Below, piece by piece: positions 1 through 64,000 of a stretch of 64,000 bases of DNA. Below the pieces are notes generated by a model, which made no database searches, was not told where the DNA came from, and saw nothing but the letters and a program-made list of their open reading frames with translations. The translations under genes were made by a program, and so were the position numbers. The first letter of the stretch is position 1. Every line of letters begins with the position of its first letter. Source of the DNA: an uncultured Rhodobacter sp. (lineage in GTDB: Bacteria; Pseudomonadota; Alphaproteobacteria; Rhodobacterales; Rhodobacteraceae); NCBI GenBank assembly GCA_945952585.1, contig CAMFII010000001.1, forward strand, positions 310,001 to 374,000, given 5' to 3'.

Positions 1-455
1 TAAGTCAGGGCGATGTCGATATCGGCGTTCCGCAACATCTCGATCAGCGCCATCTGGTGCGCCTCGGTCTGCAGGAACTCGATCTCGGGATAGCGGTCGA
101 CAAAGCCCCGGCGCAGATGCGGCAGCACGATCTGGGCGAAGGTCTGCAGGCATCCGACCTTGAAGGGTCCGCGGACACGTCCCGTGATGTCGTTGGCCAG
201 ATCGTTCAGACGGTCGGCATCGCGCAGGACGGCCTGCGCTTCGGCCAGAAAGGCCCGGCCGTCCCGGGTCAGGGACATCCCCTGCGCATGCTTGCGCACG
301 AAGAAGGGAAAGCCGAACTCGGCCTCGAGTTGCGCGATCGAGGTCGAGATCGACGGCGGCGAGACGCTGAGCTTCTCTGCCGCCTGCGAGATCGAGCCGC
401 ATTCGCCAACCGCCACCAGGTATTCAAGCTGGCGCAGAGTAAAGCGCAGCGGCAT
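1..455 (-). CDS. LysR-family transcriptional regulator (partial, C-terminus cut by window edge)
   Basis: The first 151 residues of a LysR-type regulator are visible; the gene runs off the left edge. The protein begins MPLRFTLRQLEYLVAVGE and carries a winged helix-turn-helix in about residues 5-65, including SISQAAEKLSVSPPSIST, then the linker helix and the start of the effector-binding domain. ATG at 455 is preceded by GGAGGACC, a good ribosome binding site. It is the last gene after the aldehyde dehydrogenase in the same direction (49-base gap), so it may control that leftward catabolic operon, possibly including itself. The effector is unknown. The family call is secure and the target is inference from position. 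Confidence 0.9.
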   Translation of the reverse strand, partial: MPLRFTLRQLEYLVAVGECGSISQAAEKLSVSPPSISTSIAQLEAEFGFPFFVRKHAQGMSLTRDGRAFLAEAQAVLRDADRLNDLANDITGRVRGPFKVGCLQTFAQIVLPHLRRGFVDRYPEIEFLQTEAHQMALIEMLRNADIDIALT

Positions 456-504
456 TCGCGGTCCTCCGGTCACCGCCGTCAGAATAGGGGCGGCGTCCGG
501 CCGA

Positions 505-1986
505 TCAATAGCTGATCCAGGTCGTCTTGAGCGCGCTGTACTTGTCGAAGCTGTGCAGCGACAGGTCCCGCCCGAAACCGGACTGCTTCATGCCGCCAAA
601 GGGCGTCATGGCGCTGAGGGCATCCACCGTGTTGACCGAGACGGTCCCGGCATGAAGTCGCGCCGACAGGTCGAGCGCCCGCGACAGGTCCCGCGTCCAG
701 AGCGAGGCGGCAAGGCCATAAACCGTGTCATTGGCCATCGCCACCGCCTCGTCCTCGGTGCGGAAGGTCTGGATCGACAGCACCGGGCCGAAGATCTCGT
801 CCCGCACGATGCGGGCGTCGGACCCCGCGCCGGCAAAGACCGTCGGCTGGATGAAGGCGTCCGATCCGTTCAGGCTGACACGCTCGCCGCCGCAGACCAG
901 CCGCGCCTCGGCCCGCCCCTGCGCGATGAAGCGCATGACCGTGTCGGCATGGGAGCGGTCCACCATCGACCCCATGGCTGACGACGGATCGAGGGGGTCG
1001 CCTGGCAGCGCCTGCGCGGCGCGCGCGGCCATCCGGTCGATCATCTCGTCGGCGATGCTTTCATGGACCAGCATCCGGCTGTTGGCCGAGCAGACCTCGC
1101 CCTGGTTGAAGAAGATGCCGAAGGCCGCCATGTCGGCGGCGCGGTCAAGGTCGGCATCGGGGAAGATCAGGTTGGGGCTCTTACCGCCGGTCTCAAGCCA
1201 GACCTGCTTCATGTTGGACTCGCCGGCATAGCGCATGAACAGCTTGCCGACCGCGGTCGAGCCGGTGAAAACGAGGCAATCGACATCGGGATGGCGGCCA
1301 AGCGCCTGGCCCGCATCCTCGCCGAAGCCGGGTACCACGTTCAGAACGCCGTCCGGCAAACCGGCCTCGGCCGCAAGCTCCGCGAGCCTCAGCGCAGAAA
1401 GCGGTGACTGCTCGGCCGGTTTCAGCACCACCGAATTGCCGGTCGCCAGCGCCGGGGCCAGCTTCCATGTCGCCATGTCGAGCGGGAAGTTCCACGGCAC
1501 CACCGCGCCCACGACCCCGAGCGGTACGCGGCGGACCATGGCCAGGTTGCGCCCGCCGGTCGGGGCGATCTCGTCATAAAGCTTGTCGATCGCCTCGGCG
1601 TGCCACTGGAAGAAATGCGCCGAACCGGGCGCGTCGATGCTGGCGGCATCCTTGACCAGCTTGCCCATGTCGAGGCTGTCGAGCAGCGCGAGTTCCGGCA
1701 CGTTCTCGCGGATCAGCGCGGCAAGGCGCAGGAGAACCTCCTTGCGCTCTGCCGGGGTCTTGCCCGACCAACGGCCATCGGCAAAGGCCCGGCGGGCGGC
1801 AATCACGGCACGGTCGATATCCTCGGCTCCGCCGCGCGCGACATCTGTCAGGACGTCGGCCGTTGCCGGGTTCACCGTCTCGAAGCGCGCGCCCGAGGCC
1901 GAGGGCACGAACCGTCCATCGATGAAGCACTGGTTGCGAAAGCGCAGGCCGGCGGCGCGGGACTTCCATTCGGCATGGGTGAACAT
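505..1986 (-). CDS. NAD(P)-dependent aldehyde dehydrogenase
   Basis: A full-length (493-residue) ALDH-superfamily enzyme that oxidises an aldehyde to a carboxylate with NAD(P). Visible landmarks are PWNFPLD (Asn166), the cofactor-binding FTGSTAVGK (about 240-248), the general base in LETGGKSPN (Glu265) and the catalytic cysteine in NQGEVCS (Cys299). It resembles the gamma-glutamyl-gamma-aminobutyraldehyde/betaine aldehyde dehydrogenase branch, but the substrate cannot be assigned. I chose ATG at 1986, which has GTGAGGAT a few bases upstream. A GTG at 1998 is in frame but overlaps the previous stop and lacks a clear site. It is probably co-transcribed after the DUF1028 gene and may oxidise an aldehyde made by the upstream flavoprotein. 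Confidence 0.93.
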   Translation of the reverse strand: MFTHAEWKSRAAGLRFRNQCFIDGRFVPSASGARFETVNPATADVLTDVARGGAEDIDRAVIAARRAFADGRWSGKTPAERKEVLLRLAALIRENVPELALLDSLDMGKLVKDAASIDAPGSAHFFQWHAEAIDKLYDEIAPTGGRNLAMVRRVPLGVVGAVVPWNFPLDMATWKLAPALATGNSVVLKPAEQSPLSALRLAELAAEAGLPDGVLNVVPGFGEDAGQALGRHPDVDCLVFTGSTAVGKLFMRYAGESNMKQVWLETGGKSPNLIFPDADLDRAADMAAFGIFFNQGEVCSANSRMLVHESIADEMIDRMAARAAQALPGDPLDPSSAMGSMVDRSHADTVMRFIAQGRAEARLVCGGERVSLNGSDAFIQPTVFAGAGSDARIVRDEIFGPVLSIQTFRTEDEAVAMANDTVYGLAASLWTRDLSRALDLSARLHAGTVSVNTVDALSAMTPFGGMKQSGFGRDLSLHSFDKYSALKTTWISY

Positions 1987-1994
1987 CGGTATCC

Positions 1995-2666
1995 TCACTC
2001 GTCTCCGGGCACGCCATAGCTTGGCGCCTGCGTCGGGTCTTCGGCACGGCTGACATAGGCGGCCATTTGTGGGCGATAGACCGCCCAGGCGGTTTCCAGA
2101 TCACCGATCGGGTCATCCGACCAGTCGATGCGCAGATCGACCAGCGGCCAGGACAGGCGGTCGGCCACCTTCAGCCCTGCCGAGTGGACGGGCCCCGCCT
2201 CGCCCCCGGCATCAAGCCCGGCGCGCAGGGCGGCCATCAGCCGGTCGCCCAGATGGCCGCGGGCGCCTTCGAAGGCGGCGACCATTGCGGAGGGGATGCC
2301 CTCATTGGCCAGAAGATTGCCCCCTGCCGCACAGTCGCGGCCTTGCGCCTCGCCCCAGGTGCCCAGAACGTTGGATCCGGAATGGATGGCTGTCGCGCCA
2401 CCCCGGTCGACGACCAGAAGCTGGCGGTAGGCGATATGGGCCCGGCCATCGGTCACGTCCGCCAGCGCCTGTGCGGCTGCCCGCCCCGCCTCCAGCCGGT
2501 CCAGCACCAGCGGGCCGAGTGCGGGATCGGTGACGTTCTGCGAGGCGACCGCCCCGACGCCCGCCCGCACATGCGCGCAACGCGCCGCGACCGCGGGAGA
2601 GGAGGACGAGATCACCATCCCGAACATCCCCGTCTCGGCGCAGCGCGCCACCAGCGAAAACGTCAT
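1995..2666 (-). CDS. DUF1028 family protein
   Basis: A 223-residue protein recognised as DUF1028 from its opening MTFSLVARCAETGMFG, the segment SSSPAVAARCAHVRAGVGAV and QNVTDPALGP. Members are thought to have an Ntn-hydrolase-like fold, and their activity is not established. They recur in amino-acid and nitrogen-compound catabolic clusters, often near RidA proteins, as here. There is no signal peptide, so it is presumably cytoplasmic. It lies 37 bases after the RidA stop and ends 8 bases before the chosen start of the aldehyde dehydrogenase, consistent with one operon. A role in hydrolysing or detoxifying a pathway intermediate is inference only. Confidence 0.85.
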   Translation of the reverse strand: MTFSLVARCAETGMFGMVISSSSPAVAARCAHVRAGVGAVASQNVTDPALGPLVLDRLEAGRAAAQALADVTDGRAHIAYRQLLVVDRGGATAIHSGSNVLGTWGEAQGRDCAAGGNLLANEGIPSAMVAAFEGARGHLGDRLMAALRAGLDAGGEAGPVHSAGLKVADRLSWPLVDLRIDWSDDPIGDLETAWAVYRPQMAAYVSRAEDPTQAPSYGVPGDE

Positions 2667-2703
2667 GTCTGCTGCCTTTCGTTTGGTCGCCTGCGCCCGT
2701 CGG

Positions 2704-3117
2704 TCAGTCCGGGATCACCGCCGTCGCGTCTATCTCCACCAGCCAGTCCGGGCGGGCCAGCGCGGTGACCACCACGCCGGTCGAGACCGGGTGAACGCCA
2801 CGGATGTATTCCCCCATCGTGCGATAGACCGCCTCGCGGTGTCGCACATCGGTCAGGTAGACGACGACCTTGCACAGGTGCTCCATCCGGCCACCGCATT
2901 CCTCGATCAACTGCTTGATGTTCTGCATGACCTTGTGGGTCTGTTCGACCGGGTCGTGGCTGTTGATGTTCTTCGCCGTGTCCAGATCCTGCGGGCACTG
3001 GCCGCGCAGGAAGATCGTGGTGCCGCGCGCGACGACCGCCTGGCACAGGTCGTTGTCGAGCTTCTGCTCGGGATAGGTGTCCTTGGTGTTGAACTTGCGG
3101 TGGCGGTGATGGGCCAA
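2704..3117 (-). CDS. RidA-family reactive imine/enamine deaminase
   Basis: A 137-residue member of the RidA/YjgF/YER057c family, which hydrolyses reactive enamine or imine intermediates to ketones and ammonia. The C-terminal strand ARPDWLVEIDATAVI keeps the arginine (Arg122) that binds the substrate carboxylate in the active archetype, and the EQTHKVMQNIKQLIEECGG helix is typical. I start it at a TTG (3117) because GGAGA sits about seven bases upstream and the protein then begins with the expected short N-terminus. A longer upstream reading of 18 residues is low-complexity and lacks a site. It lies between the flavoprotein and DUF1028 genes, which hints that the pathway makes an imine or enamine. 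Confidence 0.88.
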   Translation of the reverse strand: MAHHRHRKFNTKDTYPEQKLDNDLCQAVVARGTTIFLRGQCPQDLDTAKNINSHDPVEQTHKVMQNIKQLIEECGGRMEHLCKVVVYLTDVRHREAVYRTMGEYIRGVHPVSTGVVVTALARPDWLVEIDATAVIPD

Positions 3118-3150
3118 GGGGGGTCTCCGTTGGTGTCGGTCGGGTTTCGC

Positions 3151-3166
3151 GCCCCGAGGTCGGGGC
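3151..3166 (-). other. Intercistronic hairpin between flavoprotein and RidA genes
   Basis: GCCCCGA-GG-TCGGGGC forms a perfect seven-base-pair arm (or a shorter stem with a four-base loop). No T-tract follows in the leftward direction, so it is more likely an RNA-processing or stability element than a terminator. It sits in the 68-base gap between the flavoprotein stop and the RidA start. Confidence 0.4.
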
Positions 3167-3185
3167 ATCATGTCGTGTCAGTGGA

Positions 3186-4472
3186 TCACAGGCGAGCGGC
3201 AGGGTCCACGCCCGTGGGGCGATAGGCCTGATAGGTGCGCTGGATCGCGATCTGGTCGGCCAGAAACTTGGCATCGTGCCAGACGCCCCAGATGAAGGCG
3301 GACCCCCGCCGTGACAGCCAGGGCAGGCCGACGAAATAGACGCCCGGTTCCACCGAGACGCCGCGCTGATGCCGCGGCCGGCCGCGCTCGTCAAAGGCAT
3401 CGACCTTCAGCCAGCTGAAGTCGAAGGCAAAGCCCGTCGCCCAAATGATCGAGGTCACACCCGCCTTGGCGAGGTCCAGCGACAGGATCGGATTCGTCAC
3501 GCAGTCGGGGTCAGGATCCATCTGCCGCGCCTCGGGCTCTTCCGGCAGGTCGAGGCCGTTGCGGGCGACGAAGGCGTCGGCTTCGTCCAGAACCGACAGG
3601 TAATTGGCATCGCCGCCCGCGATATTCGCAGCAAGGTCCGGCGCAAAGGTCATCACGCCGTCCTTGAAAGACTCGGTCCGGCCGACCAGCGTCATCCCCT
3701 GATGGGCGAGGCGGCGGAAATCGATGGTCTTGCCACCCTCGGCCCCGCTGACGGCGATAGTGACATGCTCGGTCCCCGGCGAGGGTGCTGCGGCGTCCCA
3801 CTTGCCCAGAACCCCCAGCCACCAGACAAAGTCGCGGCCGCGATAAGCGCGGGGCGGACGGTCGTGCGGGCCGACCGAGAGATAGACTTTGCGGCCAGAC
3901 TGGAGGAGTTCGTCGGCGATCTGGGCGCCCGACGATCCGGCGCCAACGACCAGCACCGCCCCTTCGGGCAGTTGCGCGGGATTGCGATAGGCGTTCGAAT
4001 GGATCTGCATGACCCCTGCCCCTTCGGGCACGATCGGCGGGATGATCGGCTTCTGGAACGGACCAGTCGCGGCGACGATCCGGCGGGCCTCGATCGGGCC
4101 TTCGGAGGTCTCGACGTGGAAGCCAGGGCGGCCGGCATTGCGCCGCACCGACGTCACCTCGACCCCGCAGCGGATCGGGGTGCCGGTCTTTTCGGAATAG
4201 GCGACGAAGTAATCGGCGATCGTCTCCTTCGGGGCGAAGGCATCTGCGGGGGCGCCGGTGAAGTCGAAATCGGGAAAGCGGTCGTGCCAGGCCGGCCCGT
4301 TCGCCACCAGTGAGTCCCACCGTTCCGAGCGCCAGCGTTCGGCGATACGTGCCCGTTCCAGCACCAGATGTGGCACGCCTTTCTGCGTCAGGTGCGCGCT
4401 CATCGCCAGACCGGCCTGCCCGCCACCGACGACAAGCGTGTCTATCATTTCAACAGGCATATCAGTCGGCAT
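3186..4472 (-). CDS. CzcO/FMO-like flavin-dependent monooxygenase
   Basis: A 428-residue two-dinucleotide-binding flavoprotein. The N-terminal FAD site VVGGGQAGLAMSAH lies near residue 14 and a second NAD(P)H-binding site VLVVGAGSSGAQIADELL near 175. Between them, FQKPIIPPIVPEG...QIHSNAYRNP matches the FMO/CzcO signature region, and ATGF near the C-terminus is also typical. Such enzymes oxygenate N or S atoms or act as Baeyer-Villiger-type oxidases, and the substrate is unknown. ATG at 4472 is preceded by GGAAGGAC. An in-frame start 20 residues upstream is possible but less supported. It is the first gene of the leftward operon with RidA, DUF1028 and the aldehyde dehydrogenase, so it probably begins that pathway. 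Confidence 0.85.
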   Translation of the reverse strand: MPTDMPVEMIDTLVVGGGQAGLAMSAHLTQKGVPHLVLERARIAERWRSERWDSLVANGPAWHDRFPDFDFTGAPADAFAPKETIADYFVAYSEKTGTPIRCGVEVTSVRRNAGRPGFHVETSEGPIEARRIVAATGPFQKPIIPPIVPEGAGVMQIHSNAYRNPAQLPEGAVLVVGAGSSGAQIADELLQSGRKVYLSVGPHDRPPRAYRGRDFVWWLGVLGKWDAAAPSPGTEHVTIAVSGAEGGKTIDFRRLAHQGMTLVGRTESFKDGVMTFAPDLAANIAGGDANYLSVLDEADAFVARNGLDLPEEPEARQMDPDPDCVTNPILSLDLAKAGVTSIIWATGFAFDFSWLKVDAFDERGRPRHQRGVSVEPGVYFVGLPWLSRRGSAFIWGVWHDAKFLADQIAIQRTYQAYRPTGVDPAARL

Positions 4473-4673
4473 GTCCGCGTCCTTCCGTTCGGATGTCAGT
4501 CCCGCCTCGGGTGCCGCCCTGTCTGGCAGCACCCAAATGGGCCATAAAGCAGCGTTTCACTCATTGATGATTAGCCTGCGCCTATCCATTCGAAAGCAGG
4601 GTCCGCCGCGACCCGCGTTGCCCCGCATCCGTTTGTCTGAGAACATCGGAGGCATAGAGGAAGGGGATCCCCG
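4473..4673. promoter_or_regulatory. Divergent promoter region (flavoprotein operon / cupin-SnoaL gene)
   Basis: This 201-base gap separates the divergent starts at 4472 and 4674 and must hold both promoters. It has a locally AT-richer patch around 4550-4600. I found no convincing -35/-10 pair or clean dyad and cannot place the binding site of the nearby LysR protein. Confidence 0.4.
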
Positions 4674-5339
4674 ATGCGCGCACAGGCCCAACCACATGTC
4701 CATATCGACGATGACCGGTTTCGGGTCACGGAATGGCGGTTTGCCCCCGGGGCCGAGACCGGCTGGCACCGGCATGGCCATGACTATGTGATCGTGCCGC
4801 TGACCGATGGCACGCTGGCGCTCGATCTTCCGGCTGGGCAGCAGGCGCAGGCGCAGCTGACGCAGGGCGTTCCCTATTCCCGCCGCGAGGGGGTGGAGCA
4901 CAACGTCATCAACGCCTCGGCCACAGCCCCGCTGGCCTTCCTCGAGGTCGAAGTGGTGGATGACGAGATCGCCCACCGCCGCCGCGCGACGATGGAACGG
5001 CTGATGGCGGCTTTCAACGCCCGGGACGTGGACGGGCTCATGGCCTGCATGGCGGAGGACTGCGCCTTTCACGCCGCGGGCGGCAAGGAGGTCGAAGGCA
5101 CGATCCATCAAGGCCGCGCCGCCGTCCGCGCCGCCTATGCGGCGATCTTCGAAACCTTCGCGGAAGCGGCCTGGACCGAAGGCAGCCATGCCGTTGCGGG
5201 CGAGACGGGCCTGTCAAGCTGGCGCTTCGTGGGAAAGACGCGCGAGGGTCAGATCGTCGATGTGCGCGGCTGCGACATCTTCCACTTCGACGGGGACCTG
5301 ATCGCGCTGAAGGACAGCTATCGCAAGGCGCGGATCTGA
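4674..5339 (+). CDS. Cupin-SnoaL fusion protein
   Basis: A 221-residue protein joining two small folds. Residues 1-100 form a cupin domain, with the metal-binding-like pattern GWHRHGHDYVIVPLTDG near 30-46 and a later histidine in GVEHNVIN. Residues from about 103 form a SnoaL/NTF2-like alpha+beta barrel, from MERLMAAFNARDVDGLMAC to DIFHFDGDLIALKDSYR. Both folds occur in ring-opening, isomerase or dioxygenase enzymes. The exact reaction is unknown. ATG at 4674 has AGGAAGGGG just upstream. It is divergent from the flavoprotein operon and followed by a terminator, so it forms its own unit. The domain calls are firm and the function is inference. Confidence 0.8.
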   Translation: MRAQAQPHVHIDDDRFRVTEWRFAPGAETGWHRHGHDYVIVPLTDGTLALDLPAGQQAQAQLTQGVPYSRREGVEHNVINASATAPLAFLEVEVVDDEIAHRRRATMERLMAAFNARDVDGLMACMAEDCAFHAAGGKEVEGTIHQGRAAVRAAYAAIFETFAEAAWTEGSHAVAGETGLSSWRFVGKTREGQIVDVRGCDIFHFDGDLIALKDSYRKARI

Positions 5340-5361
5340 CGGGCGCCTGGTCGGATGAAGA

Positions 5362-5390
5362 CCGGCCGCCCCTTTTGAAAGGGCGGCCGG
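5362..5390. terminator. Bidirectional terminator hairpin between convergent genes
   Basis: CCGGCCGCCC (5362-5371) pairs perfectly with GGGCGGCCGG (5381-5390) around a nine-base loop, CTTTTGAAA. It lies between the stop of the cupin-SnoaL gene (5339) and the stop of the leftward binding-protein gene (5408), where a shared terminator is expected. The T-run is inside the loop rather than after the stem, so termination efficiency is uncertain. Confidence 0.65.
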
Positions 5391-5407
5391 AAACGGTGTT
5401 CAACCTG

Positions 5408-6589
5408 TCACTTCATCAGGTCGGCGACAGGGATGGGCTTCGAGATCGTCCACTGATCCACCACGGCCGGCTTACCGGCATTGGTCTCGACGATCAGGTA
5501 GCGCGCCTGGTTCTGGTGGTGCAGCTCGCTGGTGAAGGTGCGCGGCCCGAACAGCGTCGGCTCGTCCTTCATCTTTTCCAGCTCGGCCACGACCGCGTCG
5601 GCATCGGTCGTGCCGGCCCGTTCGACGGCCTTGGCCCAGACGTCGATCATCACGTAGCCGGGATAGACGTACTGGGTCGACGGATCGCCGCCCGTCGCTT
5701 CCTTGTACTTGGCATTGAAGGCGGTGACATCGGGGTTCGGGTCATCGCCATAGATCGAGCCCTGGACCGGGACGTAGAAGTTCGACAGGTCAGGCACGGC
5801 CGACAGCCAGTAGGAGCCGTCCACGCCCGAGCCGTTCAGGATCATCGAGTTGATGCCGGCGGCCCGGATCTGCTTGATGGCCGAAACCGCGCCCGGCATC
5901 ATCGTGCAGAGCATGATCGCGTCCGGCTCCTGCGGCAGCGACTTGATGCGGGTGATCTGGGCGGCGATCGAGGCATCCTCGTTCAGGAAGGTGTCCTCGC
6001 CCACCAGCTTGGCATCGGCCAGCTGCGGCAGCATCCAGTCGAAGCCGTCGCAGATCCCCTTGTTGTACTCGGTCCAGGTGTCGAGCAGGCGGTAGAAGGT
6101 CCGGGCGTTCTTCTTGTTGTAGGCCCATTCCGCCATCGTCGCGCCCTGCACGGCGGCAAGGACCGAGGCCGAGAACGAGTGCGGGCCCACGCCCTGGATG
6201 CCGGCCTTGATCGATTCCGCGCAGAGGAAGAACGACACGAGACCCGAGCTTTCGGCAGCAAGCGCGGCCGGCGAGCCGAAATCGTAGTCACAGGACACGA
6301 CCACAAGGTCGGCGCCCTCATCGATCACCGAAAGCCCGGCTTTCGCCCCTTCGGCCCGGTCGGTCTTGGTGTCGGCATTCACGACCTCGATCTGCTTGCC
6401 CAGCAGGCCGCCGGCATCGTTGATCTCCTTGATGCGGATCATCGCGGCGTCCTGAGCGGGCTTGTCGTAGGCCTGCATGAAGCCGGTCTCGGCCGTGGCA
6501 AAGCCCACGACGATCTTGTCGTCATCCGCAAGAACCGGCGCGGCCAGACATGTCGAGGCGGCAAGGACGGTTAGAAGAAGTTTTCTCAT
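5408..6589 (-). CDS. ABC transporter substrate-binding protein, branched-chain amino acid/amide type
   Basis: A 393-residue periplasmic binding protein of the LivJ/AmiC (HAAT) class. It begins MRKLLLTVLAASTCLAAPVLA, a signal peptide cleaved after about residue 21, then DDDKIVVGFATAETGFMQ, the usual first strand of type I periplasmic binding folds. ATG at 6589 is preceded by AAGGAG, so longer in-frame readings upstream can be discarded. It is the distal gene of the transporter set, after two permeases, two ATPases and hyuAB. The ligand is unknown. Placement in one unit with a hydantoinase/oxoprolinase pair suggests the compound those enzymes open, or its precursor. Confidence 0.92.
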   Translation of the reverse strand: MRKLLLTVLAASTCLAAPVLADDDKIVVGFATAETGFMQAYDKPAQDAAMIRIKEINDAGGLLGKQIEVVNADTKTDRAEGAKAGLSVIDEGADLVVVSCDYDFGSPAALAAESSGLVSFFLCAESIKAGIQGVGPHSFSASVLAAVQGATMAEWAYNKKNARTFYRLLDTWTEYNKGICDGFDWMLPQLADAKLVGEDTFLNEDASIAAQITRIKSLPQEPDAIMLCTMMPGAVSAIKQIRAAGINSMILNGSGVDGSYWLSAVPDLSNFYVPVQGSIYGDDPNPDVTAFNAKYKEATGGDPSTQYVYPGYVMIDVWAKAVERAGTTDADAVVAELEKMKDEPTLFGPRTFTSELHHQNQARYLIVETNAGKPAVVDQWTISKPIPVADLMK

Positions 6590-6626
6590 CTTTCTGGTCT
6601 CCTTGTTGGGTCTTCTTGTTGCTCGG

Positions 6627-7676
6627 TCAGGTGTTGGGGCCTGCACGGCCCGGCTTGTCCGATCCTGCACGCGGCAGGGTCAGTTCGCGGTTGCCCATGA
6701 TCCCGGCGGGCCGGAACATGAGGATGAGGATCATCACGGCGCCGAGAGCAATTTCCTGCACGCCGCCCGGCAGGGCGAAGGTCGAGGTGCCGATCTTCAC
6801 CCCGGCCTCGAGCCAGCGCAGGACCTGGATCAGGGTCGACAGGATCAGGACGCCAAGGACCGCGCCGGACAGCGATCCCATGCCGCCCACCACCAGCATC
6901 GACAGGGTGATGAAGGTGAGGCCGAGGTAGAAGGTGTCGGGCGTGACGATCCCGATCGAATTGGCATAAAGCGCGCCCCCCATGCCCATGATCGCGCCCG
7001 AGACGACGAAGGCGATCAGCCGCATCCGCGGGATATCGACGCCCGAGGCGGCGGCGGCCGTGGGCTCGTCGCGCGCAGCGCGGAGCGCGAGGCCATAGCG
7101 CGAAATCCCGTAGGCCCAGGCGATGACCACCGCTAGGATCGCGGCGATCAGATAGGGCCAGACCGACCGGACAATCGGGATGCCGACGACCGACGAGGTC
7201 GCGGCCGTCACGCTTTCCCAGTTCGAGTAGATCGAGTTCACCATCGCCAGCATGGCGAAGGTGGCGATCGAGGCCGCGATGCCCGACAGCCGCATCAGCA
7301 CTGCCCCGAAGATCAGCGCCCAAAGGGCCGCCCATCCCGCCCCCACGGCGGCGGCGGCCCAGTAGGGAATCTCGGTCTGCATCAGCCAGTCCGGCAGGCC
7401 GGGCATCGAGGTGGCCTTGAGCATCGGCTTGATCGTGGTCCAGGCGGCGACATAGCCGCCGAGGCAGGCGAAGGCGGTGTGGCCGAAGCTGATGACGCCC
7501 GAATTGCCGATGAAGACCCACAGGCCGACGACGAAGATCACCTTGAGGAAGATGTCGATGATCGTCTGGTTGAAGGGCTTCGATCCGGCGGCCCAGGCAA
7601 CCAGCGCGAAAGCGACCAGAAGCAGGCTCAACAGGACCGGCGTGGCGATGGAGCGGCGGATGACGGACCGGGCCAT
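6627..7676 (-). CDS. LivM-type ABC transporter permease
   Basis: A 349-residue inner-membrane permease of the branched-chain amino acid family. It has multiple hydrophobic segments, and the family stretches GHTAFACLGGYVAAW and GGMGSLSGAVLGVLIL are visible. It pairs with the LivH-type permease directly upstream. I prefer ATG at 7676, one base after the preceding stop and with GGAG about nine bases upstream. A GTG at 7685 is also in frame but sits right on that GGAG. It moves the substrate delivered by the binding protein encoded downstream. Confidence 0.93.
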   Translation of the reverse strand: MARSVIRRSIATPVLLSLLLVAFALVAWAAGSKPFNQTIIDIFLKVIFVVGLWVFIGNSGVISFGHTAFACLGGYVAAWTTIKPMLKATSMPGLPDWLMQTEIPYWAAAAVGAGWAALWALIFGAVLMRLSGIAASIATFAMLAMVNSIYSNWESVTAATSSVVGIPIVRSVWPYLIAAILAVVIAWAYGISRYGLALRAARDEPTAAAASGVDIPRMRLIAFVVSGAIMGMGGALYANSIGIVTPDTFYLGLTFITLSMLVVGGMGSLSGAVLGVLILSTLIQVLRWLEAGVKIGTSTFALPGGVQEIALGAVMILILMFRPAGIMGNRELTLPRAGSDKPGRAGPNT

Positions 7677-7677
7677 G

Positions 7678-8592
7678 TCAGACACGCTCCTTGGTGCCGC
7701 GCGCCGCGAGGATGCCCTGCGGGCGGAAGATCAGGACAAGGATAACCGCCGCATAGACGAAGGCATCGCGGAAGGCGCGGGCATCGGGCGGCAGGATCAC
7801 CTGCATCACCGTCGCCACCGTGCCGATGAGGAAGCCGGCCAACACCGCGCCTGCGAGGCTCCCCATCCCGCCGATGACCGTGGCGATGAAGGCCATCAGC
7901 ATGACGTTCGCGCCCATCATGATGTTGGCCGTCCCGGTCTGGCTGCCGAGGATCAGCGCAATTGCCGCGGCCAGCGCACCCGACAGTGCGAAGGCGCCCA
8001 TGATCACCCGGTTCGCCCGCACGCCCAGCATCCGAGCCATCGTGAAGTTCTCGGCCGCGGCCCGCATTTCGAGGCCGAAGCGCGTGCGACGCAGGAAGGC
8101 CGTCAGGCCGAACAGGACGGCGATGGTGACAAGGATGGTGATGAGCTGGAGGAGTGGGATCCGCGCGCCCAGGATCTCGACCGGCTGGGACAGTTCGGGC
8201 AGGAGCGAGATGCTCTTCGGCCGCGACGAGAAGAGCATCAGCAGGAAGTAGCGGATGACGAAGCCAAGCGCGAAGGACGCGATCATCATCGTCGCCGGGT
8301 TCGCGCGTCGGAACCGCCGGAACACCAGAAGTTCGGACAAAACCGAAAGCCCCGCACCGATGGCCAGCACGAAGGGGATCAGCAGGAACCAGGGCAAGTT
8401 GCCGGCGAAGATGATGGCCACCGCGTCGACCGAGGGCCAGAGCAGCGCGAAGACGCAGAAGGCGATTACGTCACCATGGGCGAAGTTCACCAGCCGCATC
8501 ACCCCGAAAATCAGCGCGATCCCGAGCGCCCCGAGCGCATAGAGCGACCCGAGCGAGAGCGCATCGAAGACGACCTGGAGAAGCGATCCCAT
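7678..8592 (-). CDS. LivH-type ABC transporter permease
   Basis: A 304-residue integral membrane permease beginning MGSLLQVVFDALSLGSLYAL, with the family-typical GVMRLVNFAHGDVIAF and GGMGSLAGAVLAGFLIG. It overlaps the stop of the LivF gene by one base (TGATG), a sign of translational coupling. With the LivM partner it forms the heterodimeric channel of a HAAT-family importer. The substrate is inferred only from the hyuAB neighbours. Confidence 0.94.
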   Translation of the reverse strand: MGSLLQVVFDALSLGSLYALGALGIALIFGVMRLVNFAHGDVIAFCVFALLWPSVDAVAIIFAGNLPWFLLIPFVLAIGAGLSVLSELLVFRRFRRANPATMMIASFALGFVIRYFLLMLFSSRPKSISLLPELSQPVEILGARIPLLQLITILVTIAVLFGLTAFLRRTRFGLEMRAAAENFTMARMLGVRANRVIMGAFALSGALAAAIALILGSQTGTANIMMGANVMLMAFIATVIGGMGSLAGAVLAGFLIGTVATVMQVILPPDARAFRDAFVYAAVILVLIFRPQGILAARGTKERV

Positions 8593-9326
8593 CAGTGGTC
8601 TCCGTAGCCGAAATAGGCAGCCTGCATCGCCTCGGACTGACCGAGGGCGCGGGCGTCGCCGTCCAGAAGGATCTCGCCGCCGCGCATCAGCATCATCCGC
8701 CCGCCCACCATCATGGCCCGGGTCGAGGATTGCTCGACGATGAGGAGGGTCAGCTTGCGCTCGGCCCGCAATGCGATCAGTCGTTCATAAACCTGGTCGG
8801 TGATGTTCGGCGCCAACCCGAGCGAGGGCTCGTCGATCGCGACAAGGCGCGGATGGGTCATCAGCGCCCGCCCGATCACCAGCATCTGCTGCTGACCGCC
8901 GGACAGGAGGCCCGCCTGCGCATGGCGGCGGTCCTTGAGGATCGGGAAGGTGGCGTAGACCGCTTCGAGTTCGCTCGCCGCCCGGGCGCGCCAGTTGCGC
9001 TCCCGCGAATGCATGCCCGTCCCGACCATCAGGTTCTCCTCGATGGTGAGCGAGCCGAAAACCTCGCGCCCCTCGGGCACCATCGAAAGGCCGAGGCGGG
9101 CGATGTCTTCGGGGGCCTGCCCGGTGATGTCGTGGTCGGCGAAGTCGATCCTGCCGCCCGCCGGCGCGACGACCCCGGCAATGGCCCGCAAAAGCGAGGA
9201 TTTCCCGGCCCCGTTCGGCCCGGTGATGAAAAGGATCTCGCCTTCGGTCAGCGAGAAGCTGACACCGCGGACGGCGGTCAGCCGGCCATAGCGCACCTGG
9301 ACATTGGAGAGCGTCAGCAGGCTCAT
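8592..9326 (-). CDS. LivF-type ABC transporter ATP-binding protein
   Basis: A 244-residue ATPase with Walker A GPNGAGKSS (about 36-44), the signature LLSGGQQQMLVIGRAL and the Walker B region VAIDEPSLGLAPN, all as in LivF. It powers the importer with the LivG partner, whose gene lies directly upstream and overlaps this start by four bases. Length and motifs are complete, with nothing unusual. Confidence 0.95.
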   Translation of the reverse strand: MSLLTLSNVQVRYGRLTAVRGVSFSLTEGEILFITGPNGAGKSSLLRAIAGVVAPAGGRIDFADHDITGQAPEDIARLGLSMVPEGREVFGSLTIEENLMVGTGMHSRERNWRARAASELEAVYATFPILKDRRHAQAGLLSGGQQQMLVIGRALMTHPRLVAIDEPSLGLAPNITDQVYERLIALRAERKLTLLIVEQSSTRAMMVGGRMMLMRGGEILLDGDARALGQSEAMQAAYFGYGDH

Positions 9327-10075
9327 ATCTCGACCTCCAGCACCGGAAGGTCGGTATTCGCGGCGGTGCCCATGTAGGCGTGGCGCACCTTCTCGCTGTC
9401 GCGGATGGCCGCCGGCGCGCCCGTCTCGATCACGGCCCCGGAATCGAGCACGACGATGTGGTCGCAGAGGCCGAGGACGAGGCCGACATTGTGCTCGATC
9501 AGCAGCACGCCGCAGCCCAGTTCCCCGGCGATCCGGCGGATCAGGTCGGAAAGGTCAGCAGCTTCCGGCGCGCTCATCCCGGCGGCAGGCTCGTCGAGCA
9601 GCAGGAAGCCCGGCCGACCCATCAGCGCCCGTCCGATGGCGACGCGGCGTTCGTCGGTATAGGGCAGCGTCCCCGCGATGCGCCCGGCGAGCGGCGCGAT
9701 GCCGACCCAGTCGAGCATCGCCTCTGCCTCGGCGATCGCGGCGGCGCGCGACTTGCCGAGGCCGACGCCGGTCACCTCGAGGTTGTCGATCACCGTCAGG
9801 TCGCGGAACAGCCGTCCGCCCTGGAAGGTGCGGGCGATGCCGCGCTGGCGCAGCCGGTGCGGCTTCAGACCGGACAGGGTCTGCCCGTCCAGACGGACAG
9901 ACCCTTCGGTTGCGGCCTGGAACCCGGTCAGCACGTTGACAAGGGTGGTCTTGCCGGCACCGTTCGGGCCGATGAGGCCCACGATCTGGCCGGAGGTCAC
10001 CGTCAGGTCCACGCCCGACAGCGCCTTCAGCCCGGCAAAGGCGACCGACACCTTGTCAGCGGCAAGTTCGCTCAT
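9323..10075 (-). CDS. LivG-type ABC transporter ATP-binding protein
   Basis: A 250-residue ATPase starting MSELAADKVSVAFAGLKAL, with Walker A GPNGAGKTT and the LivG-specific long insertion before RGIARTFQGGRLFRDLTV. Walker B is FLLLDEPAAGM. ATG at 10075 overlaps the stop of hyuA by four bases (ATGA) and has AAGGGAGC upstream. In this frame open reading continues far upstream inside hyuA, which is why the start must be set from the ribosome binding site. The direct coupling of the transporter to hyuA is the best evidence that import and ring opening belong to one pathway. Confidence 0.95.
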   Translation of the reverse strand: MSELAADKVSVAFAGLKALSGVDLTVTSGQIVGLIGPNGAGKTTLVNVLTGFQAATEGSVRLDGQTLSGLKPHRLRQRGIARTFQGGRLFRDLTVIDNLEVTGVGLGKSRAAAIAEAEAMLDWVGIAPLAGRIAGTLPYTDERRVAIGRALMGRPGFLLLDEPAAGMSAPEAADLSDLIRRIAGELGCGVLLIEHNVGLVLGLCDHIVVLDSGAVIETGAPAAIRDSEKVRHAYMGTAANTDLPVLEVEI

Positions 10076-12162
10076 TTCGCTCCCTTCTTGTCGCGGGTGA
10101 TGAGGTAGGAGCCGCTGGCGTCCAGCCGCGCGGTCCAGCCCGGTTCGATCACGATGGTGGTGGTGATTTCCTCGATCACCGCAGGCCCCTTGATCGTGGC
10201 CCCGGCGCCCAGAGGGGTGCCGTCGTAGATCGGCGTCTTCACCCGCTTGCCGTCTGCCGAAAACACCGCGTCGCGGTAGCCTTTCAGCGCCTTGGCCGGT
10301 GCGGCCCCCTTGCCGATCGTCATGCGCGCCGGCTTGTCGACCACGCCGTAAAGCGTGCTTTCGATGTTCACCACCTCGACGGTCGAGTTGGGCTCGGCAT
10401 AGGTGTAGAGTTCCTTGTGGCGCTTGTGGAAGGCGTCCTTGATCTTGCCGATCGACCGTGCGTCGACCTTGAAGGTGCCGATCTCGACCGTGCATTCGTG
10501 CACCTGCCCCACATACCGCATGTCGAGGCTGCGCTTGACCACGATGTCCTTGCCCTTGAAGCCGTCCGACTTCAGATGCCCGGTTCCCTGCGCCTCGATC
10601 TCGGCGAAGAGCTGATCGATCCGCGAATAGGCAGCATCGTTGTCCAGACGCAGCGGCGCGGTGGCCATGTAGTTGTACTTCACGTCGCTGATGATCTGGC
10701 CGAAGGCGCAAAGACCCGAGGCGAGCTTCGGCAGGACGATCGTGTCGATCCCCATGGCATCGGCCAGCGCGGTGATATGTGCGGCTGTAGCGCCCCCGGC
10801 CCCGACCAGCACGAAGTCGCGCGGGTCATAGCCCCGCTCCACCGTCACCCGGCGGATGCCGTTGACCATATTCGCGTTGACGATGGTGAACATGCCATAG
10901 GCCGCGCGTTCGACGCTCATCTTCAGCGGCTGGGCCAGGTGGGTCTGGATCGCCTCGCGCGCCTTGGCCGCATCGAGCGGCAGTCGGCCGCCGACAAGAC
11001 CATCGGGGTTGAGGTAGCCGAGGACGAGGTTCGCATCGCTGACCGTCGGCAGCTTGCCACCCTGTCCGTAGCAGGCCGGACCGGGATCGGACCCCGCCGA
11101 CTGCGGGCCCATCTGCATCAGCCCCATCTCGTCGATCCAGCCGATCGAGCCGCCTCCCGCACCGAGCGTTTCCACCTGGATCATCGGCACGCCGATCCGG
11201 TAGCGCAGGAAGTCGATGTTCTTGTTGATGTTGGTCGAGCCGTCCTTGGTCAGTGTGATATCGAACGAGGTCCCGCCCATGTCGACGGTGATCACGTCCT
11301 TCTTGCCGAAGGGCTCGCAGACATACTGCCCTGCCGCCGGCGCCGAGGCGGGGCCGGAGTTGATGGCGTAGACCGAGCGGTCGGTCATCGCCTGCCCGAT
11401 CGCCAGCCCGCCGTTCGACTGGTAGTAGCGCACGGGCTGCTTCGCGCCGAGCGCGCGGAAATAGGCGTCCACCGCGTCGACGTAGCGCTTCATGATCGGG
11501 GCGAGGTAGGCGTTCACGACCGCGGTCGAGGTGCGGGTATATTCGCGGACCTGCGGGTAAAGCTCGGACCCGACCGTCAGGATCACGCCCGGCATCATCT
11601 CGCGCACGATCTCGGCGGCGCGGCGTTCATGCTCGGGGCGCAGCACCGACCAGACGAAGCTGATCGCGACGGTATCCACCCCCTCGGCCTTGAACGTCTC
11701 GCAGGCAGCGCGGACATCGGCCTCGGTCAGCGGCTCGCGGATGGTGCCGTCCGACAGGACCCGCTCGCGCACGCCGCGCCGCAGGTAGCGCGGCACCAGC
11801 ATGGTTGCCGGCGGATATTCCGGGTCGTAGCGATAGCCGTCCTCTTTGTGGCCAAGACGGATCTCCAGGCTGTCCTCGTGTCCCGCCGTGCAGATCAGGC
11901 CGGTCTTGGCGCCCTTCAGCTGGATCAGGGCGTTCAGGCCAACGGTGGTGCCGTTGATGCAGAGGTCGCAGTTCGACACCACCTCTTCCGCGCTGACCCC
12001 CAGTTCCTCGGAGATAAGCGCCAGCCCGTTACGGATCGCCAGCGTCGGGTCCTGCGGGGTGGAGAGTGCCTTGAACAGGCGAACCTGCCCGGATTTGTCG
12101 GCCAGCACGAAGTCGGTGAAGGTGCCGCCCGCGTCGATGCCCAGTCGGTAATCGGATTTCAT
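10072..12162 (-). CDS. hyuA: Hydantoinase/oxoprolinase family protein, subunit A
   Basis: A 696-residue subunit A of the ATP-dependent hydantoinase/5-oxoprolinase/acetone carboxylase family. The N-terminal LGIDAGGTFTDFVLAD and the later VDMGGTSFDITL are the phosphate-binding loops of the ASKHA ATPase fold. GPASAPAAGQYV and LGAGGGSIGWID are also family-typical. The enzyme uses ATP to activate a cyclic amide (hydantoin, N-methylhydantoin, oxoproline, lactam) or a ketone for hydrolysis or carboxylation. It works with HyuB, encoded 13 bases upstream. No third small subunit of the acetone carboxylase type is present, which favours a hydrolase. N-methylhydantoin is one option given creatine genes elsewhere in the window, but nothing proves it. 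Confidence 0.93.
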   Translation of the reverse strand: MKSDYRLGIDAGGTFTDFVLADKSGQVRLFKALSTPQDPTLAIRNGLALISEELGVSAEEVVSNCDLCINGTTVGLNALIQLKGAKTGLICTAGHEDSLEIRLGHKEDGYRYDPEYPPATMLVPRYLRRGVRERVLSDGTIREPLTEADVRAACETFKAEGVDTVAISFVWSVLRPEHERRAAEIVREMMPGVILTVGSELYPQVREYTRTSTAVVNAYLAPIMKRYVDAVDAYFRALGAKQPVRYYQSNGGLAIGQAMTDRSVYAINSGPASAPAAGQYVCEPFGKKDVITVDMGGTSFDITLTKDGSTNINKNIDFLRYRIGVPMIQVETLGAGGGSIGWIDEMGLMQMGPQSAGSDPGPACYGQGGKLPTVSDANLVLGYLNPDGLVGGRLPLDAAKAREAIQTHLAQPLKMSVERAAYGMFTIVNANMVNGIRRVTVERGYDPRDFVLVGAGGATAAHITALADAMGIDTIVLPKLASGLCAFGQIISDVKYNYMATAPLRLDNDAAYSRIDQLFAEIEAQGTGHLKSDGFKGKDIVVKRSLDMRYVGQVHECTVEIGTFKVDARSIGKIKDAFHKRHKELYTYAEPNSTVEVVNIESTLYGVVDKPARMTIGKGAAPAKALKGYRDAVFSADGKRVKTPIYDGTPLGAGATIKGPAVIEEITTTIVIEPGWTARLDASGSYLITRDKKGAK

Positions 12163-12175
12163 CGTGCGTCCCCCC

Positions 12176-13960
12176 TCACTTCGCGGCCTGGGCGCGGCGC
12201 TTGGCGCGCAGCGCTTCGGTTGCCTTCATGTCCACGCTCAGCGTGGCGGGATCGGTGATGACGACGCCGTAATCCTCCCTTGCCCCCTCGATCGAAACGA
12301 GGCCGTTCTTGACGTCCCAGGTGACCTTTTCCACGGCCCGGTCCATCGGGTTACCGTAGCCGCCGCCTCCGGGGTTCATGTTGGTGATCCGGTCGCCCGG
12401 CTTGATGACCCGGATGACGTTTTCGCGGATGGTCTCCGAGACCTTCCCCTCCACCAGTTCCAGCCGGCCGACCTTGGTGTCGACCAGGGTGCTGGCTGCC
12501 CCGGCAGCGCCGACCGCGGGGATGCGGCGGCCCTCGCCGAAGGTGATGAAGGTCATGTCGTCGTTCAGCGGCTCCACCTCCCAGGCGGTGCCGGACCCGC
12601 CGCGGAACCTGCCAGCGCCGCCGCTGTCGGTCATCAGCGAGTAGCGGTGGATGATGATCGGGTAGGAATACTCCAGTAGCTCGACATCGCCCGACGTCAG
12701 TGCGCCAAAGCAGCATTCCGGCCCGCAGGCATGCCAGCCATCCTGGCTGGGCGTGGCCCCCGCGCCCGAAATGATGGTGGCCAGCACCATCGTGACGTAT
12801 TCCTCGTCATGGCGCTTGTCCCAGCCGGCAATGTTCAGCCCGTTGGCATGCCCCCACGACGCCGAGACCTTGGATGGCACCGCCTTCTCGAAGGCCAGCC
12901 GCACGGCGTCGGTCAGCGTCTCCATCGGCGTGGTGGTGCAGTTCATGTGCGGCGCCGGTTCGGCGGCGTTGCAGATCGTGCCCTTCGGCCCGAAATCGAC
13001 CGTCACGCAGCGATAGAGCCCCTCGTTGTAGGGCGGCGGCAGCTGCGCGAACATCATCAGGCCCAGATAGACGCCCGAATGGCTGTTTCCCTCGTAGCTG
13101 TTGATGAAGTACGGGATCTGCGGCGGAGACGAGATCGCGATGTGGCAGCTGTCGCCCTTGATGGTGACCTTCGCCTTGATCTCGAAATCGCCGAAGCCGT
13201 GGCCTGCATCCTCGAGGATCGCGGCGCCTTCGTAGGTGCCGTCGGGCACACCGGCGATCAGGCTGCGCATCTGCTTCTCGGCCATGTCGAGCAGCATCTC
13301 GATGCAGGCATCGACCTGTTCTTCGCCGTATTTCTCCAGCATCGCCAGAAGTGCGCGCTCGCCGACCTGGCAGGCGCCGATCAGGGCGTTGAAGTCGCCC
13401 TCCTGGTCGCGGCGGGCGCGCATATTGGTCAGAAGCAGGTTCAGCACGTCCTTGCGCGGCTGGCCCCGGTCCCAGACCTTGACCGGCGGGATGCGCAGGC
13501 ACTCGGCGTAGATTTCCTTGGCATTGGGGTTGTAGCCCGCGGGAACCGGCCCGCCGACATCGGTCAGGTGGCCCTTGCAGACGGTCCAGTATTTCAGCCG
13601 CCCCTTCCAGAACACCGGTTTGTAAAAGCAGGTGTCGATGGCATGCGACCCGCCCCAGGCCGGGTCGTTGTGGATGATGAGGTCGCCTTCATGGATGTCG
13701 CCCTCGAAATACTTGGCGACGACCTTCATTGCCGGGATCAGCGAGCCGAGGTGGATGGGGATGTCCTGCCCCTGAAGGATCATCTCGGGGCGGTGGTTGA
13801 ACAGCGCTGTCGAATAGTCATGCGCGAGGTTGAAGACCGACGACCGCGCGGTCTTTTCCAGCGACAACGTCATCTCGCGCTGCGTCGTCTCGAGGATGCC
13901 CCGCACCACCGACAGGGTGATCGGGTCCACCTCCACCTTCTTCCTTGGCCTTGCCGCCAT
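12176..13960 (-). CDS. hyuB: Hydantoinase/oxoprolinase family protein, subunit B
   Basis: A 594-residue subunit B of the same ATP-dependent enzyme. Recognisable stretches are DPITLSVVRGILETTQREM at the N-terminus, IHNDPAWGGSHAIDTCFYKP (about 155-175) and the glycine-rich MNPGGGGYGNPMDRAVE near 530. I start at ATG 13960, with GGAGG about eight bases upstream; a GTG one codon earlier is also possible. It is the first gene of the leftward hyuB-hyuA-livGFHM-binding protein unit. The promoter must lie in the 254-base gap shared with the AraC-type regulator. Confidence 0.93.
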   Translation of the reverse strand: MAARPRKKVEVDPITLSVVRGILETTQREMTLSLEKTARSSVFNLAHDYSTALFNHRPEMILQGQDIPIHLGSLIPAMKVVAKYFEGDIHEGDLIIHNDPAWGGSHAIDTCFYKPVFWKGRLKYWTVCKGHLTDVGGPVPAGYNPNAKEIYAECLRIPPVKVWDRGQPRKDVLNLLLTNMRARRDQEGDFNALIGACQVGERALLAMLEKYGEEQVDACIEMLLDMAEKQMRSLIAGVPDGTYEGAAILEDAGHGFGDFEIKAKVTIKGDSCHIAISSPPQIPYFINSYEGNSHSGVYLGLMMFAQLPPPYNEGLYRCVTVDFGPKGTICNAAEPAPHMNCTTTPMETLTDAVRLAFEKAVPSKVSASWGHANGLNIAGWDKRHDEEYVTMVLATIISGAGATPSQDGWHACGPECCFGALTSGDVELLEYSYPIIIHRYSLMTDSGGAGRFRGGSGTAWEVEPLNDDMTFITFGEGRRIPAVGAAGAASTLVDTKVGRLELVEGKVSETIRENVIRVIKPGDRITNMNPGGGGYGNPMDRAVEKVTWDVKNGLVSIEGAREDYGVVITDPATLSVDMKATEALRAKRRAQAAK

Positions 13961-14214
13961 CACGAAGCCCTCCGTTGAGAGCCGCGCAAACAGGGGTTGA
14001 ACGGCCCGGGGACCGGTCTGGCTTGCTGGATTTCCCTGTCACGCGGCGTCTGTTGCGCCTTTGATGTGACAAGGCTAGCGATGGTTTTGCCCGGGCGTCT
14101 TTGCAGGGGGCGCATCTCCTTTTGCGTTTCCGTGCAGTCCAGCCCCGCCGCGACAGGCGATGCTTGCCCGACTCGACCTGACATGCCCTGATGGACAAAG
14201 AGGGAGCGCAGCAG
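13961..14214. promoter_or_regulatory. Divergent promoter region (hyuBA operon / AraC regulator)
   Basis: A 254-base gap between divergent starts. It should contain the hyuB promoter, the regulator promoter and the AraC-type operator. I saw no clear direct repeats or -35/-10 pairs and cannot place the sites. Confidence 0.4.
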
Positions 14215-15171
14215 ATGAAAAGCACCATCACGACGCGAGGGGTCGACAAGGCGGCGCGCAGCGGTCACTGGCACGAAACCATCGCGCGGACCTATTTCCC
14301 GCTCGACCTGACATTCGCCCGCCCCGAAGCCTTTGACGGCGAGTTGACCAGCTGGAACCTGGGCGAGGTGTCGCTGTCGCGCCTGACGTCGGATGCGCTG
14401 CTGTACCGTCGGCTGCCGAAGCATTTCCGCGAACCGGGTCCCGAGGAATTCCTGGTGACCCTTCCCGCCAAGGCCGAGGTGCGCTTTGCCCAGGGCGGCA
14501 AGGAAGTGCGCGCCAATCCGGGGGCATTCTTCATCGAGCGCAGCCACGAGCCCTACGAATTCAGCCATGCCGAGCCGGCCGACCTGTGGGTGATGAAGCT
14601 GTCCAAGGACATGCTCGGTGGCCGTATCCGCGCCCCGGACCGGTTCTGCTCGCTGCAGTTCGACGCGACGAACGGGGCGAACGGGCTGTTCGTGGACATG
14701 GTCCACCTGATCCCGCAGCGCTATGACGCGATGAGCGAAGAGACCCGCGCGATTGTCGGCCGGCAGCTCGCCGACCTTCTGGCGTTGGCGATCCAGTCCG
14801 ACGAGCGGGTGCTGACCTCGGGCGCCTCGACCGTGCGCACTGCGCATCTTGCCCGGATCGAAGCCTTCGTGCGCCGCCATATTGACGACCCAGACCTTGG
14901 GCCGGAGGAAGTCGCGGCGGGCTGCGGCATTTCCGTGCGCTACCTGCACGAGTTGCTGCGCGACACGAACACCACGCTTGGCCAGTGGATCCGCGACACG
15001 CGGCTGATGGCCGCGATGGAAGACCTTCGCAACCCCGCCGACTGCCGGACCATCGGCGAGATCGCCTTTGCCCGCGGTTTCGCCGACCAGCCGCAGTTCA
15101 GCCGCGCCTTCCGTGCCCGCTTCGGCGTCACGCCGAAAGAGGCCCGGTCCGAAGCCGCTCACCAGCCCTGA
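14215..15171 (+). CDS. AraC-family transcriptional regulator
   Basis: A 318-residue activator with an N-terminal AraC-binding-like sensory domain and a C-terminal double helix-turn-helix. In the latter, VAAGCGISVRYLHELLRD is the first HTH and TIGEIAFARGFADQPQFSRA followed by FGVTPKEAR the second. ATG at 14215 is chosen because GAGGGAG lies upstream; an in-frame ATG eight codons earlier lacks a comparable site. It is divergent from hyuBA and the transporter, and so is the likely activator of that unit in response to the imported compound. It ends 62 bases before the convergent pxpC stop. Confidence 0.92.
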   Translation: MKSTITTRGVDKAARSGHWHETIARTYFPLDLTFARPEAFDGELTSWNLGEVSLSRLTSDALLYRRLPKHFREPGPEEFLVTLPAKAEVRFAQGGKEVRANPGAFFIERSHEPYEFSHAEPADLWVMKLSKDMLGGRIRAPDRFCSLQFDATNGANGLFVDMVHLIPQRYDAMSEETRAIVGRQLADLLALAIQSDERVLTSGASTVRTAHLARIEAFVRRHIDDPDLGPEEVAAGCGISVRYLHELLRDTNTTLGQWIRDTRLMAAMEDLRNPADCRTIGEIAFARGFADQPQFSRAFRARFGVTPKEARSEAAHQP

Positions 15172-15233
15172 GGGGCATCCCCGCATCGCTGTGCGAGAAG
15201 CGCCCGGAGGGGCGTGATGAGCGGTCTCGCGCA

Positions 15234-16202
15234 TCACCGTCCCAGATGGGCGCGGACGCGCTGCAACGCGGCCTGTCGGTCGTGACGGGCGGCCAGCGCC
15301 TGGTCCATCGACACTTCGACAAAGCGTGCGGGTGCATGCGGCTGAAGCTGGCCGATCAGGTCCATGTCGGCGCTGATGACGCAGCCGAGCATCATGTAGC
15401 CGCCGCCTGAGACTGCATCGCGGTGCAGCACGATCGGTTCCGTGCCGCCCGGCACCTGGATCGAGCCATAAGGATAGCAGGCATCGACGATGTTCGACGG
15501 GTTCGACCCCGCGCCGAAGGGCTGTTCGCGCGGCACGAAATCCAGCGCCTTGCCGCCGCGGAACCGGTAGCCGATCCGGTCGGCCTCGGGTGCGACCTTC
15601 CAGGTATCCGCGAAGAACTGCTTGCCCGCCTCGGCGGTGATCCGGTGCCAGTAAAGGCCGGGCAGCATCCGAAGTTCCGCCGGGTTGCCGGGCCCGCGCC
15701 GCAGGTTTGCCGGAACCGCCCCCTTGCCGCCGGCGCCCTTGCCGACTGGCAGTTCGTCCCCGGCCTTCAGCGCCCGGCCTTCGTGTCCGCCAAGCGCCCC
15801 AAGCGTATAGGTCGAGCGCGAGCCGAGCTTTACCGGAACGTCGATCCCGCCGGAGACGGCGATATAGGCCCGCGCGCCGGACTTGAGGAAGGCGAAGCTC
15901 AGCCTGTCGCCCGCCTTGACCGGGAAGGCTTCCCAGGTCGCGCGGTCTTCCCCGTTCACCTTGGGCGGCAGGTCGCCTCCGGTCACGGCGACTGTGGCGG
16001 GGGCGGTGAATTCCAGCTCCGGCCCCATGAACACCGCTTCCAGCACCGCCGCGCCCTCGTCGTTGCCGACAAGCATGTTGGCGACGCGCAGCGCAAACCG
16101 GTCCATCCCGCCCGAGATCGGGATGCCGAGATGATAGTAGCCGGGCCGCCCGAGATCCTGGACCGTGGTCGACAGGCCCGGAGAATGAACCTTAACGGCC
16201 AT
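15234..16202 (-). CDS. pxpC: PxpC-like biotin-dependent carboxyltransferase-family protein
   Basis: A 322-residue member of the 5-oxoprolinase subunit C / KipA / urea amidolyase carboxyltransferase family. The opening MAVKVHSPGLSTTVQDLGRP and GIPISGGMDRFALRVANMLV are diagnostic. In PxpABC this subunit helps ATP-dependent opening of 5-oxoproline, and the same fold in urea amidolyase transfers a carboxyl group from biotin. The start overlaps the PxpB stop by 11 bases. Because biotin carboxylase and carrier genes sit in the same operon, a true carboxyltransferase role is possible here; that is inference. Confidence 0.9.
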   Translation of the reverse strand: MAVKVHSPGLSTTVQDLGRPGYYHLGIPISGGMDRFALRVANMLVGNDEGAAVLEAVFMGPELEFTAPATVAVTGGDLPPKVNGEDRATWEAFPVKAGDRLSFAFLKSGARAYIAVSGGIDVPVKLGSRSTYTLGALGGHEGRALKAGDELPVGKGAGGKGAVPANLRRGPGNPAELRMLPGLYWHRITAEAGKQFFADTWKVAPEADRIGYRFRGGKALDFVPREQPFGAGSNPSNIVDACYPYGSIQVPGGTEPIVLHRDAVSGGGYMMLGCVISADMDLIGQLQPHAPARFVEVSMDQALAARHDRQAALQRVRAHLGR

Positions 16203-17067
16203 GAAGCGCCTCCATCAGCTTGGCGTTGGTGCCGGCCATGTCCTTGTTGAATTCGGCAAGCGAGAAGGTCGCCGGGCGGATCACCGGCTCGAACCGGTTC
16301 GCCTCGACCGCCTCCAGTGCCGCATCGTAGTCGTCGCGGCCGATGGGCTTCCACTTCACGATGTCGCCGGGGCGGAACAGGCACATCTCGTCCTGCAGGT
16401 AGCTGACCTGCTGGTTGGGGTCGTAGATCGGCATCGGCGTGATGCCGAACATCTGGTAGCCGCCCGCCCCACGCACCGAGTAGATGCAGCTGAAGCAGCC
16501 GCCATGGCCGATGGTGAGCTTGGGCGTGTCGGTCCGCGGCCGCAGGTATTTCGGCACCTGCAACTGCCGCTTCCGCTCGACCATCTGGTACAGGAACGGC
16601 AGGCCCGCCACGAAGCCCACCATCGAGACGAACCAGGGCTGGCTGGAATGCGCCTTGACGAAGTTCTCGACCGTGCCGAGCCCGTTGATCTCGGCCGCGT
16701 ATTCGAGGTCGGTCTTCGACGGGTCCTGATGCCGCTCGCGGAAGCGCATCAGCGTCTCATGCGTCCAGGGGTCCTGGTAGAAGACCGGGATTTCCATGAT
16801 CCGGGTCTTGAGCGAAGCGTCCGATTTCGACGCAGCGGCCTCCATCCCCTTCAGTTCCTTGAGAAGGTCGTCGGGCTTGATGGCGTCCGGGTCGAACTTG
16901 ATCTGGAAGCTGGCATTGGCCGGGCAGATCTCGGTCACGCCCTTGATGCCGGCCTCGCGCACGGCATTCGTCATCGACAGCGAGGTGAAGAAGGCCTCAA
17001 GCGACATGCCTTCGGACACCTCTCCGAAGATGTGCTCGTCGCCCCCGAAGCTGAATCGGATCGACAT
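16192..17067 (-). CDS. pxpB: PxpB-like (allophanate hydrolase subunit 1 family) protein
   Basis: A 291-residue protein of the PxpB/KipI/allophanate hydrolase subunit 1 family. The conserved C-terminal segments FVAGLPFLYQM and GGCFSCIYSVRGAGGYQMFG are present. It pairs with PxpC. At about 290 residues it is longer than the roughly 220-240 residues usual for PxpB, with an extended middle (about 85-150). It lies nine bases after accC and overlaps pxpC. Whether it serves a 5-oxoprolinase or a related lactam-opening enzyme cannot be decided from sequence. Confidence 0.85.
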   Translation of the reverse strand: MSIRFSFGGDEHIFGEVSEGMSLEAFFTSLSMTNAVREAGIKGVTEICPANASFQIKFDPDAIKPDDLLKELKGMEAAASKSDASLKTRIMEIPVFYQDPWTHETLMRFRERHQDPSKTDLEYAAEINGLGTVENFVKAHSSQPWFVSMVGFVAGLPFLYQMVERKRQLQVPKYLRPRTDTPKLTIGHGGCFSCIYSVRGAGGYQMFGITPMPIYDPNQQVSYLQDEMCLFRPGDIVKWKPIGRDDYDAALEAVEANRFEPVIRPATFSLAEFNKDMAGTNAKLMEALHGR

Positions 17068-17076
17068 GGTCCCCCC

Positions 17077-18453
17077 TTATGGTTCGAGTTCCGGCACAAG
17101 CCGGGCGGAGTGGGTTTCAAGCCAGCCTTCCAGCCAGCGGGTATGAACGTCGTTGGCCAGCACATCCGGATCGTCGGCCAGCGCCAGGAACAGCGGCTTG
17201 GTGGTGCGAAGGCCCTCGATCCGGGTTTCTTTGAGCGCGCGCACCAGACGCCGGATCGCCGCCTCGCGCGTCTCGCCATGGACGACCAGCTTGGCCAGGA
17301 GCGAATCGTAGAACGGCGGCACCGTGTAGCCGGAATAGAGCATCGACTCGAACCGCACGCCCGGCCCGCCGGGAACGCGCAGCGCGCTGACGGTTCCGGG
17401 GAAGGGCGCGAAATCGCGCGACGGATCCTCGGCGTTCAGTCGGACCTCGATCGCATGGCCGCGCACCGCGATGTCGCGCTGCTTCAGGCGCAGCGGCTCG
17501 CCCCCGGCGATGCGCAGGCCCTCGGCCACCAGATCAACCCCGGTGATCATCTCGGTCACCGGATGCTCGACCTGGATGCGGGTGTTCATCTCGATGAAGA
17601 AGAACTTGTCGGAGGCGTCGTCGTAGAGGAACTCGATCGTCCCGGCGCCGGAATAGCCGACCGCGCGGGTCAGCCGGACCGCGCTCTGGCACAACTCGTC
17701 GCGCACCCGGTCCGACAGCGCGCGCGAGGGTGCTTCTTCCCAGACCTTCTGGCGGCGGCGCTGCAGCGAGCATTCGCGCTCGAAGCAGTGGACGGCGTCC
17801 TGCCCGTCGCCCAGCACCTGCACCTCGATATGCCGGGCGCGGCTCACGACCTTTTCCATGTAGAGGCCGCCGTCACCGAAGGCCGCCAGCGCCTCGGCCG
17901 CAGCCTGCGGAAAGGCCGCCTCGAACTCGGCCAGGCTGTTGGCGATGCGGATGCCCCGCCCGCCGCCGCCCGCCGCCGCCTTGATCATCACCGGAAAGCC
18001 GGTCTCGATCAGGATATGCCGCGCCGCCTCGATATCCGCGACACGGCCCATCGAGCCGGGCACGACCGGCACGCCCGCCGCATGGGCGGCCGAGCGGGCG
18101 GCGACCTTGTCGCCCATCATGCGGATCGCCTCGGCCGAGGGGCCGACGAAGACGATCCCGGCCGTCGCGCAGGCTTCGGCGAAGCCGGCATTCTCGGCAA
18201 GGAAGCCATACCCAGGATGGATGCTGTCCGCCCCGGTCTCCTCCGCCGCCTTCAGGATCGCCGCGACGTTCAGGTAGCTTTGCTTCGCTGCCGGCGGGCC
18301 GATGTTCACCGCCTCGTCCGCGATCTGCACATGCAGGCTGTCGCGGTCGGCATCGGAGTAAACGGCAACGGTCGCGATGCCGAGATCCTTCGCCGCGCGG
18401 ATCACGCGCACGGCAATCTCTCCCCGGTTGGCGACCAGAAGCTTCTTCAGCAT
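17077..18453 (-). CDS. accC: Biotin carboxylase subunit
   Basis: A 458-residue biotin carboxylase starting MLKKLLVANRGEIAVRVIRA, with the ATP-grasp glycine loop AAAGGGGRGIRI (about 160-170) and the catalytic EMNTRIQVEHPVTE (about 290). It carboxylates the biotin on the carrier protein using ATP and bicarbonate. Length and motifs are complete. It shares TGATG with the carrier gene upstream. It is embedded among pxp genes, with no acetyl-CoA carboxyltransferase genes in view, so it probably serves this operon rather than general fatty acid synthesis. Confidence 0.94.
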   Translation of the reverse strand: MLKKLLVANRGEIAVRVIRAAKDLGIATVAVYSDADRDSLHVQIADEAVNIGPPAAKQSYLNVAAILKAAEETGADSIHPGYGFLAENAGFAEACATAGIVFVGPSAEAIRMMGDKVAARSAAHAAGVPVVPGSMGRVADIEAARHILIETGFPVMIKAAAGGGGRGIRIANSLAEFEAAFPQAAAEALAAFGDGGLYMEKVVSRARHIEVQVLGDGQDAVHCFERECSLQRRRQKVWEEAPSRALSDRVRDELCQSAVRLTRAVGYSGAGTIEFLYDDASDKFFFIEMNTRIQVEHPVTEMITGVDLVAEGLRIAGGEPLRLKQRDIAVRGHAIEVRLNAEDPSRDFAPFPGTVSALRVPGGPGVRFESMLYSGYTVPPFYDSLLAKLVVHGETREAAIRRLVRALKETRIEGLRTTKPLFLALADDPDVLANDVHTRWLEGWLETHSARLVPELEP

Positions 18454-18686
18454 CAGTCGACCTCGGCCAGCACCGCACCCGCCATCACGGGCTCTTCATT
18501 GTCGCAGGCGAAGCGGATGTTCGACCCCGCCACGTCGGCCTTCACCTCGTGGAAGGACTTCATCACCTCGATCAGACCGATCACGTCGCCGACCGCGACG
18601 GCATCGCCATCGGCCTTGAACGGCGGCTTGTCGGGGGCCGAGGCGCGGTAGAACGTGCCGGGCAAGGGGGAAAGAAGCTGGGCCAT
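18453..18686 (-). CDS. accB: Small biotin carboxyl carrier protein
   Basis: A 77-residue biotinyl-domain protein, about half the usual AccB length because it lacks the N-terminal linker region. It starts MAQLLSPLPGTFYRA. The biotinylation site is IEVMKSFHEV, with the lysine in place of the commoner AMKM context, and the matching second strand is NEEPVMAGAVLAEVD. ATG at 18686 is 10 bases after the pxpA stop; open reading continues upstream within pxpA but is not coding. It carries CO2 between the AccC encoded next to it and, presumably, the PxpC-type carboxyltransferase. Confidence 0.9.
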   Translation of the reverse strand: MAQLLSPLPGTFYRASAPDKPPFKADGDAVAVGDVIGLIEVMKSFHEVKADVAGSNIRFACDNEEPVMAGAVLAEVD

Positions 18687-18696
18687 GTCGTACCTC

Positions 18697-19422
18697 TCAG
18701 ATCGTGTAGGGCTGGACCGCCGCCCTGACCGCGCGGGCGATGTCGAGTGCGTTCGGCGTGTCGGAGTGAATGCAGATGGAGTCGCAGCGCACCGGGATGT
18801 CGGATCCGTCGATCGCGGTGCCCTTGCCTTCGCGGATGGCACGGACGCAGCGCGCGGCCATCAGGTCGGGATCCTTCGCGTCGTGTTCGCGGGTGACGAT
18901 CAGGCTGCCGTCGGGGCGGTAGTCGAGATCGGCATAGAACTCGGCCACGAAGCCGTGCCCGCGCGCCGGATAGACCGTCTCGTGCAGCGTCCCGGTCATG
19001 CCCAGAAGCGGCACCTTGAAGACATCGGCCGCATCGCAGACGGCCTGCGCGATCTCGTCCTGCCGCGCGGCCATGCCGTAGAGGCTACCATGCGGCTTGA
19101 TGTGATTGAGCTCCACTCCCTCGGCCTTCAGGAAGCCGCAGAGCGCGCCGATCTGGTAGATCAAGCAGTTCGCCATCTCTTCCCGGCCCATCTTCATCTC
19201 GCGCCGGCCGAAGCCCTGCAGGTCGGGCAGCGACGGATGCGCACCCACCTTCACGCCGTGCTGCTTCGCGAGCCGGACGGTGGAACGCATGTGGTTGAAA
19301 TCGCTGGCATGAAAGCCGCAGGCCACATTGGCGATATGGATGTAGGGCATCATCCCCGCATCATCACCCATGCGATAGAGACCAAAGCTCTCGCCCATGT
19401 CACAGTTGACCGTGACAGGCAT
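18697..19422 (-). CDS. pxpA: PxpA-like LamB/YcsF family protein (5-oxoprolinase subunit A)
   Basis: A 241-residue LamB/YcsF protein, recognised from VNCDMGESFGLYRMGDD, VACGFHASD, GAHPSLPDLQGFGRREM and the histidine-rich NHIKPHGSLYG. In PxpABC this subunit performs the hydrolytic step on phosphorylated 5-oxoproline. I start at ATG 19422, behind GCGGGGGGT, which gives the usual short family N-terminus; a GTG at 19452 lacks a ribosome binding site. It is the first gene of pxpA-accB-accC-pxpB-pxpC. Its promoter faces the divergent LysR gene. Confidence 0.9.
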   Translation of the reverse strand: MPVTVNCDMGESFGLYRMGDDAGMMPYIHIANVACGFHASDFNHMRSTVRLAKQHGVKVGAHPSLPDLQGFGRREMKMGREEMANCLIYQIGALCGFLKAEGVELNHIKPHGSLYGMAARQDEIAQAVCDAADVFKVPLLGMTGTLHETVYPARGHGFVAEFYADLDYRPDGSLIVTREHDAKDPDLMAARCVRAIREGKGTAIDGSDIPVRCDSICIHSDTPNALDIARAVRAAVQPYTI

Positions 19423-19504
19423 GACACCCCCCGCAATGTTTTCGATTTTCACGAATGCTGGCGTGAGTCGGCTTCATTAGCAAATACGAAATTCTGCAAC
19501 ATGT

Positions 19505-19521
19505 TATCGAAAATTGTGATA
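19505..19521. promoter_or_regulatory. Candidate LysR-type operator (TATC-N9-GATA)
   Basis: TATC (19505-19508) and GATA (19518-19521) form an interrupted dyad with nine bases between, containing the ATC-N9-GAT pattern used by LysR-type regulators such as NodD. It lies in an unusually AT-rich patch (about 19475-19525) of the pxpA/LysR divergent gap, starting 27 bases upstream of the LysR start codon. The binding protein is inferred from position. Confidence 0.5.
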
Positions 19522-19531
19522 CGGAAGCTGC

Positions 19532-20437
19532 ATGTCCCTGACGCTCAAGCAGCTTCGCTATTTCATCGCCGCCGCCGAAACGGGGCAGATCAGCCATGCG
19601 GCGATGGAGATGAACATCTCGCAATCCGCCGTCACGGCGGGCATCCAGGGCCTCGAGGCGACGCTTGGGGTCAAGCTGCTCGCCCGGGGCGCGCAGGGGG
19701 TATCGGTCACGCCAGAAGGCGCGCGCTTCCTCAGCCGGGCGAAAGGGATCATGGCGGCGGTGGAGGATGCAACCCGTAGCCCGCTTGGCGAGGAGACGGC
19801 GATCACCGGCCGCCTGCGGCTGGGGGTCACCTACACCGTCGCGGGATATTTCATGGCCCGCCACTACGCCGCCTTCCGCCGAAGCTATCCGGGCATCACG
19901 CTGGAGCTTTCCGAGCTTCCGCGGGCTGCGATCGAGAACGCGCTCGCGACCGGCGGGCTCGACCTCGCGGTGCTCCTGACTTCGAACCTGGCCAATCACG
20001 AGGATCTGGATGCGGAAACCCTGTTCCGCTCCCGCCGTCGCCTATGGCTGCCGTCGGACCACGCGCTACTGCAGGCAGAAGAGGTGACGCTGCCGGACGT
20101 CGCCCGCGAGCCCTACATCATGCTGACGGTCGACGAGGCAAGCCGCACCGCCGGCCGCTACTGGGATGCCTATGGTTTGACGCCGGACGTGGTCTTTTCC
20201 ACCTCCTCGGTCGAGGCGGTGCGGTCGATGGTTGCGGCGGGGATGGGCGTGACAATCCTGTCCGACATGGTCTATCGCCCCTGGTCGCTGGAAGGGCAGC
20301 GGATCGAGCAACGCCTGCTGCGCGAAACCGTACCCTCGATGGACGTAGGCCTGACTTGGTCCCGTGCCCGGCCCTTGAGCGGGCCGGCGCAGATCTTCCG
20401 CGCCTTCCTGTCGGTCACGCTCGGCTCGGGCGGCTAA
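19532..20437 (+). CDS. LysR-family transcriptional regulator
   Basis: A 301-residue LysR-type regulator. The winged HTH is in residues 3-62 (MSLTLKQLRYFIAAAETG then SHAAMEMNISQSAVTAGIQG), followed by a periplasmic-binding-like effector domain. It is divergent from pxpA and is probably its activator or repressor, with the TATC-N9-GATA dyad as a likely site. It ends only seven bases before the convergent stop of the flavoenzyme gene. Its HTH is similar in layout to the partial LysR at the left edge, but the two are clearly different proteins. Confidence 0.93.
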   Translation: MSLTLKQLRYFIAAAETGQISHAAMEMNISQSAVTAGIQGLEATLGVKLLARGAQGVSVTPEGARFLSRAKGIMAAVEDATRSPLGEETAITGRLRLGVTYTVAGYFMARHYAAFRRSYPGITLELSELPRAAIENALATGGLDLAVLLTSNLANHEDLDAETLFRSRRRLWLPSDHALLQAEEVTLPDVAREPYIMLTVDEASRTAGRYWDAYGLTPDVVFSTSSVEAVRSMVAAGMGVTILSDMVYRPWSLEGQRIEQRLLRETVPSMDVGLTWSRARPLSGPAQIFRAFLSVTLGSGG

Positions 20438-20444
20438 CTGCTGC

Positions 20445-22901
20445 TCAGGCGCGGACCCGCTCGCTTTTCGGATCGTAGAAGGGGGCGAGGGACACGGTCG
20501 CCGAATGGCGCCGGTCCCCGATCTCGACCTCGAAGGCGGTCGATTTCAGATAGTCGGCGGTGACGCCCTCTGCCCGCTCGATGACGGCAAGCCCGACCGA
20601 GGCGCCGAGCGTGTGGCCATAGGCCCCGGCGCGGACGTAACCGACCGGCTGCCCATCCACGTAGAGCGGCTCGAGCCCGCGCAGAAGCGGTTCGGGATCT
20701 TCGAGCTTCACCGCGACGAGGCGCTTGGTCAGTACCCCCGCCGCCTTCTGCCCGGCCAGACGTTCGCGGCCGATGAAGTCCTTGGAAAGATCGACGACGA
20801 AGCCCAGACCCATTTCAAGCGGCGTATCGGTATTGTCGATGTCGACCCCGTAGTCGCGATAGCCCTTTTCCAGTCGCAGGCTGTCCAATGCCATCAGCCC
20901 GCAATGGACGCAGTCGATGCCCTGCGCCTCGATCCCAGCGACCAGCGCGTCGTAGACGTTAAGGCTCTGCTCGGCCGGGATGTAAAGCTCGTAGCCAAGC
21001 TCACCCATGTAGGTCACGCGGACGATCCTCAGCCGGGCATAGCCGATCTCGACCCAGGCGGAACCACGGAAGGGCAGCGCTTCGGTCGACAGGTCGGCGC
21101 CCGTGATCGCGGCGAGAACCTCGCGCGACTTCGGGCCCTGCAGTGACAGGATGGTAAAGGCCGAGGTCACGTCGGTCACCGCGCAGAACTCGTCCGGCCG
21201 GGTATGCCGGCGCAGCCAGGACGGGGTGATGCGCTGTAGCACGTCACCGGTGACAAGCAGAAACTCTTCCTCGCCCGTCCGGGTGATGGTGAGGTCGGAC
21301 AGGATGCCACCCTGCGGGTTCAGCCATTGGGTGTAGACGTTGGTCCCGACCGGGACCGAGACGTTGTTCGCGCTGACCCGGTTCAGCACCGCCTCGGCAT
21401 CGCGGCCCTGCACGATGAACTTGCCCATGAAGGTCTTGTCGAACAGCCCCAGGCTTTCGCGGGTCGCCCGGTGCTCGGTGGCGGACAGGTGGAACCAGTC
21501 CTGCCGGCCGAACTCATAGGCGACCTTGGGCTGCGGACCGTCGGGCGCGAACCAGTAGGGCATCTCCCAGCCGGAAAGCGAAACGAAATAGGCGCCCTTC
21601 GCCGCGTAGCGGTCGTGCAGCGGCAGGCGCCGCGCGCCCCGCGCGCGCTTGTGCTTGAAGTTCGGCAACGTGGAGTTGGTGAAGCCGTAGGACAGCGCAT
21701 CCGGCAGCCGGTCGAGAAGGTAGTGCCGGACTGATTCATGCGTTCCCAAGCGCGACGGCAGCAGGGCGGTGATATCCTGGCTGGCATTGCCATGGACAAT
21801 CTCTTCCGCCACCAGCGCGCCCACACCGCCACCCATGAGGATGCCGAGCGAGTTCAGACCGGTCGCAAGGTAAAGGCCCTGCACCTCGGGCGTCTCGCCG
21901 ACGAGGAACTTCCCGTCGGGGGTGAAACTTTCAGGCCCGCAGAAAAATGTCTTGATCCCGGCCTTCTCCATCGCCGGGAACCGGCGGAAGGCATGTTCAA
22001 GATGCGGGGTCATCCGGTCCCAGTCAGGTGGAAGGGTGGAAAAGCTTGCATCGCCGGGGATCCCCTTGGGCATCCAGGCTGCGGCGTCTGGCTCGAACAG
22101 GCCGAAAAGCAGCCCGCCGCCTTCCTCTCGCACATAGGCATAGCTTTCCGGATCTTCGACGACCGGCAGATCGCGATGCACGCCCTCCATCGGCTCGGTC
22201 AGCAGATAGTAGTGCTCCAGCGCCTGCAGCGGCACCGAAACGCCGATCTTCGCCCCGATCTGGCGCGACCACATGCCGGCCGCCAGGACCACCACGTCCG
22301 ACCGGATCGTGCCCTGCGGCGTGACTACCCCGCGCACCCGGCCGCGTTCGACCAGGATGTCGGTGACCGGGCAGCCTTCGACGATCTGGACCCCACGCTT
22401 CCGCGCGCCCGCTGCCAGCGCCATGGTCACGTCGACCGGATTGGCGCGCCCGTCCGTCGGCGACCAGATCGCCGACAGCATCCCCTCGGTCTCGACCAGC
22501 GGAAACATCGCCTTCACTTCGGCGGGCGAGACCTCGTGCTTCTCGTGACCCATGAGGCGCATGAACGCGATCTCGCGCTGCTGCGCCTCGCGGCGGGTGG
22601 GCGTGGTCGCGACATGCAGATGGCCGCAGGCACGGAAGCCGGTAGAGACGCCGGTCTCGGCTTCCAGCCGGGTATAGAGGTCGCGCGAATGGCGGAAGGC
22701 CCAGCTCAGCGTCTCGCTGAACATCCCGGCCGAGGCGATCAGGCCGGCCGCATGCCAGGTCGTGCCTGAGGTCAGCTTGTCCCGCTCCAGCACCAGAACA
22801 TCCGTCCAACCCTGGGCCGCGAGGTGGTAGGCGGTGGACGTTCCGATGACCCCGCCACCGATGACGATGGCTTGGGCGTGAGTAGGCAGAGCGACGGGCA
22901 T
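20445..22901 (-). CDS. Sarcosine/dimethylglycine dehydrogenase-type FAD enzyme with GcvT-like folate domain
   Basis: An 818-residue two-domain flavoenzyme. Residues 1 to about 420 form a DAO/GlcD-type amine dehydrogenase with the FAD site AIVIGGGVIGTSTAYHLA. The TSGTTWHAAGL motif has His50 in the place of the 8-alpha-histidyl FAD attachment seen in dimethylglycine and sarcosine dehydrogenases. Residues from about 430 form an aminomethyltransferase (GcvT) domain ending in a beta-barrel, which would pass the released one-carbon unit to tetrahydrofolate. Likely substrates are sarcosine, dimethylglycine or another N-methyl amino acid. ATG at 22901 has AGGAG upstream. It follows the UgpC gene with a 91-base gap. 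The creatinase in this window makes sarcosine, giving a possible functional link. Confidence 0.9.
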   Translation of the reverse strand: MPVALPTHAQAIVIGGGVIGTSTAYHLAAQGWTDVLVLERDKLTSGTTWHAAGLIASAGMFSETLSWAFRHSRDLYTRLEAETGVSTGFRACGHLHVATTPTRREAQQREIAFMRLMGHEKHEVSPAEVKAMFPLVETEGMLSAIWSPTDGRANPVDVTMALAAGARKRGVQIVEGCPVTDILVERGRVRGVVTPQGTIRSDVVVLAAGMWSRQIGAKIGVSVPLQALEHYYLLTEPMEGVHRDLPVVEDPESYAYVREEGGGLLFGLFEPDAAAWMPKGIPGDASFSTLPPDWDRMTPHLEHAFRRFPAMEKAGIKTFFCGPESFTPDGKFLVGETPEVQGLYLATGLNSLGILMGGGVGALVAEEIVHGNASQDITALLPSRLGTHESVRHYLLDRLPDALSYGFTNSTLPNFKHKRARGARRLPLHDRYAAKGAYFVSLSGWEMPYWFAPDGPQPKVAYEFGRQDWFHLSATEHRATRESLGLFDKTFMGKFIVQGRDAEAVLNRVSANNVSVPVGTNVYTQWLNPQGGILSDLTITRTGEEEFLLVTGDVLQRITPSWLRRHTRPDEFCAVTDVTSAFTILSLQGPKSREVLAAITGADLSTEALPFRGSAWVEIGYARLRIVRVTYMGELGYELYIPAEQSLNVYDALVAGIEAQGIDCVHCGLMALDSLRLEKGYRDYGVDIDNTDTPLEMGLGFVVDLSKDFIGRERLAGQKAAGVLTKRLVAVKLEDPEPLLRGLEPLYVDGQPVGYVRAGAYGHTLGASVGLAVIERAEGVTADYLKSTAFEVEIGDRRHSATVSLAPFYDPKSERVRA

Positions 22902-22992
22902 GGAGACTCCTGATGGTCCGCGTGAGTTGTCCCGACGCTATGCCCCGTTCCAAAGGAAAGGCAAGGAACCCGCATTTCGCCCGGCAGACCGC

Positions 22993-24054
22993 TCAGCGCA
23001 GCCGGTGACCCTTTTCCCCGGCTTCGAAGACCAGCGCATCGGCGGGATCAAAGCTCAGTCCGGTCGCCGATCCGGTTTTCAGATCCGCTGTGCCGCCGGT
23101 TTCCACCACCAGTTTCTCGCCGGTCGGCGCCGAGAGATGGGCATAGGTCACCCCGCCGAGGGCTTCCACGATCTCGATGCGGTGACTGTCGCCCGGAACG
23201 AGGCGAAGCGCTTGCGGCCGCACCCCGACCACCACCCGTGCGCCCGGCGCAGGCAGGGCGACATCGGTCGATAGCATCCCGGCAAGGCCCGGTACGTTGC
23301 ACTGGCCCTTTCCGGTCACTTCGGCAGCGCAGAAGTTCATGGCCGGGCTGCCGATGAAGCCCGCGACGAAGCGGTTGTCGGGATCGCGGTAAAGGTCGAG
23401 CGGCCTGCCCACCTGCTCGACCCGCCCTGCACGCAGGACGACGATCTTGTCAGCCAGGGTCATCGCCTCGACCTGGTCATGGGTAACATAGACCATGGTC
23501 GCCCCGATCTCGCGGTGAAGCCGGGCGATCTCGACCCGCATTTCCACCCGCAGTTCGGCGTCGAGGTTCGACAGCGGTTCGTCGAACAGGAACACCTCGG
23601 GTCCGCGGACGATGGCCCGGCCGATGGCGACACGCTGGCGCTGCCCGCCCGACAGCGCCTTTGGCTTGCGCTGCAGGAGTTGGTCGAGCTTGAGGATACG
23701 CGCAGCCTCGGCCACCTTGCGGTCGATCTCGGCGCGCGGGTGGCCGGTCATCTTGAGACCGAAGCCCATGTTTTCGGCCACGGTCATGTGCGGGTAAAGC
23801 GCGTAGGTCTGGAACACCATCGCGACACCACGCTCGGAAGGATCCATCCGCGTCACGTCGCGCGAGCCTATGCGGATCGTGCCGTCGCTGGTCTCCTCCA
23901 GACCGGCGATCATCCGCAGCAGGGTGGACTTGCCGCATCCCGACGGGCCGACGAAGACGCAGAACTCGCCTTCCTCGATCTTCAGGTCGACCCCGTGGAT
24001 CACCTGAACTTCGCCATAGCGCTTGACCACCCTGTCCAGCGTCACCCCTGCCAT
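22993..24054 (-). CDS. MalK/UgpC-type sugar ABC transporter ATP-binding protein
   Basis: A 353-residue ATPase with Walker A GPSGCGKST, signature ALSGGQRQRVAIGRA, Walker B FLFDEPLSNLDAELR and a C-terminal TOBE/OB regulatory region from about 240. All are typical of MalK/UgpC ATPases that serve MalFG-type permeases. It is transcribed leftward 15 bases after the IclR regulator, away from the binding protein and permeases encoded rightward. No other ATPase gene lies with those permeases, so it very probably powers them. Confidence 0.93.
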   Translation of the reverse strand: MAGVTLDRVVKRYGEVQVIHGVDLKIEEGEFCVFVGPSGCGKSTLLRMIAGLEETSDGTIRIGSRDVTRMDPSERGVAMVFQTYALYPHMTVAENMGFGLKMTGHPRAEIDRKVAEAARILKLDQLLQRKPKALSGGQRQRVAIGRAIVRGPEVFLFDEPLSNLDAELRVEMRVEIARLHREIGATMVYVTHDQVEAMTLADKIVVLRAGRVEQVGRPLDLYRDPDNRFVAGFIGSPAMNFCAAEVTGKGQCNVPGLAGMLSTDVALPAPGARVVVGVRPQALRLVPGDSHRIEIVEALGGVTYAHLSAPTGEKLVVETGGTADLKTGSATGLSFDPADALVFEAGEKGHRLR

Positions 24055-24069
24055 GCGTCCCCTCCCCCC

Positions 24070-24855
24070 TTATCCCTGTTCCGGAAAGCGCCAATCCTCG
24101 GCCACGGCCGCGATGCGCGTTGCGATGTCCTTGAGCCGCCCGGCCTGCGCCTCGAGAGCCGCAAGGCTGGTCCGGGCGGTGGTCGATGTTACCGAGATCG
24201 CGCCGATTGCCCGGCCATTCCGCGTCAGGATCGGAACGGCGCAGCAGATGATTCCCGGCTCGTGCTCTTCCCGGTCGAACGCGTGGCCGCGGTCCCGAAT
24301 CGCGGCCAGCTCGGCCTTGAGCTTTTCTGGGGTGTCGAGCGTTTCGGGCGTGAACTGGTGAAAGCTCTGCCGCGCGATGACGGCCTCGAGCCCGCCCTCG
24401 TCGAGATAAGCCAGCATCGCCTTGCCCACCCCGGTGCAATAGGCAGGCCCGACCTTCCCGGCGCTTGAGAACATCTCGACCGGCTTGCTGGCGTTGCGCT
24501 TGTCGACGTACAGAACCTGCCCGTGATCGAGCTGGGCGAGGTGGATCGTCTCGCCGGTTTCTTCCGCCAATTCATCAAGATACGGCCGCGCCAGCGGCGC
24601 AAGCGACGAGGTGGACCAGGCGGCATGGGCCAGACGGACCAGCCGCAGCCCCAGGGCATAGGTGCCCCGATCATCGTCATAGGCCAGCATTCCCTGATGC
24701 GTCAGCGTCTGAAGCAGGCGGTACAGGGTAGCCTTCGGGTAGGACGATCCGACCTGGAGATCGGAAAAGCGCACCGGTCGCCCGCGTGCCGCGACCATGT
24801 CGAGCACATCCAGCGCCTTGCCGACCGTTCCATCCGCCACAGCGTCCGAAGACAT
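24070..24855 (-). CDS. IclR-family transcriptional regulator
   Basis: A 261-residue IclR protein. The N-terminal winged HTH (about 10-70) includes VGSSYPKATLYRLLQTL, and the C-terminal GAF-like effector domain contains GVGKAMLAYLDEGGL and the family-typical CCAVPILTRNGRAIGAISVT. It starts at ATG 24855, with GGGAGG upstream. It is divergent from the galactoside transport/catabolic operon and cotranscribed with the ATPase, so it is the likely repressor, with a galactose-derived metabolite as the plausible effector. Confidence 0.93.
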   Translation of the reverse strand: MSSDAVADGTVGKALDVLDMVAARGRPVRFSDLQVGSSYPKATLYRLLQTLTHQGMLAYDDDRGTYALGLRLVRLAHAAWSTSSLAPLARPYLDELAEETGETIHLAQLDHGQVLYVDKRNASKPVEMFSSAGKVGPAYCTGVGKAMLAYLDEGGLEAVIARQSFHQFTPETLDTPEKLKAELAAIRDRGHAFDREEHEPGIICCAVPILTRNGRAIGAISVTSTTARTSLAALEAQAGRLKDIATRIAAVAEDWRFPEQG

Positions 24856-24872
24856 TGCCTCGTTCCTCCCTG

Positions 24873-24901
24873 TTGACAGCTGTAACTGTACCGCGCATAG
24901 T
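24873..24901 (+). promoter_or_regulatory. Candidate sigma-70 promoter for the galactoside operon
   Basis: TTGACA (24873-24878) and CATAGT (24896-24901) are 17 bases apart, a perfect -35 and a four-of-six -10. This predicts transcription from about 24908 toward the binding-protein gene at 24954. Confidence 0.6.
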
Positions 24902-24920
24902 TTTCAATATTCAAGACTTA

Positions 24921-24937
24921 GTTTCACATAATGGAAC
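24921..24937. promoter_or_regulatory. Candidate IclR operator
   Basis: GTTTC (24921-24925) and GGAAC (24933-24937) make an imperfect inverted repeat around seven bases. It resembles the TTTC/GAAA-type half sites of IclR regulators and sits just downstream of the predicted transcription start, a repressor position. A ribosome binding site GGGAGGGAG follows at about 24942. Confidence 0.45.
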
Positions 24938-24953
24938 CACAGGGAGGGAGACC

Positions 24954-26198
24954 ATGGTCCATGCAACGAAGGGGGTGTTGACCTTCACGGCAGCGCTTCT
25001 GATGGCCGGCTCGGCGATGGCCGAACAGCGGGTCCTCAAATACAACGCCGACTATGATCCGATTCCGCTGGCAGCGATGGAGGCGCTGATCGCGGACTTC
25101 GAGGCAGCGAACCCCGATATCGACGTTCAGCTGACGAACTTCGACCACGAGGGCTACAAGACAGCGATCCGGAACTTCCTGACCGCGGACTCGCCTGACC
25201 TGGCGAACTGGTATGCGGGCAACCGGATGGCGCCCTTTGTCGCCTCGGGCCAGTTCCTTGACGTGAGCGACGTCTGGGAGGCGAACGGTCTGGGTGAAGC
25301 CTTGGCGTCCGCGAAAGCCTCGATGACCATCGACGGCAAGCAGTGGGGCGTTCCCTACACCTACTACCAGTGGGGCATCTACTATAACCGCGACGCCTAC
25401 AAGGCCGCGGGCGTGGAACTGCCGGGTCCGAACGGCGTGAGCTGGGACCAGTTCGTTGCCAATTGCGAGAAGTTCAAGGCCGCTGGCATCGACTGCGTGA
25501 CGACGGGCTCCAAGGCGCTGTGGCCGGTGGCCGGTATCTTCGACTACCTGTCGCTGCGGACGAATGGCTACGAATGGCACATGGATCTGACCTCCGGGAA
25601 AGTTCCGTGGACCGACCAGAAGGTGAAGGATGTCTTCGCCCAGTGGGCCAAGATCCAGCCTTACACCACCGCCAACCACGCGGCCATCGACTGGCAGGAC
25701 GCGGCAGCGCTCCTCGTTCAGGGCAAGGCTGCGAACTACGTCATGGGCAACTTCGCCGTCGGCGTCTTCAAGGAAGGCGGCATGACGAACGAGAACCTCG
25801 GCTTCATGGTCTTCCCGGAAATCACCCCCGGCATTCCGCGCGCCGAGGAAGCCCCGACCGACACGATCCACATTCCGGCAGGCGCCCAGAACGTCGAAGA
25901 CGCCAAGAAATTCCTGGCCTTCGTCGCTTCGCCCGATGCGCAGACCAAGTGGAACGCGGCGGTGGGTCAGCTGCCGACCAACAAGAACTCGACCGTCGAC
26001 AAGAACGATCCGTTCCTGGTGGCTGGCTTCGAGTCGCTGTCGACGGCCTATGCCCTGGCACAGTTCTTCGACCGGGACGCCCCGGCCGAGATGGCCAAGG
26101 TCGGCATGGAAGGCTTCCAGGAGTTCCTCGTGAAGCCCGAGAACCTCGATGCGATCCTCGAGCGCCTCGAGAAGACCCGTCAGAAGGTCTACAAGTAA
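24954..26198 (+). CDS. Sugar ABC transporter substrate-binding protein (family 1)
   Basis: A 414-residue extracellular solute-binding protein. The signal peptide ends at about residue 23 (LLMAGSAMA), and the mature start EQRVLKYNADYDPIPLAAM and the segment ANWYAGNRMAPFV are typical of MalE/UgpB-class proteins. ATG at 24954 has a strong GGGAGGGAG site. It heads the rightward operon of two permeases and galactoside-degrading enzymes, so the ligand is probably an alpha- or beta-galactoside. Two hairpins follow the stop codon. Confidence 0.93.
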   Translation: MVHATKGVLTFTAALLMAGSAMAEQRVLKYNADYDPIPLAAMEALIADFEAANPDIDVQLTNFDHEGYKTAIRNFLTADSPDLANWYAGNRMAPFVASGQFLDVSDVWEANGLGEALASAKASMTIDGKQWGVPYTYYQWGIYYNRDAYKAAGVELPGPNGVSWDQFVANCEKFKAAGIDCVTTGSKALWPVAGIFDYLSLRTNGYEWHMDLTSGKVPWTDQKVKDVFAQWAKIQPYTTANHAAIDWQDAAALLVQGKAANYVMGNFAVGVFKEGGMTNENLGFMVFPEITPGIPRAEEAPTDTIHIPAGAQNVEDAKKFLAFVASPDAQTKWNAAVGQLPTNKNSTVDKNDPFLVAGFESLSTAYALAQFFDRDAPAEMAKVGMEGFQEFLVKPENLDAILERLEKTRQKVYK

Positions 26199-26204
26199 GG
26201 CACA

Positions 26205-26262
26205 GGATCCGGGCAGGCTGCCTGCCCGGATCCACCGCTTGCCGGAGGCGAGCTGCCTCCGG
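26205..26262 (+). other. Tandem intercistronic hairpins after the binding-protein gene
   Basis: The first hairpin (26205-26233) is a perfect 13-base-pair stem with a three-base loop (CTG). The second (26242-26262) pairs CCGGAGGC (26242-26249) with GCCTCCGG (26255-26262), with a five-base loop. Neither has a T-tract. Their place between the binding-protein and permease genes suggests 3'-end protection or partial termination that keeps the binding protein in excess. Confidence 0.65.
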
Positions 26263-26303
26263 TCATTCACCCAAGGCCGTTTCCGCGCGCCCCCGAGGTC
26301 CCG

Positions 26304-27191
26304 ATGTCAGCATACTGGAAAGCGAACCAGCGTCGCCTTGCGCCCTGGCTGTTCCTTGCCCCCGGCGCCCTGATGTTCCTGATCTATGTGCTGATCCCGA
26401 TCGCGCAGTCGATCTGGATCTCGTTCTACGATTGGGACGGAATGGGCGAGGCGACGTGGATCGGCACGGCCAACTACGTCGAACTCGTCGATGACGAGGC
26501 CTTCTATACCTCGCTCAAGAACAACGTGATCTGGTTGGTGCTTTACATGCTGGCGCTGCCGATCGGGCTGATGATCGCGATCTTCCTCAACCAGAATGTC
26601 CGCGGCATCCGGGCCTACAAGTCCCTGTTCTTTTTTCCCTTCGTCATCAGCCAGGTCGTCGTCGGCCTGATGTTCTCGTGGTTCTACGCCCCCGACTTCG
26701 GCCTGTTCTACCGGCTGATCGAATGGGCGACCGGGACCGGCATCGCCGTTCTGGCCGACGAAAGGTTCGTGACCTACGGCATCATCGCCGCCGGTCTCTG
26801 GCCGCAAATCGCCTATGTGATGATCCTGTACCTGACGGGCCTCAACAACGTCGCCCCCGACCAGGTCGAGGCCGCGCGGCTCGACGGGGCGCGCGGATGG
26901 CGGATGCTCTGGTACGTGATCCTGCCGCAGTTGAAGCCCGCGACATTCATCGCCGTGGTCGTCACGGTGATCGGCGCACTGCGGTCGTTCGACCTCGTCT
27001 CGATCATGACGGACGGCGGCCCCTATGGCTCATCCCGGGTCCTGTCCTTCTTCATGTATGAGCAGGCCCTGTCGGAATACGGCTATCGCATGGGCTATGG
27101 CGCGGCGATCGCCGTCGTTCTCTTCGCGATCATGATGGTCTTCATTTCGGGCTTCATCTGGAAGATGTGGCGCGACGAGACGGAGCGCTGA
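26304..27191 (+). CDS. MalF/UgpA-type sugar ABC transporter permease
   Basis: A 295-residue inner-membrane permease with about six hydrophobic segments and the EAA loop VEAARLDGARGWRMLWYVIL (about 188-207) that contacts the ATPase. It starts MSAYWKANQRRLAPWLFLAP. It lies after the tandem hairpins and two bases before the partner permease. Together they form the channel for the galactoside importer. Confidence 0.94.
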   Translation: MSAYWKANQRRLAPWLFLAPGALMFLIYVLIPIAQSIWISFYDWDGMGEATWIGTANYVELVDDEAFYTSLKNNVIWLVLYMLALPIGLMIAIFLNQNVRGIRAYKSLFFFPFVISQVVVGLMFSWFYAPDFGLFYRLIEWATGTGIAVLADERFVTYGIIAAGLWPQIAYVMILYLTGLNNVAPDQVEAARLDGARGWRMLWYVILPQLKPATFIAVVVTVIGALRSFDLVSIMTDGGPYGSSRVLSFFMYEQALSEYGYRMGYGAAIAVVLFAIMMVFISGFIWKMWRDETER

Positions 27192-27192
27192 G

Positions 27193-28038
27193 ATGTTTCC
27201 ACGCCCCATAGAACAAGCCTCTCCGGCATCGCAGATGCTGTACAAGATCGCCCTGCCGGTCGCGCTGATTTTCTGGCTGCTGCCCCTGATCGGGGTGGCC
27301 ATCACCTCGCTGCGCCCGGCCTCGGATCTTGCCCAGGGCAACTACTTCGGCATTCCAAGCTACATCGCCTTCGAGAACTATCACCAGCTGGCCTTCGACA
27401 GCGCCATTCCGCGCTACATGCTGAACTCGCTCTGGGTGACGATCCCGACAGTCATCGGCGCGGTGGCCCTGTCCTGCATGACGGGCTTCGCTCTGGCGAT
27501 CTATCGCTTCCGGTCGAACCTTCTGGTGTTCTTCCTGTTTGTCGCCGGGAACTTCGTGCCGTTCCAGATCCTGATGGTGCCGGTCCGAGACCTGACGCTG
27601 AGCCTTGGCATGTACAACACCTGGTATGGGCTGGCGCTGTTCCACATCGCCTTCCAGACCGGGTTCTGCACCTTGTTCATGCGCAACTTCATCAAGAGCC
27701 TGCCCTTCGAACTTATCGAGGCGGCACGCGTTGAGGGGGTCAGCGAGATCCGCATTTTCTGGCATGTCGTCATGCCGCTGATGCGTCCCGCCATCGCCGC
27801 CCTTGCGGTTCTGGTCTTCACCTTCATCTGGAACGACTTCTTCTGGGCGACGGTGCTGACGACCAGCGCCGAAACCCAGCCGATCACGGCGGGCCTGTCG
27901 TCGTTGAACGGTCAGTGGATCGCCCAATGGCAGCTCGTTTCCGCCGGTTCGATCATCGCCGCCCTTCCCCCCGTCCTGATGTTCTTCCTCATGCAGAAGC
28001 ACTTCATCGCGGGCCTGACCCTTGGAGCCGTAAAGTGA
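27193..28038 (+). CDS. MalG/UgpE-type sugar ABC transporter permease
   Basis: A 281-residue permease beginning MFPRPIEQASPASQ, with several membrane segments and the EAA loop IEAARVEGVSEIRIFWHVVM. It ends LTLGAVK, the usual C-terminus of this permease class. Its stop overlaps the GTG start of the GH4 gene (GTGA), tying transport to hydrolysis. Confidence 0.94.
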   Translation: MFPRPIEQASPASQMLYKIALPVALIFWLLPLIGVAITSLRPASDLAQGNYFGIPSYIAFENYHQLAFDSAIPRYMLNSLWVTIPTVIGAVALSCMTGFALAIYRFRSNLLVFFLFVAGNFVPFQILMVPVRDLTLSLGMYNTWYGLALFHIAFQTGFCTLFMRNFIKSLPFELIEAARVEGVSEIRIFWHVVMPLMRPAIAALAVLVFTFIWNDFFWATVLTTSAETQPITAGLSSLNGQWIAQWQLVSAGSIIAALPPVLMFFLMQKHFIAGLTLGAVK

Positions 28039-29390
28039 CAAAGATTGCCTTCATCGGGGCGGGATCGACCGTCTTCATGAAGAACCTGATCGGGGACGCG
28101 CTGCAGATGCCGGCGCTGTCCGACGCGACGATCTCGTTGATGGACATCGACCGGAAGCGGCTGGCCGAAAGTGAGCTGGTGGTTCGCAAACTGGTCGCCT
28201 CGCTTGGGGTGCCGGCGAAGATCGAGACCCACACGAACCAGCGCAGCGCGATCGATGGGGCGGATTTCGTCATCGTCGCCTTCCAGATCGGTGGCTACAA
28301 GCCCTGCACGGTCACCGACTTCGAGGTGCCCAAGCGTTACGGCCTGCGCCAGACGATCGCCGACACGCTTGGCATCGGGGGCATCATGCGCGGCCTTCGG
28401 ACGGTTCCCCATCTGTGGAAGCTGGCCGAAGACATGCGCGCGGTCTGCCCGGACGCAATCATGCTGCAATACGTCAACCCGATGGCCATCAACACCTGGG
28501 CCATCGGCGCGCGCTATCCGGACGTGAAGCAGGTCGGCCTCTGCCATTCGGTGCAGGGAACGGCTTATGAGCTGTCCCGCGACCTCGAGATCCCGCTTGG
28601 GGATATCCGCTATCGCGCGGCGGGCATCAACCATATGGCCTTCTACCTGAACTTCGAGGCAAGGCAGGCCGACGGAACCTGGCGCGACCTCTACCCGGCG
28701 CTGCGAGCGGGCTACCAGTCAGGACGCTTTCCGAAACCCAGCCACTGGAATGCGCGCTGCCCGAACAAGGTGCGCTACGAGGCGATGATGCACCTTGGCT
28801 ATTTCGTCACCGAAAGCAGCGAGCATTTCGCCGAATATGTCCCTTGGTTCATCAAGTCCGACCGTCCTGACCTTATCGAAACCTTTGGCATTCCTCTCGA
28901 CGAGTATCCCGTCCGCTGCGAGGAACAGATCGCCGCCTGGGCGGCGCAGGCCGAGGGCTATGCGCGGGCGGAACGCATCGAGGTGAAACGGTCGAACGAA
29001 TATGCGGCCGTGATCATGAATTCGGTCGTGACCGGCACGCCGTCGGTCATCTACGGCAACGTGCCGAACCGGGGCTTCATTCCGCAACTACCCCAAGGGG
29101 CGGCGGTCGAGGTGCCGACGCTGGTCGATGCCAACGGACTGCAACCGACCACGGTAAACGACATTCCCCCGCAGTTGATTGCGCTGATGCGGACGAACGT
29201 GAATGTCCAGGAACTGACCGTGGCCGCGCTTATGGAAGAGAACCGCGAGCATATCTATCACGCAGCCATGCTCGACCCGCACACCGCGGCCGAGCTGGAC
29301 CTGCGCCAAATCCGCGCGCTGGTGGACGATTTGATCGACGCGCATGGCGACTGGTTGCCGGGCTGGGTGACAGGCAAGAAAGCGGCGTGA
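28035..29390 (+). CDS. melA: GH4 family alpha-galactosidase-like glycosidase
   Basis: A 451-residue family 4 glycosidase starting at GTG 28035. These enzymes need NAD and a divalent metal and cleave through a redox-elimination mechanism. Visible are the NAD-binding KIAFIGAGSTVFMKNL, the segment ADFVIVAFQIGG, the metal-site cysteine in GLCHSVQGTAYEL (about 174-186) and the histidine in AAGINHMAFYL. The pattern fits the MelA/alpha-galactosidase branch better than 6-phosphoglucosidases, and the operon (galactose oxidation, GH42) agrees. There is no signal peptide, so it acts on imported substrate. Confidence 0.88.
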   Translation: MTKIAFIGAGSTVFMKNLIGDALQMPALSDATISLMDIDRKRLAESELVVRKLVASLGVPAKIETHTNQRSAIDGADFVIVAFQIGGYKPCTVTDFEVPKRYGLRQTIADTLGIGGIMRGLRTVPHLWKLAEDMRAVCPDAIMLQYVNPMAINTWAIGARYPDVKQVGLCHSVQGTAYELSRDLEIPLGDIRYRAAGINHMAFYLNFEARQADGTWRDLYPALRAGYQSGRFPKPSHWNARCPNKVRYEAMMHLGYFVTESSEHFAEYVPWFIKSDRPDLIETFGIPLDEYPVRCEEQIAAWAAQAEGYARAERIEVKRSNEYAAVIMNSVVTGTPSVIYGNVPNRGFIPQLPQGAAVEVPTLVDANGLQPTTVNDIPPQLIALMRTNVNVQELTVAALMEENREHIYHAAMLDPHTAAELDLRQIRALVDDLIDAHGDWLPGWVTGKKAA

Positions 29391-29459
29391 CGTAGGGACG
29401 GCCCGACGCCGCTGTGCGACAGGTCCGAAAGCCGGTCTGGCGTTGAAGGAGAAAGATTG

Positions 29460-30224
29460 ATGTTGCCCATTTTTCCAGATCTCAAGGGAACTTCGGTTTT
29501 CATTACCGGCGGTGGCTCTGGCATCGGGGCCGCATTGACCGAAGGTTTCCTTCGCCAGGGCGCGAAAGTGGCATTCTGCCAGCGCAGCGACGCCTCTGCT
29601 TTCTGCGACACGATGGAGAACGCCACCGGCAGTCGCCCGCTTTTCCTGCGCTGCGACCTGACCGACCTTGACCAACTGAATGCGGCTCTGGCTGAGGCCG
29701 CCAGAGCGCATGGGCCGATCACGGTCCTTGTCAACAACGCCGCCAATGACCAGCGGCACAAGACGCTGGAAACGGACGAGGCGTTCTTCGACTGGTCGAT
29801 CGCCATCAACCTGAAGGCCTATTTCTTCGCGGCCAAGGCCGTGATCCCCGGGATGCAGGGGGCGGGCGGCGGATCCATCATCAACTTCTCGTCGATCAGC
29901 TACATGATGGGCAACGCCGGATACCCGGTCTACACGGCCGCGAATTCCGGCATCAACGGCCTGACCCGCAGCCTGGCGCGCGAGTTCGGACCGGACCGCA
30001 TCCGGGTCAATGCCCTGTCCCCCGGCTGGGTCCTGACCGACCGGCAGAAGGAGTTGTGGGTGACGCCCGAGGGCCTTGCTGCGCACCTGGACCGACAGTG
30101 CCTCAAGGATCCGCTGGAGCCTGCCGACATCGTCGGCGGATGCCTGTTCCTCGCCTCGTCGGTGTCGAAGGCCATGACGGGACAGGCGCTTGTGATTGAC
30201 GGCGGCGTGGTGGTGACAGGATGA
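29460..30224 (+). CDS. Short-chain dehydrogenase (galactose dehydrogenase-like) with Lys-to-Asn change in the active-site motif
   Basis: A 254-residue SDR with the cofactor motif TGGGSGIG (17-24), VNNAA and Ser144/145 in INFSSIS. The catalytic motif reads YTAAN (Tyr158 to Asn162) instead of Tyr-x-x-x-Lys. The codon is AAT at 29943-29945. The rest is intact and close in style to rhizobial galactose/arabinose dehydrogenases, so it would oxidise galactose to galactonolactone in this operon, if active. ATG at 29460 has GAAGGAG eight bases upstream. It ends overlapping the kinase gene (ATGA). The missing lysine, which normally lowers the tyrosine pKa, makes activity uncertain. Confidence 0.85.
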   Translation: MLPIFPDLKGTSVFITGGGSGIGAALTEGFLRQGAKVAFCQRSDASAFCDTMENATGSRPLFLRCDLTDLDQLNAALAEAARAHGPITVLVNNAANDQRHKTLETDEAFFDWSIAINLKAYFFAAKAVIPGMQGAGGGSIINFSSISYMMGNAGYPVYTAANSGINGLTRSLAREFGPDRIRVNALSPGWVLTDRQKELWVTPEGLAAHLDRQCLKDPLEPADIVGGCLFLASSVSKAMTGQALVIDGGVVVTG

Positions 30225-31123
30225 AACCCGACTGGATCGCCGTTGACTGGGGAACGACCCACCTCCGGGCCTGGGCCATGGGTTCCGGGGGCATCCTGGC
30301 CGAGGCCGCGTCTGACGACGGGATGGGCCATCTGTCCCGTGAGGCCTTCGAACCTGCCTTGATCCGGCTGGTCGAGCCTTGGCTGACCACAGGGCGCGCG
30401 GCGCCGGTCTTGGCCTGCGGCATGGTCGGCAGCCGTCAGGGATGGTTCGAGGCGCCCTATCGCACCGTTCCCTGCGCACCTGTCGTACAGGGAGCGCTGG
30501 TTCGCGTGCCGGTGAAGGACCCAAGGATTTCGGTCCAGATCGCCCCGGGGCTGAAGCAGGTGAAACCTGCCGACGTCATGCGCGGAGAGGAGACGCAGAT
30601 CGCTGGCGCCCTTGCGCTCGATCCCGGTTTCGACGGCGCGATCTGCCTGCCCGGAACGCATTCGAAATGGGCGCAGATCAGCGCGGGCGAGGTCGTGAGC
30701 TTCCAGACCTTCCTGACGGGCGAGCTTTACGCCCTGCTGGCCGAACAGTCCGTGCTGCGCCATGGTCTTGGCGAGGGCTGGGACGATGGCGGCTTCGATG
30801 CGGGGGTCGCCGAGGGACTGTCGCATCCCGAACGGCTGATGGCCCAGCTTTTCCGGCTGCGGGCCGAGGGGCTGATCGCCGGCCTGACCGGGGCGACCGC
30901 GCGCGCCCGGCTTTCGGGGCTTCTGATCGGCGGGGAACTCGCCGCCTCGAAGGCGTGGTGGCTGGGCCTCCCGATCCTGCTGGTCGGATCTGATCGCCTC
31001 ACTGGCCTTTATGCCCGCGCCCTTGCCACGCAGGGTGCGCCGACCCGGTCCCTCTCTGCCACCGACTGCACGATCGCTGGTCTAGCACTTGCAGCCGGGG
31101 CATTTTCGAAAGCTGCCGAATGA
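30221..31123 (+). CDS. dgoK: 2-dehydro-3-deoxygalactonokinase
   Basis: A 300-residue kinase of the DgoK family. It phosphorylates 2-keto-3-deoxygalactonate in the De Ley-Doudoroff route. It starts [20 protein letters not shown], the phosphate-binding strand-turn of the family, and carries [12 protein letters not shown] and [16 protein letters not shown]. Its start overlaps the SDR stop and its end overlaps dgoA by four bases, so it is translationally coupled with both. Confidence 0.93.
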
Positions 31124-31725
31124 CCCGTCCGATCATTGCCATCCTGCGCGGCATAACGCCCGACGACGCTGTTCCTGTGGCCGAGGCGCTGATTGCCGCC
31201 GGCATCACCACCATCGAGGTGCCGCTGAACTCTCCCCATCCGATGCATTCGATCTCTGCGATGGCGCGGGCCTTTGGCGACCACGCCGTGATCGGGGCCG
31301 GCACAGTGCTGACCGTGAAGCAGGTGCGGGAAGTCGCCGATGCCGGCGGGCGGATCATTGTTTCGCCCAACATGGATGCCGAGGTGATCGGCGAAACCCG
31401 CCACGCCGGTCTTGAAAGCTGGCCCGGCGTCATGACACCGACAGAGTGTTTTGCCGCGCTCAAGGCAGGGGCGACCGGGCTGAAGCTGTTCCCCGGCAAC
31501 CTGCTTGGCCCTGAAGGTCTGAAGGCGATCCGCGCCGTCCTGCCCCAGGGAACGCGTGTCTATGCCGTCGGCGGCGCTGGAGCCGCCAACCTGAAGGATT
31601 GGATCAAGGCCGGTGCAGACGGGTTCGGCATCGGCACATCGCTTTACACCCCCGGCCTGTCGGCGGGAGAGGTTGCCACACGTGCCCGCGCTTTGGTCGC
31701 GGCTTATGGCGAGGCCATCCGATGA
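31120..31725 (+). CDS. dgoA: 2-dehydro-3-deoxy-6-phosphogalactonate aldolase
   Basis: A 201-residue class I aldolase that splits KDPGal to pyruvate and glyceraldehyde 3-phosphate. The Schiff-base lysine is Lys122 in TGLKLFPGN, and the family opening [17 protein letters not shown] and [11 protein letters not shown] are present. It is coupled by four-base overlaps to dgoK before it and the SMP-30 gene after it. It is a stand-alone aldolase, not fused to a dehydratase. Confidence 0.94.
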
Positions 31726-32564
31726 TCTTCGACGACCGCCGCTGCGAACTGGGCGAAGGCCCGCTCTGGCACCCGCTCCGGAACCAGCTCTTCTGGTTCG
31801 ATATTCTCGGCCGGAGGCTTCTGACGCAGGACAAGACCGGATCGCGCCATTGGGAATTTCCGCAGATGGTCTCGGCCGCGGGTTGGGTCAGCAAGGACGA
31901 TCTGCTGATTGCAAGCGAGACCAGCCTTTTCAGGTTCAACCTTGCGGACGGAACATCCGAGCCACTCGTCACCCTCGAAGCGGACAACCCGCAGACCCGA
32001 TCGAACGATGGCCGAGCGGACCCGCAGGGCGGCTTCTGGATCGGGACCATGGGCAAGAAGGCCGAACAGGGGGCCGGAGCGATCTATCGGTATTACCGGG
32101 GTCAGCTGCGCAAGCTGTTCCCCGCGATCTCGATCCCGAATTCGATGTGTTTCACCCCCGATGGCCGCGCGGCGCAGTTCGCAGACTCGCCGACCCGGCG
32201 TGTGATGCGCGTCTCGCTCGATGCACAGGGTTGGCCGGTGGGCGAGCCGCAGGTCTTCCTGAGCCTGCCTCCGGACGGCCCGGAACCGGATGGTGCGGTG
32301 ATCGATGCCCAGGGCGTCACCTGGCTGGCGGAATGGGGCGCTGCGCGGGTCGCCGCCTACGCCCCTGACGGAAGCTTCCTGCGGAGCGTAGAGTTCGATG
32401 CGCCCCATACGTCCTGCCCGGCCTTCGGCGGAACGACGCTTTACTGCACCTCAGCGCTGCAGGGCATGGACGCCGCTGCGCGCTCGGCCCATCCCGATGC
32501 CGGAAAGACCTTCATGGCCGAGCAGGTCGCAGAGGGCCAGCTGGAACATCAGGTGATCCTTTGA
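31722..32564 (+). CDS. SMP-30/gluconolactonase-family lactonase
   Basis: A 280-residue beta-propeller lactonase beginning [18 protein letters not shown], whose glutamate is the metal ligand of the family. [17 protein letters not shown] carries the Asn/Asp metal ligands, and [16 protein letters not shown] and [19 protein letters not shown] are typical. In this operon it would open galactono-lactone to galactonate, between the dehydrogenase and dehydratase steps. ATG at 31722 overlaps the dgoA stop. Confidence 0.9.
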
Positions 32565-34462
32565 AACGCACGCTCGGCGTCTGCTACTACCCCGAACACT
32601 GGCCCGAGGCCCAATGGGCCGAGGATGCGTCGCGCATGGCCGCCCTGGGCCTGACCTGGGTGCGGATCGGCGAATTTGCCTGGTCGCGGCTGGAGCCGGA
32701 GGCCGGGCGGATGGAGTTCGACTGGCTCGACAGGGCGATTGAGACCCTGGGCCGCGCCGGGCTGAAGGTCGTGTTGGGCACGCCGACGGCGACGCCGCCC
32801 CGCTGGATGCTTGATCGGCATCCCGACATGCTGGCCGTGGATCGAGACGGTCGAACCCGCGGCTTCGGCTCGCGCCGGCATTATGATTTCTCGCATGAAG
32901 GCTATCGTCGCGAGTCGGCGCGGATCACCACGCTTCTGGCGAAACGCTACGGCCGGAATCCGCATGTGGGGGCCTGGCAGACCGATAACGAATATGCCTG
33001 CCACGATACGGTGCTGAGCTATTCCCCGGCAGCCCTGCATGCCTTCCGCAACTGGCTTGCCCGCCGCTACCAATCGCCCGAGGCGCTGAACCGCGCCTGG
33101 GGGAACGTATTCTGGTCGATGGACTATGCCTCGTTCGAGGAGGTCGGCCTGCCGAACCTGACGGTGACCGAAGCCAATCCGGCGCACTGGATGGCCTTCC
33201 GGCGTTTCGCCTCCGACATGGTGGTGGAGTTCAACCGCATCCAGACCGAGATCATCCGCAACCACTCCCCCTACCCGATCGCCCACAACTACATGGGCAT
33301 GATCACCGACTTCGACCATTTCGCCGTTGGCGCCGATCTCGACATCGCGTCCTGGGATGCCTATCCGCTTGGCTTCCTGTCTGACCGCCTGCCCGCCAGT
33401 CCCGAACACAAGCGGCGCTTCGTGCGGCAGGGCGACCCGGATTTCCAGGCCTTCCACCATGACCTCTACCGGGCGGTCGGCCGCGGCCGCTGGTGGATCA
33501 TGGAGCAGCAGCCCGGCCCGGTGAACTGGGCGCCATGGAACCCCGATCCGCTGCCCGGCATGGCCCGCCTCTGGGCCTGGGAAGCCTTTGCGCATGGGGC
33601 AGAGGCCGTTTGCTACTTCCGGTGGCGGCAGGCCCCCTTTGCGCAAGAGCAGATGCATGCGGGCCTGCTGCGTCCCGACAGCGCTCCCGCTCCGGCGCAT
33701 GACGAGGCGGCCCAGGTTGCGCGGGAACTCGCCGCCATGCCCGATCAGGGAACCGCGGTCGCCAAGGTCGCGCTGGTTTTCGATTACGCCTCGGCCTGGG
33801 CGTGGGAGGTTCAACCGCAGGGGCGGGATTTCAGCTATTTCCGGCTTGCGTTCGAAACCTATCGCGCGCTCCGCAGGCTTGGACTGAACATCGACATCCT
33901 GCCGCCGGATGCGGCCGATCTGTCGGCCTACAGACTGGTCCTTGCTCCGGGGGTTGCCACCCTGTCGGACGCCTTCCTTGGCGCACTTTCCCGCTACAAG
34001 GGCCTGTCACTGATCGGTCCGCGCACCAACGCCAAGACGGCAGAGTTCGCGACACCCGTTCCCCTGCCACCCAACCTTCCGGGACTTGCCGCGACGGTTG
34101 CCCGGGTCGAAAGCCTACCGCCCGACGTACCCGTCCCGCTGAGCAAGGGCGGGCAGTTCCTGCATTGGCGCGAGAAGATCGAGACGACGGCCGAGATCGT
34201 GGAGATCTGTGTCGATGGCTGGCCTGCCGTGATCAGGTCGGGCGGCCTTCACTATCTCGCCGGATGGGCTGAGGCCGAAACGCTTGTCGATCTGCTGGAA
34301 AGGCTTTGCGCCGAGGCCGCTCTGCCGACGATCCGCCTGCCCGACGGCCTGCGCCTGCGCGACACGGCCACGCACCGCTTTGTCTTCAACTACGGACAGG
34401 ACGAGGCCGAGTGGAAGGGCCACAGCATCGCGCCTGCCGGCGTACATTGGGAAAGCCTCTGA
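32561..34462 (+). CDS. GH42 family beta-galactosidase
   Basis: A 633-residue glycoside hydrolase family 42 enzyme read from a TTG start (32561) that overlaps the previous stop. The opening TLGVCYYPEHWPEAQW is diagnostic. The acid/base glutamate is Glu144 in WQTDNEYACHDT and the nucleophile Glu315 in WIMEQQPGPVNW. C-terminal trimerisation and small domains follow from about 400. No signal peptide is seen, so it acts inside the cell on imported beta-galactosides. It is the last gene of the operon and is followed by a hairpin. Confidence 0.93.
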   Translation: MKRTLGVCYYPEHWPEAQWAEDASRMAALGLTWVRIGEFAWSRLEPEAGRMEFDWLDRAIETLGRAGLKVVLGTPTATPPRWMLDRHPDMLAVDRDGRTRGFGSRRHYDFSHEGYRRESARITTLLAKRYGRNPHVGAWQTDNEYACHDTVLSYSPAALHAFRNWLARRYQSPEALNRAWGNVFWSMDYASFEEVGLPNLTVTEANPAHWMAFRRFASDMVVEFNRIQTEIIRNHSPYPIAHNYMGMITDFDHFAVGADLDIASWDAYPLGFLSDRLPASPEHKRRFVRQGDPDFQAFHHDLYRAVGRGRWWIMEQQPGPVNWAPWNPDPLPGMARLWAWEAFAHGAEAVCYFRWRQAPFAQEQMHAGLLRPDSAPAPAHDEAAQVARELAAMPDQGTAVAKVALVFDYASAWAWEVQPQGRDFSYFRLAFETYRALRRLGLNIDILPPDAADLSAYRLVLAPGVATLSDAFLGALSRYKGLSLIGPRTNAKTAEFATPVPLPPNLPGLAATVARVESLPPDVPVPLSKGGQFLHWREKIETTAEIVEICVDGWPAVIRSGGLHYLAGWAEAETLVDLLERLCAEAALPTIRLPDGLRLRDTATHRFVFNYGQDEAEWKGHSIAPAGVHWESL

Positions 34463-34483
34463 TCAGGGCCAATGGGGCCCTGA
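34463..34483. terminator. Candidate bidirectional terminator hairpin
   Basis: TCAGGGCC (34463-34470) pairs perfectly with GGCCCTGA (34476-34483), with a five-base loop. It lies in the 29-base gap between the convergent stops of the GH42 gene and the leftward permease gene. There is no T-tract, so strength is doubtful. Confidence 0.5.
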
Positions 34484-34491
34484 GCCAGCGT

Positions 34492-35343
34492 TCAGGTCGG
34501 CGACATGCCGCGCAGCCGCTCGGAGCGGCGGCGCAGCACCTCGAGCGTGACCAGAAGCACGACCGAGATCGAGACGAGCACCGTTGCGGCGGCCAGGATC
34601 GTCGGGCTGATCTGTTCGCGCAGGCCGGTGAACATCTGCCACGGCAGCGTCTTGTCCCCCGGCGCGCCAAGGAACAGCACCACCACCACCTCGTCGAAGG
34701 AGGTGATGAAGGCGAAAAGCGCCCCGGCCACGACGCCGGGCATGATGAGCGGCATCTGCACCATGAAGAAGGTGCGGACCGGCCCCGCGCCAAGGCTTGC
34801 TGCAGCGCGTGTCAATGACCGGTCAAAGCCGACGAGCGTCGCGGTCACGGTGATAATGACGAACGGAATGCCGAGGACCGCATGGGCCAGGACGACCCCC
34901 CAATAGGTTCCCTGCAACCCGACGCGCGAATAGAAGAAATACATCCCGGCCGCCGAGATGATGAGCGGCACGATCATCGGCGAGATCAGGATCGCCATGA
35001 TCGTGCCCTTGAACGGCACATGCGACTGCGACAGGCCGATGGCGGCCAGCGTCCCCAGGCTTACGGCGATCAGTGTCGCCACCGGTGCAATGGCAAGCGA
35101 GTTCCACAGCGGCAGTTGCCAGTCGGGGTTGGTGAAGAAGTCGTGGTAGTGCTTCAGCGAATACCCCGCCGGATCAAGCCTCAGCATCTCGGGCGAGAAG
35201 GTGAAGAAATCCTGCGCGTTGAAGCTGAGCGGGATGATGATGATGATCGGTGCGATCAGGAAGAAGAAGATCAGGCCGCAGATCACGCGGAAGGCATAGT
35301 GCCAGAGGCGCTGGCCGGCGGTGGCATAGACGGGCAGGCTCAT
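34492..35343 (-). CDS. PotC-like ABC transporter permease
   Basis: A 283-residue inner-membrane permease of the spermidine/putrescine class. The N-terminal segment GLIFFFLIAPIIIIIPLSFN and the EAA-type loop LTRAAASLGAGPVRTFFMVQ are visible. It is the last gene of the leftward set creatinase-ATPase-binding protein-PotB-PotC. The substrate is inferred to be creatine or a related guanidino compound because creatinase is the first gene; polyamines remain possible. Confidence 0.9.
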   Translation of the reverse strand: MSLPVYATAGQRLWHYAFRVICGLIFFFLIAPIIIIIPLSFNAQDFFTFSPEMLRLDPAGYSLKHYHDFFTNPDWQLPLWNSLAIAPVATLIAVSLGTLAAIGLSQSHVPFKGTIMAILISPMIVPLIISAAGMYFFYSRVGLQGTYWGVVLAHAVLGIPFVIITVTATLVGFDRSLTRAAASLGAGPVRTFFMVQMPLIMPGVVAGALFAFITSFDEVVVVLFLGAPGDKTLPWQMFTGLREQISPTILAAATVLVSISVVLLVTLEVLRRRSERLRGMSPT

Positions 35344-35382
35344 GCGCGCGGTCCCTGAATGCTGCGGATCGACGGGGCGAGG

Positions 35383-37029
35383 TCAGCCGAGTTTGACATT
35401 GTCGATCCCAACGATGCGGTCGTAGACCCAGTAGAGCACCAGAACCACGATCAGCAGCAGCGATCCGAGCGCGGCGGCCAGACCCCAGTTCAGCGAGGTG
35501 CCGATGTGATAGGCGATGCGGTTAGAGATGAAGACGCCCTTCGCCCCGCCGACGAGCTCTGGCGTGATGTAATAGCCGATGGCGAGGATGAAGACGAGGA
35601 TCGACCCTGCGCCGATACCGGGAATGGATTGCGGGAAGTAGACGCGCCAGAACGCCGTCCAGTCCGTCGCGCCAAGCGACTTGGCGGCGCGCAGATAGGA
35701 TGGCGGAATGGTCTTCATCACCGAATAGAGCGGCAGGATCATGAACGGCAGCAGGATATGCGTCATCGCGATGATCGTGCCGGTCTGGTTGTTGATGAGC
35801 ACAAGGCGGTTTTCGTCTGCCACCAGTCCGGCCCAGACCAGAAGGTCGTTGATGACGCCCTGCTGTTGCAGCAGCACCTTCCACGCGCTCGTGCGGACCA
35901 GAAGCGAGGTCCAGAACGGCAGCAGCACCAGGATCATCAGCAAGTTGGCCGTCCGCGGCGGAAGGTTCGCCAGAAGCCAGGCCACCGGATAGCCAAGCAG
36001 GATGCAGGTGCCGGTGATCGCCAGCGAAAGGATCATCGTGCGCAGGAAAAGCATGATGTAGACGCGCTCGGAATCCGCACGCGGCGCGATGCCGTCCGCC
36101 GTCATCTTCAGGTCGACGGCATTGAGGAAATAGCCGGAGGTGAAGCGGGGACTGAAGATCTTGATGATCGACCAGGGTTGCGGCGTCGCCCAGGCCTTGT
36201 CGCTCTCCGTGAAGGCGGCGGTGAAATTGGCGGCGGGGATCGTTCCCATCTGTGCTGCAGCGACAATCGCCGAAAGGGCCGGCTGCCATTCCGTCCCGAA
36301 GGCACCAGCGGCGGCGGGATTGGCCTTCAGATCCTCGGTCAGTCCGATGGCGACGGTGTTCCACGGGCGCTTTTCGGTCGGGCTGTCATTCTTCACCGTC
36401 TGCATGACGCGGGCGAAATCGGCGAAGGCGGCGGATGTCAGGGGCAGGTTCTGCTGCGCGACGGGCGACAGGACAAAGGGCGGCTCGGCGGTCTTGCCGC
36501 CTGCCTTGTCCCAATCAGCCTGCGCGGAGACCCAAGCCGGTTCGCCCAGCAGGTTGGTCCAGGTTGTCGGCTCGTCCCAGATGGGGTCAATCGCGACCAG
36601 GGCCTTGGTGACATCTTCGCCCATGTCATCCACATCCCGGCCAGTCCCGCGCAACAGCGAGGAAAACCCAGAATCCTCGTAGTTCAGGCGGGTGCCAAGC
36701 TGGGTATGGGTCTTTTCCGCGACCGCGATCAGCAGATCGGAGGCAAGCGCGCGATAGACGGGTTCTTCCGGCGGCGCGCCGGACTCGGCGTTCCACTTTG
36801 ACAGTGCCGCAACCGTGCGCGGCAGCGTGTCGGCCACGATGTCATTCTGGACCGAGCGGAACAGCATGTCCCCGATCGGGGCAATGAAGGTGACGAGGAC
36901 GAAAATCAGGAGCGGCGCGATCAGCAGGAAGGCACGCAGCTTCTGCCGGCGAAGCGCGCGGTTCAGGCTTTGCTTCAGCGGTGTTCCATCGGCCGCAAGC
37001 ATCGGGCCGTTTGCAGTCTGATCCGTCAT
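35383..37029 (-). CDS. PotB-like ABC transporter permease with a large periplasmic insertion
   Basis: A 548-residue permease, nearly twice the 275-300 residues of Escherichia coli PotB. A first membrane segment (about 33-55, AFLLIAPLLIFVLVTFIAPI) is followed by some 265 hydrophilic residues (about 60-325) before the normal permease core starts at IMLFLRTMILSLAITGTCIL. The EAA loop LRAAKSLGATDWTAFWRVYF is intact. Topology puts the insertion in the periplasm, where it could touch the binding protein. No frameshift is apparent. Confidence 0.88.
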   Translation of the reverse strand: MTDQTANGPMLAADGTPLKQSLNRALRRQKLRAFLLIAPLLIFVLVTFIAPIGDMLFRSVQNDIVADTLPRTVAALSKWNAESGAPPEEPVYRALASDLLIAVAEKTHTQLGTRLNYEDSGFSSLLRGTGRDVDDMGEDVTKALVAIDPIWDEPTTWTNLLGEPAWVSAQADWDKAGGKTAEPPFVLSPVAQQNLPLTSAAFADFARVMQTVKNDSPTEKRPWNTVAIGLTEDLKANPAAAGAFGTEWQPALSAIVAAAQMGTIPAANFTAAFTESDKAWATPQPWSIIKIFSPRFTSGYFLNAVDLKMTADGIAPRADSERVYIMLFLRTMILSLAITGTCILLGYPVAWLLANLPPRTANLLMILVLLPFWTSLLVRTSAWKVLLQQQGVINDLLVWAGLVADENRLVLINNQTGTIIAMTHILLPFMILPLYSVMKTIPPSYLRAAKSLGATDWTAFWRVYFPQSIPGIGAGSILVFILAIGYYITPELVGGAKGVFISNRIAYHIGTSLNWGLAAALGSLLLIVVLVLYWVYDRIVGIDNVKLG

Positions 37030-37047
37030 CCGTCGTCCCCGCAGTCA

Positions 37048-37073
37048 GGGGACGGGGCTTTCGCCCCGCCCCC
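37048..37073 (-). other. Intercistronic hairpin after the Pot-type binding-protein gene
   Basis: On the leftward transcript a six-base-pair CG-rich stem closes a GAAA tetraloop (a GNRA loop), extended by four more pairs after one mismatch. It lies in the 58-base gap between the binding-protein stop (37088) and the PotB start (37029). No T-tract follows, so it probably tunes expression rather than ending transcription. Confidence 0.55.
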
Positions 37074-37087
37074 ATTACGTTCAAGGC

Positions 37088-38221
37088 TTACTTCGACAGC
37101 CAGTTCTGGAAGGCGACTTCGACCGCATCCTGGTTGTCAGCCCACCATTCGATGTTGTTCACCAGATAATTCTTCTGGTTCGCGGGGTTGGTGGGCATAA
37201 AGGGCGCCATCTCGATGCCAAGCGTTGCGTGCTTTGACACCAGCGGCTGCGACGAGGCGCGGGCCGGACCGTAGGAGATGTACTTGGCCTGATCCGCCAG
37301 ACGCTGCGTGTCGGTGGCGAAGTTCAGGAAGTGCATCACGCGGTTCTTCTGGGCTTCGTCCAGGCCCTTGGGAACGACCCAACCGTCGAAGTCGAACACT
37401 TCCCAGTCCCACAGCATGGCGATGGGCTGCTTCTGCTCGACGATGGCCGAGAACAGGCGGCCGTTATAGGTCGAGCCCATCACGACTTCGCCATCGGCCA
37501 GAAGCTGCGGGGTTTCGGCGCCGGCAGACCACCACACGACATGATCCTTGATCGTGTCGAGCTTGGCCAGGGCGCGGTCCACGCCCTCTTTCGTGGAAAG
37601 CACGGTGTAAAGTTCGTCCTTCGAAACGCCGTCACACAGGAGAGCCCATTCGAGGTTCTTCTTCGGGCGCTTTTCCAGCGCGCGCATTCCGGGGAAGGTC
37701 TGGAGGTCGAAGATCGCGCACAGGTCTTCCGGAACCTTGCCGTTCCATTCCTTCACGTCGGTTCGATAGCCGAAGGTGGTCGAGAACACGATCTGCGGCA
37801 CGAAGCATTCGTTGATCATCGCCGCGCCGAAGTCCTTCGAGGCGGGGGTGCCATCGGGTGCCGCCGCCAGAACCTTGTCGAAGTCGATCTCTTCGGCCAG
37901 GCCCTCGTCGCAGGCGCGCTGGCTGTCGGGGCCTTCGACATCGACCAGGCTGTAGGTCATGTTGCCGGCTTCCGAGGCGGCGCGCATCTTGGCGATGGCT
38001 TCGTTCGAGCCTTCGTCCCAGGTGATCTTGACGCCGGTCAACTTGGCATAGGGTTCGGCATAGGCCGCGACCTGGGAGGCCTGATAGGCGCCGCCCCAGG
38101 ACATCAGGACCATCGAGTCAGAGCAGTTGTCGCAGGGCGGAAGGTCCTCGGCAAACGCGGCGCCGGCGCCAAGCGGCAGCATCGCCAGCGCGGTTGCGCT
38201 GAGTAGGGATTTGAGTGTCAT
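37088..38221 (-). CDS. Pot-type ABC transporter substrate-binding protein (putative creatine/guanidino ligand)
   Basis: A 377-residue periplasmic binding protein of the PotD/spermidine-putrescine family. Its signal peptide ends in AGAAFA (about residue 24), and the mature strand SMVLMSWGGAYQASQVAAYA matches the family. The mature N-terminus carries PPCDNCSD, a close cysteine pair. I start at ATG 38221, which leaves seven bases to CGGGAG; an ATG two codons upstream is only one base from that site. It follows the ATPase and precedes the permeases. The ligand is inferred from the creatinase neighbour. Confidence 0.9.
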   Translation of the reverse strand: MTLKSLLSATALAMLPLGAGAAFAEDLPPCDNCSDSMVLMSWGGAYQASQVAAYAEPYAKLTGVKITWDEGSNEAIAKMRAASEAGNMTYSLVDVEGPDSQRACDEGLAEEIDFDKVLAAAPDGTPASKDFGAAMINECFVPQIVFSTTFGYRTDVKEWNGKVPEDLCAIFDLQTFPGMRALEKRPKKNLEWALLCDGVSKDELYTVLSTKEGVDRALAKLDTIKDHVVWWSAGAETPQLLADGEVVMGSTYNGRLFSAIVEQKQPIAMLWDWEVFDFDGWVVPKGLDEAQKNRVMHFLNFATDTQRLADQAKYISYGPARASSQPLVSKHATLGIEMAPFMPTNPANQKNYLVNNIEWWADNQDAVEVAFQNWLSK

Positions 38222-38272
38222 TGTCATACTCCCGGTTGTTATTCTGGTTCTTTTTTTTGCCCTTGTGGGCAC

Positions 38273-39379
38273 CTACGGCGCGTCGAGCGCGCGGCAGTCT
38301 TCTGGCAGCCAGCCGATCTCGATCGTCTGGCCGGGCTGATGGCGGACCTGGTCGGGGGCGTTCCGGGTCTTGATGACGAAATCATCATGTCCCGCCACCT
38401 TCAGCCGTGTGCGGAAGATGTCACCCATATAGATGAATTCCAGCACTTCGGCCTTGAGCGTATGGGCGCCCGGACTCAAGCGGGCCTTGTTGGTCTCGAC
38501 CCGTTCCGGACGGATGGAAACCTGGGTGCGGTCGCCGACCTTGGAGACGTTCACCGGCTTCGCGTCGATGAAATCGCCCGAGTCGAGCCGCACCACGCAG
38601 ATGCCGTCCTTCATCTCGGTCACGGTGCCCATCAGGCGGTTATTCTCGCCGATGAACTGCGCGACGAAGCTGTTGACCGGCGCCTCGTACAGCTCGGACG
38701 GCGGGGCAAGCTGCTGGATGCGGCCGTCGTTGAACACCGCGACCCGGTCGGACATCGTCAGCGCCTCGGTCTGGTCATGGGTGACATAGACCGTGGTGAT
38801 GCCCAACTCGTGGGCAAGCCGCGTGATCTCGAACTGCATGTGTTCGCGAAGCTGCTTGTCCAGGGCGCCAAGGGGTTCGTCCATCAGGACAAGTTCCGGC
38901 TCGAACACCAGCGCGCGGGCCAATGCGACACGCTGCTGCTGACCGCCCGAAAGCTGCGACGGGCGGCGTCCGGCAAAGGCACCCATCTGCACCATGTCGA
39001 GCGCGCGCTTGACCTTCTGGTCGCGCGTCGACTTGTCAAGCTTGCGCACCTCAAGCGGGAAGGCGAGGTTTTCGGCAACCGTCATGTGAGGGAACAGCGC
39101 GTAGTTCTGGAACACCATCCCGATGCCGCGCTTGTGGGGGGAGACGGTGTTGATGTTGCGCCCGTTCAGGCGGATCTCGCCATGGGTTGCCGTTTCGAAC
39201 CCGGCGAGCATCATCAGACAGGTTGTCTTGCCCGAACCAGACGGCCCGAGCATCGTAAGAAACTCTCCCTTCGGCAGGGAGAGGTTCAGATCTTTCACGA
39301 CGAGCGTCACACCGTCGTAGCTTTTTTGAACCCGGTCGAACACGACGAACGCATCGTTCGTCATCGCCCCATCAGCCAT
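38273..39379 (-). CDS. PotA-like ABC transporter ATP-binding protein
   Basis: A 368-residue ATPase with Walker A GPSGSGKTT (about 45-53), signature QLSGGQQQRVALARAL, Walker B LVLMDEPLGALDKQLREHM and a C-terminal TOBE domain from about 280. It is the spermidine/putrescine type. It lies 80 bases after the creatinase stop; that gap holds only a small six-base-pair GCCGGG/CCCGGC stem (39414-39435) with no T-tract, so read-through from creatinase is plausible. Confidence 0.93.
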   Translation of the reverse strand: MADGAMTNDAFVVFDRVQKSYDGVTLVVKDLNLSLPKGEFLTMLGPSGSGKTTCLMMLAGFETATHGEIRLNGRNINTVSPHKRGIGMVFQNYALFPHMTVAENLAFPLEVRKLDKSTRDQKVKRALDMVQMGAFAGRRPSQLSGGQQQRVALARALVFEPELVLMDEPLGALDKQLREHMQFEITRLAHELGITTVYVTHDQTEALTMSDRVAVFNDGRIQQLAPPSELYEAPVNSFVAQFIGENNRLMGTVTEMKDGICVVRLDSGDFIDAKPVNVSKVGDRTQVSIRPERVETNKARLSPGAHTLKAEVLEFIYMGDIFRTRLKVAGHDDFVIKTRNAPDQVRHQPGQTIEIGWLPEDCRALDAP

Positions 39380-39459
39380 ACGCGCATCCCCGTTGCGGTT
39401 GTCCCCTTATCGAGCCGGGTAGAGATCCGCCCGGCCGCCGCCTGTTATCAAGCGAGGGT

Positions 39460-40680
39460 TCATTTCTTGAATGGCAGGATAAGATGATCGGGTCCATAGG
39501 GAAATCCGGTGATGTTCCGATTGCCGTCCTCGGTGATGACGAGGATGTCGTGCTCGCGGTAGCCGCCGGCGCCCGGAAGATGGTTGGGGATGGTGATCAT
39601 CGGCTCCATCGACACGACCATTCCCGGCTCCAGCACCGTCTCGCAATCCTCGCGCAGTTCCAGGCCTGCCTCGCGGCCGTAGTAGTGGCAAAGCACACCG
39701 AAGGAGTGGCCGTAGCCGAAGCTCCTGTATTGCAACAGATTTTCTGCCGCGTACATCTCGTTCAATTCGCGCGCCACATCGCTGCAGCGGTTGCCGGGGA
39801 CCAGGAGTTCCTTGCCGCGGTCATGCACCCGGCAGTTGAACTCCCACAGGCGCAGGTGCTCGTCGGTCGGCTGGCCCGCGAACATCGTGCGTTCGAGCGC
39901 GACGTAGTAGCCCGCGACCATCGGAAAACAGTTCAGCGACAGGATGTCACCCTGCTCGATCCTGCGGCTTGTGACCGGATTATGGGCACCGTCGGTATTG
40001 ATGCCCGACTGGAACCAGGTCCAGGTGTCCAGCAATTCGCCATGCGGCCAGGTCTTGGCAATCTCGCGCACCATCGTCGCCGTGGAATGCAGCGCAACCT
40101 CGTGTTCCGGCGTGCCGACAGTCGCGGCCTCGGCGCAGGCGGCCCCGCCAATATCGGCGATGCGGGTCATCTTCTCGATATGCGCAATCTCTGCCGCCGA
40201 CTTGATCATGCGCTGGCGCATCGCGCCCTGGGCGATGTCGACGAACTCCACCCTGGGGAATTCCGACTTGAGCAGGGCGAGGGTGTCGATGCTGATGTGG
40301 TCGAACTCGATTCCCAGCCGGCGCACGCCCGGGATCAGGCCTCGGACAGCATGGAAATAGTTGTCCTTCTGCCAGTCGGTATAGGTGATGTTGCGCCCGC
40401 CGAAGGTCCGACGCCAGGGCTGCCCCCCGTCGATGCCCGCGCTGATCGAGGTGGTCTTGTCGTGATCGACGACGAGGCCATAGCGCCGCCCGAAGTAGCA
40501 ATACAGGAAGTCACTGTAATAATTGATGTTATGGTACGAGGTGAACAGCGCCGCGTCGATCCCGCTTTCGGCCATATGCCGACGAATCGCTGTCAGCCGC
40601 CGCTCCATCTCACTGGCAGGAAAGGTTGGCGTGACGGGTGTTCCGTTGCCCACATAATCCTGAAGCCGTTCCCGCTGCAT
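39460..40680 (-). CDS. Creatinase (creatine amidinohydrolase)
   Basis: A 406-residue pita-bread-fold enzyme that hydrolyses creatine to sarcosine and urea. It matches Pseudomonas putida creatinase closely by eye, with a constant +1 numbering shift at the active site: His233 in INTDGAHNPVT, Glu263 in YVALERT, Arg336 in YYGREAGL, Glu359 in VVSMEPM, plus Phe63 and Arg65 in CYFGRR from the partner subunit. Stretches such as FTSYHNINYYSDFLYC and LDTWTWFQSGINTDGAHNP set it apart from the metal-dependent Xaa-Pro peptidases of the same fold. It is the first gene of the leftward Pot-type transporter set and divergent from a LysR gene. Confidence 0.95.
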   Translation of the reverse strand: MQRERLQDYVGNGTPVTPTFPASEMERRLTAIRRHMAESGIDAALFTSYHNINYYSDFLYCYFGRRYGLVVDHDKTTSISAGIDGGQPWRRTFGGRNITYTDWQKDNYFHAVRGLIPGVRRLGIEFDHISIDTLALLKSEFPRVEFVDIAQGAMRQRMIKSAAEIAHIEKMTRIADIGGAACAEAATVGTPEHEVALHSTATMVREIAKTWPHGELLDTWTWFQSGINTDGAHNPVTSRRIEQGDILSLNCFPMVAGYYVALERTMFAGQPTDEHLRLWEFNCRVHDRGKELLVPGNRCSDVARELNEMYAAENLLQYRSFGYGHSFGVLCHYYGREAGLELREDCETVLEPGMVVSMEPMITIPNHLPGAGGYREHDILVITEDGNRNITGFPYGPDHLILPFKK

Positions 40681-40750
40681 CTGCCCTCTCCCGAAACGCG
40701 ATTTCCAAGGTCGAACCTGCGGCCAGTCGCGTGACTTGTCAAAAGACCGA

Positions 40751-40770
40751 TTCTCATGTCGAGATGAGAA
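40751..40770. promoter_or_regulatory. Perfect palindrome, candidate operator of the creatinase-divergent LysR regulator
   Basis: TTCTCAT (40751-40757) and ATGAGAA (40764-40770) are perfect inverted halves around six bases. The site lies 18 bases upstream of the LysR start and about 70 bases upstream of the creatinase start, which suits autoregulation plus control of the creatinase operon. A TTGACA on the leftward strand (40742-40737) is close by, but its -10 partner is weak. Confidence 0.6.
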
Positions 40771-40788
40771 AAACTAATTGGATGCCGC

Positions 40789-41682
40789 ATGACTCAAGCT
40801 CCGCTCAATGCGCTCCGGGCGTTTGACGCCGTCGTCAGGGCCGGTTCGTTCAAGGCGGCGGCCGAGATGCTGTTCGTCACGCAATCGGCCGTAAGCCATC
40901 AGGTCCGCCATCTCGAGGACTGGCTCGGTCGGCCGCTTTTCGATCGCTCGGGTCCACGTCCCCGGCTGCTGCCCGAAGGCGAGGAACTGGCTCGCACCCT
41001 CGCCCTGTCGTTCGACGGCATCGACGCCGCCTGCCTGCGCCTGCGGCGCGCGTCCGAAGAACCTCGGCTGGTTATCGCGGCAATCCCCTCGGTTGCGCTT
41101 TGCTGGCTCATTCCGAGGCTTGCGGGATTTCGGGCTGCCCATCCGGACGTTGCAACCCGGATCGTCTATGCCTTCCACCGGCAGGAGATCGACTTTTCCG
41201 ATGTCGATCTTGCGTTCATCTACGCCCCCGAAAGTGCGGTTGCCGAGGGTCACCATCAGGCAGAACTGTTTTTCCCGGGCACAAGCGTGCCGGTCAGCAG
41301 CCCGACGCTTGCGACAGGTCCGGTCGAACCTGACGCCATGGCGCGCATGACGCTTCTGCACGACACCGACGGGGCCGAATGGCGGGACTGGTTCCGTCAA
41401 GCGGGCGTCGAGGGCATCGATCTGCCCGAGGGGCCGGCGTTCCAGGATTTCAACCTGCTGCGCGCGGCGGCGCTGGCCGGACAGGGCGTGGCGCTTTGCC
41501 CCTATGCCATGATCCGCGACGACCTCCTGGCCGGACGGCTCAGCCAGCTATCGTCAGTCAGCGCCAATCCAGCGAGCGGCTACTATCTGGTCCGTTCCTC
41601 TTCCTCCGGCCGGCACGACGCAGCAATTCGGGCATTCCGCGACTGGGCCTTCGCCGAACGGGAGAACAGCCCGAGCGCTTAA
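40789..41682 (+). CDS. GcvA-like LysR-family transcriptional regulator
   Basis: A 297-residue LysR protein of the GcvA subgroup. The HTH region LNALRAFDAVVRAGSFKAA and TQSAVSHQVRHLEDWLGRPL sit in residues 5-60. The effector domain follows, with WRDWFRQAG and GQGVALCPYAMIRDDL. It is divergent from creatinase across a perfect palindrome, so it probably controls creatine use, with creatine or sarcosine as possible effectors. It ends 64 bases before the convergent MFS stop; nothing notable lies in that gap. Confidence 0.92.
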   Translation: MTQAPLNALRAFDAVVRAGSFKAAAEMLFVTQSAVSHQVRHLEDWLGRPLFDRSGPRPRLLPEGEELARTLALSFDGIDAACLRLRRASEEPRLVIAAIPSVALCWLIPRLAGFRAAHPDVATRIVYAFHRQEIDFSDVDLAFIYAPESAVAEGHHQAELFFPGTSVPVSSPTLATGPVEPDAMARMTLLHDTDGAEWRDWFRQAGVEGIDLPEGPAFQDFNLLRAAALAGQGVALCPYAMIRDDLLAGRLSQLSSVSANPASGYYLVRSSSSGRHDAAIRAFRDWAFAERENSPSA

Positions 41683-41746
41683 GCCGCATCCAGACCTAGT
41701 CATCGCATCGCCGACCACGATTGCAGATCATGGACCCGGGGGAACA

Positions 41747-43051
41747 TCAGGCCTTCTGTTTCCTGGGCTCGTGGACCGGAAGCATGAACAGGAACCCGAG
41801 CACGAAGGACACCGCGACAACCGCGATCCCGGCCTTCTGGTCCTGGGTCGCGAGGGTGACCCATCCAACCAGCGCCGACCCCAACGGCCCGGTGGCGCGT
41901 CCGGCCAGCGCATAGAGGCCGAAGTATTTCGTGACCATGTCGGGCGGGGCAAGGCGCGACATCAGGCTGCGCCCCGACGCCTGCACCGGACCGAAGAAGA
42001 CCCCGAGGATGCAGGACGCGATCCAGAATGCCCGCTGCGTGTCGAGGAAAGCGATTGAAAGCGACACGGCGGCAAGGGCGACGATCGACACCATGACCAC
42101 GGGCTTGGCTCCGATCCAGTCATCGATCCAGCCGAACACAAAGGCGCCGGTTCCGGCGGCAACGTAAATCGAGACCCCGAAGAACAGCATCTGCGTATCG
42201 CTGAACCCGAAGGCGCCCTTGGCCACGAGAGGCCCGAAGATGAAGATCGAATTCACCCCGTCGGCGAAGAACATGTGGGCCAGCAGCAGCCATGCGATCG
42301 AGGGCGTCTTCGGCAGTTTGCGGATCGTCTGCCAGATGTCCGCCAGGCCTTTCCTTACGATCGTGGCGGCACTTTCCGGCGAGGGCCGCTCTTTCGGGCC
42401 GAACAGGACCAGCGGCGCACCGAAGACGAGGAACCACAGGGCGCTGACCGGGCTGGACAGGCGCGATGGCTCGGCCTGTGCCGGATCAAGGCCCAGAAGC
42501 GGCGGATCGGGGATCACCAGCAGCACATAAACGAGCGCGAGCGATGCCAGACCGCCAAAATAGCCGGCAGCCCAGCCCATCCCCGACACGCGCCCGCGCT
42601 TTTCGTCCGGCGCCACGTCGGTCAGAAGCGCGTTGTAGAAGACATATCCCAGTTCGAACCCGGCATTCGATACGGCAAGCAGGACCAAGGCGAGTGTAAG
42701 CGACGACGGCTCCGGCCGGACCCACCACATGGCGCCGGTCGCGACGATGGCGACCAGAGAGCAGACGGCCAGCCAGGTCCGCCTGCGCCCGCTCTGGTCT
42801 GCCAACGCCCCAAGCATCGGGCTGAGAATAGCAACGCAGATCGCCGAGATCGAAATCGCGAATCCCCATTTCGCCTGCCCATGCACCGGATCGTCTGCAA
42901 CGCGGGAAAGGAAGTAGGGCGCAAAGACGAAAGACAGGACAACAGCGCCGTAGGCGGAGTTTGCCCAGTCATACATGCACCAGTAAAGAACCTGCCGGCG
43001 GCTGCCCGTCACCGGCCCGGCCTTCGCGGAAAGCGTGGATACCTCTGTCAT
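41747..43051 (-). CDS. UMF1/Atg22-type MFS transporter
   Basis: A 434-residue membrane protein with about twelve hydrophobic segments. The opening VLYWCMYDWANSAYGAVVLS is the signature of the UMF1/Atg22-like branch of the major facilitator superfamily, and later segments include GMGWAAGYFGGLASLALVYV. The eukaryotic relative exports amino acids from the vacuole; bacterial members have no settled substrate. Its ATG (43051) is one base after the stop of the acyl-ACP synthetase/acyltransferase gene, so the two are translationally coupled. By analogy with LplT beside Aas in enterobacteria it might flip lysophospholipid or fatty acid; that is inference. Confidence 0.87.
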   Translation of the reverse strand: MTEVSTLSAKAGPVTGSRRQVLYWCMYDWANSAYGAVVLSFVFAPYFLSRVADDPVHGQAKWGFAISISAICVAILSPMLGALADQSGRRRTWLAVCSLVAIVATGAMWWVRPEPSSLTLALVLLAVSNAGFELGYVFYNALLTDVAPDEKRGRVSGMGWAAGYFGGLASLALVYVLLVIPDPPLLGLDPAQAEPSRLSSPVSALWFLVFGAPLVLFGPKERPSPESAATIVRKGLADIWQTIRKLPKTPSIAWLLLAHMFFADGVNSIFIFGPLVAKGAFGFSDTQMLFFGVSIYVAAGTGAFVFGWIDDWIGAKPVVMVSIVALAAVSLSIAFLDTQRAFWIASCILGVFFGPVQASGRSLMSRLAPPDMVTKYFGLYALAGRATGPLGSALVGWVTLATQDQKAGIAVVAVSFVLGFLFMLPVHEPRKQKA

Positions 43052-43052
43052 C

Positions 43053-45689
43053 TCAGCCCACCTCGACGCCGTTCTGCCGGGCCAGCTCGATCAGTCGATC
43101 GCGCAGGGCATCGGCGATGGCTTCTGCCGGACTGGTCACGTCCCCCTTGTCCGCAAGCAGGTCCTGCGCGCTGCAGGCCGGTCCGAAGGCCACGTGAACC
43201 GGGCGGAACCGCGGCCACTTCAGCGTTCTCGGCCACGCCTCGAAGGTTCCCTTGACGAAGACCGGCAAGGCGGGCGCGTCCGCGCCGAGCATCACATGGC
43301 CAATGCCGGCATGGAACGGCAGGAGGTGCCCGTCACCGGACCGCCAGCCTTCGGGGAACCAGACGACGACATTGCCGGCCGACAGCGCCGACAGGGCCAT
43401 CCCGACCGCCGATGCCGGGGACGCATCATCGACCGGATACAGCCGTAGCGCACGCGCGCCCCTGGGCTTCAACCAGCCCCCCTTCACGCGCGACTGGGCT
43501 GCGGCCCACACCGTCCGCCGCCGGACTGCCGGAGGCAAGGCGGCTGCGACCGACGAGGGGTCCATCAGGCTGACATGGTTCGGGCAAAGCACGAAGGGAC
43601 CGGATTGCGGCAGGTTTTCAAGACCCGAAACCTTCAGCGAGAAACCAAGGCGCAGTGTGGCGCGGTTGAGCGCGAAGACGATCTCTCCGAAGATGCGCTC
43701 GACGACCGAAAGGGGGGCGAACCAATGCGCCTTCTCGGCAGCCGCCCTTGCCTCATCAAGTTCCTGCAGCTTAGGGTTCGCCGCTTTCTCGCTGACTTTC
43801 GCGAGGAGGTCGCGCACCGTGCCGATCGCTGCGATGTCCGTCGCGTCCAGCCGCGCGCCGGTCGCCTCCTCGATTGCAACCGACAGGGTCATCCAGGCAA
43901 AGGAGTCCAGGCCAAGGTCCAGCTGCATATGGCTGTCCAGCGAAAGCCCCTGGCCGTGATCCCGTTTCAGCATCTCCCACACCTTGTCGCGCGGCGGGCC
44001 GGCAAGCCAGGATCGGTCGGCTTCGGAAAGCTCGGCCGTCGGACCATCGCGGCGCCCTGTCAGCGCCCGCTCGTAGAGCGGCGGCAAGGCGAAGCGGCGC
44101 AGCTTGCCAAGGCGGGTGCGGGGCAAGGGGTCGCGGGACAGGGCAAAGCCGGAAAGCCGCCAGGTCGAGGGCAGAGAGGTCGCAACCGAGCCGAGCCCGA
44201 CCCGGACAGCATCATAGGGGTCGATCGTTTCGAACTTGCCGACCTCGGCCATGTTCGGAACCACCAGCGCGACAAGATCGCCGTTCCGCTCCAGAACGGC
44301 GATCTCTCCGATCTGGGGGATGGCAAGGTAGGCGCGTTCGACGTCTTCGGGGAAGACCTTGTCCCCGCCGGCCAGAACGATGCGCTCCTTTATCCGGCCG
44401 GTGACGAACAGGAAGCCGTCCTCGTCGATACGCCCCAGATCACCGGTCCGGAAGAATCCGTCGGGCGTGAATGCGGTCCTGTTCGCCTCGGGGTTGTTGA
44501 GGTACCCCGAAAACAGCGACGGCCCCTTGAGGAGGATTTCGCCAACCCCGTCCGCGGCGGGGGCGTCAATGCGCAATTCGCAGCCGTCGAGCGGTTTTCC
44601 GACCGATCCGGCGCGCTTCGCCGAAATCGGTCCGCAGACCGAGGCCGCCGTTTCCGCCAGACCATAGCCCGAGCGGACATCCCACCCGAAGGCCTCAAGC
44701 GTTTCGGTCGTTTCGGCGGTCAGGTTCGCACCACCCGAAATCAGCATGCGCAAGTCGCGCCCGATCGTGCGACGCAAGGGGGCAAGCAACTGGTGCCCGA
44801 TCCTGCCGCCGGTCAGCCGGCGCAGCCTGATCGACAGAGCAGTGAGCATCCCGACAAGACGGGCCGCCAGTTTTCCTTTGGATGCAGCACGCGACTGGAT
44901 GCCGAGAAGCATCGCGTCGTACAGCCTCGGCACTCCGACAATCAGGGTCGGAGGACAAAGCTTCAGCGCCTCGGCGATGTGCGGCCCCGACGGACTTTCC
45001 GGCAGGATGATCCTTGCGCCCAGCGTGACCGAAGTCAGCACGGCGGTGATCCAGGGGTAGACGTGATGCATCGGCAGGGGCATCAGCACGCGGTCCGAGG
45101 CATCCAGCAATCCGCTCCGGCTGATGGTGCGGGCGTTCCAGCCGAGATTGCCCTGAGTCAGATAGAAGCTCTTGGGCGTTCCCGTGGTCCCAGAGGTGCG
45201 GAAAAGCGCCAGCGGCGCGCTGTCTTCCAGTTCAGGAAGCTCGGGGGCGTCCGCAACCGGAGTGATCCTGTCAATCTCGAGTGTCGGGATCCGCCCTTCG
45301 AACTCCTGGCGCGCCGCGGCGTCGATAAGGACGAGTTTCGCCTTGGACGCGGTGGCCTGCTCAAGCGACTCCTTCGCGGAGATCAGGGAATCGAGCGGGG
45401 CAAGGATGATGCCCTTCAGATGGCAGGCCAGGCCAGCCGCGATCCAGCCTGCCGAATTGGGCGCCCAGATGGCCACCACATCGCCCTTCGAGACACCCCT
45501 CGTCTCCAGCGCCCGACAGGCGCCGTAGATCAACTGGACGAAATCGCTGCCGCTGAACGTGCGCGCCTCACCTTTGGTCACCGTTGTCAGGAAAGGTGCA
45601 CTGCCGAGACGGCTCAAGGTCGTGACAGCATCTGCAGCCTGCCAAACCGAGGCAGAGCCGCTTTCAGGGCCCTTGGACTGATCATCCAT
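43053..45689 (-). CDS. Acyl-CoA/ACP synthetase - acyl carrier - PlsC acyltransferase fusion
   Basis: An 878-residue three-domain protein. Residues 1 to about 555 form an AMP-forming acyl ligase (LFRTSGTTGTPKSF near 162-175, GYGLAETAASVCG, FRTGDLGRIDEDGF). Residues about 565-640 form an acyl carrier domain with the phosphopantetheine serine in LGLDSFAWM (Ser596). Residues about 685-878 form a PlsC-type acyltransferase with NHVSLMD (His705) and FPEGWRS (778-784). This would activate a fatty acid, hold it on the internal carrier and esterify a lysophospholipid. E. coli Aas has the order PlsC-ligase and no carrier domain. ATG at 45689 is seven bases from GGGGAGG; an ATG two codons earlier touches that site. 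Confidence 0.9.
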   Translation of the reverse strand: MDDQSKGPESGSASVWQAADAVTTLSRLGSAPFLTTVTKGEARTFSGSDFVQLIYGACRALETRGVSKGDVVAIWAPNSAGWIAAGLACHLKGIILAPLDSLISAKESLEQATASKAKLVLIDAAARQEFEGRIPTLEIDRITPVADAPELPELEDSAPLALFRTSGTTGTPKSFYLTQGNLGWNARTISRSGLLDASDRVLMPLPMHHVYPWITAVLTSVTLGARIILPESPSGPHIAEALKLCPPTLIVGVPRLYDAMLLGIQSRAASKGKLAARLVGMLTALSIRLRRLTGGRIGHQLLAPLRRTIGRDLRMLISGGANLTAETTETLEAFGWDVRSGYGLAETAASVCGPISAKRAGSVGKPLDGCELRIDAPAADGVGEILLKGPSLFSGYLNNPEANRTAFTPDGFFRTGDLGRIDEDGFLFVTGRIKERIVLAGGDKVFPEDVERAYLAIPQIGEIAVLERNGDLVALVVPNMAEVGKFETIDPYDAVRVGLGSVATSLPSTWRLSGFALSRDPLPRTRLGKLRRFALPPLYERALTGRRDGPTAELSEADRSWLAGPPRDKVWEMLKRDHGQGLSLDSHMQLDLGLDSFAWMTLSVAIEEATGARLDATDIAAIGTVRDLLAKVSEKAANPKLQELDEARAAAEKAHWFAPLSVVERIFGEIVFALNRATLRLGFSLKVSGLENLPQSGPFVLCPNHVSLMDPSSVAAALPPAVRRRTVWAAAQSRVKGGWLKPRGARALRLYPVDDASPASAVGMALSALSAGNVVVWFPEGWRSGDGHLLPFHAGIGHVMLGADAPALPVFVKGTFEAWPRTLKWPRFRPVHVAFGPACSAQDLLADKGDVTSPAEAIADALRDRLIELARQNGVEVG

Positions 45690-45741
45690 CTTCATTCCTC
45701 CCCGACTGTTGCCAGTGTAAGCGTGTTGCGCCTCAGGCCAA

Positions 45742-45755
45742 CTGATCCCGATCAA
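45742..45755. promoter_or_regulatory. FNR/FnrL-type box in the acyltransferase-hupT divergent gap
   Basis: CTGATCCCGATCAA matches the FNR consensus TTGAT-N4-ATCAA at nine of ten defined bases. On the leftward strand TACACT (45719-45714) is a four-of-six -10 that predicts a start near 45707. The box centre (45748.5) is then at about -41.5, the class II FNR activator position. This fits control of the acyl ligase-acyltransferase gene best. A rightward -10 at the equivalent distance toward hupT is poor. Confidence 0.65.
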
Positions 45756-45849
45756 GTCCAGGCCGCCTGACGGATCATGCTTTCCCCGGGGCACACATGC
45801 TGGACGGCGGCTGCGGAAGGGGCGTAGATTTCCGATCGAGGACTTCAAC

Positions 45850-47181
45850 ATGCCAAGACCATCGCCCGATCTCGTCCCAGAGCGGCCCGAACTGTCGGAT
45901 GCCGTCTGGCTGGACGTGCTTTCGGCGGTGGACCGGACCTATGCCGATCTGGTCGATTACCAAGAACGTCTGGAAAGCCAGAACGCCGAGCTTGAGGCGA
46001 TGCGGCGTTTCCTTGGTTCGATCCTGGCATCGACCTCGGACGTGCTGATCGTCACGAACCGCCAGGGATTGGTCGAAGAGATGAGCGCCTCGCTCGCGAC
46101 GCTCACGGGCCGCCCGTTGGCCAGCCTGCAGGGGGGCCCCGTGACCGGCCTGTTCGTCCAGGAGCATGTCCCGGCGCTGGACGCTGCGATCCAGACCGTC
46201 GCCCGAGAGAGACGGCCGGTGATGATCGAAGCGGCACTTGCCACCGGGTCCGGCCCCTCGGAACTCGAACTGTCGCTTGCTCCCCGTTTCGACGAACGGG
46301 GCCGCGTGGCGGGGCTGGTTCTGACTGGGCGGCCGGTCGGCGAATTGCGCCGCACCTATGCCGCGCTTGAACGGAGCCACGCCGAACTCATGGCGGCGCA
46401 GGCCCAGTTGGTACGCAACGAGAAACTCGCCTCGCTTGGCCGTTTGCTGGCCGGCGTCGCGCATGAGCTGAACAACCCGATCAGCTTTGTCTATGCCAAC
46501 GCCCACGCGCTGGAGCGCTATTCGGGCAAGTTCCAGACCTATTTCGACCGCGTGCAGGCCGGGGCGACGCGCGAGGAACTGGTGCGGCTGCGCGAGGAGC
46601 TGAAGCTCGACCGCGAAGTGAAGAACCTCCGCGACGCCGTGCAGGGCGCGCGCGAGGGGGCGGAGCGCGTGCGCGATATCGTCGAGGACCTGCGGCGGCT
46701 GTCGGCCGACGGATCGGGCGAGTCCGCGTCCTTCGACCTGATGGAGACGGCAAAGATCGCTGCAAGCTGGGTTCTGCGGGGCGCGCGCAGCCCGGTGCAG
46801 GTCCGGTTCGAGGGGGCGGACAGCGTCATGGCATTCGGCCGGCGCGGCCATATCCAGCAGGTGATCATGAACCTGGTGCAGAACGCCGTCGATGCGCTCG
46901 ATGGCCGGCCGGACGGTTTGGTGAGAGTAACAGCAAAGGACGAGGGCGAGCGGGTTTCGCTGTCGGTCCATGACAACGGTCCGGGGGTCCCCCAGGATGC
47001 AGAAGGCGCGATCTTCGATCCGTTCTTCACCACCAAGGCCGTCGGCAAGGGCACCGGCCTCGGCCTGTCGATCAGCCACAAGATCGTCGAGGAACATGGC
47101 GGAGAACTGCGGCTTCTTCCTGCCGGCCCCGGTGGCGGCGCCACCTTCCGCTTCGATTTGCCGAAGGGAACTGCATCGTGA
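45850..47181 (+). CDS. hupT: HupT sensor histidine kinase
   Basis: A 443-residue soluble histidine kinase of the hydrogen-sensing system. A PAS-like region occupies about residues 50-165. The H-box is AGVAHELNNPISF with His205, the N-box HIQQVIMNLVQNAVDAL, and the G/F boxes HDNGPGV and FDPFFTTKAVGKGTGLGLS. No membrane segments are seen, as in Rhodobacter capsulatus HupT. There, without H2, HupT phosphorylates HupR and so keeps hydrogenase off, and HupUV modulates it. Its stop overlaps the hupU GTG start. Confidence 0.94.
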   Translation: MPRPSPDLVPERPELSDAVWLDVLSAVDRTYADLVDYQERLESQNAELEAMRRFLGSILASTSDVLIVTNRQGLVEEMSASLATLTGRPLASLQGGPVTGLFVQEHVPALDAAIQTVARERRPVMIEAALATGSGPSELELSLAPRFDERGRVAGLVLTGRPVGELRRTYAALERSHAELMAAQAQLVRNEKLASLGRLLAGVAHELNNPISFVYANAHALERYSGKFQTYFDRVQAGATREELVRLREELKLDREVKNLRDAVQGAREGAERVRDIVEDLRRLSADGSGESASFDLMETAKIAASWVLRGARSPVQVRFEGADSVMAFGRRGHIQQVIMNLVQNAVDALDGRPDGLVRVTAKDEGERVSLSVHDNGPGVPQDAEGAIFDPFFTTKAVGKGTGLGLSISHKIVEEHGGELRLLPAGPGGGATFRFDLPKGTAS

Positions 47182-48170
47182 ACCTTCTCTGGCTGCAATC
47201 GGCCGGCTGCGGCGGCTGCACGATGTCGCTTCTCTGCGCGGAAGACCCGAATGTCTTCGATCTTCTCGACGGGGCGGGCATCTCCGTCCTCTGGCACCCT
47301 GCCCTGTCGGTCGAAAGCGGGCAGGAGGTGCTGCACCTGCTGCAGGCGGTGGAGCGAGGCGAGATCGCGCTCGACATCCTGTGCGTCGAAGGGTCGATCC
47401 TGCGCGGACCGAAGGGCACGGGGAAATTCCAGATGCTGGGCGGGACCGGGCGGTCGATGCTCGACTGGGTGCGCAGCCTTGCCCCGCGCGCGCTCCATGT
47501 CGTGGCAGTGGGAACCTGCGCGACCTATGGCGGCATCACCTCGGCGGGTGGCAACCCGGCTGATGCGGTTGGCCTGCAATACGAAGGGTCGCATCGCGGC
47601 GGGGCGCTTGCCGCGGACTTCGTTTCGAAATCCGGCCTGCCGGTCATCAATGTCGCCGGGTGCCCGACGCATCCCGACTGGGTGACCGAGACCCTCCTGC
47701 TGCTGAAGGATGGCGGGCTGGACGCAGAAGCGCTCGACGGCTTCGGGCGGCCGCGCTTCTATGCCGATCACCTAGTCCACCATGCCTGCCCGAAGAACGA
47801 GTTCTACGAATACAAGGCCAGCGCGCGGCATCTGTCGCAAGCGGGCTGCCTGATGGAGAACCTCGGCTGCGTCGGCACGCAGGCGGTGGGCGACTGCAAC
47901 ATCCGGCCCTGGAACGGCGGCGGCAGCTGCACGCGCGGCGGCTACCCCTGCATTGCCTGCACCGCGCCGGAATTCGAGGAACCGCGGCATCCCTTTACCG
48001 AAACGCCCAAGATCGCCGGCATTCCGGTTGGCCTTCCGTCGGACATGCCGAAGGCGTGGTTCATGGCGCTTGCCTCACTCTCAAAGGCGGCGACGCCCGA
48101 CCGCATCGCCCGTAACGCGCTGTCAGATCGGATTGCCGTGCCGCCGCGGCTGAGGACGCCGCGGCGATGA
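47178..48170 (+). CDS. hupU: Sensor [NiFe]-hydrogenase small subunit HupU
   Basis: A 330-residue small subunit of the regulatory hydrogenase. It lacks the Tat signal seen on HupS and begins directly MNLLWLQSAGCGGCTMSLL, with Cys11 and Cys14 of the proximal Fe-S cluster; further ligands are in GTCATYGG, AGCPTHPDW and HHACPKNEFYE, and the cysteine-rich GSCTRGGYPCIAC. With HupV it detects H2 in the cytoplasm and signals to HupT. Start GTG 47178 overlaps the hupT stop, and its end overlaps hupV. Confidence 0.94.
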   Translation: MNLLWLQSAGCGGCTMSLLCAEDPNVFDLLDGAGISVLWHPALSVESGQEVLHLLQAVERGEIALDILCVEGSILRGPKGTGKFQMLGGTGRSMLDWVRSLAPRALHVVAVGTCATYGGITSAGGNPADAVGLQYEGSHRGGALAADFVSKSGLPVINVAGCPTHPDWVTETLLLLKDGGLDAEALDGFGRPRFYADHLVHHACPKNEFYEYKASARHLSQAGCLMENLGCVGTQAVGDCNIRPWNGGGSCTRGGYPCIACTAPEFEEPRHPFTETPKIAGIPVGLPSDMPKAWFMALASLSKAATPDRIARNALSDRIAVPPRLRTPRR

Positions 48171-49594
48171 GCGGCTCGACCCTGCTTGTCGGCCCCTTCA
48201 ACCGGGTGGAGGGCGACCTCGAGGTCAAGCTGACGCTGGAGGATGGGCGCGTGGCGGCGGCGCATGTGAACGCGCCCCTGTTCCGCGGATTCGAACAGAT
48301 GCTGCTCGGCAAGGATCCGCGCGATGCGCTGACGATCACGCCGCGCATCTGCGGGATCTGCTCGATCAGCCAGTCGGCGGCGGCGGCACGGGCACTGGCG
48401 GCGGCACAGGGCCTGACGCCGACGCCGCAGGGCGACGCGATGGCGGCGCTGATCCATGCGGTCGAGAATGCGGCGGACCACCTGACCCATTTCCACCTGT
48501 TCTTCATGCCCGATTTCACCCGTCCAGCCTATGCCGGGCGCGCGTGGCACGAGCGGGCTGTCGCGCGCTTCACTCCGATGCAGGGATCGGCCCAACGGGC
48601 GGCGGTCGAGGCGCGGGCAGAACTGATGCACATCCTCGGGCTGATGGCCGGCAAGTGGCCTCACACGCTTGCGCTCCAGCCCGGGGGCGTGACGCGCGCG
48701 CCCACCGCCCGCGACCGGGTGCGGATCATGGCGACGCTTTCAGCCTTCCGCCGCTATCTCGAGACGACGGTCTTTGATGGGCCACTGGAGGCTTTCGTCG
48801 CGCTGACCGATGCCGACGCCCTGCTCGGCTGGGAAGCAGGCGATGCCGGGCTGTTCCTCCAGATCGCCCGTGACACGGGTCTGGACGGGCTAGGGGTTGG
48901 GTCAGGCCGCTACCTGAGCTTTGGGGCCTATCCCATGGGCGACGGCCATGCCTTTCGGCAGGGCGTCTGGGACGGTGGGCCATCCCCGCTCGACCTTGCT
49001 GGCATGACCGAGGATCTGAGCCATTCCTGGATGCTCGGCCCCTCGGCGCATCCGTCGCAAGGCGTGACCCGGCCGGACGAGGACATGCGTGCCTCGGCCT
49101 ACAGCTGGTGCAAGGCGCCGCGTCTTGGCGGGCTGACCTTTGAAACCGGGGCGCTGGCCCGACAGGTGGTCGATGGTCATCCGCTCGCGCGGGACCTGGC
49201 CCGGCAAGGCGGGGTGCTGGCGCGCGTCGCGGCACGGCTGCTGGAACTGGCGCGAACGCAGATCCTGATGGAGGATCTGGCGGCGGCCATCGACCCTTCC
49301 GCGACCTTCATGCTGCAGGACGAAACCCCGGACGATGGCATGGGGGTGGGGCTGGTCGAGGCAGCGCGGGGCGCGCTTGGCCACTGGCTGCGGATCGAGC
49401 GGGGACGGATTGCCTCCTACCAGATCGTCGCGCCGACGACATGGAACTTCTCGCCGCGCGACACTTCGGGCCAGCCCGGCCCGCTGGAGGCGGCGCTGGT
49501 CGGGGCCGAGGTGCGCGACGGCGAGGACACGCCAGTCACTGTCCAGCATATCGTGCGCAGCTTCGATCCCTGCATGGTCTGCACGGTTCACTGA
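48167..49594 (+). CDS. hupV: Sensor [NiFe]-hydrogenase large subunit HupV
   Basis: A 475-residue large subunit. The Ni-binding cysteine pairs are RICGICS (Cys62, Cys65) and DPCMVCTVH (Cys469, Cys472). The protein ends exactly at that histidine, with no C-terminal extension. Regulatory hydrogenases of the HupUV/HoxBC type share this trait and so need no maturation peptidase, unlike HupL. It overlaps hupU by four bases and hypF by one (TGATG). Confidence 0.95.
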   Translation: MSGSTLLVGPFNRVEGDLEVKLTLEDGRVAAAHVNAPLFRGFEQMLLGKDPRDALTITPRICGICSISQSAAAARALAAAQGLTPTPQGDAMAALIHAVENAADHLTHFHLFFMPDFTRPAYAGRAWHERAVARFTPMQGSAQRAAVEARAELMHILGLMAGKWPHTLALQPGGVTRAPTARDRVRIMATLSAFRRYLETTVFDGPLEAFVALTDADALLGWEAGDAGLFLQIARDTGLDGLGVGSGRYLSFGAYPMGDGHAFRQGVWDGGPSPLDLAGMTEDLSHSWMLGPSAHPSQGVTRPDEDMRASAYSWCKAPRLGGLTFETGALARQVVDGHPLARDLARQGGVLARVAARLLELARTQILMEDLAAAIDPSATFMLQDETPDDGMGVGLVEAARGALGHWLRIERGRIASYQIVAPTTWNFSPRDTSGQPGPLEAALVGAEVRDGEDTPVTVQHIVRSFDPCMVCTVH

Positions 49595-51822
49595 TGCAGG
49601 ACGTGCGAATCCGTGTGCGGGGCCAGGTGCAGGGCGTCGGTTTCCGCCCCTTCGTCTGGCAGATCGCGCGCGAGGCGGGCGGCAAGGGCGAGGTGCTGAA
49701 CGATCCCGAGGGCGTTCTCATCCACATCCGTCTGGCCGATCCCGCGACCTTCGTCGCGGCCTTGCGGGATCGCGCGCCACCCTTGGCCCGGATCGACGCG
49801 ATCGAGGTCGGGGACCACCTGTTCGCGGTCGCGCCGCAGGATTTCATCATCGCCGCGAGCCGGGGCCGGGGCGCCGAGACCCGGGTGACGCCGGATGCCG
49901 CGACCTGCCCGGCCTGTGCCGCCGAGATCCGCGACCCGGACCAGCGGCGCTTTGGCTACGCCTTCACCAACTGCACCCATTGCGGGCCGCGCTTCACCAT
50001 CCTGACCGGCCTGCCATATGACCGAGCGCAGACGACCATGGCCCGCTTTCCGCTCTGTCCGGACTGCCGCGCCGAATACGAGAACCCTGCCGACCGACGC
50101 TTTCACGCCCAGCCGGTCGCCTGTCCCGCCTGCGGGCCGCGCCTGTGGCTGGAGGAGGCGGGAGCAGAGATACCGGGTGATGCAATCGGCCTTGCGGTCG
50201 AGCGCCTGAAGGCGGGGGCGATCCAGGCCATCAAGGGGCTGGGCGGGTTCCACCTCGCCTGCGACGCGCGGTCGGCGACGGCGATTGCCGAACTGCGCCG
50301 ACGCAAGCGCCGCCCCGCCAAGCCGTTGGCGCTGATGGCAACGCCCCAGATGATCGCGCGACATGCGCGGCTCTCTGCGCCCGAAGGCGAGTTGCTCGCC
50401 GATCCCGCCGCGCCGATCGTGCTTCTGCCCAAGGACGGCGAGCCGCTCCCGGACGATCTCGCGCCGGGGCTCGACGTGATCGGCTGGATGCTGCCCTACA
50501 CCCCTCTTCACCACCTGCTGCTTGATGCGTTCGGCGGACCGCTCGTGATGACGTCGGGCAACCTCTCGGGCGAGCCACAGGCGATCGGCAACGCCGAAGC
50601 GCGGCAGAAGCTGTCGGACTTTGCCGATGCCTTCCTGATGCATGACCGCGACATCGCGCGGCGGCTGGATGACTCGGTCGAACGGATCACGCCAGCCGGC
50701 CCGATGGTTCTCAGGCGCGGGCGCGGGCGCGTTCCGGGCACCCTGCCCCTGCCCCCCGGCTTCGAGGGGGCGAGACAGGTGCTGGCCTTTGGCGGACAGA
50801 TGAAATCGGCGATCTGCCTTATCAAGAACGGGCAGGCGATGCTGTCGCAGCACTTGGGCGATCTCGACGACGCCCTGACGCGGGAGGAATACGGCAAGGC
50901 GCTGGCCGATTGCGCCGCGCTGTTCGATCACCGCGCCGAGTTCGGCGCCTGCGACCTTCATCCGGGCTATGCCTCGACCCGTGTGGCAGAGGGGGCTGGC
51001 CTGCCGCTTGTCCGGGTGCAGCACCATCATGCGCATCTCGCGAGTTGCCTTGGCGATGCGATGTGGCCGCTGGAGGGTGGCCCCATCGCAGGGATCATCC
51101 TCGACGGAACGGGCTACGGCAGCGACGGCACTGTCTGGGGCGGCGAATTGCTGCTAGGCGACTATCGCGGGTTCGAGCGGATCGCGCATTTGCGTCCCGC
51201 TCCCCTGCCGGGGGGCGACGCGGCGAATGTCGAGCCCTGGCGGAATGCGATCATGCGGCTGGATCAGGCGGGATTGGCCGAGGTCGCCAGCGGGCTTTTC
51301 GCGCGCAAGCCGCTGGCGACGATCCGCGCGGCGGCGGCAGCGGGGGTCAACGCGCCGCTGTCCTCCTCCGCCGGGCGGCTGTTCGATGCGGTGGCGGCGC
51401 TGCTCGGGATCTGTCCCGACCGGCAGTCCTACGAGGGCGAAGCGGCCATGCGGCTGGAGGCGTTGGCCGATGTCGCCGCGCCGCCGCTACCCTTTGCGGT
51501 CGGGAGCGGCCTCATCGACCCCTCTCCCATGATCGCGGCGGTTGTCGACGGGCTGCGGGAGGGTGTACGGCCGGGCCTGCTGGCGGGCGGTTTCCAGCGG
51601 GGGCTCGCCCGCGCCTTCGCCCTTCCGGCGCGGGAGGCCGTCCGGTCTGGGCGGGCAAGAGCGGTCGCACTGTCGGGCGGGTGCTTCCAGAACCCGGCGT
51701 TGCTTGAGGCTGTCCTGGCCGAGTTGCAGGGAGTTCCGGTACTGGTCCATGCCCGCGTTCCAGCGAACGATGGCGGCCTCGCCTTGGGGCAGGCCCTTAT
51801 TGCGGCGGCGGAAAGCATCTGA
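49594..51822 (+). CDS. hypF: Carbamoyltransferase HypF
   Basis: A 742-residue enzyme that makes the cyanide ligands of the [NiFe] centre from carbamoyl phosphate. In order: an acylphosphatase domain with GQVQGVGFRPFVWQI (about 9-23); two zinc-finger-like repeats (CPACAAE...CTHCG and CPDCRAE...CPACG, about 100-180); a YrdC-like domain to about 380 (LKAGAIQAIKGLGGFHLACD, TSGNLSGEP); and a Kae1-like C-terminal domain with HHHAHLASCLGD, DGTGYGSDGTVWGGE and LSGGCFQNPAL. ATG at 49594 is preferred over longer readings because it overlaps the hupV stop and gives the family N-terminus. Confidence 0.95.
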   Translation: MQDVRIRVRGQVQGVGFRPFVWQIAREAGGKGEVLNDPEGVLIHIRLADPATFVAALRDRAPPLARIDAIEVGDHLFAVAPQDFIIAASRGRGAETRVTPDAATCPACAAEIRDPDQRRFGYAFTNCTHCGPRFTILTGLPYDRAQTTMARFPLCPDCRAEYENPADRRFHAQPVACPACGPRLWLEEAGAEIPGDAIGLAVERLKAGAIQAIKGLGGFHLACDARSATAIAELRRRKRRPAKPLALMATPQMIARHARLSAPEGELLADPAAPIVLLPKDGEPLPDDLAPGLDVIGWMLPYTPLHHLLLDAFGGPLVMTSGNLSGEPQAIGNAEARQKLSDFADAFLMHDRDIARRLDDSVERITPAGPMVLRRGRGRVPGTLPLPPGFEGARQVLAFGGQMKSAICLIKNGQAMLSQHLGDLDDALTREEYGKALADCAALFDHRAEFGACDLHPGYASTRVAEGAGLPLVRVQHHHAHLASCLGDAMWPLEGGPIAGIILDGTGYGSDGTVWGGELLLGDYRGFERIAHLRPAPLPGGDAANVEPWRNAIMRLDQAGLAEVASGLFARKPLATIRAAAAAGVNAPLSSSAGRLFDAVAALLGICPDRQSYEGEAAMRLEALADVAAPPLPFAVGSGLIDPSPMIAAVVDGLREGVRPGLLAGGFQRGLARAFALPAREAVRSGRARAVALSGGCFQNPALLEAVLAELQGVPVLVHARVPANDGGLALGQALIAAAESI

Positions 51823-51882
51823 CCAGTCCGTGTCGCGCCCTGACAACTCCGCTTTCGCCGAAGACAGTCGAATTGGACGGAA

Positions 51883-51893
51883 TTGCCCTCCAA
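51883..51893. promoter_or_regulatory. HupR-binding site upstream of hupS
   Basis: TTGCCCTCCAA is an exact TTG-N5-CAA palindrome, the element bound by HupR upstream of hupS in Rhodobacter capsulatus. It is 131 bases upstream of the hupS start, in the only sizeable gap (51823-52023) before the structural genes, so it should be the enhancer of the hupSLEC promoter. Confidence 0.75.
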
Positions 51894-52023
51894 CCGTCTG
51901 ACACGAAAATGAAATAAACTCTCCTGGTCTCAGATCAGGTTCCGGTTTGATCGCCATCCCTCCTGTGCATCCTTTTGCATACCGAGGTGCCGGCTTGTCC
52001 GGTGCGACCCAGGGAGGAGAGCC
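51894..52023 (+). promoter_or_regulatory. hupS promoter region
   Basis: This stretch has an AT-rich patch (about 51903-51920) that could bend DNA between the HupR site and the promoter, a role IHF plays in Rhodobacter capsulatus; I found no good IHF consensus. TTGATCGCCATCCC (51947-51960) is a partial FNR-like site. No clear -35/-10 or -24/-12 pair was found. The ribosome binding site GGGAGGAG lies just before the TTG start at 52024. Confidence 0.45.
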
Positions 52024-53109
52024 TTGTCCGAGATCGAAACCTTCTACGACGTGATGCGTCGGCAGGGGATCACCCGCCGCAGCTTCATGAAATACTGCTC
52101 GCTGACGGCAGCCGCGCTCGGGCTCGGCCCGGCCTATGTGCCGAAGATCGCCGAAGCGATGGAGACGAAGCCGCGCACGCCGGTGATCTGGATCCATGGT
52201 CTGGAATGCACCTGCTGTTCGGAAAGCTTCATCCGCTCGGCCCACCCGCTGGCCAAGGATGTCGTGCTGTCGATGATCAGCCTCGACTATGACGACACGC
52301 TGATGGCTGCGGCCGGGCATCAGGCCGAAGCGGCGCTGATGGACACGATCGAGAAGTACAAGGGCAACTACATCCTCGCGGTCGAAGGGAACCCGCCGCT
52401 GAACGAGGACGGGATGTATTGCATCGTCGGAGGCAAACCCTTCGTCGAGCAGCTGAAGATGGCGGCCGAGAACGCCAAGGCGATCATCAGCTGGGGCGCC
52501 TGCGCCTCGTACGGCTGCGTGCAGGCGGCAAGCCCGAACCCGACTCGCGCCACACCCGTGCATAAGGTCATCCTCGACAAGCCGATCATCAAGGTCCCGG
52601 GCTGCCCGCCCATCGCCGAGGTGATGACCGGCGTCATCACCTACATGCTGACCTTCGACCGGATGCCCGAGCTTGATCGCCAGGGCCGGCCGCAGATGTT
52701 CTACAGCCAGCGCATCCACGACAAATGCTATCGCCGCCCGCATTTCGATGCCGGCCAGTTCGTCGAGCACTGGGACGACGAAAACGCGCGCAAGGGCTAT
52801 TGCCTGTACAAGATGGGTTGCAAGGGCCCGACGACCTACAACGCCTGTTCGACCATCATGTGGAACGATGGCACCTCCTTCCCGATCAAGTCGGGCCATG
52901 GCTGCATCGGCTGCTCGGAGGAAGGGTTCTGGGATCAGGGCGGTTTCTACAACCGGCTGACGAGCATCAACCAGTTCGGGATCGAAGAGAATGCCGACAA
53001 GGTCGGCATGGTCGCAGCGGGTGTCGTGGCCGGCGGGGTCGCGGTCCATGCCGCGGTTTCGGCGCTGAAGCGCGCCCAGAAGAAATCGCAGGACAAGGTG
53101 GAGGACTGA
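52024..53109 (+). CDS. hupS: Uptake [NiFe]-hydrogenase small subunit
   Basis: A 361-residue small subunit of the membrane-bound H2-uptake enzyme, read from a TTG start with GGGAGGAG upstream. The N-terminus carries a twin-arginine signal, [10 protein letters not shown], and the first mature cluster ligands are in [17 protein letters not shown]. Other Fe-S cysteine regions are [27 protein letters not shown] and [16 protein letters not shown]-terminal hydrophobic segment (about 325-345) anchors it to the membrane. Electrons from H2 pass through its three clusters to cytochrome b HupC. Confidence 0.96.
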
Positions 53110-53112
53110 GCC

Positions 53113-54906
<1,794 letters not shown>

Positions 54907-54916
54907 GGAGGCCCCG

Positions 54917-55498
54917 ATGAAAAAACTTGCTCTCACTGCCGCCCTGTCGCTCGTCGCCGGCCCTGCCCTTGCGCATACCGGCCATGGCGATGCGCAGGGT
55001 TTCCTTCACGGCTTCCTGCACCCGCTGACCGGCGCGGATCATCTGCTTGCCATGCTGGCAGTCGGTCTCTGGTCGGGCTTCGTGCTGCCGAACCGGTTCT
55101 GGGCCGGGGCCACGACCTTCCTGGCCGCGATGGCGGCCGGCGCCGGACTGTCCTGGGCGGGTGTCGGATTTCCGGCCGTCGAGTCGATGATCCTTGGCTC
55201 GGTGATCCTGTTCGGGATGCTGGTTCTGGCCTCCCGCCCCGGCCAGCCGCGCTGGATGACTGGCGCGTCGCTGGCCATGATCGCGCTTTTCGCATCGGCA
55301 CATGGGTTCGCCCATGCCAGCGAGGCGACGGGGTCGATCGCGACTTACCTGGCGGGCTTCCTTGCCTCGACCCTCGCCCTGCATCTCGCGGGGATCGGGC
55401 TGGCCCGCAGCGTGGCCGATCGCCGCTTCGCGCGTCTGGTTCAGGGCGCGGTCGGGGTGGCGATCGCGGGCGGCGGTCTTCTGATGATGGCGGGGTAG
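54917..55498 (+). CDS. hupE: HupE/UreJ-family nickel transporter-like protein
   Basis: A 193-residue membrane protein with a cleavable N-terminal signal (ALSLVAGPALA), then HTGHGDAQGFLHGFLHPLTG followed by ADHLLAMLAVG, the histidine/aspartate signature of HupE/UreJ proteins, and about six membrane segments. In rhizobia HupE is a Ni(II) diffusion facilitator for hydrogenase synthesis. Here it lies between hupL and hupC with a 10-base and a 3-base gap, so it is made with the structural subunits. This insertion is not in the R. capsulatus order I know. Confidence 0.9.
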   Translation: MKKLALTAALSLVAGPALAHTGHGDAQGFLHGFLHPLTGADHLLAMLAVGLWSGFVLPNRFWAGATTFLAAMAAGAGLSWAGVGFPAVESMILGSVILFGMLVLASRPGQPRWMTGASLAMIALFASAHGFAHASEATGSIATYLAGFLASTLALHLAGIGLARSVADRRFARLVQGAVGVAIAGGGLLMMAG

Positions 55499-55501
55499 GC
55501 C

Positions 55502-56281
55502 ATGAGCGACGCAACCATCCATACCCCGAACCCGAACGCTCCCCACCCGATGGAGGCAGCCCGACTGACGGGCGACGCGACGGCGGCCGATATCGAAAGC
55601 ATCCGCAAGCGCACCTCGGTTTATGTCTACGAGGCACCGGTGCGGCTGTGGCACTGGATCAACGCTGCGGCGATCCTCGTCCTCGTGGTGACAGGCTACT
55701 TCATCGGCAGCCCGCCGCCCTCGATGCAGATCGGCGAGGCCTACCAGCAGTTCGTCTTCGGCTATATCCGCTTCGCCCATTTCGCGGCGGCGCAGATCCT
55801 GACCGTCGGTTTCTTCTTCCGGCTGTACTGGGCCTTCGTGGGCAACCACCATTCGAAGCAGATGTTCTACTTGCCGATCTTCAACCGCCGCTGGTGGTCG
55901 GAAGTGTTCTTCGAACTTCGCTGGTACATGTTCCTCGAGAAGGAACCGAAGAAATACGTCGGCCACAATCCGCTGGCCCAGACCGCGATGTTCTTCTTCA
56001 TCACGCTCGGGCTGACCTTCATGATGGCGACCGGCTGGGCGCTTTATGCGGAAGGTGCGGGCAAGGGCAGCCTGCCTGATCTTGCGATGGGCTGGCTGCT
56101 GGGTCTGGTCGGAAACAGCCAGAAACTGCACACCCTGCACCACCTGGGCATGTGGGCCATTGTCATCTTCATGATCGTCCACATCTATGCCGCGATCCGC
56201 GAAGATATCATGAGCCGTCAGTCCATCGTCTCGACGATGATTTCCGGGCACCGGACCTTCAAGGACGACCGGGTCGAGTGA
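55502..56281 (+). CDS. hupC: Ni/Fe-hydrogenase b-type cytochrome subunit
   Basis: A 259-residue integral membrane di-haem cytochrome b (HupC/HyaC/HupM) that takes electrons from HupS to quinone. About four membrane segments are visible: LWHWINAAAILVLVVTGYF; the FAHFAAAQILTVGFFFRLYW stretch; AMFFFITLGLTFMMATGWAL; and LGMWAIVIFMIVHIYAAI. Their histidines (in LWHWIN, FAHFAA, LHHLG, IVHIY) are the haem ligands. An unusually long N-terminal tail of about 40 residues precedes the first segment. It is the last gene before a strong terminator. Confidence 0.94.
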   Translation: MSDATIHTPNPNAPHPMEAARLTGDATAADIESIRKRTSVYVYEAPVRLWHWINAAAILVLVVTGYFIGSPPPSMQIGEAYQQFVFGYIRFAHFAAAQILTVGFFFRLYWAFVGNHHSKQMFYLPIFNRRWWSEVFFELRWYMFLEKEPKKYVGHNPLAQTAMFFFITLGLTFMMATGWALYAEGAGKGSLPDLAMGWLLGLVGNSQKLHTLHHLGMWAIVIFMIVHIYAAIREDIMSRQSIVSTMISGHRTFKDDRVE

Positions 56282-56305
56282 TCCGCGAGTCACCTTGCAT
56301 CTGCC

Positions 56306-56337
56306 ATGGGCGGGCTCCGGCTCGCCCATTTTCTTTC
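56306..56337 (+). terminator. Rho-independent terminator after hupC
   Basis: ATGGGCGGGC (56306-56315) pairs with GCTCGCCCAT (56320-56329), including one G-U, around a UCCG tetraloop of the stable UNCG type. It is followed by TTTTCTTT. This is a textbook intrinsic terminator 24 bases after the hupC stop and should end the hupSLEC transcript. Confidence 0.85.
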
Positions 56338-56553
56338 CGGACAGCGCCTTTCCTGATTTGCAGCACATGTGGTTAGCTTCTTATCATGCCTATCTAACTA
56401 AGATCTGATAAAATTGCCTGAAACCAAAGTATTACGCTGATTTCTGTCCTTGCGAAGCTTCGGCGAAATCCTATCTCCCGGCTGAACTGAAAAGACTATG
56501 TTCACACGAGGGGCGCCAGTGCAAAGCGGCTGGCCAGTCAGGGAGGGCTGCCC
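56338..56553 (+). promoter_or_regulatory. AT-rich region upstream of hupD, likely promoter of the accessory operon
   Basis: This 216-base stretch is clearly more AT-rich than its surroundings, especially about 56380-56450. It contains a ten-base palindrome CGAAGCTTCG (56453-56462). It follows a terminator, so a promoter for hupDFGHJK-hypAB-hupR-hypCD is expected here. I found no convincing -35/-10 pair, FNR box or TTG-N5-CAA site. Confidence 0.5.
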
Positions 56554-57162
56554 GTGCCGGATCGCGTTCTGATCCTTGGGATCGGCAATGTTCTTTGGGC
56601 AGACGAAGGCTTCGGCGTTCGCTGCATCGAGGCGATGGCCGAGACCTATGCCATGCCGAGCCAGGTGCGGCTGCTCGATGGCGGAACGCAGGGGCTCTAC
56701 CTGTTGCCGTTTCTTGAGGAAGCCGATGCCCTGATCGTGTTCGATGCGGTCGACTACGGCCTACCCCCGGGAACGCTGAAGGTCGTCGAGGACGAAGAGG
56801 TTCCCGCCTTCATGGGGGCCAAGAAGATGAGCCTGCACCAGACCGGGTTCCAGGACGTGATCGCCACGGCACAGCTGCTCGACGTTTGCCCGTCGCGGCT
56901 GGTCCTGATCGGCTGCCAGCCGGTCGAACTCGAGGATTACGGCGGCGGGCTCCGCCCCGAGACCGCCGCGCGGATCGCCCCGGCGATCGAGATCGCTCGC
57001 GCCAGACTTGCGGAGTGGGGGATCGAGATTGCGCCGGGTCGGACCGAAGCCGAGGACCTTGCCGATCCCTCGATCCGCCGCGATGCCTACGAGACGGGTC
57101 GCCCCACCGAGGATGAGGCCTGCCGGATCGGGGATGCGCGTTTCCTACCGGGATCGCACTGA
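56554..57162 (+). CDS. hupD: Hydrogenase maturation endopeptidase HupD
   Basis: A 202-residue peptidase that removes the C-terminal tail of HupL once nickel is in place. It starts at GTG 56554 behind GGGAGGG. The nickel-recognition residues known from HybD correspond to Glu18 in LWADEGFG, Asp64 in IVFDAVD and His95 in SLHQTG. About 35 extra residues at the C-terminus extend it beyond HybD. It overlaps hupF by one base. Confidence 0.95.
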
Positions 57163-57482
57163 TGTGCGTCGGCCTCCCCTTTCGCATCCTGTCTGTCGAC
57201 GGCATCGCGGCGATGGCCACGGATGGCCGCGTGACCGAGTTGATCGACATCTCTCTTGTCGCCCCCGTCCGTCCCGGCGACTGGGTGCTGAACTTCCTCG
57301 GCGCGGCGCGCTCGGTCGTGTCAGAAGACGAGGCCCAACTGATCCGCGATGCCCTTGATGGCCTGAGCGCCGTCATGGCCGGCGGCGACGCCGGGGGCGC
57401 CTTCGCCGATCTCGAGTCCCGCGCGCCAACCCTTCCACCGCATCTTCAGGCCGCGCTCGACGCTGGCCAGACCCAGGGGTGA
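57162..57482 (+). CDS. hupF: HypC/HupF-family chaperone
   Basis: A 106-residue HypC-like chaperone beginning [14 protein letters not shown], with the essential Cys2 and the beta-barrel stretch [20 protein letters not shown]. HupF is a second, hydrogenase-dedicated HypC paralogue thought to protect HupL maturation under oxygen. A longer C-terminal helix region sets it apart from the HypC encoded further right. Its start overlaps the hupD stop (TGATG). Confidence 0.93.
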
Positions 57483-57486
57483 TCCC

Positions 57487-57906
57487 ATGCATGACCATTC
57501 CGCCGATTTCGCCCTGCGTGATCCCGCCGCACCTCAAGGACCGCACCCGCTCGTTGCGCGGCTTGAAACCGAATTCGGCTGGCCGCGGCTGCAAAACCTG
57601 TCCGACGTCGCCGAGTTCACCAGCCGGCCCGGCGCGCATTGCCTGTTCGTGCCCGGAGATGCGCGCCGCAATCTCGAGACGCCGGATGCGGCGGTGATCC
57701 TGCCCGAGCTTCGGATCGCCTTCCAGAACGGCTTTGACTGCGCACTTGTCGATGACGCGATCGAGGCGCAAGTGCGCGAAGCAGCGCGGGCGCTTCGCAC
57801 CCCCGGTTTCCTGTTCTTCCGCGAAGGCCGCTACCTGGGCGCGATCGAGAAGGTCCGCGACTGGGACGACTACCTTGCCCGCACCACCCACATCCTTGGC
57901 CAGTGA
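57487..57906 (+). CDS. hupG: HupG (HyaE-family) hydrogenase assembly protein
   Basis: A 139-residue thioredoxin-fold protein of the HupG/HyaE family. ETEFGWPRLQNLSDVAEF, HCLFVPGDARRNLETPDAAV and TPGFLFFREGRYLGAIEKVR fit the family; it lacks a redox CxxC. HyaE proteins act as chaperones of the Tat-exported small subunit. It lies four bases after hupF and seven bases before hupH. Confidence 0.9.
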   Translation: MHDHSADFALRDPAAPQGPHPLVARLETEFGWPRLQNLSDVAEFTSRPGAHCLFVPGDARRNLETPDAAVILPELRIAFQNGFDCALVDDAIEAQVREAARALRTPGFLFFREGRYLGAIEKVRDWDDYLARTTHILGQ

Positions 57907-57913
57907 GGCGTCC

Positions 57914-58750
57914 ATGGTCTCGAACTTCCAGCTTCCCCCGATCGGCTTCGGTCCCGGCTCGCAGCCCGAGGACGAGGATGCAGAACTGAACTACCTGGCG
58001 ATGCCGTCGGGCATGCGCACCTACAGCCCGCACCTGCCCGAGATCGAGCTTGCCCGCGAGGCTGGGCCCGCGCTCGACCTGCTTGGCCGGATCGCGGCGG
58101 CCTGCGACAGTGCTGCGGAGAGCGGCCGGCCCGTGGGCTTCGATCTGGCGGAGCTTCCCGAGGCGTCACGAAAGCTCATCGCCGAAACCATGGGCCAGGG
58201 CGAAGTGTCGCTGAAGGTTCGCGGGGTTCCGGCGCTGGCGGTGCAGGAAAGTGTCTTTGCCGGGGTATGGATGTTGGCCGGCAGCGGCGTCGACCGGATC
58301 GAGGTTTCCGGCGTCCCTTCGGTGGCGCTGGCGCGGGCGCATGTCCCGCATCGCCCGGCGCTCGGGGCACGGGCGGCGAAAGGGCCGGGCGTGGTGAACG
58401 CGCCGGCGCTTTACTCCGAACTTGCCGACAAGTCGCAGGGCTTCCGCCCCGGGAACCCAATCCACGCCGTGAACCTGACCCTGCTGCCGCATACGCCCGA
58501 AGACCTCGGCTGGCTTGACGCGGCGATGGGCGAAGGCGCGGTCACGGTGTTGTCGCGCGGCTATGGCAACTGCCGGATCACCGCGACTGCCTTGCCGCAT
58601 GTCTGGCGGGTGCAGTATTTCAACTCGATGGACGTGCTGATCCTCGATACGTTCGAAGTGACGGCCATGCCTGAAGTGGTGCTGGCCGCCAGCGAGGATC
58701 TGGTCGATTCCGCAGCCCGGATCCGCGAAGTCCTGGAGGCGCTGAGATGA
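57914..58750 (+). CDS. hupH: HupH (HyaF-family) hydrogenase assembly protein
   Basis: A 278-residue HupH/HyaF protein starting MVSNFQLPPIGFGPGSQ at ATG 57914; open reading continues upstream inside hupG in this frame but is not coding. Recognisable stretches are MGQGEVSLKV and VLSRGYGNCRITATALPHVW. It is needed for small-subunit maturation in uptake hydrogenases. Its end overlaps hupJ by four bases. Confidence 0.92.
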   Translation: MVSNFQLPPIGFGPGSQPEDEDAELNYLAMPSGMRTYSPHLPEIELAREAGPALDLLGRIAAACDSAAESGRPVGFDLAELPEASRKLIAETMGQGEVSLKVRGVPALAVQESVFAGVWMLAGSGVDRIEVSGVPSVALARAHVPHRPALGARAAKGPGVVNAPALYSELADKSQGFRPGNPIHAVNLTLLPHTPEDLGWLDAAMGEGAVTVLSRGYGNCRITATALPHVWRVQYFNSMDVLILDTFEVTAMPEVVLAASEDLVDSAARIREVLEALR

Positions 58751-59514
58751 GCTTCGAAGGGTCATATCTGGGTGCCAACGACAGGATCAGCCCGCGCGCG
58801 GTCATGGAATGCAAGGTCTGCTGGACAACCTATGACCCGGCCGAGGGTGACAGCTACCGCCAGATCCTGCCCGGAACGGCCTTCGCCGACCTGCCCGACG
58901 ACTGGTCCTGCCCGCATTGCGGCACGCCGAAGACGCAGTTCATGGTCCGCGAGGATCCCGGCAGCGCCGAAGCCGCGGAAGCCGCGATGATCGAGGGCGT
59001 GACCGCCGCTCTGGAAGCCGATTTTCGCGAGGTCTGGTCGGCGAAGATGCGCGGCCTGCCGATGGTCAATACCGCACTCCATGTCGAGGCGGTCGGGTTC
59101 CGCGCGCATGAGGGCAGCTGGCTTGGCGTTCTGATCGCACCCTGGTTCATGAACCTTGTCCTGCTGCCGGGACCCGATCAGGACTGGTCGGCGCTCGTCC
59201 CCGGCGAGAAGGAGACGATTGCCTTCCCCTCGGGCGACTACGAATTCCTGCACAATACCCGCGACCTGACCGGGCCTTACAAGGCGTGCTCGCTGTTTTC
59301 GCCGATGGCCGACTTCTCCAGCCATCTGCAGGCCCAGGAAGTGGCGCGCGCGGTGATGGTCGCGCTGTTCGATGGCGCGAACCGGGCCGAAACCGACCGC
59401 GCTGCCGAAATCCGCTCGGCGCGCGAGGCCGAGCTTGCCCCGCCAGCCGAACCCGAGATCGCGGCAGCGCCGTCGCGCCGTGCGCTGCTGACCGGCGGCC
59501 TTTCCGGAGAGTGA
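58747..59514 (+). CDS. hupJ: HupJ: rubredoxin fused to HybE-like assembly chaperone
   Basis: A 255-residue two-domain protein. The N-terminal rubredoxin (about 20-65) has iron ligands Cys22, Cys25 in ECKVCWTTYD and Cys55, Cys58 in DWSCPHCGTP. The rest is a [NiFe]-hydrogenase assembly chaperone of the HybE/HupJ type with GLPMVNTALHVEAVGFR and PSGDYEFLHN. In other bacteria HupI rubredoxin and HupJ are separate; the fused form is as in Rhodobacter. It probably protects maturation from oxygen. Confidence 0.92.
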   Translation: MSFEGSYLGANDRISPRAVMECKVCWTTYDPAEGDSYRQILPGTAFADLPDDWSCPHCGTPKTQFMVREDPGSAEAAEAAMIEGVTAALEADFREVWSAKMRGLPMVNTALHVEAVGFRAHEGSWLGVLIAPWFMNLVLLPGPDQDWSALVPGEKETIAFPSGDYEFLHNTRDLTGPYKACSLFSPMADFSSHLQAQEVARAVMVALFDGANRAETDRAAEIRSAREAELAPPAEPEIAAAPSRRALLTGGLSGE

Positions 59515-59517
59515 GAC

Positions 59518-60414
59518 ATGCAGGCCGGGCTGACCCTTGTGCTGCGGGAAGACGAGGTGGACATCCACCGCGGCGTCGCCCTGCCGGTCGAGGCGATGAT
59601 GCTCGGCCGTCCGGTGGACGAGGCGCTGGATCTCTTGCCCCGTCTCTTCAACCTTTGCGGTCATGCGCAGGGTTTGGCCTTCCGCCTTTCCCTAGGCTTG
59701 CCGGTCGGTGATGCGCCCGACCTGCGGCGCGAGATCCTGCGCGATCACGTCGCCAAGCTGTGCCTGAGCTGGCCGGCGCTTCTGGGCTTGCCGCCAATGC
59801 CGCTGCCATCGGGCTGGCAGGCGGGCGGCGAGGCTGCGTGTCACCTGCTCCTCGGTCCGTCCGACTGCCCGACTGACCTCGCGGGACTGGCAGACTGGCT
59901 GTCGCGCGGCGAAGGGGTGGCCCCGGTGATCCGTGCGATCGCAGACGAACTGGGCGGTGTCCATTTGACTAGGCCGCTGGCGCTCACCACACCTGAGACC
60001 GCCCTGGCCGATCACGCCCAGGAAAACAGCGTCGCTGCCCGACGGTCCGCCGATCCGATGGTCGCCGCCGCCGAGCGCCATTGGGGCCGCGGGCCGGTCT
60101 GGCACGCCGTGGCCCGGCTTGCCGATGCCTTGGCCGTTGGCCGGGGCGACCTGCCCGATCCGGTCAGGCTCGCGGATGGCACCGCGGTCGTGCCGGCAGC
60201 CCGTGGAAGCTATGCGCTGCGGGCAAGATCGGCCGCCGGCCGGATCACGGCCTTCGAGCGGCGGACACCGACGGACCATCTGGTTGCACCCGGCGGCGCG
60301 CTGGAAGGGCTGCTCACGGCGATGGCAAAATCCGTCGCGTCGAAGATCCGGCTGCTCTCGGATATCCTCGACCCCTGCGTTACAGTGCAGGTGCGGGAGG
60401 GCAGCCATGCATGA
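59518..60414 (+). CDS. hupK: HupK, degenerate large-subunit-like assembly protein
   Basis: A 298-residue accessory protein. It keeps traces of the large-subunit nickel motifs: [10 protein letters not shown] (Cys47) where RxCGxC would be, and [10 protein letters not shown] (Cys287) near the C-terminus in place of DPCxxC. This fits the view of HupK as a scaffold related to HupL on which the Fe(CN)2CO unit may be built. It overlaps hypA by eight bases. Confidence 0.9.
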
Positions 60415-60748
60415 GATGTCGCTTGCCGAGGGTATCCGCGAGGTTATCGAGGATCAGGCCCGGAAACATGCCTTCGAACGGGTGCGACGTCTGCGACTGG
60501 AAATCGGACGTTTCGCCGGGGTCGAGAAAGAGGCGCTTGCTTTCGCCTTTGACGTGGTGATGCGCGGCAGTCCGGCAGAGGGCGCGATGCTGGAGATGAT
60601 CGACCTGCCGGGCCGGGCGCTGTGCTACGACTGCGGTGAACTGGTCGAACTCGCCGACCGGCTGGACCCGTGCCCGAACTGCGGCAGCGGCAAGCTGATG
60701 CCGCAGGGGGGCGACGAAATGCGGATCAAGGACATGGAGGTGGTGTGA
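60407..60748 (+). CDS. hypA: Nickel metallochaperone HypA
   Basis: A 113-residue HypA starting [16 protein letters not shown]. The N-terminal His2 and Glu3 bind nickel. The zinc site is Cys73, Cys76, Cys89, Cys92 (CYDCG and CPNCG). It works with HypB to insert nickel in HupL. ATG at 60407 lies inside the end of hupK. Its stop overlaps the hypB start (TGATG). Confidence 0.95.
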
Positions 60749-61653
60749 TGTGCACGGTTTGCGGATGTTCGGGGACGGTGAAGATCGGCGATCTGGAACT
60801 GACTCACGAAGAGGCACACCAGCTTGGCCTGCCGCATGGTCACGATCACGACCATGACCACGTTCATGCCCATGACCACGGCGCGCATGATCATGATCAT
60901 GGCCATGCTCACCCGCCCCTGTCCGGTGGCACGATCCATTTCGGCCTTGGCGTAGCAGGAACGTCGGTGCCGGGGATGAGCCAGTCGCGGCTGATCGAAA
61001 TCGAGACGGGCATCCTGTCGAAGAACGATGCCATCGCGGCCACGAACCGCAGGGTACTACGGGCGCTTGGCGCCTTTGCGGTCAACCTCGTCTCCTCGCC
61101 CGGTTCGGGCAAGACGACGCTTCTGTGCGAAACCATCCGCCGTCTTGGCTCCCATCCGCTGGCGGTCATCGAGGGCGACCAGCAGACTTCGAACGATGCC
61201 GACCGCATCCGCGCCACCGGGGCCGATGCGGTGCAGGTGAACACTGGCAAGGGCTGCCACCTGGATGCCGACATGGTGGCGCGCGCCATGGATGCGCTGC
61301 CACTGGCGCCGGGCGGGTTCCTGTTCATCGAGAATGTAGGCAACCTCGTCTGCCCCGCCGCCTTCGATCTGGGCGAGGATGCGAAGGTCGCGATCCTGTC
61401 GGTGACCGAGGGCGAGGACAAGCCGCTCAAATATCCCGACATGTTCACCGCCGCCCGCATCGCGCTGGTCAACAAGGTGGATCTCGCCCCCCATTGCGAC
61501 ACCGACCTTGACCTGATCGAGACGAACCTGCGCCGGGTCAACCCGATGATCGAGGTGATCCGCGTCTCGGCCCGCACAGGTGAGGGGATGGAGGACTGGC
61601 TGCGCTGGCTCAAGGCGCGGCTCACCGACAAGACGCTGCGAAAGGCCGGGTGA
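60748..61653 (+). CDS. hypB: Hydrogenase nickel-insertion GTPase HypB
   Basis: A 301-residue GTPase. The N-terminus has the high-affinity nickel motif CTVCGCSG (Cys2, Cys5, Cys7). A histidine-rich stretch in about residues 30-55, with many HDHDH-type repeats, is likely a nickel store. The GTPase domain shows [13 protein letters not shown] (P-loop), [14 protein letters not shown], the [11 protein letters not shown] switch and VNKVDL. It hydrolyses GTP to release nickel toward HypA and HupL. Confidence 0.95.
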
Positions 61654-63134
61654 TGTCCGCCCCGCGCGCCACCATCCTTCTGGTCGATGACGAGCCGCAT
61701 TCGCTGACCTCGATGCGGATGGCGCTGGAGGATGAATTCGACATCCGCACCGCCGGCGATGCGGAGGCGGCGCTCGCGGTGCTGGAAGAGGATTGGGTAC
61801 AGGTCATCTTCTGCGACCAGCGGATGCCCGGACGGACCGGGGTCGAGTTCCTGACCGAGGTCCGCGAACGCTGGCCCGAGGCGGTGCGGATCGTCATTAC
61901 CGGTTACACCGATGCGAACGCGATGGTCGCTGCCATCAACGAGGCGGGCATCTACCAGTTCATCACCAAGCCCTGGCACCCGGACCAGCTGCTGATGGCG
62001 GCGCGCAATGCATCGCGGCTGTTCCAGCTGTCGCGCGAGAATGACCGGATGGCGCTGGAGATGCGGGTTCTGACCGCGACAGCCGAAAGCAGGGTCGAAA
62101 AGCGGCGCCGGGCACTGCGCGAGGGGCTGGGCTTCGAAACCATCCTGCGCGCGCCCAATTCGCCCATGAACGCGGTCGTGCGGGCCGCGCGCCAATTCGC
62201 GAGCTTCGATGTGCCGGTTCTGCTCACGGGCGAACCCGGCACTGGAAAGGCCGCACTGGCCCGGGCGATGCATTACGGCTCGCTCCGGTCCGACCGGCCG
62301 TTCCATGCCTTCTCGCTGGCCGGACTGCCCGACGATCTGGCGATGATCGAGCTGTTCGGGGCCAAGCGGGGCGTGCTGCCGGGGGGATCGAACAAGATCG
62401 GCCTCGCCCAGAAGGCCGAGCGCGGCACGCTGTATCTCGGCGGGATCGACAGCGCCTCTCCGGCGCTGCAGGTGGCGCTTCTGCGGCTGCTGACCGAGGG
62501 GACATTCTCGCCCGCAGGCGGGCAGGAGATCATCGGATCGAACCTGCGGCTGATCGCCGGATCGGATCGTGACCTGCGGGCACTGGTGGCCGAAGGCCGC
62601 TTCCGCGCCGACCTGTACTATGCGCTCGCGGTCACCGAGCTGGAACTGCCGCCGCTGCGCGGTCGTCCCGGCGACATCGCGCTTCATGCCCAGGCCGTGT
62701 TGATGGATATGGCGTCCCGGCATGGCAAGCCGGTGCAGGGGTTCGAGGCCGCCGCGCTGGAGTTCCTCGAGAATTACGACTGGCCCGGGAATCTGCGGGA
62801 GCTGTCCAATGAGGTCACGCGGATGCTGATCTTCGCGCAGGGGCCGCTCCTTGGGGCGGAGCTGATCTCGCGCGCGATCCTGCAGGCCCCTCCGGGCGAC
62901 AGCGGCGCCGACCGATCTGCCGAGGCGGCGCTGACCGGTGCGGGCAGCCTCAAGGACCGCGTCGAACTGGTCGAGATGCGCATCCTGCGCGAGACGCTCG
63001 CCCGTCACCGCTGGAACAAGAGCCGCGCCGCCGCCGAACTCGGTCTGAGCCGGGTCGGTCTGCGCGCCAAGCTCGACCGCTACGGCATCCTGCAGCCGGG
63101 GCGGACGACCGCAGACGAAGACGAGGAGGACTGA
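61653..63134 (+). CDS. hupR: HupR response regulator (NtrC-like, with degenerate AAA+ motifs)
   Basis: A 493-residue regulator. The receiver domain has Asp55 (IFCDQRMPG) as phosphorylation site and Lys106 in FITKPWH. The central AAA+ domain keeps Walker [10 protein letters not shown] (193-201). The sigma-54 contact loop GAFTGA is replaced by GVLPGG (about 240-245) and Walker B by LYLGGID (260-266). A Fis-type HTH lies near the C-terminus ([20 protein letters not shown]). These changes match R. capsulatus HupR, which works with sigma-70 RNA polymerase and activates hupSL when unphosphorylated. Its target site is upstream of hupS. It starts at ATG 61653, overlapping hypB. Confidence 0.94.
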
Positions 63135-63137
63135 GAC

Positions 63138-63428
63138 ATGTGCCTTGGCATTCCGGGCCGGATCGTGGCCATCACCGACGAAGCGCGGCAAATGGCGCTG
63201 GCGGAGATCTCGGGCGTGCGGCGCGAGGTGAACGTAGCCTGCATCGCCGAAGGGCCGCTGTCGGACCTCGTGGGGGAATGGGCGCTGATCCATGTCGGCT
63301 TTGCCATGAGCCGGATCGACCCGGACGAGGCCGAGCGCACCCTGCAGGCGCTGCGCGACCTCGGCGAAGCGCAGGAGGCGCTGGAAGCCATGGCCGAGGG
63401 CCAGAAGGCACTGGAGGCGGCGAGATGA
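63138..63428 (+). CDS. hypC: Hydrogenase maturation chaperone HypC
   Basis: A 96-residue HypC starting MCLGIPGRIVAITDE with the essential Cys2. It carries iron-dicyano-carbonyl units between HypD and HupL. The last 35 residues are predicted helix rich in Glu, Ala and Leu. It is the general HypC, while HupF is its paralogue. Its stop overlaps the hypD start by four bases. Confidence 0.94.
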   Translation: MCLGIPGRIVAITDEARQMALAEISGVRREVNVACIAEGPLSDLVGEWALIHVGFAMSRIDPDEAERTLQALRDLGEAQEALEAMAEGQKALEAAR

Positions 63429-64000
63429 AATTCGCAAGCGAATTCCGCGACCCGGCCCTCGCCAAGGCCCTGCTTGCCCGTATCGGCGGAGTGGCCGACC
63501 AGATCGGTGCGACGCGCGAAAAGCCCGTCCACATCATGGAGATCTGCGGCGGCCATACCCATTCGATCTTCCGATACGGCCTCGACAAGTTGATCCATCC
63601 CGGCGTCGAGTTCATCCACGGGCCGGGCTGCCCGGTCTGTGTCCTGCCGATGTCGCGGGTCGACGAATGCGTCGAGATCGCGATGCGGCCGGGCGTGATC
63701 TTCACCACCTTCGGCGACGCGATGCGGGTGCCGGGCCACAAGATGAGCCTGATGCAGGCAAAGGCGGCGGGCGCCGATATCCGGATGGTCTATTCGCCGC
63801 TCGACGCGCTGGAGCTTGCCCGCCGCAACCCTGACCGCGAGGTGGTGTTCTTCGGCCTGGGCTTCGAGACGACGACGCCCTCGACCGCGCTGTCCATCCA
63901 GGCGGCGGCGCGAGAAGGGCTGACGAACTTCACCGTCTTCTGCAACCACATCACCGTGCCCGAGCCGATCAAGGCGCTGCTCGACGATCCCGACATGATG
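63425..64000 (+). CDS. hypD: Hydrogenase maturation protein HypD (partial, cut by window edge)
   Basis: The first 192 residues of HypD, starting at ATG 63425 and open to the right edge. Visible motifs are MEICGGHTHSIFRYG, HGPGCPVCVLP with the conserved Cys pair, TTFGDAMRVPG and FFGLGFETTTPSTA. HypD, an Fe4S4 protein, assembles the Fe(CN)2CO unit with HypC and HypE. The rest of hypD, and probably hypE, lie beyond the window. Confidence 0.96.
   Translation, partial: MKFASEFRDPALAKALLARIGGVADQIGATREKPVHIMEICGGHTHSIFRYGLDKLIHPGVEFIHGPGCPVCVLPMSRVDECVEIAMRPGVIFTTFGDAMRVPGHKMSLMQAKAAGADIRMVYSPLDALELARRNPDREVVFFGLGFETTTPSTALSIQAAAREGLTNFTVFCNHITVPEPIKALLDDPDMM

Follow-up and report, generated by a model that had tools for sequence, protein, structure and literature searches.

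A ligase-ACP-PlsC fusion gene coupled to a UMF1/Atg22-type transporter behind a predicted FnrL site in an uncultured Rhodobacter

We analyzed a 64,000-nucleotide stretch of DNA from an uncultured Rhodobacter sp. (the window) and found on its minus strand a gene that combines an acyl-activating ligase, a carrier and a PlsC-type acyltransferase in one chain, directly followed by the gene of a UMF1/Atg22-type MFS transporter. We interpret the two genes as an FnrL-controlled, self-contained acyl-salvage module which would work in a similar way to Aas and LplT of E. coli while belonging to neither family. We assign this reading a probability of roughly 0.5.

The fusion gene (43053..45689, minus strand) comprises 878 codons when read from the ATG at 45689, and its open frame extends up to 45851. 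The ATG at 45689 is the likely start, because a Shine-Dalgarno sequence (GGGGAGG, 45697..45703, minus strand) is located 7 nt upstream and the resulting N-terminus aligns with that of an 87% identical relative. An ATG at 45695, only 1 nt from the Shine-Dalgarno sequence, is a possible alternative. Three Pfam domains were found above their cut-offs, given here in the 880-residue numbering from 45695: an AMP-binding ligase domain (residues 42–399, E = 7.9e-55; 44499..45572, minus strand), followed by a carrier (ACP) domain of the PP-binding family (residues 576–632, E = 1.6e-7; 43800..43970, minus strand) and an acyltransferase domain of the PlsC type (residues 687–814, E = 9.2e-19; 43254..43637, minus strand). 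The ligase domain retains the TSGTTG motif and the A10 lysine (Lys531), the carrier the LGLDSF motif with the phosphopantetheine serine (Ser598), and the acyltransferase NHVSLMD (HX4D) as well as FPEGWRS. An alignment of 104 fusion sequences showed TSGTTG, the A10 lysine, the carrier Asp-Ser pair, HX4D and FPE to be retained in nearly all of them. The carrier serine is present in 104/104 and the aspartate in 103/104, while the histidine of HX4D is found in 102/104, the remaining two having gaps at this position.

A PDB search with the PlsC stretch at E ≤ 1 yielded the 1-acyl-sn-glycerol-3-phosphate acyltransferase 5kym (E = 2.8e-8); the sole other match was at chance level (E = 0.61). The arginine of FPEGxRS, a residue with a phosphate-binding role, is kept in 94 and the serine in 96 of the 104 fusions. 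Both results are in line with a different function, in which the enzyme makes phosphatidic acid from salvaged free fatty acids by PlsC-like acylation of 1-acyl-glycerol-3-phosphate from its own acyl-ACP, and in which the MFS imports fatty acids or lysolipids or serves another nutrient. That most fusions have no adjoining MFS also fits such a role. We nevertheless consider it rather unlikely, as the genome contains seven other PlsC-domain stretches and the pairing with an MFS in several lineages, described below, suggests a transported substrate. None of the frames that carry these seven stretches exceeds 480 aa, which leaves no room for a ligase as well and favors the salvage module.

The closest functional parallel to the proposed salvage module is the Aas-LplT system. 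Aas of E. coli (2-acylglycerophosphoethanolamine acyltransferase/acyl-ACP synthetase) likewise unites an acyl-activating ligase with a PlsC acyltransferase in one chain, and the two proteins can be aligned over the ligase (E = 6e-19) and the PlsC part (E = 6e-10) with about 26–27% identity. In Aas, however, PlsC precedes the ligase and there is no internal carrier. Against the two NCBIfam models for acyl-[ACP]--phospholipid O-acyltransferase the fusion scored 125.5 bits (cut-off 1349) and 151.9 bits (cut-off 1221), and so falls below both. LplT is also an MFS encoded beside an acyltransferase-ligase gene, and the aas gene overlaps that of an MFS; the MFS coupled to the fusion gene is of the UMF1/Atg22 type. 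In PMC11416262 Aas and LplT are described as operon partners that form a physical complex, a precedent for the pair in the window; the paper also refers to tandem-fused LplT-Aas proteins as uncharacterized. These tandem proteins hold the same activities in close linkage as the pair in the window, which differs from them in its separate MFS of another family and its extra carrier domain.

At the junction of the two genes (TGA-G-ATG), the MFS start codon follows the fusion stop codon after a single base. The transporter (41747..43051, minus strand, 434 aa) scored 143.7 bits against Pfam ATG22 (PF11700; gathering cut-off 24.1), which places it in this family, and also matched MFS_1. Its AlphaFold model shows an MFS fold with a pLDDT of 86.4. 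A fold search with the MFS does not discriminate between lipid carriers (SPNS2, MFSD2A) and carriers of sugars, urate or drugs. BLASTP revealed no significant similarity between the window MFS and E. coli LplT (best E = 4.7), and a search of the source genome with LplT gave no match at E ≤ 1e-3, a result that carries no weight for want of a positive control. The initial annotation had described the one-chain architecture, its reversed order and internal carrier relative to Aas, and a coupled MFS one base downstream; all of this, along with the extent given there (41747..45755), is borne out by our analysis.

A near-perfect FNR box upstream of the fusion, noted earlier as well, is present at 45742..45755 (minus strand, TTGATCGGGATCAG, 9/10 matches to the consensus). 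A candidate -10 hexamer (TACACT, 4/6, 45714..45719, minus strand) would place this site at -41.5, the position known from class II FNR promoters. The site exceeds chance expectation, since the window contains only four sites of at least 9/10 including this one, the 13-mer TTGATNNNNATCA occurs 44 times when both strands of the 3.91-Mb genome are searched (so that a palindromic site counts twice), and 9/10 was reached only twice when the 250 bp upstream were shuffled 500 times with dinucleotides preserved. As a positive control, a 10/10 site was recovered where the ccoN frame begins. The genome encodes an FnrL equivalog (468.5 bits, cut-off 300). Taking an upstream FNR site together with FnrL in the genome as the criterion, the gene pair is a predicted member of the FnrL regulon. 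An inverted-repeat search of the promoter returned a single 79% palindrome at 45776–45799.

The divergent hupT gene begins at 45850; the center of the FNR site is about 101 bp away, and hupUV- and hypF-like genes lie beyond hupT. The site could in principle serve hupT-hupUV-hypF, with the fusion and the MFS as bystanders. We regard this as very improbable: two loci of the clade described below (L017 and L018) carry FNR sites upstream of the fusion despite other upstream genes (PGA_cap, DUF2585), and the -41.5 spacing is measured from a 4/6 hexamer oriented towards the fusion. The site may, however, control both directions. FNR sites of at least 9/10 precede the fusion in all five members of the clade to which the window belongs (window, Tabrizicola, Actibacterium, a Bauldia MAG and a Hyphomicrobiales MAG), compared with 3/93 other fusions. 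The pair itself and its stop/start junction (within 1 nt or overlapping) are likewise found in 5/5 clade members.

Across phyla, the fusion enzyme has a broad but discontinuous distribution, and in most cases it is unpaired. It occurs in 3/295 sampled genomes of the host family, in all three with the MFS directly downstream; a genus relative of the window strain shows the same arrangement. Among 80 loci from genome contigs the MFS is located downstream of the fusion in nine. Co-occurrence beyond this strain had been set in advance as the test of the pairing: recurrence in other genera was indeed observed, but the pair is rare in the host family and present at a minority of fusion loci. Since most fusion genes elsewhere have no such MFS adjoining, the transporter is a non-obligatory neighbor. 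The label "MFS downstream" changes at least six times on the fusion tree, which means that several lineages gained or retained the pairing. To see whether the fusion has another regular partner, we collected 40 same-strand downstream genes, of which nine were the MFS and 30 were scanned with Pfam (L071 was excluded); sulfatases were the commonest family among the latter (4/30).

UMF1 relatives are common, also in the absence of the fusion: at E ≤ 1e-20 one is present in 279/295 host-family genomes. At one of the 80 genome-contig loci (L062) a relative is divergent and upstream of the fusion. The MFS could thus be a common UMF1 permease for some nutrient whose gene ended up next to that of the fusion and which shares no pathway with the enzyme. 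The stop/start coupling throughout the window clade and the repeated pairing on the fusion tree make this quite improbable, as does the fact that the linked MFS is a second UMF1 copy in three genomes (G000, G197 and G253). In our trees the MFS copies of the window clade make up a separate, supported group that excludes the UMF1 copy usual in the host family.

We searched 385 alphaproteobacterial genomes for an MFS of the window type at E ≤ 1e-82 and found it in 18/20 with the fusion and in 89/365 without. As these 107 genomes include 89 that are fusion-free, we dropped the idea that this type is exclusive to fusion genomes. A first, narrower MFS tree split linked and unlinked copies almost cleanly; with wider sampling the unlinked copy L180 falls beside linked ones. 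A single origin of the linked copies was neither supported nor rejected (AU test, p = 0.295). The second tree excluded L093 (a fragment) and L062 (a long branch). At two loci (L235, L236) the unlinked MFS adjoins a frame of about 1620 aa, a size that we take to be that of an NAD-glutamate dehydrogenase, and at L237 it lies near a 1433-aa frame with a 309-aa frame in between.

In two other genera (G446 and G623) the order on one strand is MFS, a C45/acid-ceramidase-like hydrolase and fusion. The G446 hydrolase matches NCBIfam C45_proenzyme (E = 2.5e-20; 73.1 bits, below the 85-bit cut-off) and acid ceramidase in the PDB (E = 1.9e-5), and the MFS of both cassettes is sister to that of the window clade (93/93, not starred). 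Because of this hydrolase, N-acyl lipids are a live, albeit unlikely, alternative: the MFS would move a lipid that is N-acylated or unusual in some other way, the amidase, where present, would release its fatty acid, and the fusion would recycle the acyl chain or build this lipid for export. Less consistent with this scheme, the hydrolase matched no Pfam family, and tblastn found no such gene in the 6-kb or 1.5-kb flanks of the other fusion loci compared, including the window.

Based on the gene arrangement and the retained motifs, the salvage module might work as follows. At low oxygen FnrL would bind at -41.5 and turn on, rather than repress, what we infer to be a single transcript. The ligase domain would adenylate a free fatty acid and hand the acyl group to the enzyme's own phosphopantetheinyl carrier. 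A separate cellular ACP, which E. coli Aas needs, would be dispensable. The PlsC domain would then use this acyl group to acylate the presumed acceptor, a lysolipid, at its free hydroxyl on the cytoplasmic side of the inner membrane. The MFS would carry a lipid substrate across this membrane; we infer its direction as well as its cargo, a lysophospholipid or some other singly acylated lipid.

What is new here is the patchy distribution of the fusion and its rarity in the host family, the clade-wide association of pair, coupling and FNR site, and the hydrolase-containing cassettes. Among open-licence PMC full texts we recognized no paper on the ligase-ACP-PlsC fusion or on a lipid role of bacterial UMF1/Atg22 proteins. 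A broader proposal is tentative, and we rather doubt it: the UMF1/Atg22-type MFS might be a lipid flippase dedicated to the one-chain ligase-carrier-acyltransferase, the pair a horizontally moving, FnrL-switched salvage module that fills the role of Aas-LplT in some bacteria, and the amidase-containing sister form a processor of N-acyl lipids. If the flippase reading is true, bacterial Atg22-type transporters could be assigned a substrate class. If the salvage module exists as proposed, it would represent a second way of re-acylating lysolipids, with a built-in carrier, a transporter of another family and a direct link to oxygen sensing. The cargo of bacterial Atg22/UMF1 transporters would become testable, and the module would hint at how this step is achieved in some bacteria that lack an Aas-type protein.

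The fusion gene (43053..45689, or 45695, minus strand) encodes, in this order, an AMP-binding ligase, a phosphopantetheine carrier and a PlsC-type acyltransferase. The domain matches bear out the ligase-ACP-PlsC order in one chain read in the initial annotation. The motif GGGGAGG precedes the ATG at 45689 by 7 nt and that at 45695 by 1 nt; the first residue of the homologous protein from Tabrizicola rongguiensis (L015) is the equivalent of start 45689. An AlphaFold2 model built with 58 sequences has a mean pLDDT of 88 but a pTM of 0.65, which indicates well-formed domains with an unsure relative placement. Residue conservation was analyzed in 104 fusion sequences including that of the window, among them the duplicates L021/L130 and L075/L148. 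The first T of TSGTTG, the A10 lysine and the carrier serine are present in 104/104 sequences. The histidine of the PlsC HX4D motif and the FPEG glutamate are found in 102/104 each (the remaining two are gaps). This conservation of catalytic residues makes it very likely that the fusion is an active, self-loading acyltransferase.

A single G separates the fusion stop from the start of the downstream UMF1/Atg22-type transporter gene (MFS) in the window (TGA-G-ATG), as the initial annotation had it, and the T. rongguiensis junction is the same. The two codons touch in L016 and L018 and overlap in L017; these loci from Actibacterium, a Bauldia MAG and a Hyphomicrobiales MAG form, together with the window and L015, what we call the window clade. 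Upstream of the fusion gene lies an FNR-like site, TTGATCGGGATCAG (45742-45755, minus strand). TACACT (4/6 to TATAAT) comes 22 nt after it, which puts the centre of the site at -41.5 of the implied start; class II FNR promoters follow a -41.5 rule. In T. rongguiensis, TACGAT stands at the equivalent spacing. No exactly in-register 4/6 hexamer occurs in L016, L017 or L018. The best hexamers within 4 nt reach 4/6 at offsets of -3 (second box of L016), -1 (L017) and -2 (L018), and no more than 2/6 at the first box of L016.

Of the new results, the strongest is the conservation of the coupled pair's FNR site in differing surroundings. We scanned 250 bp upstream of starts set by homology. Of 103 loci 98 were usable: L058 and L085 were dropped because the N-terminal match was absent, and L028, L070 and L137 because the upstream stretch was too short. 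L130 had been excluded beforehand as a duplicate of L021; the duplicates L075/L148 were both retained. A site matching at least 9/10 positions is present in all five window-clade members versus 3/93 others (L029, L039, L142; one-sided Fisher 8e-7); the near-perfect upstream box described earlier holds. L016 carries two 10/10 sites, and for each member 0-2 of 500 shuffles reached its own score. Since the window and L015 share 87% identity and an identical box, and the fusion tree places L016 as sister to L018, the five cases amount to about three to four independent ones. The upstream neighbor is a HupT-like kinase in the window, a divergent 475-aa frame in L015, a PGA_cap protein in L017 and DUF2585 in L018; at L016 no upstream gene was seen. 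Thus, in L017 and L018 the box remains with the fusion without hupT. The window's genome encodes the oxygen regulator FnrL, which scores 468.5 bits (cut-off 300) and has several cysteines close to its N-terminus. In the same genome a 10/10 site lies 3 bases inside the frame listed as ccoN and precedes the ccoN-matching stretch by about 300 nt. Another 9/10 FNR-like site, TTGATGCGGATCAT, is located at 6429-6442 of the window.

The fusion adjoins a hydrogenase locus (45850-59514), recognized by domain and family matches. It comprises the HupT-like PAS histidine kinase, HupU/HupV-like subunits (47178-48170 for the small and 48167-49594 for the large one) and HypF (in frame 49441-51822). A [NiFe] large subunit at 53113-54906 and a HybE-like chaperone at 58747-59514 also belong to it; the Hup names are our assignment by gene order. 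The cluster at 37088-41682 contains an M24/creatinase-N protein (39460-40680), beside it a polyamine-type ABC ATPase (38273-39379), and also, in divergent orientation, a GcvA-like LysR regulator. The stretch 37088-38272 matched nothing in NCBIfam at 1e-40. This is perhaps a cluster for uptake and use of creatine or a related compound, where we presume the creatinase identity.

At E<=1e-60 the fusion occurs in 3/295 genomes of the family, 2/7 of the genus and 20/385 of the Alphaproteobacteria, the window's genome counted each time. Two peptide patterns run against genome_contigs matched 191 encoding stretches. The best 80 come from Alpha-, Beta-, Gamma- and 'Delta'proteobacteria, Rubrobacter, Chloroflexota, Nitrospira, Verrucomicrobia, Planctomycetota and others; with the low genome counts, this describes a widespread, patchy enzyme type. 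Nine of these best 80 have an MFS gene immediately 3' of the fusion on the same strand (L015-L018, L047, L054, L056, L086 and L093, the last a fragment at a contig end), and one has it divergent and upstream (L062); 76 of the 80 extend at least 300 nt past the fusion gene. Among 22 loci from the class, the MFS is directly downstream in one (L147) and upstream with one gene intervening in two (L131, L140). G253 (L013), a genome of the window's family, likewise has it downstream. Across the same 385 genomes, the MFS type (E<=1e-82) is found in 18/20 that carry the fusion versus 89/365 that do not (Fisher 3.6e-9, uncorrected for ancestry). For 44 of the 80 named loci the parent genomes were examined; 30 have a UMF1 relative at E<=1e-20 and 14 have none at that level. 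The pair hence recurs beyond this strain, with the MFS as a frequent, not obligatory, partner. The initial observation holds, and its interpretation is partly borne out: coupling, FNR box and recurrence of the pair stand, and the lipid acceptor and transporter cargo are putative.

Several other arrangements were observed. G446, from another genus, has two ligase-ACP-PlsC genes (L169, L170). A UMF1/Atg22-type MFS lies near each of them; the gene order differs between the two loci, and a third such MFS is encoded elsewhere. Unlinked UMF1 genes of three fusion-bearing genomes (L235-L237) adjoin or lie near a 1433-1622-aa frame, which may be NAD-glutamate dehydrogenase. A sulfatase/LTA-synthase-like gene lies 3' of the fusion at L030:8956-10920, and 4/30 scanned downstream neighbors of fusions contain a sulfatase domain.

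In the 103-row fusion tree (FastTree) the five clade members group together with support (100*), and the trait 'MFS downstream' requires at least 6 changes. In a 50-row MFS tree (IQ-TREE) the window-clade copies are one group (100/100), separate from the usual UMF1 copies of the family; of the nine such copies sampled, eight fall in one group (100/100) and L099 is alone on a long branch. Adjacent to the window clade (93/93) are the MFS copies from the three-gene cassettes, described below, of G446 and of G623, the latter from a further genus. Deltaproteobacterial linked copies form a separate group (100/98), and those of G253 and G446 (C77) a third (100/96), to which the unlinked copy L180 is the closest row. 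The AU test (p 0.295) does not reject a single clade of all linked copies. Two observations lead us to infer that the two genes move together: the linked copies from Rhodobacterales (window, L015, L017) cluster with those from Hyphomicrobiales rather than with the UMF1 typical of Rhodobacterales, and one family holds two versions of the pair (window type and G253 type).

In G446 and G623, genomes from two alphaproteobacterial genera, MFS, a C45/acid-ceramidase-like hydrolase and the fusion follow each other in this order on one strand (L169:4338-9374 and L171:5554-10674). The G446 hydrolase frame is 333 aa long when started at TTG and one codon shorter when started at ATG, and overlaps the MFS end by 1-4 nt. 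It scores 73.1 bits in NCBIfam, below the 85-bit cut-off, and E 1.9e-5 against acid ceramidase in the PDB; no Pfam family matched. No signal peptide was obvious by eye, and tblastn found no such hydrolase at the other fusion loci examined. Should it be an amidase, the MFS could import an N-acyl lipid for it to cleave, with the released fatty acid captured by the ligase. This would be a hint at the substrate for the sister cassette, not for the window.

E. coli Aas and the fusion align domain by domain with the order swapped; LplT and the window MFS do not align. Other PlsC-domain genes of the window's genome are too short for an Aas. In PMC11416262, LplT and Aas are described as interacting, as sharing one operon in many Gram-negatives and as fused in some bacteria, such fusions being uncharacterised. 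By this comparison the window system, a member of neither family, probably works like Aas-LplT.
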